The position numbers were made by a program, and so were the translations under genes. From contig JABSSW010000101.1 of assembly GCA_018902385.1 (NCBI GenBank), positions 1-29,722 on the forward strand: DNA of 29,722 nt, read 5' to 3'. Position 1 is the stretch's first letter. Every line of letters begins with the position of its first letter. This document shows, in pieces, positions 1 through 29,722 of this stretch. This DNA comes from Physcia stellaris (taxonomy: Eukaryota > Ascomycota > Lecanoromycetes > Caliciales > Physciaceae). The notes beneath the pieces were generated by a model. The model was not told where the DNA came from. It saw only the letters and a list, made by a program, of their open reading frames with translations, and ran no database searches.

Positions 1-1
1 C

Positions 2-1383
2 CATCCCGCCATACCACTCGGCCCGAGGACAGGAGACAAGAAACCAGAGTATGAAGACTACTACCCCAAATCTCGGACCGGACTAGGCGGACTTTCATTA
101 ACATCAGCAGGCTCAAGTCGGGCCTTTCGGCAGGATCTAAACCAGACCTTTGCGCCACTAATTGTAGATCCACGGTCCTTGACGGCCGTCGTCAAAACCT
201 CTCTGCAAGTGCCTGAGGATCTCTTTCCGACTATCAGCAATGTGCCTGGGCAGATGATCAGTTTCAGATATTATGTCGAAATTGTCGTTGACTTGCGCGG
301 TAAACTTGCAAACCAAAACCGGGTTCGATCTCAACTTGCATTCGTCAATGGAGCCGGAGGCTACGGCCATGGCGATCCGCAGGTTAATGGCGTCGATGGA
401 TCAAGTGGTCTAGTCTTCCCTTTGGCTTCTGGGTTTGGCTGTCTAGATACCTCCCAAATTCGGAGAGAGAAGAGCGTTGTGTCTTGGCCATTCGAGGTAG
501 TTGTTGGTACCAAAGACAGCGACCGAAAGCGATGCAAGACAAGTGAGAACCCTTTAACACCAGATACTGATTCAGCACAACAAACAACTCCGTTAGCGGG
601 AAGTGGTAGAGAGGTTTAATGCGACGGGGGCCAAACACTGCATACAACGCTGTCTAGCCCTCATCGTGTGGAGCCGGACGGCTATTTTGAGGTTCCTCAA
701 CACCTAGTCTCGTCGCCCCAGTATACTGAGGCAGCGCAAACTGTTAGTACTCAAAACCCTATCGCTCCGTCTCCCTAGAAGTAAAATTGATCATCTTCAA
801 ATCCTTTATTCCAGCAAGATTATGTACAGATAACTCCTAATTAGAAAGCAAGATTGCTAATTGAGGCCAAATTCTAGGCTATCATCCCACCACCTGAAGA
901 AGAGACGGACGAGGGCGACGAGAAAAGTCGACTTAGGAGGGCCGAACAACGGCTACTCCCAGTGAGCCTCTACTTGACGGTGAACAAGTATCATCAAGCA
1001 TCATGCAGCCTTCTGCCCCCGAAGCAATCGACGATGAAGACTTTGTCAGTAGATATAGGATCCATAAGCCCGTAGCTCAAGGACATTGTACGACGCGCAG
1101 AGGGACCATAGTACCAAGTTCAAGTCATGGTGGAACAACCGACGCTGGATCCAGGCCCATATTTGCTCCTGGCGCATCTGCACCTAATGATGACAAGCAA
1201 GAACATGAGCTGCGACGTCTGCAAGAAGAAGCCTCTTCACCAGAGGTTTCTACAGACCCCGCCGTTTCCTTAGAGCCTACAGCTCCCATCCTTTACGAAA
1301 GTTCTTTCCACGAAGTTCCTAGCGCACCCACGACCACCCACGAATGGCCTGAGAGCGAGCACTTACCCATGTATAGGAAATGA
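2..1383 (+). pseudogene. palF: palF/RIM8 pH-response arrestin-like protein, 3' part, decayed
   Basis: In fungi PalF/RIM8 is an arrestin-like adaptor that links the plasma-membrane pH sensor PalH to ESCRT/PacC signalling. The frame is open from base 2, so the 5' end lies outside the window. Seen in order: the arrestin C-domain block with EYEDYYPKSRTGLGGLSL, then QTFAPLIVDP, then VPEDLFPTISNVPGQMISF and YYVEIVVDLRGKLA. The frame then meets six in-frame stops: 617-619 TAA, 776-778 TAG, 782-784 TAA, 788-790 TGA, 842-844 TAG and 875-877 TAG. Protein similarity continues through them (PPPEEETDEGDEK, RAEQRLLP). A one-base loss near 958-961 moves the frame to the 3' segment (SAPEAIDDEDFVSRY, DDKQEHELRRLQEEAS), which ends in the family-typical LPMYRK at 1383. 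I infer a non-functional C-terminus. An intron does not explain the stops, because similarity stays in one frame on both sides. Confidence 0.82.
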
Positions 1384-1590
1384 GTGTGTTTAGAACACCT
1401 TGCTGGCATTGACAGTAATACCCAACGCTTTCACGACTTCGAGAGACATATAGTTAATGATGTTCAAGCATGCATACGGTTTTGGAGTTGGACAACACTA
1501 AAACGGTCACACTGGATATACCCCATGGCTGGCGGCTTAATCAATTTTAGTTATCTAGTCGGATAATCTTCCGCGTGTCTGGAAAACCAT

Positions 1591-2251
1591 TCAATCAGGC
1601 AGTTGGAGGCCTCTCTCGGTATTTTCCACCCAAGTCTTTCCCCCTCCTAATTTTCTATCCGTTACCCCTTTGATTGCGTTTCTGAAGAAATAGTTCCCAT
1701 GTGCCGGATAACATATATCCTTTCCTACATCTCCTTCACTCTGCAGTACCTCATCCCAGACACCTTCTCTGCTCAAGTCCTCGCTCTTAACCCTTTCCGT
1801 TCGATCTCCAATCAGCCATTTCTCGTCTATACTTCCTACCAGTATCTCGATCTCGGTAGGACATTCATCATGTCTCCAGCTTACGGCACTCCCGCATTTG
1901 CTACAGAAGCTACGGCGACCATGAGTGGAAGAATGGAACTCGCTGAGCTCTGGAGGGAAGTTTGGCGTTTGAGTGCCGTCTGGTGCTGACCAGGTCACAT
2001 TCTTTGGTTCAACGGTAAGGAAAGGTGCGATCAGTGCGCCTGTCTGTTTCCTGCACTGAGTGCACTGGCAAGTGTGAGACTGTAAGGCCACAACTTTCCG
2101 GTTAGTGCTAAAAATGGGAGACGCGACATTTGAAGCTTGGGTTCACCTGTGGAGGCCATGAACTGGCAGTGGGGAAGTCAATGGTGTAGCGAATCTTGCC
2201 GCAAAGGCAGCCCCCTGTGATACTTTCAGGTACATTGCTTGAAGCCGCCAT
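1591..2251 (-). CDS. GFA-family (glutathione-dependent formaldehyde-activating-like) zinc protein, two exons
   Basis: The GFA fold is a small zinc-binding beta-structure. Fungal members are mostly of unknown substrate despite the family name. Exon 1 is 2251-2147 (35 codons, starting MAASSNVPESITGGCLCGK). The intron is 2146-2080 (67 bp, GTGAAC...TTACAG). Exon 2 is 2079-1591, ending in a stop, for 197 residues with no frameshift. Zinc ligands are visible as CLC in exon 1, TCQCTQCRKQTGALIAPF at the start of exon 2, and FCSKCGSAVSWRH. The usual motif order and length are kept. It is divergent from the farnesyltransferase-alpha locus. This is one of only two clearly intact genes in the window, a useful control for sequence quality. 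Glutathione-dependent activity is not established by the sequence. Confidence 0.88.
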
Positions 2252-2563
2252 TTTGTAGTTATGATAGCCGGTTGCAGAGGATCTGTATTTCTGAGAATCC
2301 GTCTGATATTTGTGTGGCTTGCTTTGTACGAACCTTGGCCGTTGAGTCAGATCTTCTAGTTGCTGCTACTGCAAGGAACGTACGAGCACCATGAGTCATT
2401 TCAGCGTCACTGCTCTTGGAGAGCTTCGCTAATCAATTCAACCCATTGGCTCACGGAGGTTGACCCCAACAGGCCCCCGCTTAGCAGCCTCTCTCCAAGC
2501 CTATGACTTAGCCCTTATCGCTAGCGGCCGGGCTTGTTATCTGCTCATTGTCTAAAGTAAAAC
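2252..2563. other. Intergenic region between divergent loci
   Basis: About 310 bp between the GFA start codon and the start of the farnesyltransferase-alpha similarity. It presumably holds both promoters. No open frame, RNA gene or recognisable regulatory motif was seen. Confidence 0.4.
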
Positions 2564-3736
2564 GTGGGAAGATGTGCAGAGTGCAGACTGTTCGCTGCGA
2601 TTATCCAGGAGCCTCTGACCACAATCATTCTCCGGTATCGACAGTGCAGTCGTGATCATCTCCGATTCCAGATCAATGGCAGGACATTGTCCCAATCCCC
2701 CAGGACGATGGGGGACCGACTCTTGCGGCCATTGCATACACGGAGGAGTACAGCGGAAGTATGTCATACCTCCGAGCTATCATGGCCGAGACTGAAAAGT
2801 CCGAGCGAGCGCTGGCTCACGCGAGGACATCATCCGTATGAATCCGGCACATTATACCGTGTGGTGGCGCTGTCAACGGGAGCACCAGTTCAGTCCTCAC
2901 GAGCTAAATCCAAGACCTCAGGCTCTACCGGGCGGAGGTCGTCTTCGCCCTAAAGACCTTCTGCGGAGCTCGAATGGCTCAATAAAGATCTCTTGATACC
3001 CGAAGAACTACCAAATATGGTTGTCAATATCCGTTCCCTCCAACCTTCCCACCTCAGACCCCAATAGTCCTGACATTCCCTCCACAGGCACCACCGCCAA
3101 GTAATCATGACCCCAATCCCCACCATCCCCGCCAACGAGCTCTCCTTCCTCAGCCTCATGTTCGAAAAGGATAGCAAAAATTACCACGTCTGGTCCTACC
3201 GGCAATGGCTCGTCCGGCACTTTCCATCTGGGATGAGAGCCCTTACATCCAGAATCGCTCCCTCGAGGAAGACGTCCGCAACAACAGTGTCTGGAACCAC
3301 CGCTGTCGTCTTCGCGGTATACGGGGTCCACCGACGGGCACCGGCGCGGACGCTGCTGTCAAGGCGGAGCCGGAGATCGTGGAGCGGAACTGGAGTTCGC
3401 GAAGGGGGAGAAGATCTGGCTGGCGCCGCAGAATCAGTCGCCGTGGAATTATTTGAGGGGGTGGTGAGGAAGAGAGAGGGGCGGGATCGCAGTATTGAAG
3501 GGCTTTGCGGAGGGAATTTGCGGATCTGGGGAGGGAAGATGAGGTCCGGTAGTCATGCGTTTGGATCTGCTGGCGGACGTGCCGAGGAAAAGGAGAAGGA
3601 GCGAGGGAAGGCGCTGGAACTGTTGGCGAAGAAGTACGATCCCATCAGGAAGAATTACTGGAATTATAGGAGAGGGCTGTTGGGGTTGAAGATAGGAGGT
3701 GTAGTGGCTGCAGACCCTGTATTGCAGTGTTTGTGA
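2564..3736 (+). pseudogene. Protein farnesyltransferase/geranylgeranyltransferase type I alpha subunit (RAM2-like), frameshifted
   Basis: This is the shared alpha subunit of CAAX prenyltransferases, which attach isoprenoids to Ras/Rho-type proteins. Similarity is spread over three frames. The N-terminal PIPQDDGGPTLAAIAYTEEY and SMSYLRAIMAETEKSERAL fall at about 2689-2812. EDIIRMNPAHYTVWW follows near 2824, then LYRAEVVFALK, and SAELEWLNKDLL with KNYQIW near 2957-3020. FEKDSKNYHVWSYRQWLVRHF (near 3160-3222, shown here in part of the PFTA repeats) is followed by SLEEDVRNNSVWNHR. After further shifts come KIWLAPQNQSPWNYLRG (about 3410-3457) and the C-terminal ALELLAKKYDPIRKNYWNYR. At least five frame changes are needed. 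The start is uncertain, since no clean N-terminal methionine is in frame. The homologue is essential in budding yeast, so this is either a second, dead copy or sequence with indel errors. Confidence 0.72.
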
Positions 3737-4844
3737 AGGCAAGGTAGATACCCAGCATTGGCCATTCATAGGCGTTCAGGTAACAGGGCATGCTCATCTA
3801 TCCTCTAGGGGCAGCAGTCGATTACTATAACCCCATTCTCACGAGTAAAGCTAGCCAGCCGCTCGTTAACAGACCAGCAGGTTTACCCATCTTCCCAAGG
3901 TTTGGTACAACGGTACGGTACCTTAAGGTTGAAAGCCCAACAAGCCCTTGACGTGGGATAGACGTTTGAGAATATACTCAATAGGCTCCATGACTTCAGT
4001 CGCAGATACAGCATAACAGGCCCCAAAATCCCAGCCCTAAACCCGTCCCCAACGAAGCCTAAACTCTAGCCTCTTCACTTTTAAAGTGTTCAAAAGGATG
4101 GTTTCTCCTTCTTCTGAGACGTGAGCTTCTTTGCATCCCTGGAGGGTTCTTTTCATCCCTGTACATGTAGGGCGGTCCGAAAGTTGGTAGCTTTGGTAAC
4201 TTTTCATAACCATATTTTGGTTTTTGGCTTTTGTCCCTTTTCCCAGTCTCTTTTCGTGCTGTGCTCGTGGGGCAACCCAGTTGACTGTTTTCGCGTGTTC
4301 TCTCCCTCTGGATGTCTAATTGTGGATGATGGGTCGGGCGTCCGGGATTGGATGGGAGAGATATGAGGGATTGCTTGAGCGTCTCTTGATTGAGATTGCT
4401 TTTCCGAATGGTTTTTTTGAGGGGTTGACTGGGTTGATGCTCTGGGTTTCATATGGATTATTTTGAGCCGTTCCTTCTTGATGGAAAGAAAAGAGAGAGA
4501 GAGAGACGGGGGGAGGGAGCCCACGTATCGCAGGTAGGGCCCTAGAAAAATTCATGAATGGCCCAAATTTGGATCCGTATATACATATTGAACACCTCCT
4601 GTATCACAACCGTCTTGGCCAGGGAGGAAACCCCGTGAATTACTGTAGTCGCCGCCCTCTCGCAACAGACTGTCTTACGGGTGTATGTAACCTCGTAGGA
4701 TCAAGACGACCATTTGCCAGTGGTGGGAATCTCATGAGTTGATACTTGACGGTTGATGAGGTTGTTGGATCCTTTGACGTTCTAAAGACTGCGAGACTCA
4801 AGCATAAAGCATTGGAACTGCTTTAGATTCTTCTCCAACTTCTT
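3737..4844. other. Intergenic region, no gene recognised
   Basis: Between the 3' ends of the convergent farnesyltransferase-alpha and dehydratase loci. Several short open frames exist on both strands (for example 4121-4366 + and 4204-4524 -), but their translations are low-complexity or show no family pattern. A short GA-dinucleotide run lies at about 4492-4506. Nothing else was seen. Confidence 0.45.
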
Positions 4845-5970
4845 TCAGTCTCCTCTCGCAGTGACCGTACTCGGCACTTGCCTGTCGTTTGTTGTCTGCT
4901 GTTCAATCCAGCCATACTCTTGCTTCCAGCCCATAAGCAACTCCAGAGTGATGCCCACGCCGCCGCAAACCACGATTACCACCTTGCTCTCTTGTCTGAG
5001 CTGGGGCAACAACTTTAGCCGACCATCGTAGCATACAGCAAGACTGACTCCACATGCCGGCTCCACCAACATCCGCTCATCATCTGCAAAACGCCAACAG
5101 CCCATCGCAGCTTCGGCATCGCTGAGACAACACTCTTGACCGTGTCCTTCATGGACATCTCAAAAGCCTTCTCACAGACCCTCTTCGCACCCAAGGTCTT
5201 AGCTATGCTCGTAATCTGGTCCAAGCTGACGAGCTTCCCTGCCTTGACGCTTTCATTCAAGCTTTGAGCACCGTCGGTCTCCATGGCAAGCACTTGCACG
5301 TTTCCCAACCCTCCCTTTCCAGGCCCATCATAATCCCCGAGAAGAGTCCCCCGCCGCCAACGCTGCAGACGATAGCATCCGGCGTCCCGGCACGCTTCTG
5401 TTCCAGCTGGTGCTTGACCTCCGTGACTAGCGTGCTGTGCCCCTCCCATACCATCTCCGCATCGAACGGAGGCACATAAACACCATCGGGGTCTCAGCCA
5501 GAATCCTCTCCCGCAAATGGGTATCGGCTTCTTTCCAGCTGTCTCCATGCTGTATAACGTCGCTAGCGCCCGCGGCTCGGATTTTGGCTATGTATGTACT
5601 CGGACGTCGTCCGCGGAACAACAATCGTAGAAGGGCAGCCAAGGAGCGAAGCGGGAGGTGACGCAGGCGAGCTTCCGGCGTTGCCGCCTGAGGAGCAGTA
5701 GAAATGGGACTTGGAAGGTGGAGGGTGGGCTTCGAGGTGGGTGCGTTGGTAATTGCCTATTCCGCGCGATTTGAAGGAGCCGGAGGGCTGGAGGTTCTTT
5801 GAGCTTGGAGGAATATCCGGCTGTCGGGTTGTTAGTATAGGTAGTGGAAGAGGTGGCTTGTGATTTACCAGCCAGCGGCCTTGGATAGAGCTGCGTGATT
5901 CGATCAGTGGAGTCTCTACCCATGGTATGGGAAGCCCATGTCGACCCCTCTGAACCGTCGTGGTGGTCAT
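4845..5970 (-). pseudogene. Catabolic L-serine/threonine dehydratase (PLP fold type II), frameshifted
   Basis: The family deaminates serine or threonine to pyruvate or 2-oxobutyrate plus ammonia, using PLP. The likely start at 5970 leads into PWVETPLIESR. A 48 bp intron fits 5868-5821 (GTAAAT...CGACAG). The PLP-lysine motif NLQPSGSFKSRGIGNY has its Lys at about 5770-5772. Then come HFYCSSGGNAG, KIRAAGASDVIQHGDSW, PPFDAEMVWEGHSTLV, the phosphate-binding CSVGGGGLFSGIM, ITSIAKTLGAKRVC, and the C-terminal GCWRFADDERMLVEPACGVS with VVIVVCGG, ending at 4845. These blocks occupy different frames. I count at least five single-base insertions or deletions, including one near 5800 and one or two inside 5630-5690. 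All expected segments are present and in order, so the locus is full length but unreadable as it stands. Whether the preferred substrate was serine or threonine cannot be told. Confidence 0.8.
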
Positions 5971-6681
5971 CCTGACTTATTGCTGAACGCGTTCATGAAG
6001 CAAAGGAGGGAAATTCACTTGGAAGACGACCAATGAAAGGAAGGAAAAGGCACCGGAAGTGTTTTCGAAATACTCCATGTTTGGAATGCTTCTTACACTG
6101 TCAAGCGGCGTATCAGGGCCTTGCCATAGTCTGGTCGATGAACATGTGATCAATTAATGGGTAGAACCGTGGCGAGAGGGGATCTACTAAGGAGCACGTC
6201 CACGTCGTTGTCGACTTACCAACATCGAGCAGTGTGTCTTTGTGCTTGCTACAGGTTTCACGACTGATAGCGCCAAAACAATGTCACCACTAAATGTTGG
6301 AGGAGCAAGAGAAGAATGCAATATCCAAGACATGAGCACGAGCGACAAATCTCCATATTATTAATAGCGCGAGTCAGGATATCTTGAACCAGTGAACATG
6401 CGTGCACGTATTGCCAGCATATCATGAGACAGTAAAGGTCCAGACACCAGCGTGCGACTCCCAATATTCTAGACCGTCTAAAAGCCGTAGTTGAGGATCT
6501 ATTGTATCTGTATAAGAAGGCAGCAAGTGACCTTATTGCAAGCTCTACCCAATGAAAACCATAATGCTCACTAGGCCGTCAGTGCTTGAAGAACTATCGA
6601 GGTCCTTAAGACCGCACCAAAACAGCTCTCCTTTCCCGATGATTCAGTTCTCCAGGTGGAAAGGAGTGTCTTCGCCTGGCC
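5971..6681. other. Intergenic region, no gene recognised
   Basis: This lies between the dehydratase start and the 3' end of the ammonia-lyase gene, both on the minus strand. One short open frame (6258-6464, -) shows no recognisable family. The stretch presumably contains the dehydratase promoter and the ammonia-lyase 3' UTR. Confidence 0.4.
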
Positions 6682-9440
6682 TCAAACAACGGATGGCTTG
6701 TTCGGCAAGCTACCCACTACATTACCGTCAATGGTACTTGCTTCAAACCCAGTGCTGCTCTGGAGAAAGTCTTGATGGTCCGTCTCATCGGTAACCACGC
6801 CATTAGTATGCCCGTTGTGCCCCGTGCCATTGATATAACCATTGTGCCCTGTACTGTTAGTACCATTGACAGCTCTGTACGACTTAGTAGTAATTATTTT
6901 ATCGGTCAGGCAATCCATCAGTGGCTCGTGGAGCTTTCCACTTCGTAGAGCCTCGTAGATGATCGCAATGTTGGAGCCAATCGTCCGCTTCCTCGAGCCG
7001 TCTGTTGCGAATACATCATTTGGTCCGGGGTGATCCTTCAACCCTTGGTGAAGCGGAATCCCGAGTACGTTGCGCACATAGGTGTATATCTTACGTGAGC
7101 CCAGTCCCAAGAATTCAGGCGTATCCTGCTTCTCGAAGAATCTAGCGCGGACCGACCAAAACGTTTCGGCAATGGCTTTTCGCGATGAGATTTTCCATTG
7201 AGTGATGGTCGCAAGGGCGGGGAGTGGCATTGAAGAAGTCGCCGCTTCTGGTGTGGCAAGCAGGAACTCGACGATGACACCAGCGGTCAGATCCACGACA
7301 CGATTGTAACGGTCCTCGCTGTCTTTGTTCGTAGTCGTAAGCCAAGTTCCTTGCACTGATTCCCAGACGCGAAGATGAAGCTTATCAACATCTAGGTAGG
7401 AGAGAAACTGGCAGAAGACTTGATGACTGACGGCGTATAAGGCCGGTTCTAGTTCTTGGAAGAACGATATTTGTAGCACCCTTAAGTCGAGCTTGATAGA
7501 CAGTGTAATGTAAGAAGCGCCTATTAAGGACGCTAGTTCCACAGCAGCAAGGGTATCGTCCAGATATCAGGGCAAGTGAATTAATGGCTTGATTATGCAT
7601 CTCTGCTGGATCTGTAACGAAAAACTTATCAGAAGGGAGCCTAATAACTAACATTGGCGGTACTGATCTCGTAGAACAAGCCAAACTGCGAGCTTAAATG
7701 GACACGGAAAATTAAGCAATAAAAAAGGAAGCGGCTCGTGTAAGTTGTGCAACAGAGACCTGTCTGTTTGGATTGCATGAAGGATAATGGAGTTGACTTA
7801 CTGGACATGACTGCTGACAGGATTGGCCAGGAATGCGAGTTCAGACATGGCAAGATGCCATGCCAATGTCGACGCCTTTCATAGTGAATGACAGACTTGG
7901 CTCATCGGCAGCAAGGTTTGGAGGAAGCCCATTGTTCAGCATTGGGTTGATGGGCTCGGAAGATTGGGCGAAGAGCATTTTTCCAACCATCTGAAGACCT
8001 GACCGGGCCTTTTCCATTGCCGATGTGATTGACGCAGCCTGAAAATTGCCACCATGATGAGTTCTCCAATTCGAAACATCAAACAGAGGGTTGTCAGTGG
8101 TCGAATTCAGCTCGACTGTCACTTGCTGTTTGGAAATCTTGAGTCAGCATCATCGTTTTCCACGATCATTGAGCGACAGAGTATGTCTTTGATCAGTAAA
8201 CTACTCTAACGATGCTTGGAGAAGGGAATCATTCGAATTAAATGAGTAATTTACCTCGTGTGCCAGTAGAAGATCTTCGAGCTGAGGCCCAATCCACTGT
8301 GGAGATGTCCTCAGCGCGTAGCGATCCTGATAGAGTGAGACTGAAGACTTTGTATCTCTTTCCTGATCGAGACCCCGAACAAGTCTAGAACCCTGTAAGA
8401 AGTGACCAATGTTCCTTGATGCCTCTACCTGTCCGCGATGGGGCCGAACTCCGGCGATAAAAGAGTCAAAACTGTCTGCAGTGCCAAGAAGAGCTTCGGA
8501 TGCCATTGCGGTCAAGACCTGAGAAAGAACCATGATATGGTGTGTTTCGTACAGCGCAAGACTACCAACTGCTGCCGAGGTGGCAGTGCCGTTCATCAGC
8601 CCTAGGCCTTCTTTTGGTCCAAGGGTAATAGGATCAATGCTGTTACGCTCAAGGGCCTCCTTGGCCGAGACAATCCCCGATGGTGTCTTGACCCATATAT
8701 CTGGGTTCCCTGTGACAATGCCGGCGACGTATGAAAGAGGCGAGAGGTCTCCAGATGCAGATATACTTCCTCTGAGGGGGATAATCGGCGTCAAATTCTC
8801 ACGCAACACTGCAATGATTTTTTCGATTACCTGCAATGACACGGCGGAATGACCACGTGCGATCGTGTTGCTTCTGACGAGCATAGTTCCCTTGACCCAG
8901 TTTTCCGGCATAGCAGTGGATTGAACGAATGTCTTCGTAGTTGAAGGAAGCCCACGGTCTGCTTTAGTGAGAACACCGAAATGGTGATGCTGGAGCAGAG
9001 CGATTGCAGTGCCTCGTTCTGACTTGAACGAGTATCGGCGCTGCCTCCGAAACCCGTGTTGACCCCTGTTGAAAATAAGGACCGCACCCACAGTCAAGTC
9101 CACTCGAATGCTTACCATATATAGTCCTTCCTTCCGCTATCAAGCCAGACAATACGGCCACACTGTCGTCAATACACTTGATAAACGCCGGAGCTCTGCT
9201 GAGCGATGGTTGAACATCGTGGCTGATATGACAGCCTCGTCAGGTTCGCCGTCAAGTCTTTAGAGATTCTACGTACCAAGAGACAGCAACAACTGTGGGA
9301 ATATCAAGGGATTTTCCGTTTATCTCGACATTTCCATCTCTTCGGATGTCTTGTAATTTTGTGTAGATCTGATGGGTAAGTAACGAATGTGTGGACGCAG
9401 TATTCACGTTGACAGATCTGTTCTCTTGAAGCGGAGACAT
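6682..9440 (-). pseudogene. Phenylalanine ammonia-lyase-like (MIO enzyme), five or more exons, frameshifted
   Basis: MIO lyases remove ammonia from aromatic amino acids (phenylalanine to cinnamate). Exon 1 is 9440-9277, from MSPLQENRSVN to SLDIPTVVAVS. The introns are 9276-9223, 9115-9066, 8254-8126 and 7801-7612. Exon 2 gives AEGRTIYG, joined to VNTGFGGSADTR in exon 3, the catalytic Tyr loop. SISASGDLSPLSY carries the Ala-Ser-Gly that cyclises to MIO. Later blocks are GLMNGTATSAAVGSLALYE, ELNSTTDNPLFD, GGNFQAASITSAMEKAR, ELAFLANPVSSHVQ and AEMHNQAINSLALISGR. The C-terminal half ends with an NGTGHNGHTNG-rich tail at 6682. Single-base losses near 8995-9005 and 7547-7558, and probably one extra base at the last acceptor (about 7605), break the frame. 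The fungal PAL domain order and splice sites are otherwise kept. PAL rather than histidine lyase is inferred from the long C-terminal domain and the loop sequences. Confidence 0.85.
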
Positions 9441-10366
9441 GCTGGACAGTCACTCAATTTCCCTAATTGTGACGAAGAACGCTACAGGTGGTCAAGTATG
9501 TCTCGAATAAGTCTGATCAACGAGGAAGTTGTGGTTCATGAAGTATTGGCATGTTTAATCTGTCGAAAAGACAAGCTAAGATGATGCTCAATCTAGATGG
9601 AAAGCCATCGATGGTGAATGTGCCAGCCGTAAAAAGCAGGCTTACGATTTACAATTTGAAAGAGTCCACAATAATATCCAATTCATATAAAGGCATAAAA
9701 GAAATATACGCAACATTTTTATACTAAGATCTGGACATTTGAGGGGGGGGGGAAACTTATCGTTTGGCTTCGACAATAGCTTTAGCGCCGTTCTTGTTTC
9801 GAGGGCGAGCAAGCCTCGAGGCAGAAGCTGATGTAGATAGAAGCGATGAAATGGCGATCGTAATTTCAGTAGAGTTGGTAGAGGGCAATGCACCTGGCTA
9901 GTAAGCCTTCTAGGTCCTGGGTGAAGTATCTTGTGGAAATCATGATGAAGGGTCCGGATCAACTTGTGCGGCGAGATTGATCAGGCAACAAAGAGAGCTG
10001 CATCCAGCAAGTTCCTTGGACTAGAGAAGTTTTAGCCCACCCTGCTTGGGGAGATAGTATGGAGCTGAGAGATGTAATGAGATTGATCGATGTGCATGAA
10101 ATAGCATGCATGATCGATGGATAACCACCCCTATCAAAGGTTTGACACGAGAACAGGGTCTTGACATAGTAGCCTACTTGAATACACCAACGATGTGGCT
10201 TCAGAGATGGACGACCGAACATGTCCAATTTATTATTTTGATTGAGGTGCGGTTGAAAATTCGACTGATTTTTTTATTTAAAGTAGTTTAGCTTGACTCT
10301 CACATAACCTCTAAAGAGTGCAACCTTATTGGAGGGCAGCATTCAAGCAGGCCAATCAGGGCCTGC
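9441..10366. other. Region upstream of the ammonia-lyase, no gene recognised
   Basis: Only short frames of unconvincing composition are present (for example 9642-9962 - and 9959-10228 -). It contains a run of ten G at 9743-9752. It presumably includes the ammonia-lyase promoter next to 9441. No RNA gene or mobile element was recognised. Confidence 0.4.
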
Positions 10367-10636
10367 TTATGTAAAATCTCCCTCTGGCTTGGCATTAGTC
10401 TTCTGCAAATATCCTTTTCTCTTATCTTGAGGGTACCCCGGTACCCTGAGTAGATCCCCGAACTCACGAAAGGCGAACGCGCCTATGTTCTGTCGATATG
10501 GCACAAAGGCGAGATCACACCGTACCATGACGACGCCCACAGACAAGCTATTCCCGGACTTAGTGGTTCCCTCAAGTTTGAGCGGCCGAGGCAAGTTAAT
10601 CTCGAACCTTCTACCGAGTATTTGATTGCGGGCCAT
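10367..10636 (-). other. Unrecognised open frame, 89 codons
   Basis: An open frame with moderately protein-like composition (segments RRFEINLPRPLKLEG and FVPYRQNIGAFAFREFGDLL). A second frame on the same strand (10483-10689) overlaps it. I do not recognise a family, see no clear intron signals, and cannot exclude a chance frame or a remnant of a decayed gene. Confidence 0.2.
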
Positions 10637-11321
10637 AGATGTTTGTGTACTCCAGTACTCTCAGAGAAAAGGAACAATAATACACACACTTGAGACCACC
10701 AATTGAGGCTGTATGCGTAGAGACAAGGGGGCTGGCCATGTACTATACTCCTGGGGCTTCACGCTAAACGTAGAGTCATATCGCACATCGAAAGTGAGAC
10801 CACACAGACGAGTCATTTAACGAAGTGGTTGTGTCCAATTGCGCACCACATGGGAAAAGACCGACGAAATACTACTATTTCCTTCAGGTTCTTGTACAAT
10901 GACATCTCTGTTTACTATTCTGACAGAGGCGAGGTTTACTACCTTGTTCTAAGATCCCTTTCGTAATTCATAGGAAATTCTGATGGGTCGATCAGCTTCT
11001 TAGAAACGCTTTCCTTCCATGGCAAGAATGGGTCAAATCCGCGGGACTTACTCGGTATGATAGAGTACCAATCATTACCAGGGACTACCGGTAACGTCCT
11101 CTCTTGGTGTGAAAACTGCATATTCTCTTACAAGCTTCCGTAAACTTCTACGTTGATATCACATTCCTCTCGTGGAAAATATGCTCGCAAGCACTATTTC
11201 CGATCAGTAAATCAATCTAATTGATCTGGAAGGGTGGAACACATGCTGTCTCGCATAGCAGAGATTGTATAATAAAGACGGGCTTGAGTATCGTCTAAAT
11301 TATCAGAGTATTAACATTCAG
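10637..11321. other. Little-coding stretch
   Basis: About 690 bp with one short minus-strand frame (10939-11121, containing RGFDPFLPWKESVSKKLIDP), which looks protein-like but matches no family I know. Otherwise nothing can be supported. Confidence 0.3.
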
Positions 11322-11463
11322 GGGTCACAATGATAAGGAAATGGGTGGAGCGCTCGGAGAAGCAGTGACGGATGCAGTTGGGCCCATGTGTTTGGAGGTT
11401 GCGAAGATGTGGCAGAAGACACCGGGTGAAGAGGATATTATTGAGGCGAGGTTGAAAAGCTAA
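11322..11463 (+). pseudogene. Possible terminal exon of an unrecognised gene
   Basis: After a good acceptor (ATTAACATTCAG, ending about 11320) a frame reads through DKEMGGALGEAVTDAVG, then MCLEVAKMWQK and EDIIEARLKS, to a stop at 11461-11463. The composition is strongly protein-like and acidic-helical, but no upstream exon in a consistent frame was found. It may be the remnant 3' end of a decayed gene. The family is not recognised. Confidence 0.25.
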
Positions 11464-11799
11464 CAAGCCCGACTGCTCACTTGCTCCTACGCCGTATTAT
11501 AGTAGACCTCGCCGGATCAGAATTTTGCTTGCAAAATTGGTGAACTCGAAGATGTTTGAGAAGCTTGTGTGGGTGTCCTCTTTGAAGATCCCACTTTGAC
11601 TAAGACATGAGATTAAGGTCTGGTGCTATGGTCACAGATCGTGTGCCAGTCCTGTATTAAGCTGGATATTGGTGGATTAGTACCTGAGTCTATAGTTGGT
11701 GGTGGTATCGACTTACGCTTCTTATTCAGACCGGTTTGCAATCTTTTAGCCCCTCTCATGAAGTAGTCACCTCATACATACTCCAGGCAGCAAGACTAA
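11464..11799. other. Intergenic region, nothing recognised
   Basis: About 340 bp downstream of the MND1 stop (that gene is on the minus strand). No supported feature was found. Confidence 0.4.
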
Positions 11800-12491
11800 T
11801 TATAACTCAGCCAAACCCTCGCCTTCGACGTATTCCGCGCCGTAATACTCCCTTCTCAGTCCATCCATCCCTTCCGTATTCCCGTTCAAGAGCTTGCTCA
11901 TGTATCCTTCAATCAACATCACATTGTCCGTCCATCGTTCAGCCTTGGCCTTAATTCCTTCAACTTGCTTTATCTTCCTTTCCACATCCTCTAGATCATT
12001 GTCGGCATAGCCAGCCAGCTCCTTCCTCAAAGCCTTGACTTCTTCGGACAGAACCTCTTCCTTAGTGATCAGCATCTCCTCTCGCCTTCTTCTTCTCCAT
12101 CGGCTCTTTGCGCCCTTGCCGCTGCTACCTTCTCCTCAAGCTCGCTGACAGCTTTCGTAGCACCCTCCAACTCGGCCTTTAGTTTCGCTAGCTCAGATGT
12201 GCGAAGAGCGGTTTCTTCAGAAGCGAACGACCAGTACCAGTTGCCGCTGCCGATTTTTTCGACATGGATTTTCCATCATCGGACAGGGCTTGCAGATACT
12301 CTTTCACTTGCATGCCGTTGATCGAGGCAACAGAAGGAGGATTTTTCGAGATCCTTGAGTGTGTGCGCTGTGAGTGAATCGCGCAGGTAGGAGAGGACGA
12401 GGGCTTGTTTTGCTGATGGTGGGAGTGATTTTGGTGCCTATAATGATACAATCAGAAAGAAAGACAGGGCACATGGCCATCAACGTACCAT
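11800..12491 (-). pseudogene. MND1: MND1 meiotic recombination factor, frameshifted
   Basis: Mnd1 pairs with Hop2 as a coiled-coil heterodimer that helps Dmc1/Rad51 in meiotic strand invasion. The start ATG (12491-12489) is split off as a one-codon exon by a 51 bp intron (12488-12438, GTACGT...TTATAG), a typical arrangement. Then come APKSLPPSAKQALVLSYLR and AHTLKDLEK, the winged-helix NPPSVASINGMQVKEYLQAL with DDGK, GSGNWYWSFASEETALR, and a coiled coil (KLKAELEGATKAVSELEEKV). The C-terminal block has KALRKELAGYADND and AERWTDNVMLIEGYM, the Mnd1 signature around RWTDN. Three frame changes are needed: in the A-run after DLE, in the A-run after DDG, and just before MLITKEE (about 12076). Two of the three lie in adenine runs, which fits either decay or homopolymer sequencing errors. 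Length matches the family. Confidence 0.8.
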
Positions 12492-13095
12492 GGCTGGCAA
12501 TTAGCTACCATTGGCTTGCCTTCTCAGGAGCCTTTAGATCTGTTCAATAATGGTTTCTCGGTGGATAGATTGAGATGACAAAATCGATTTAGGGTTAAGC
12601 GAGACGAATTATTTCACGAAGCCGAGAGATTCAGGATGATACTTAAAAAGCAACTTTCCGATCACGGTTCTTTCTAGCAAGTAGTTGCGAGCTGAGCAAA
12701 TACGAATGGGAACAACGGTTTACTGAAACCATGAGATCGTCAAGGAGATAGGACTCTGTTTCTATCGCCTATTGCGCTTGTCGACAACGATAACCGACTT
12801 ACCGTATGATGATTCCATTAACCAGTTGTCTCGGAGTCTTCATGCAGGAAGCCAAAGTCACCTTGTCCGTAGGGTGACCTTTGATGAACCCTTGGCGCTG
12901 TTGGGTTATTAGAATAATTCTCTGCCCGACCAGAGTAGAATATACTAGCTTCATCGCTGGAGTACTTGTCGATCTCGGCTCTTCAGATTGGCATAGAATA
13001 AGCCATATGTCAAGTAGATAGGATAGTTACATTCCTCTCCTCAGGATGCGACTCTGTCGAGCTACGGCTAGAGGGTAATGAATTGACATGGCACG
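12492..13095. other. Intergenic region, nothing recognised
   Basis: About 600 bp between MND1 and the 3' end of the next minus-strand gene. No open frame of note, no RNA gene and no repeat were recognised. It presumably holds the MND1 promoter. Confidence 0.4.
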
Positions 13096-13781
13096 TCAAT
13101 CATTTTGGTGGGTGCCGAAGCTTCCTTTTCTTGTGTCTTCTTCTCTCTTTGATTCATTATCAGTTGATGGCTCTGCTTCCTCGGGTTCTTGAGCAGGGTC
13201 CAACAAGCCGAGCCTTTGAACGTCCGGTTCACCATCATGGTCCGAGATCTCCTCGCCTTCGACGAAGGCTAGGTCACCTGTTTCGCCAAGAATGTGTTCT
13301 GCAGCTTCTTCGAGCAAGATGCCGACAGCCAATAGTGCTGTTTCGTCCATGCTCCCAAAGCTGACATCTCCCTGAGTACCGAGGGCACTTTCGTAATACT
13401 CGGAGGCGTATATATGCACAGCTTTCAGCAAGTCAGTGTCAGGGAGTACTTGATCTTGTTTCAGATGTCTATGAGCCCAATATATATCATCCTCTTCATA
13501 TCGGACAGGTGCGCGGCGACGTCGAAACAAAACTTCATCGGGCGGGACAGGAAGAGAGCTTGATGTAGCTATGTCGCGGGTCGTAGATGTGTATGGGGCA
13601 TCAGGTATAAAGCGCTGAGTTGAGACGCGCCCTTGTATTGTCAGGTTGGTAGTCAATCGAACAGTCATGGTCCATCAAGCTCACCGGCAACTGCATCGTA
13701 GACGGTGGCGTTGCGCTTGCTAGAGCCGACAATAGTCTGGCCATTTTCGGCAAGGATCTCGCCTTCTTTGGAGGAGGACAT
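13096..13781 (-). CDS. Conserved fungal protein of unknown function, 210 residues, two exons
   Basis: Exon 1 is 13781-13685 (MSSSKEGEILAENGQTIV...). A 53 bp intron (13684-13632) has donor GTGAGC, a CTGAC branch-point motif and acceptor ACAAG. Exon 2 is 13631-13096. The 633 coding bases keep one frame. The middle has a compact conserved-looking block (VPPDEVLFRRRRAPVRYEED, then DIYWAHRHL, DTDLLKAVHIYASEYYES, SMDETALLAVGILLEEAAEH). This is followed by a disordered acidic tail rich in Glu, Asp and Pro. There is no signal peptide or membrane segment. The basic RRRR patch followed by helices suggests a nuclear adaptor, but that is inference. I recall similar hypothetical proteins in other ascomycetes but no assigned function. 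It is divergent from the ERCC8-like locus about 200 bp away. Confidence 0.75.
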
Positions 13782-13989
13782 GATGCTGTAGGTTTGCTAC
13801 AATTGTCTTTTGGTATCAATGATCCTTTGAATTGAAATAATACCTTAGTAAATCGTTTGAAAAGACCACTGCAAATGAGAAGCTCGGACTTTACGGTTTT
13901 AAGTCTTCACCTAGAAACCTCAAGCTCTTGACGAAACCTCGATCTGCAAAGTCAAACTCGCTCGTTGGAAGCACGAGCGCAACTATCTA

Positions 13990-15404
13990 ATGTATGAATT
14001 CATATCTCTTTGGGCGCGCGCTGGAGTTTGTCAGTTCCCAATCGCTGCAGCGCATATTGTGTTGGACTTCTGCATTCAATTCAACCGGCCCCGGCAATTC
14101 GATTCGATGGCAGCGATGGCCAACACCACCATAGTGGTCTCGAAGGATACTGTCTTGGCTCACAAGGCTGGCGTAAACTGCATCACCATCGACAAGTTCG
14201 AAGGAAGATAGTATGGAGCTATAGTAATCAAGTTGCAAGCTGACGTTACCAGTCTGCTTTCTGGAGGGGAGCTGAAGATCTTCAATTAGCCTATGGGACC
14301 TCGAGACCATCAGGAATGGTTCGAAGCAGTTTATCTATCATCCTATGGGTTCTGTTTGAGAGGTACCTATGTGAATCCAGTTTAAATCGTTGTCTGCGCT
14401 TATCCGTGTACAGATCCAAGTCGACTCTGCATCAATTCAGGATAATACATCTCTCCTTCTACCCTTTCGACTCCCTTGCATTCCTCTCCTCTCGTACGAC
14501 CACTCATTGAAGATTTGACAGCCAGACTCTCGGCCCTTCAGCCTCCTTCGACCCATTCCGTGGTATACTCCCATGCGCTCTCCCCTATAGCGGATCACTT
14601 GCTAGTCGCTTGCGCTACGCAGCATCCTGCGGTCAGGTTGGTGGACTTACGAACTGGTGCAGCCGCACACTCGCTATCTGGCCATCAAGGCGCGGTTCTT
14701 TCGGCGGCTTGGAGTCCGGAGCATGACCATATCACAGCTGAGTGGAGGGTCTGACGGAACTGTAAGACTTTTGGGATATTCGGCGCAGCGCAGGCTGCCT
14801 GGGTGTGCTCGATATGGAAGATTCTGTGGGAGTCTTGGGGGAGAGGATGGACTTGGAACGAAAGCACGACCACTGGGACAGGGTAAAGCGCACGTCGGAA
14901 CTTGCAATGGCGTGGTCTGGACTGGACGGAAAGCACCTTGTTACTACCGGTCACGATGAACGAGTGAGGGTATGGCATACTGATAGTGGCGCAAATGCTC
15001 TATCTCATTTTGGTCCAATCATCAAGAACACAAACTTCATCCACTCTTCTTCCTCTGATCGCGCCCGGATATGCCTCCTTCCTGGAGGTCATATCATGTT
15101 CTACCCCAATGAGAAAGAAATCTTAACTTTGATCTTTTCGAAGGAACACTGCTCAAGCGGCTCCGAGACCCCAACGCTGCCTATTCCCATGGTAGTGGCA
15201 GTGCTGGACAGCGAAATGTACGATAGAATAACCTCATTGGCCTGGAGAGCCGCTGGTGATGTTGAGATGTACTCTGCCCATTCCGATGGGGTCATCCGAG
15301 CGTGGAAGCCTCGAACAGCAGAAGAGGTTGAAGCCGATAATGAGGAGGCGGAAGGGGCGCACAGGAAGAGAGTGAGAGTAGAAGAGGAAAAGAGAAGCGC
15401 TTAA
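13990..15404 (+). pseudogene. ERCC8/CSA-like WD40 protein (Rad28 family), decayed
   Basis: The family comprises WD40 substrate receptors of CUL4-DDB1 ligases acting in transcription-coupled repair. The N-terminal part falls in two frames: ARAGVCQFPIAAAH at 13990 onward, then LLHSIQPAPAIRF, then AHKAGVNCITIDKFEGR. LWDLETIRNGSK follows near 14290, and IIHLSFYPFDSLAFLSS near 14440-14493. At about 14510 SYDHSLKI is followed by TGA where the repeat expects Trp (TGG to TGA). The next block is VVYSHALSPIADHLLVACAT with HPAVRLVDLRTGAAAHSL. Frame changes near 14740 and 14770 lead to LSGGSDGTVRL and WDIRRSAGCLGVLDMEDS. The 3' frame 14805-15404 holds VTTGHDERVRVWHTDSGA, LLPGGHIMFYPNEKEIL and DRITSLAWRAAGDVEMYSAH, and ends in an acidic/basic tail. 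The WD40 repeat order is that of CSA, but at least four lesions block translation. Confidence 0.75.
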
Positions 15405-15488
15405 TGACGTCTTCCGAGTTTGACAAAACAGAAGATCACGTTCACTTAGGCATCTTTGGCGGAAAAAACTCCATTCACATGATCTGCT

Positions 15489-16603
15489 CTATTCGCAGCA
15501 AGCCTTCGCAGGAACCAGCTTCTGCTTCAATCTGGCCTCAGACTCGATTCGATTCTTCCACTTCCGAGCCTCGCCTCTGGCCAGGATTATGGTCATCCGC
15601 AAGATGGGTAAATGCGTTTCAGACTCTCGAGTTGCACCGTTGAGCCATTCACATAGGAAAGAGAGGCCGTTCCCATTGGCGTGAAGTTCCATCGTCCGAA
15701 GGCCCAGTTGAGTATATAGTCAGCAGTCGTCTGTCCCTGACGCACCATCGCCGCCTCAGCGTTTTCCTCCAGAGGAGGCTGGGGGACGAGAAGCCGCAAC
15801 AATTGCTTTGATACGGTAAATCTCATCCTTTGGAGCGGACAACAGGAAAGTCTCTAGCGTTTCAAGGTTTACTGCTGACGTTTTGCCTCCTTTAGATGAC
15901 AGCGTGACGGAGAGTACCTCCACTTCGCTCTGGTGATCGGCCTTGTGTTCATGGCTATGCGCTTCTTGTACATCAAGTGGTGCCTGCAAAGTTATGTCTT
16001 TCGCCAAGGTGCTGTCGAGGCCCAGTAGGAGACTCATATCAACACGCCCACGATCAGACTTAACATTAGCAATCTGAAGCTCGAGGTCTCAACACGATCC
16101 AAGCAGTCTTCGTATCTCCTCATCAACATGCTCCACTTGTTGAAAACAATCAGGTCTGTGTACCTGGCTTGCATTTTAGCTGTATAGCTCGTATCCTCAT
16201 ATCCCCTTCCAATTCTCCACATCAATAACAACAATCACACCGTCGAGCGAATAACAACCTGTCTCCCTCCCAGTCTATTAACCTCCATAGCCAAAGTCGC
16301 CGGAAAAGCACTTCCGCTGGTCTCAATGATGATGCGAGCTGGCTTGACATCGTTGCGGAGCGTCTCAAGGGCATCTCCAAGCTGACCAACGAGGTTGCAG
16401 CAGATACAACCGTTCAGGAGCTCTTTGACACCAGAGATTGATGACGAGGAAGCAAGCTGGGAGTCGATAGCTACATCACCGAACTCGTTCTTCAGAAGAG
16501 CGAGTCGGTAGTCCTTGGGCAGTTGCGGTATCAAATTCAGTATCAATGTGGTTTTACCTGAACCCAGAAAGCCTGTGATTATGGTGATTGGTATTGAAGT
16601 CAT
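15489..16603 (-). pseudogene. CobW/G3E-family zinc-metallochaperone-like GTPase, frameshifted
   Basis: G3E GTPases of this type hand metal, often zinc, to client enzymes. From the start at 16603 the frame shows the Walker A loop TIITGFLGSGKTTLILNL, an ALLKNEFGDVAID switch, the metal-binding CxCC motif in NGCICCNLVGQLGDALETLR, and IIIETSGSAFPATLAMEV. The frame is lost near 16245. After it come DGVIVVIDVENWKG, then DTSYTAKMQARYTDLIVFNKW (the base-recognition NKxD-like position reads NKW), then SDRGRVDMSLLLGLDS. A His-rich stretch EAHSHEHKADHQ follows, typical of the family, then LETFLLSAPKDEIYRIKAIV. After another shift come DYILNWAFGRWNFTP and the C-terminal MTIILARGEARKWKNRIES ending at 15489. 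At least four frame changes are needed. It is convergent with the ERCC8-like locus, 84 bp apart. Confidence 0.8.
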
Positions 16604-16900
16604 TTTCTCAGTAAATTGATTCTCAGCGGTTTCGATTTCTGAATTTGCTCGGTATTTTTTTCTCGCTATTTCATAATTCAGATCTTCATTTTGTTTTTGT
16701 CGAGCTTAATCTGTCGAGCAATACAGATAGAATTTACGAGCACAATGAAGTTTAGTCTCAGTTGGCTCTCAGCTTCTCACGCTTATTCCGATATTCCTTT
16801 GCCCGCTGACTCTGCAGCCAGTTCTGGGGTTAGGGTTCTATAATTTTTAGTGCGCGGGAAGCAAAAGCTTGGCATTATTCTGATCAATAGAATCGCTGAA
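16604..16900. other. Transition from gene-rich to hypermutated DNA
   Basis: About 300 bp upstream of the G3E start. CpT, CpC, ApG and GpG still occur normally here (for example CAGTTGGCTCTCAGCTTCTC around 16760), so the region is not hypermutated although it is fairly AT-rich. A single GGGTTAGGGTT occurs near 16830 and does not form an array. No gene was recognised. Confidence 0.5.
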
Positions 16901-19002
16901 TTTCTTGTTTTCGAATTGATTTATTAACGTACATCGATTCGAAAATTTCAAAAATCGCATTTTTGATTTTCTAGATTTTCGCATTTTTTCGTTTTCGTTT
17001 TGTCGGACATTTCATGAAGCTTTTTTCAACGTGAAATCGATATTGCAAATCGTCGTTTCGCATTTTGTTTTATTAAAACTGATTTGAAAAAAGACGAAAA
17101 AATTCGTTTGATTTTTTATCGTTGAATTTATTTCGATGTTTTCGTTTCGAAGTGACATTTTCATTTTGCTTGCAAAGTTCATGATACTTTTTTCTCGTTT
17201 ATTTTTTTTTGATATGATGATTAAATTTTTTAAACATTTTTTTCGTGTGCGTGATCATGTAATCGAACGTGTAAAAAAAAAAAATGTTTTTTCAAAAAAA
17301 CAAATGAATTTCGTCGATTGACAGAATTTTCGAACAATTTGATTGCAATTGTGCGTTGAAAATCGAAATGAATCGTAATGATTTTCGAATTCAAAGTTTG
17401 TAAAATAAATAGAAATTGACTACAGAAATCATTAAAAAATTGATTAAATTGATTTTAAATCAAAATTTTCGATTTCTAATGACAATAAAAAAATAAATCG
17501 TTTTCGTTTGTGCATTGTTGTCGATATGTCGTTAAATGTGTTTGTTGTATTGTCGTATAAATTTTGAAAAAAAAAAATTCGAAATATATATTTTTCGATG
17601 AAATATTCTTTCGTTTTATCGGATTTTTGTAAAATTTATCGTCGAAATCTTGAAAAATATGAATCGTAATGAAATATTGAATCGTGAAATTGTTCTGAAA
17701 AACAACACAAAGCGTTTGATTTTTGTGATCGACGTTTGCGTTGATTTTTTAAAATTTGTTGTTGTAAATATTAACGTATTTCAATCAATTTTTTCGTAAA
17801 AATGTTTCGAAATTTGACAACGATGTTGAATAATCGTTTCGAGCTTGAATCGTATCGATTATATCGTGATCGCGTTGTTTGATTCGATGATCAATTTGAC
17901 GCTGTTGAAAAAATTGTTCAAAATCAAAATGTAATTTTCGACGTTTGATGAAAAATATTTTCGATTAATTGAGTATCGCGCGAGCAAAATCGAAAAATTG
18001 ATTTTTTTGAATCGAAATATGTTTAATTCTTGATTGATTTTCAAATTTGCAACGTCAAATTTCTTGAAAATGTAAAAAAGTTGACAAATAACTATCGTCT
18101 GTTATATTATAATATTTGTGATTTTTTATCGATTTTTTCACATTGACTTCAAAATGTGTACATTACGAATTTTCGCATGTTGACGTTTCGTCGACAACAA
18201 ATCAATTAGACGAAATTGATATTTCAAATTAGCGAAACAGAAATCGCTGTAAAAAAATCGAATTTTCGATATCGTTGAAATTTTGTCGTCGATATAAATC
18301 GTTTTGAATTGTTGATTTTTCAAATAACGTTTAATATTTTCGAATCGATTAACATAGCGTTTTGACGATTTAATATGGACAAATTGATCGTTATGAAAAT
18401 TTGATACGTTTAAACGGCGTTTTACAGTCGCAAAAATTCATAATTAACAAAAACTTGTCGATAAAAACGCCAGCGTTTCTGTTTTTCGTTGACGTTTTCA
18501 AATCGTTGAATTTGATTTTCATTTAATTTTTGAATTTTCGTTTCACGTCGAAAAGTGCATTGCGATTTGTATGTTTGATTAACAACTCGATGTTGATCAT
18601 GTTGAAATAAAAATTGAACAATTAAAACAAAAATCGTCTCGTATAGTTTCGGACACGAAATCAAATTTAACGAATTTTTTTTTGCAATTTGCAATAATGT
18701 ATAATCGTTTGAAAAAAAGAATAAATCGTGCAAAATTTGACGCAAAATTTTTTCGAATCGATTTTTTTCAGATTTTTTTATTGAATTTTCGAATTTCGAA
18801 AAATTTATTGCTTTTTTTCAGAAATTTCGCGTTCGTCAATTTCATTTAATCAAATATGTTAATTACATTATGATTACAAAATCGTCGAAATATGCAAAGA
18901 ATAAGCGAAATATAATGTATATAAAATGTAATGTGCAAAAATATCGAAATGAAAAATGTCAGAAAAAATCAAAAAAACAAACAAACAGTTTCATTTACAT
19001 GT
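16901..19002 (-). mobile_element. Unidentified degenerate element, heavily hypermutated
   Basis: This AT-rich stretch left of gypsy copy A is not repeated in copy B. Minus-strand frames at 18422-18745, 18138-18323 and 17859-18044 run in one direction and look like pieces of one protein. Examples are SCPKLYETIFVLIVQFLFQH, KSQCTFRRETKIQKLN and RRFRFY-like KRWRFYRQVFVNYEFLRL; further along, IYIDDKISTISKIRFFYSD and FSILLARYSINRKYFSSNV. I do not recognise a reverse transcriptase, integrase or transposase motif. It could be another repeat family or flanking sequence that was itself duplicated. The strand is inferred from the longer frames only. Confidence 0.4.
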
Positions 19003-19430
19003 GTCGAGAACAATGTGTGAAAGAATGTAAAAAACTTGATTGTTAATTTTTCAGAAAAAAGTTTCGAAATATATATTGTAAATTATGTGACAAATGATTT
19101 GTTTTGACGACAAGCGCGTTTTATTTCAGATTTATTAGTACGCAAGGTGACAATCGAAGTGAAGAGCGAACAGATTTTCAAAAACATATGTAAAAATTTG
19201 ATTTTTTAGTCGACAAGCTAGTTTGCAAATTTTAACAATTTGTTTTCGATGTACGTTAAAAAATAAACGACAAATCGTTTCTGACAAATTGGTGTTTCGA
19301 AATTTCTAACAATTTGTTTTGATTAAAATAAACGATATCGTTTCAAACAATATTCGTGTTGATATTTTTAATTTTTTTTTAATTATTGAAGTCGATGAAA
19401 TCGTCGTATCAAAATATCAATTGCAACGAT
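19003..19430 (-). repeat. LTR-like terminal sequence of copy A (3' LTR)
   Basis: It begins TGTCGAGAACAATGTGTGAA and matches 25424 onward (TGTCAAGAACAATGTGTGAA), including AAAAAACTTGATTGTTAATTTT and AAGTTTCGAAATATATATTGTAA. Similarity between the two copies stops abruptly to the left of this word in both places, as expected for a shared element terminus. The inner edge of the LTR is estimated from where pol-like coding starts. Confidence 0.5.
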
Positions 19431-20035
19431 TCATGACGTGATTGAAAATGTGATCAATTCGATTGTGATTGACTTTCGAAACAAAACAAATGATTCGATG
19501 TCAAAAATTAACGAAAATGTCGTGTTCGATTTACGTGAAATAACAATTGCGAATCGTTGATTTGTTGATGATTGATTGACAAACGTCAACGTCGATATTG
19601 TGAAAATTTTTTTAATGATGAAATAACGACGAAAAACTTTGACGAAATGACAATTTTGATTGACGAAATTATAAAAAAAATTTGCAAACAATTTGACAAA
19701 AAAATCGTAAAACGTAAAACGTTTTCGTAATTTTGTACAAAATTTTAAACGTTGTCGACTTTTAATAAATTTCGTCATTTATCGTATTATGATTTTCAAT
19801 TGTTTCATTTGACAAAATATTAATCGTCACGACGTTTGATTTGACGTTTGTTGATAAATTTTTCAATTTTTCGTATTTTAATTCGATTCGTGTTTTTTGT
19901 TACGAAAACAAAATTTGATTGATTTGAACGCGAACGATTGAAAAAATCGTTCATTGATAAAAAAAAACAAATTTTAATTGAATTATAATAAAACAAAATG
20001 TATACGTCAATGATTCGAAAATTTCAATCGATATG
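19431..20035 (-). pseudogene. Gypsy pol C-terminal tail, copy A
   Basis: A frame at 19431-19778 (RQRLKFCTKLRKRFTFYDFF; VNQSSTNQRFAIVISRKSNT; ITIELITFSITS) and the sequence up to 20035 follow the integrase C-terminus. The equivalent stretch in copy B carries an IEKFINKRQ motif that resembles the start of a chromodomain in chromovirus-type integrases. In this family a basic, Ser/Thr-rich tail normally ends pol. Only position and faint motifs support this. Confidence 0.4.
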
Positions 20036-21197
20036 TCAAATTGTCAATTTTTTCAAATTTTTTGAAAAAATCGATATATTGTTGATTGAATTTTTTATCG
20101 AAATTTCAATTGTCGATATGTTGTAATCATGATGCAATTTAATCAATACATAATCGTCAATTTTCATGAACAAAAATTGATGTTTGCAATCAATAATAAT
20201 ATTTGTTGTCGTTTGAACGAATGCAATAACGTCGATCATTTCAAAACGAACACGAATAATTGCATTGAAAAAAGTTTTTACGAATGATTTTCGATTGTCA
20301 ATTGCGAAAAATTTTTTCAAATCGTCGATGAAATCAAATGTAACGAATTGACGAAACATGTTCAAGAATTGCAACGAAATGAATTCGTAAAACGTTCGTT
20401 GATGTTTTGTGAATAATGACAAAATGAAAATTGTTGAAATGACGTTGCAATTTGATCGATATTTTAAAATCATTCAATTGAATTTTTTAAAACGTTTGTA
20501 ATGAATAAAATCGAAAAACAATTTGATTATTTGATTAATTCGCTCGAATTGATCGTCGATCTGAAAATAATATGCAATTGAATAAAGCAAACGAATTTCG
20601 AATTGTTTGAAAATTGTTGTTCGCATATCAAACGAGAAATTTGCGATCTCGATTCGAAATTATGATTTTCGATATATTTTGATCAACAGCATTTAATTTG
20701 TCGATTAACGCGATTTTTTTCAACGACAAATCGAATAGTTTTTGTCGACAATGAATATGAATCGTTTCGTGAATTTGCAGATGACAAATATCGTGATATT
20801 CAATTCGTGCGAAAAACAAATAAAGTCAAAATGAAATTAATGATGATTGTATGAAATGAAATCGACGAAATTAATATAAATTGTAACGATAAATACGATG
20901 CGTGTTTTTGATTTAATATATTTAACATTTCGAACAATGTTTCAAATAGTTACGCAAATAACGAAACAAATCGCGAATATAATATGAAACGAACATTTTT
21001 TCCATAAAACATTTGACATAATTCGCATGTTCGTCGTCATGAATTAATCGCAAAATGTTTGATACTGACGAAATGAAAAATGCAAAATCGACGAAATTCG
21101 TAAACATGATTATTAATGATAAAATCGTCTTCGAACGAAAAATCAAATCGTTTTTTTTTTTATAAAAAAAATAGTTTTGCAACGTTTTCGTCGTCAA
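20036..21197 (-). pseudogene. Integrase domain, gypsy copy A
   Basis: From 21197 downward: the HHCC zinc finger (LRLIHDDEHANYVKCF, then YYIRDLFRYLRNYLKHCSKC), the catalytic core with KIIISNRDRKFLV at about 20628-20650, and the C-terminal stretch TKHQRTFYEF, FVQTTTNIIIDCKHQFLFMK and DDYVLIKLHHDYNI (20036-20473). Family members have SDRDRKF at the second catalytic Asp, and here it reads SNRDRKF. GAT to AAT after a G is the GpG to GpA change expected from the local mutation pattern. The zinc ligands survive. The core is interrupted, so the enzyme is inactive. Confidence 0.7.
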
Positions 21198-21344
21198 CGT
21201 TCATATTTGATTGATTTTTTGTCAATTCAAATCAATTTTGTCATCATCGAATATTCGATTGCGAAAATTTTTTATTTCGATTAATGAAATTGTGAACAAA
21301 GCATCAAGTTCGTTTTCGTCAAAATTTTTGATGCGTTGACGCGT

Positions 21345-22010
21345 TGATATTATCGTTGATTAAACGTGACAAAACATCAAAAACAATGTGTTGTTTGTTT
21401 GATTTATGTCGAATATCGAAATTGAAACGTTGAATGTAATTTGAAACACGAACAAAACGTAAATTGAATTTGTCGATTGAAATTGTTATCGTCGTGATTT
21501 GATTAACAATGTCGAATGCAAATTCATGATCAATATAAACGATTGTTTTGTTTGACGAAATTTGACAATATGTTTTGTTTTTGAATATTCACACAATGTT
21601 TGTTATTTTCAATTCAATCGATCGATATTTTGTTTCGACGTCGATAAATAATCGATTAAAAAAAAATATCGATTTTATAACATGACGAAAAAATATTTTG
21701 TTTGATTCGAAAAAAAAATTTTGACATAATATAGCATGACATCGAATTCGAATTTTTTGTTAGCATTTAAATCAATAAATAATTGACGTTTGAAATTCGA
21801 ATGAATTAAATAAAAAATTTTGTCAAAACGATTTGCAAAATATCGAATGAAATCAATTTTTTGCTGTAAAATGTTGTACGCGTGTTTTCGAAAAATAAAC
21901 GCGTTTAACGTTTTTGCAATAAATTCGTTACGCAAAAATTTCGTTTTTTTGTTTTGTAATGATTTGAAAATGTCAACATAATGAACAATGTAATCGCAAT
22001 CGGTCAATCA
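21345..22010 (-). pseudogene. RT connection and RNase H domain, gypsy copy A
   Basis: A TGA at 22010-22008 stands where the family has Trp before LTDCDYIVHYVDIFKSLQNK and KTKFLRNEF. LIHSNFKRQLFIDLNANK follows (the first RNase H Asp region), then TIVYIDHEFAFDIVNQITT, LRFVRVSNYIQRFNFDIRHK and HIVFDVLSRL at about 21361-21378. These match the YTDH...VRHKPG...PDALSR pattern of gypsy RNase H. One more TGA replaces Trp before IFKN. Most catalytic acidic residues look retained, but frames are broken. Confidence 0.7.
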
Positions 22011-22141
22011 AGTGAAAATACGTTTCGAATTGTCGAAAAATGCGAAAAAATCGAAATTTGACAATTGTTTTGAGTTTTTTTTCGAACGTGATTAAATCGA
22101 ATGAATCAATTTTTGATCGAAAAGTGAAATTGATAAATAAT

Positions 22142-23321
22142 TCAAAAGATTTTGATAAATTTGATCGAAATGTTGTTTTTGTTTAACATTGAAAATATTT
22201 TGCGCAAATGAATTTCGTGTTCGATTTTGTACGAGAAAATATCGTTATATCGTTCACGTAAGTTTTGACAAAATGACGATATTCGCGAAACAATCGTCAA
22301 TTTGACGTTGCACGTACGTCGATGAATTTTGTAATTAAGCGGCAATCGCGTTGAAATTTTTTGATTTTTGTGATTGACAACAATAAATTTATGTCGATCG
22401 TTTAAATGAATTCGTCGTTGATAAAAAAAAATCAATAATCAATGATTGATATGTAATCGCAATTTCGCATTACGATTATGATATTTGTTTGCAATGATAA
22501 CGAATATGCGTCAAATTGTGTTATGACATTGAGATTTTTGATGTTTATAATTACACGATTTTTTTTCTCGTCGTCAACGTTTTTTCAAACGCAAAAACAA
22601 AAATAAAAAAATGACGTTGATTGATTAATTCAAAACATTCGATCAATGCGATGCAAATCGTCGAAAATTTTGTCAATCAATTTTCTGTTTTTTGCATTCA
22701 AAAAATACATTTTTATTTTTTTTGATACACGTTTTTCTCAGTCACTTTTCAATGATATTTTCATTCAATTTTTTTTCGACATTTTAACAAAATCGATATT
22801 TTGTCAAAGCGTCGAAAATTTTTCAACAATTTTGACGAATGAATTTAATTCGTCGAAATTGTAAACGATAACGTCGTTAAACAAAACGATTTCGATCAAC
22901 GAAATAGAAACGTTTGTAAAAAATTTCTCGAAATCGTTATCATCGATTTTGATTGTGAAAATTTTTCGCAATTCAACAATTGACATCGAAACTTGTGACA
23001 AAATGATTACAGACGATATTGATGCTTGTGACAAGATGATTAACGACGATAAAATAGCAAACGTAATCGAAAAATTGTTATCGATTGTAATAACGACGAC
23101 GTAAATCACGACACAAACGAAAATGAATTTTTTGAATCAATTATTTTTGTGAATGAATTTTGATTTTTTGACGACGAAATATTTGACATTTTCGTCGTCG
23201 ATATCGATATGAAAATGCGTTGAAAATCAATTTCAAATATTTTGTTTAATCGAAAATTTCTAGAAATCATGGTGAAAATTTTTATCGTTGCGTACAATAA
23301 TAAATTTAATAAACACGTCAA
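22142..23321 (-). pseudogene. Reverse transcriptase and upstream pol, gypsy copy A
   Basis: The 5' pol part at 22804-23321 contains IVLFNDVIVYNFDELNSFV and KIVEKFSTL. It continues through 22646-22804 with KKNWMKISLKSDWEKRV, then NRKLIDKIFDDLHRIDRMF, the linker typically found before RT. The RT frame gives RRIHLNDRHKFIVVNHKNQ, then FVKTYVNDITIFSRTK at about 22250, and HLRKIFSMLNKNNISIKFIK at 22142. The active-site YVDD reads YVND (GTG AAC GAT). GAC to AAC after G is a GpG to GpA change. A frameshift follows SRTK. RT is dead. Confidence 0.75.
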
Positions 23322-25423
23322 CGAAATGCCGCATACAAAATGAAATTGAAATTGTCATTCGATTCAAACAAAAAATTTTTTGTAATCGACAATTGACATG
23401 ATGAACGACGACGATTATCTCGACATGTGACGAAATAATTGTAATTTTTTGAAATGAACAAATTGTTGAATCGTCAATTTGAAAAAACGTATTTTCAACG
23501 ATATGATTATGTGGATATTGCTCCGATTATTGCATGTCTTTTGATAAATGTCAATAACGAAATTTTCGAATTCAAGTGATGTCATTGTTTAAAAACATAT
23601 CGATTTTCAAATTGTCAACGAAACGAATTTCACGTTTGAATAACGACGTGATTTTTGATTATTTTTGATGTCAAACATATGAATATCACATATGGCATAT
23701 TTTCAGTTTTCATGTCGATTAATGTTTAAATCACGAATTTGAAATGACGAAATCGCTGATACGAATGAAAATATTGAATGTTGTGTTTTGAAAAAATTTC
23801 GATTCGCCGTGAAACGTTAACATCGACGCTCAAACACACGTTTTTGACACGACGATTACGACAAGCGCGATTTTGACTTTGACGTAATTTCAATCACGAA
23901 ATTCGTATTCGATGTCAATATTTGTTGACGAATCGACGTTAAAACGAATAATGATTAATCAAACGAAATAAATGAATTCGTAAATTCAACAGACGTGATT
24001 GTGTCAACTGATTAAATTCGTTGATTTTTTTTTTTGTAACATCGATTGCAAACGAATTGAAATTGAAATTTTTGATCGAATATGTTTTGACGTCGTTAAA
24101 AAATTTCGATTTTTTGAGAAAATCAAATTACAGTCATCCCACGAAAACGATTTGATGTAATTCGTTATTAGACGCGAAAACTTTTTTACATCGACGACAA
24201 TGAAATAACGACGATTTGATCATTTATTATCGACGCAATGAAATTGACGAAAATTTCATTTTTGATTCGAATTGTAATAATTCAAATTTTCGTTTTCAAT
24301 ATAGTAATTTTCACGCTTTTCATTAGAAAAGTTTTTTGCAAATGAGTTGTGAAAGTTTTTCGCAAATTTTTTTTTTTTTTCGTTGTTATTTTTGATCGAC
24401 AACAAAAATTTTAATTTTGTCAAAACGATCAAAAATTCGTTTCGATTATTTTGTTTGTGTCGTTTGTTAATCGACGACGATTGATTTCGAATTTGAAATT
24501 TGACGCGTTTTCAAAAATCAATTGCAAAATTTTTTGTCAATTGACAAACGCAAAAACGATAAATGTTTTTTGAAATGCGCTTGAAAATTTTATTGAAATT
24601 TTGATATTTTTGATAAACATTATTTTGAAACGTCGAATTTTGATATTTATTAATTGTAATTTGATGAAATCAATATTCATACGAAAAATAAAAAAAAAAT
24701 TGAAAATCGTCAACGTCAAATTGTTATCAAAATCGTTTTGTCGTTCACGATTTTGATTTATTTTTGATTTAACGTTGTTTATCGATTTGAAAAAACTAAA
24801 ATTGATTCAAATGTGAATAAATTTTTTAACAATCATTTTTGTCAAATACGTTTTTGACGTCAAAATGTCGAAAAACGAAATAAAAATGATAATCGTGATT
24901 GAACATAAAAAAAATTGCGATTTTGAAATTAAAATTCAAATTATTTCGTTGTAATTAATTGATTGTAATTGTCAATTCGACGATTTTAAAATACGTATAT
25001 ATTTTGATGAACGTAAATTTTAAACGTTTTATCATCGAACATTTCGCATAATGTATTTTTCAATTTGCAAATTTTTGAAAGTTTGTAATCAGCGTTTGAA
25101 TCGACGAATCAAATCACGACAAATTTTTATTTAAATCGAAACATATTTTTTCAATTTCATTTAATTTCAATTTATTCGTTGAAAATATTATCGCGTAAAC
25201 ATTCGACAATGAAATAAATTGCATTAATTCAAAACGAATTTTTTTTTTTTTAAATTTGTCAACTTAAAAACAAATACATTTTGTAATAAATATGTCGATC
25301 AACGTTGACAATGACATTTTTGTTCTTGTCATTTAACGACGAAAATCAAAGAAATCAATATTTTTTGACAGTTTTCAGAATTGATTTTTCGTCATATTGA
25401 TCAATCGTCGATTTCATTCGAAA
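23322..25423 (-). pseudogene. Presumed gag/protease region of copy A
   Basis: It lies between the 5' LTR-like sequence and pol, where gag and protease belong. Only short frames are open (for example 24537-24719, -, with FFFIFRMNIDFIKLQLINIK). A zinc knuckle or DTG/DSG protease motif was looked for and not found, perhaps because Gly and Pro codons are heavily mutated. The assignment rests on position. Confidence 0.4.
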
Positions 25424-25790
25424 TGTCAAGAACAATGTGTGAAAAGATGTAAAAAACTTGATTGTTAATTTTACGAAAAAGTTTCGAAATATATATTGTA
25501 ATGTTATGATAACATATAATTTGTTTTTCAACGACAAACACGTTTTTATTTCAAATTTCGTTATTGACAATCGTTAAACAAATTTTCGTCTCATAATCGA
25601 CAAATTTTTAACAATCTGTTTCAATCAAAATAGACGACATCGTCTCGATGTCAACAATGTTTTTAGTCATATCAAAGCGTTATTCGATATTTCTAATTTT
25701 TCTTTTTTAATTTTGAAGTCGATGAAAACGACGCATCAAAGTATCAATTACGAGCGTCGACGACGTGATTGAAATCAACGAAATGAAAAA
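25424..25790 (-). repeat. LTR-like sequence between copies B and A
   Basis: It starts TGTCAAGAACAATGTGTGAA and matches 19003-19430. By position it is the 3' LTR of copy B and could also be the 5' LTR of copy A, as in tandem elements formed by LTR-LTR exchange. Within it, TGTAATGTTATGATAACATA is partly palindromic. The inner boundary is approximate. Confidence 0.45.
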
Positions 25791-26141
25791 ACGTGATCGA
25801 TTCGACGATGATTGATTTTCGAGTCAGAACAAACGTTTCGATTCAAAAATTATCGTCGTTGTCGTGTTCGATTTGCGTGAAATGACAATCGCGAATCGTT
25901 GATTTGTTGAAAATTGATTGACAAACGTCGACGTCGAACTAATTACGAAAAATTTTTAATCAATGAAATGACGACGAAAATTTAAAATCGAAAAATTTGA
26001 ACGAAATGATAGTTTTGATCAACGAAATGATTTAAAATTTTTGCAAACGATTTGACAAAAAAATCGTAACACGTAAAACGTTTTCGTAATTTTGTACAAA
26101 ATTTGAGAGCGTCGTTGAATTCAAATAAATTTCGTCATTCA

Positions 26142-27355
26142 TCATATTGTGATTTTCAATTTTTTATTTGACAAAATATTCATCGTCACGACGTTGATTT
26201 GACGTTTGTTGATAAATTTTTCAATTTTTTCATAATTTGATTCGATTCGTGTCTTTTTCAACGAAAACAAAAATTTGATTGATTTGAACGCGAACGATTG
26301 AAAAAATCGTTCATTGATGAAAAAACAAATTTCAATTGAATTATGAATAAAACAAAATGTATACGTCAATGATTCGAAAATTTCAATCGATATGTCAGAT
26401 TGTCAATTTTTTTTCAAAAATTTTGAAAAATCGATATATTGTTGATTGACTTTTTATCGAAAATTTCAGTTGTCGATATGTTGTAATCATGATGCAATTT
26501 AATCAATGATAATCGTCATTTTCATGAACAAAAATTGATGCTTGTGATCATAATAATATTTGTTGATCATTTTTAAACAAATGCAATGACGTCAATCATT
26601 CAAAACGAACACGAATAATTGCGCTGAAAAAAAAATTTTTGTGAAAAATTTTCGATTGTCAGTTGCGAAAAATTTTTCAAATCGTCAATGAAATCAAATG
26701 TAACGAATTGACGCAACATGTTCAAAAATTGCAAAAAAATAAATTCGTAAAACGTTTTATTGAATGTTTTGTGAATAATGACAAAATGAAAATTGTTAAA
26801 ATGACGTTGCAATTTGAACAATATTTTAAATCATTCAATTGAATTTTTCATTGTAATCAAATAAAATCGAAAAACAATTTCAATCATTTGATTAATTCGT
26901 TCGAATTGATCGTCAATTTGAAAATGATATGCAATTGAATAAAATAAACGAATTTCGAATTTTTTGAAAATTGCTGTTCACATATCAAACAAAAATTTGC
27001 GATTTCGATTCGAAATTATGATTTTCGATATATTTCAATCAACAATATTTAGTTTGTCGATTAACGCGATTTTTCATTCAACGACAAATCAAGTTTTTTT
27101 GTCGACAACGAGTGTGAATCGTTTCGTGAATTTGCAAATGACAAACATCGCGATATTCAATTCGTCATCGAAAACAAATAAAATCAAAATGAAATCAATG
27201 ATGATTGTATGAAATGAAATCGATGAAATTAATATGAATTGTAACGAATCATACGATGCGTGTTTTCTGATTTGATACGTTTGACATTTCGAACAATGTT
27301 TCAAATAATCACGCAAATAACGAAACAAATCGCGAATATAATATGAAACGAACAT
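26142..27355 (-). pseudogene. Integrase region, gypsy copy B
   Basis: From 27355: FVSYYIRDLFRYLRDYLKHC, then CQTYQIRKHASYDSLQFILI, then SFHTIIIDFILILFVFDDEL with the first catalytic Asp kept, and CKFTKRFTLVVDKKT (to 27089). Near 27005-27040 the second catalytic site reads IISNRNRKFL in place of SDRDRKF. The C-terminal stretch is at 26600-26821 (KTFYEFIFLQFLNMLRQFV). ESNYEKIEKFINKRQ, faintly chromodomain-like, lies at 26142-26369. Frames are broken between these pieces. Confidence 0.65.
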
Positions 27356-27719
27356 TTTTTCGAAATTTTTGCATAATCGACATGTTCATCGTCAGCGCAT
27401 CAATCGTAAAATGCTCCGATACAACGAAATGAAAAATGCAAAAAACGAAACTCGTAAACATAATTATCAATGATAAAATCATTTGAACGAAAAATCAAAT
27501 CATTTTTTTATAAAAAAATAATTTTGCGACGTTTTCGTCGTCAACGTTTAATATTTGACTGATTTTGTCAATTCAAATCAATTTTTGTAATCATCGAATA
27601 TTCGATTGCGAAAATTTTTTCATTTCGATTAATTAAATTGCGAACAAAAACATCAAATTCATTTTTATCAGAATTTTGATCATTGACGCGTTAATATTAT
27701 GGGTGACAGCGTGACAAAA

Positions 27720-28643
27720 CGTCAAAAACGATGTGTTGTTTGTTTGATTTATGTCGAATATCGAAATTGAAACGCTGAATGTAATTTGAAACACGAACAA
27801 AACGTAAATTGAATTTGTCGATCGAAATTGTTTATCGTTGTTTGATTAATAATGTCGAACGCAAATTGATGATCAATATAAACGATTGTTTTGTTTGACG
27901 AAATTTCGACAATATGTTTTGTTTTTTTTGAATATTCACACAATGTTTGTATTTTCAATTCAATCGAATCAATATTTTGTTTCGACATCGATGAATAATC
28001 GATTAAAAAAATATCGATTTTATAACATGACGAATGAAAAAGTATTTGTTTGATTCGAAAAATTTTTTTTGACATAATATATACATGACATCGAAATCGA
28101 ATTTTTTGATGGCATTCAAATCAATGAATAATTAACGTTTGAAATTTGAATGTATTAAATAAAAAAATTTTGTCAAAACGATTTGCAAAAGCGTCAGACG
28201 AGAAATCAAATTTTTTGTCGTAAAATGTTGTACGCGTGTTTTCGAAAAATAAACGCGTTTAACATTTTGCAATAAATTCGTTACGCAAAAATTTTGTTTT
28301 TATTTTGTAATGATTTGAAAATGTCAACATAATGAACGATGTAATCGTAATCAATCAATCAAATCAATACGTTTCGAATTGTCGAAAAGTACGAGAAAAT
28401 CGAAATTTGACAATTGTTTTGAATTTTTTCGAACGTGATTAAATCGAATGAATCAATTTTTTGATCGAAAAATGAAATTGATGAATAATTCAAAAAAATT
28501 TTGATAAATTTGATCGAAATGTTGTTTTTGTTTAACATTGAAAATATTTTGCGCAAATGAATTTCGTGTTCGATTTTTGTACGAAAGAATATTATTATAT
28601 CGTTCACATAAATTTTGACAAAATGACGATATTCGCGAAACAA
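27720..28643 (-). pseudogene. RT (3' part) and RNase H, gypsy copy B
   Basis: The frame 28359-28643 reads MFREYRHFVKIYVNDIIIFF, then HEIHLRKIFSMLNKNNISIK and FFDQKIDSFDLITFEKIQNN. This is the RT palm end, with YVND in place of YVDD, as in copy A. The frame at 27749-28075 holds SSNKTIVYIDHQFAFDIINQ, the RNase H YxDH block. The end of RNase H runs to about 27715. All is degenerate. Confidence 0.7.
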
Positions 28644-28815
28644 TCGATCAATTTGACGTTGCGCGTACGTCGATGAATTTTGTAATTAATGACGATCACG
28701 TTGAAATTTTTTTGATTTTGTGATTGACAACAATAAATTTGTGTCGATCCTTGAATAACTCGTTATTGATAAAAAAAATTGAACAATCAATGATTGATAT
28801 GTGATACGAACACAG

Positions 28816-28879
28816 ATAATTGTTTGATGATTCTTAGTTCGCGCTAAATAATTGCTTGATGATTGCTAACTCGCGCTAA
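28816..28879. repeat. Tandem duplication of a 32 bp unit (2 copies, 27/32 identical)
   Basis: Unit 1 is 28816-28847 and unit 2 is 28848-28879, with no spacer. Both begin ATAATTG and end TCGCGCTAA. The five differences are at unit positions 8, 18, 19, 22 and 23. It sits just outside the truncated end of copy B. Its role is unknown. Confidence 0.8.
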
Positions 28880-29652
28880 ACTGACTAGCTGTACTTAAAG
28901 AAATTTTTCTACTTTGCTTGATCAATTCACTACACTTTCATTGATATCGGTTTTGTAACTGACTATTCTAGCAAATGATAACATCATCGATTCGATTTGT
29001 ATTACGTATTTGACATCATTGATTGCCGATCGAATACGTCGTTCTACATCAGATCGAACTTGTCGACAGTCAAACGCATTGTTTCAGCAATTTCATCAGT
29101 TTAATCAACTCTAAATCGCCGAAACTTAATTGCCGTGAAAATCAATTTACTCGTGAATTCGACACGTCATTCGCAATCGAATGAATTGACAGAACAGCTC
29201 GAATCATAGCGTGCGCGTTTATCAATTTCAATATCTCGTTGTCGAAAAGTTTGAGACAAACGAAATCTTCGTCGCATCGACTTTACAAAACAACTTAAAC
29301 GACAAAGTTGTTTTTCAAAGTCTTTCGCAAATTTCAATTCAGACAATTTCATCGACAATTTCGTTCTCAAATCAGCAATCGATTTTTATCTAATCTGCGA
29401 CTTTTCATTTTGTCAGTCTTTTCGAATTTGCTAAGTGACGAATCACGTCAAACGAATTTGTCGTTCGAATATTTTTATCTTAACGTCTGCTTCTTTTAGC
29501 GTCTGTTTTTTCGAGAAGTTTCGCCATTTGTTTCAGACAGTTTCTCGCTCATTTTGTTTATCTATTCTTGCTATTTTCATTTCATTGCATTTTGCTGTCA
29601 TCGTTTGTCGCAATATTTGTTCTAGCTGACAAATCATTGTAATATATCAGCT

Positions 29653-29667
29653 TGTCATTACATGACA
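29653..29667. repeat. Short palindrome TGTCAT-TAC-ATGACA, possibly LTR-like
   Basis: A perfect 6 bp inverted repeat with a 3 bp spacer. On the reverse strand, nearby ACTTGATTGT (about 29,687) followed by TGTCATGTAATGACAAGC and ATGATTTGT occurs in the same order as in the LTR-like sequences of copies A and B. This suggests a less mutated, oppositely oriented LTR relative. The matches are short and the sequence AT-rich, so this is weak. Confidence 0.25.
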
Positions 29668-29722
29668 GACATTTTTAGCTAGACAATCAAGTTGACTTCG
29701 TTTGATATTTCGATTTCGCGTA

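Follow-up and report, generated by a model that had tools for sequence, protein, structure and literature searches.

A tract of transposon DNA in the lichen-forming fungus Physcia stellaris (Lecanoromycetes) has probably been altered by a RIP-like genome defence, in which the target is a cytosine before a pyrimidine (CpY), CpC is hit above CpT, and about 10% of CpA and CpG leak. The window, that is, the whole stretch of 29,722 nucleotides that was analyzed, belongs to contig C101 of this species, and its features are listed in Table 1. In the main part of the tract (16900–28800), 87 of 1435 cytosines stood before a pyrimidine and 136 of 1750 guanines followed a purine (RpG), as against 2109 of 4047 and 2134 of 4103, respectively, in the flank (1–16500), which served as an internal control. 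An earlier note, made from this DNA by eye, had described CpY depletion over about 12 kb beside a normal gene-rich flank, and these counts bear it out. The strictness that it claimed held in so far as CpY loss was near-complete, but the loss was not absolute: CpY at about 6% and RpG at about 8% were left, and about nine in ten of the leftover sites were CpT or ApG by half-kb counts.

Table 1. Features of the window (positions in nucleotides from its first letter).
Feature	Position	Strand	Remarks
Gene-rich flank	1–16500		Normal dinucleotides; internal control
CobW-type GTPase gene exon (PF02492)	16235–16603	-	Pfam-matched ORF nearest to the tract; not CpY-depleted
CpY-hypermutated tract	16900–29722		CpC/GpG almost absent, CpT/ApG greatly reduced, CpA and CpG retained; reaches the contig end
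Dispersed element, repeated core, copy 1	19002–23484	-	Homologous to copies on other contigs; right end reflects how long the fetched loci were and is not an observed boundary
Longest listed ORF of copy 1, 145 aa	20036–20473	-	Without P, G or W
Stretch singled out by the earlier note	20041–20400		0/44 C before a pyrimidine
Dispersed element, repeated core, copy 2	25424–28805	-	About 6.3 kb to the right of copy 1
Further repeat DNA	28806–29722		CpC/GpG near zero, CpT partly retained

For the stretch singled out by the note, its counts were reproduced exactly (23 CpA, 21 CpG, 0 CpT and 0 CpC among 44 cytosines; ApG 2, GpG 0). In 2000 base shuffles of this stretch the mean was 21.3 for CpY (minimum 11), against 0 observed, and 26.7 for RpG (minimum 16), against 2 observed. 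The sliding-window dinucleotide check that the note had proposed, when run on the contig, confirmed the CpC and CpT depletion in the tract. In the half-kb profile from 17001 to 28500, the observed/expected ratios were 0–0.28 for CpC, 0–0.33 for CpT, 0.66–1.50 for CpA, 0.30–0.53 for TpA and 2.56–4.30 for CpG (2.4–4.3 over 17001–29500). The left edge of the tract lay near 16860–16920. Its right end, which the note had placed at 28800, was not found there; depletion reached the end of the window, with CpC and GpG near zero to 29722, and CpT was less depleted beyond 28800 than inside the main tract. The segment 28806–29722 is thus in a less advanced state of mutation.

The two copies of the element core matched each other at 86.4% (19300–22457 against 25602–28805), and the homology stopped at 28805 in copy 2, which corresponds to 22457 in copy 1. 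The minus strand was assigned to the core from the surviving ORFs, and the loci of the window family are repeats. The 145-aa ORF, which we take to be integrase-end-like, gave no Pfam match at E ≤ 0.01, and PF24626 was found on five of its eight database relatives. By eye, none of these eight protein-search relatives had Pro, one had a single Gly and one a single Trp; because they nearly lack these residues, the CpY signature seems, as judged from sequence, to be present in other deposited contigs as well.

The polarized view of the target comes from a single pair, an unmutated reverse-transcriptase copy (L077) and a mutated relative in L011. In this pair, C-to-T change had occurred at 95 of 98 CpC (97%) and 111 of 126 CpT (88%), but at 11 of 109 CpA and 10 of 106 CpG (about 10%). 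Classical CpA RIP does not fit these figures, as the note had argued. C>T or G>A accounted for 228 of 246 substitutions, a dominance of C:G to T:A transitions by which RIP is recognized, and the remaining 18 changes were spread over 908 aligned columns. Since 206 of 224 CpY (92%) were lost, as against 21 of 215 CpR and 2% other change, hypermutation rather than slow decay is indicated. The CpA/CpG leak of about 10% C>T compares with T>C at 6 of 442 sites. The note had reckoned with the possibility that less mutated relatives are themselves CpY-poor. L077 was not (GC 0.50; CpC and CpT observed/expected 0.89 and 1.21), a result that covers the genome and another family rather than the window family, as L077 and the window gave no blastn match.

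Within the window family, C-bearing sites were compared in the 55 of 105 pairs among 15 copies that had at least 1000 aligned bases each, the other 50 pairs falling below this length. The C/T share was 0.105 with a 3′ A, 0.098 with a 3′ G, 0.823 with a 3′ T and 0.971 with a 3′ C; CpA and CpG had therefore not changed as often as CpY; equally frequent change is what the note had named as fatal to its reading. The 5′ base had no visible effect at CpT (share 0.80–0.83). In 14 chosen copies, C/(C+T) was 0.002–0.005 before C and 0.09–0.13 before T (0.002 for CCT), and, where the 5′ base was other than C, 0.50–0.65 before A and 0.48–0.55 before G; in the flank and five host loci it was 0.41–0.68 across all contexts. 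Thus the 3′-pyrimidine context of the C-to-T process that the note proposed for repeats stands, with the corrections that CpC was hit harder than CpT and that CpR was not wholly spared.

Other approaches to the rates were set aside. A multiple alignment of the 15 copies spread about 3000 bases over 3880 columns, with many gaps, and its rates were dropped for pairwise BLAST. L024, an intermediate copy distantly related to the window family (68%), pointed in the same direction when set against distant relatives, but identities of 65–70% were too noisy and 6 of 13 partners aligned enough. A 5′-T preference of the CpR leak (14 of 85 TpCpR in the L077/L011 pair) did not recur in the larger set. Strand coordination of the residual CpT/ApG sites, taken as a trace of single RIP events, did not exceed that of host sequence (dispersion 1.53 for mutated and 2.55 for host windows), a point against the RIP-like reading.

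Beyond the contig, we used 20 preset 2-kb samples from larger contigs, which gave 80 half-kb windows; 22 of the 80 were CpC-depleted. The sampled windows fall into two classes. GC was below 0.36 in 23 windows, in 22 of which CpC plus GpG made up less than 3% of C/G (3.8% in the remaining one), and this sum was below 10% in none of the 57 normal-GC windows. Genes and normal DNA were therefore spared, as in RIP, since none of these 57 windows was affected and the flank was normal. The signature was present on many large contigs and in several repeat families, transposase-domain loci included: 15 of 23 DDE_3 matches were fetched, of which 11 lacked both CpC and GpG throughout the match and 4 were normal. 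At least one copy (L077) was untouched beside saturated copies, and no relative of L077 turned up in a scan of viral contigs. One AT-rich locus, L055, had near-normal overall ratios and consisted of a depleted half and a normal half.

The mutations left a distinct mark on coding sequence. Stops in 150 scored reverse-transcriptase matches (of 527 RVT_1 candidates) comprised 250 TGA, 33 TAA and 3 TAG, and those in 23 DDE_3 matches 47 TGA, 6 TAA and 2 TAG; a CpY change can create a stop directly only from TGG. In the L077/L011 pair, Pro was kept at 0 of 14 codons and Gly at 0 of 11, Gln at 9 of 10 and His at 6 of 7. One of the three stop-creating changes, CAG to TAA, counts against strict CpY targeting. 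A copy on contig C12 and one on C5, which were 96% alike, had uninterrupted reading frames of 1151 and 1024 aa, and 38 relatives, assessed by overall identity, were present among the matches listed at 73–84%. Full CpY conversion would predict 73.9% identity; this fit is not decisive alone, because CpA plus CpG conversion would give 76.3%.

RIP is commonly scored by TpA/ApT ≥ 0.89 together with a second index, (CpA+TpG)/(ApC+GpT), at ≤ 1.03. These cut-offs flagged none of the 23 depleted sample windows and none of 59 tract windows of 200 bases, and 3 of the 57 normal sample windows passed them. TpA/ApT was lower in the tract than in the flank (0.42 versus 0.71), again at odds with classical CpA RIP. 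As none of the depleted windows was flagged while more than a quarter of the sample was CpC-depleted, surveys based on TpA would be likely to report this genome as almost RIP-free. A CpY RIP would slip past standard screens, since it leaves little TpA and its stops are mostly TGA.

Among other explanations, the one that survives best, though we regard it as unlikely, is a RIP-free route in which a DIM-2-like enzyme methylates CpY cytosines in heterochromatin and the 5-methylcytosine slowly deaminates. A DIM-2-like gene (L040) exists, Zymoseptoria Dim2 raises mitotic C-to-T change according to an excerpt of PMC8016269, and an excerpt of a 2026 review (PMC13297926) gives Neurospora DIM-2 a CpT preference. 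In the light of that reported preference, the note's argument that methylation-driven decay would remove CpG was too simple, although decay at CpG itself, MIP-like decay included, does not fit the few CpG changed or the CpG excess in the tract. CpC loss in Physcia was more complete than CpT loss, unlike a CpT preference. The same excerpt of PMC8016269 has Zymoseptoria Dim2 methylating CG, then CA and CC, and almost no CT, with mutations mainly at CA, and in vitro DIM2 methylated CG and non-CG DNA, its sequence preference being left open in the part of that paper cited here (PMC11315935). Moreover, so large a conversion of CpY beside so little other change would be much faster than ordinary decay, the sampled windows form two classes, and saturated copies exist side by side with an untouched one.

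An artefact of assembly, sequencing or contamination is highly improbable. The gene-bearing, unmutated portion of the window matched contig C28, and partly C118, at 90–96%, and from this similarity C101 appears to be a redundant haplotig, an alternative haplotype of a segment of C28; were the match a true duplication and not alleles, it would count against RIP. However, the signature recurs on many large contigs and in 22 of the 80 sampled windows, and the genome paper, in the part available, reports axenic cultures with Nanopore and Illumina sequencing (PMC7513301). We attach equally little probability to an APOBEC-like deaminase that edits retrotransposon cDNA. APOBEC3G-type editing favors CC, and its context is the 5′ base on one retroelement strand, whereas in Physcia the 3′ base decides, the 5′ base is without effect at CpT, and both strands, as well as transposase-domain loci, are mutated; a search for PF08210 was empty, which weighs little, as the control was equally silent. 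Natural codon or base composition can practically be dismissed: the elements are AT-rich, but composition is unlikely to bring C so close to zero before C while C before A or G stays at host level, the untouched L077 has ordinary GC and dinucleotides, and in-frame stops with lost Pro, Gly and Trp mean decay.

A RIP-like defence aimed at CpY shares much with canonical RIP, namely C-to-T change on both strands in repeats, saturation, sparing of genes, and RID-class and DIM-2-like genes; canonical RIP targets CpA, which Physcia spares. In a duplicated region of Zymoseptoria, 240 of 242 mutations were CpA and 2 were CpT (PMC10294615, excerpt). CpT has a share in RIP of Botrytis, Sclerotinia, Magnaporthe, Neurospora Tad1 and other ascomycetes: in excerpts of the respective papers, it was predominant in two genomes (PMC4352252), exceeded CpA in Tad1 (PMC2621366), and CpT>TpT and ApG>ApA were the dominant forms in alignment analyses (PMC7882544). 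In the cases covered, CpT accompanies CpA, whereas in Physcia CpC is strongest and CpA and CpG are spared; the term "CpC" is found in neither PMC4352252 nor PMC7882544. For the CpT change in short rDNA repeats of S. nodorum, the authors doubted RIP (PMC2621366, excerpt). The hypermutation of Microbotryum and Rhizoctonia is likewise RIP-like C-to-T change with a preferred 3′ neighbor, but its named target in the excerpts is CpG, which Physcia keeps (PMC4352252, PMC4014442). In Rhizoctonia solani, genes were widely affected and CpC was the densest CpN SNP class in a table of the "CpG-biased" hypermutation, so abundant CpC change does not by itself establish RIP (PMC4014442, excerpt). Another lichen-forming fungus, Cladonia rangiformis, resembles Physcia in its strong two-class GC and its RID and DIM-2 homologues, and the GC content of its repeats has a peak near 16%, as against mostly 22–33% in Physcia repeat loci; CpA, CpT, CpC and "dinucleotide" were absent from the main text of that paper (PMC12542154). 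The note knew of no well-described variant this strict. CpT-biased RIP is in fact already in print, but titles and the beginnings of abstracts of the papers listed disclosed no CpC-led, CpA-sparing RIP, and an earlier CpC/CpT report may exist.

The search for RID/DIM-2-like methyltransferases that the note had suggested found, besides L040, two RID/Masc1-class genes, one with an EQT motif (L041) and one with an EET motif (L039), and close relatives of the latter among the matches listed include Heterodermia. By analogy with RIP, duplicated DNA would be recognized in the sexual cycle, a RID/Masc1-class cytosine methyltransferase would act on C with a 3′ pyrimidine, and methylation or direct deamination would then yield T. 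Of the two RID-class enzymes, one is the most likely seat of the altered specificity. More tentatively, Physcia, and perhaps other Physciaceae, may possess a RIP with inverted 3′ specificity, for CpY instead of CpA, through one RID-class enzyme, possibly the EET paralogue; with screens missing it, RIP may be wider and more varied than they reveal.

Published RIP-like mutation, as far as the excerpts go, is led by CpA, by CpA and CpT, or by CpG. The Physcia case separates RIP-like change from CpG methylation decay, and its effect on proteins differs: the single pair examined retained most Gln and His codons and no Pro or Gly, and its two Trp codons had turned into stops. The loss of CpC and CpT, with CpA and CpG largely kept, suggests that mutators of this class can have their 3′ specificity reversed, and Physcia offers a natural variant for finding the residues that set it.

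A recount of dinucleotides in 20041–20400 gave exactly the numbers of the earlier note, and the depletion there lay beyond every one of 2000 shuffles. CpC and GpG were close to zero from about 16900, which agrees with the left edge first proposed, to the window end, past the proposed right edge of 28800; CpT and ApG were strongly reduced until about 28800 and more mildly beyond it. In this tract, CpG stood at 2.4–4.3 times expectation and TpA was low. The dinucleotides of the gene flank (1–16500) were unremarkable, as had been noted.

Among 14 chosen copies of the repeats, C/(C+T) was 0.002–0.005 before C and 0.09–0.13 before T (0.002 in CCT); where the 5′ base was not C, it was 0.50–0.65 before A and 0.48–0.55 before G. 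A control composed of the flank and five host loci gave 0.41–0.68 across all contexts. The earlier note had taken C-to-T change at CpA or CpG as frequent as at CpY (C before a pyrimidine) to speak against its reading; in 15 copies (55 of 105 pairs usable), the C/T share of C-bearing sites was 0.105 before A and 0.098 before G versus 0.823 before T and 0.971 before C, shares that are non-independent because sites recur across pairs, the last coming from 70 pair-sites only. Change at CpT was indifferent to the 5′ base. An intermediate copy, L024, a distant relative of the window family, retained C fractions of 0.00–0.12 before C, 0.09–0.37 before T, 0.17–0.67 before A and 0.24–0.60 before G; because these part-way fractions are lowest before C, CpC seems to go first. 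In 28806–29722, CpC and GpG are nearly gone and CpT is partly retained (plus-strand observed/expected 0.76 and 0.62, 28501–29500); here the process is perhaps less far along, in keeping with CpC before CpT.

The P. stellaris assembly comprises 43.97 Mb in 147 contigs, the window being contig C101. A DNA search with 19000–22000, within the first copy of the dispersed element, gave at least 56 matches (best 40 of 158 candidates scored); leaving out the query itself, 18 of these, one of them the window's second copy, were 72–91% identical to it over 959 or more of its bases. All 30 loci L005–L034 carried the signature to some degree, most weakly L024. Twenty 2-kb pieces, taken at round-number positions fixed beforehand and spread over 16 of the larger contigs, gave 80 half-kb windows; the whole analysis covered about 300 kb of sequence, all of it P. 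stellaris DNA. GC was below 0.36 in 23 of the 80, and CpC+GpG made up less than 3% of C/G in 22 of these and 3.8% in the remaining one; none of the other 57 fell below 10%. Drawn from larger contigs, 22/80 is a rough genome share only. The classical RIP indices of the tract were 0.42 (TpA/ApT) and 1.31 ((CpA+TpG)/(ApC+GpT)), and the classical threshold pair flagged 0 of 59 tract windows (200 bases); in the sample it flagged 0 of the 23 depleted windows and 3 of the 57 normal ones. Transposase (DDE_3) matches numbered 23; in the 15 fetched, CpC/GpG was absent from the matched part in 11 and normal in four.

The direction of change was read from one pair. L077, a reverse-transcriptase copy (RVT_1, E 2.3e-38; open frame 1151 aa; GC 0.50), was aligned with a mutated relative in L011 over 908 columns (71%), and 228 of the 246 substitutions were C>T or G>A. 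From L077 to L011, change affected 95/98 CpC, 111/126 CpT, 11/109 CpA and 10/106 CpG, with the reverse T>C at 6/442. A less mutated relative that was itself CpY-poor had been named as contrary evidence; the dinucleotides of L077 are normal, but it belongs to a family other than the window's, since blastn gave no match between them. A genome search with L077 returned at least 40 matches (best 40 of 176 candidates scored), namely itself, the C5 copy at 96% and 38 at 73–84%, these last known by identity only, their bases unread. Full conversion would predict identities of 73.9% for CpY, 87.9% for CpA alone, 76.3% for CpA+CpG and 50.2% for all C. The L077/C5 element was probably active recently.

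By the codon table, CpY change yields a direct stop only through TGG to TGA, and CpA change yields TAA and TAG. RVT_1 matches (best 150 of 527 candidates scored) contained 250 TGA, 33 TAA and 3 TAG, ten being stop-free; the 23 DDE_3 matches contained 47, 6 and 2, respectively. Across 294 codons of the L077/L011 pair, Pro was kept in 0/14, Gly in 0/11, Gln in 9/10 and His in 6/7, and Trp became a stop in 2/2; a third stop derived from CAG, outside CpY change. All six ORFs of at least 180 codons found in mutated DNA lacked Pro, Gly and Trp.

The best explanation would be RIP-like mutagenesis that is triggered by homology and specific for a 3′ pyrimidine. Methylation-based decay at CpY by a DIM-2-like enzyme is still a live rival. 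Neurospora DIM-2 reportedly prefers CpT (PMC13297926); Zymoseptoria Dim2 acts at CG, CA and CC with mutations mostly at CA (PMC8016269), and a structural study leaves DIM2 sequence preference open (PMC11315935). Hypermutation is favored over decay because 92% of CpY changed versus 2% other change in the one pair, because the sample windows form two classes, and because an untouched copy stands beside saturated ones.

The search for RID- or DIM-2-like methyltransferases proposed earlier was productive: PF00145 gave four matches at three loci, L039, L040 and L041 (Table). We take EQT to mark RID and EET to mark Masc1/DmtA. The closer set of protein hits carried EQT in 105/120 and EET in 9/120; the more distant carried EET in 61/83, including two named DmtA proteins, and EQT in 11/83. 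In a tree of 31 catalytic regions, with 5 of 28 inner branches unresolved and a very long DIM-2 branch, L041 fell with proteins from Lecanoromycetes, and L039 in a distinct eight-member group that includes Heterodermia (support 87/87), apart from Eurotiomycete proteins. Heterodermia aff. obscurata had one EET and one EQT protein among the matches listed (P0008, P0128). The closest solved structures by sequence were DNMT1 and bacterial methylases, with no RID-named entry among the nearest in that search. The changed specificity would most likely lie in one of the two RID/Masc1-class candidates, L039 or L041.

RIP measured in Zymoseptoria struck CpA (240/242; PMC10294615), whereas CpA is largely kept in P. 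stellaris. CpA, CpT and CpG signatures have been reported, with CpT predominant in two genomes and CpC unmentioned there (PMC4352252); CpT>TpT and ApG>ApA dominated alignment analyses (PMC7882544), and CpT was also raised in Neurospora rDNA (PMC5555474). RIPCAL counts CpC>TpC among the possible classes and gives CpT over CpA for Neurospora Tad1, its authors doubting that the CpT change of S. nodorum is RIP (PMC2621366). CpC was the densest SNP class in Rhizoctonia (PMC4014442), and a 2025 kingdom-wide survey concluded a CpA preference (PMC12543289). CpT-directed RIP is thus already in print and not new; for a CpC-led process sparing CpA and CpG, we found no published case in these texts, and earlier subscription papers could contain one. 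The P. stellaris genome paper, based on Nanopore and Illumina reads of ascospore-derived axenic cultures, does not contain "RIP" or "repeat-induced" in its text (PMC7513301).

Locations of features in the window and on other contigs
Feature	Contig	Positions	Remarks
Aromatic amino acid lyase	C101	8201–9118 (-)	PF00221, E 2.5e-75; phenylalanine-ammonia-lyase-like; in gene flank
Place compared with C28	C101	1500–4300	
Place compared with C28	C101	15500–17700	
Place compared with C28	C101	17502–23484	CpG C/T differences, L006 vs window: 43 C>T, 8 T>C
Place compared with C28	C101	24191–29722	CpG C/T differences, L008 vs window: 33 C>T, 18 T>C
Place compared with C28	C101	28700–29722	
Counterpart of window 1–29722	C28	~291000–320750	
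Reverse-transcriptase copy L077	C12	60101–61100	Open frame >1000 aa; the copy read of the two
Reverse-transcriptase copy, 96% like L077	C5	1166310–1167309	Open frame >1000 aa
L039	C6		RID/Masc1-class; motif VI EET
L041	C5		RID/Masc1-class; motif VI EQT
L040			DIM-2-like; motif ENV; BAH match sub-threshold

C101 was colinear with C28 at five of five places tested (Table), with 90–97% identity and offsets of 290,985–291,076. Window 8803–17700 matched C118 (1–8983) at 93–96%, followed by 75.6% over 17494–23299. The matched gene and flank parts of the three contigs are 90–97% alike. The CpG differences in the Table are lopsided, perhaps through later CpG decay on one haplotype. From these alignments, the three contigs are likeliest to be alternative haplotypes (haplotigs) in the culture, segmental duplication of the region being the less likely reading. 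If they were true duplicates, the unmutated genes there would count against RIP; if they are alleles, these copies would not trigger it.
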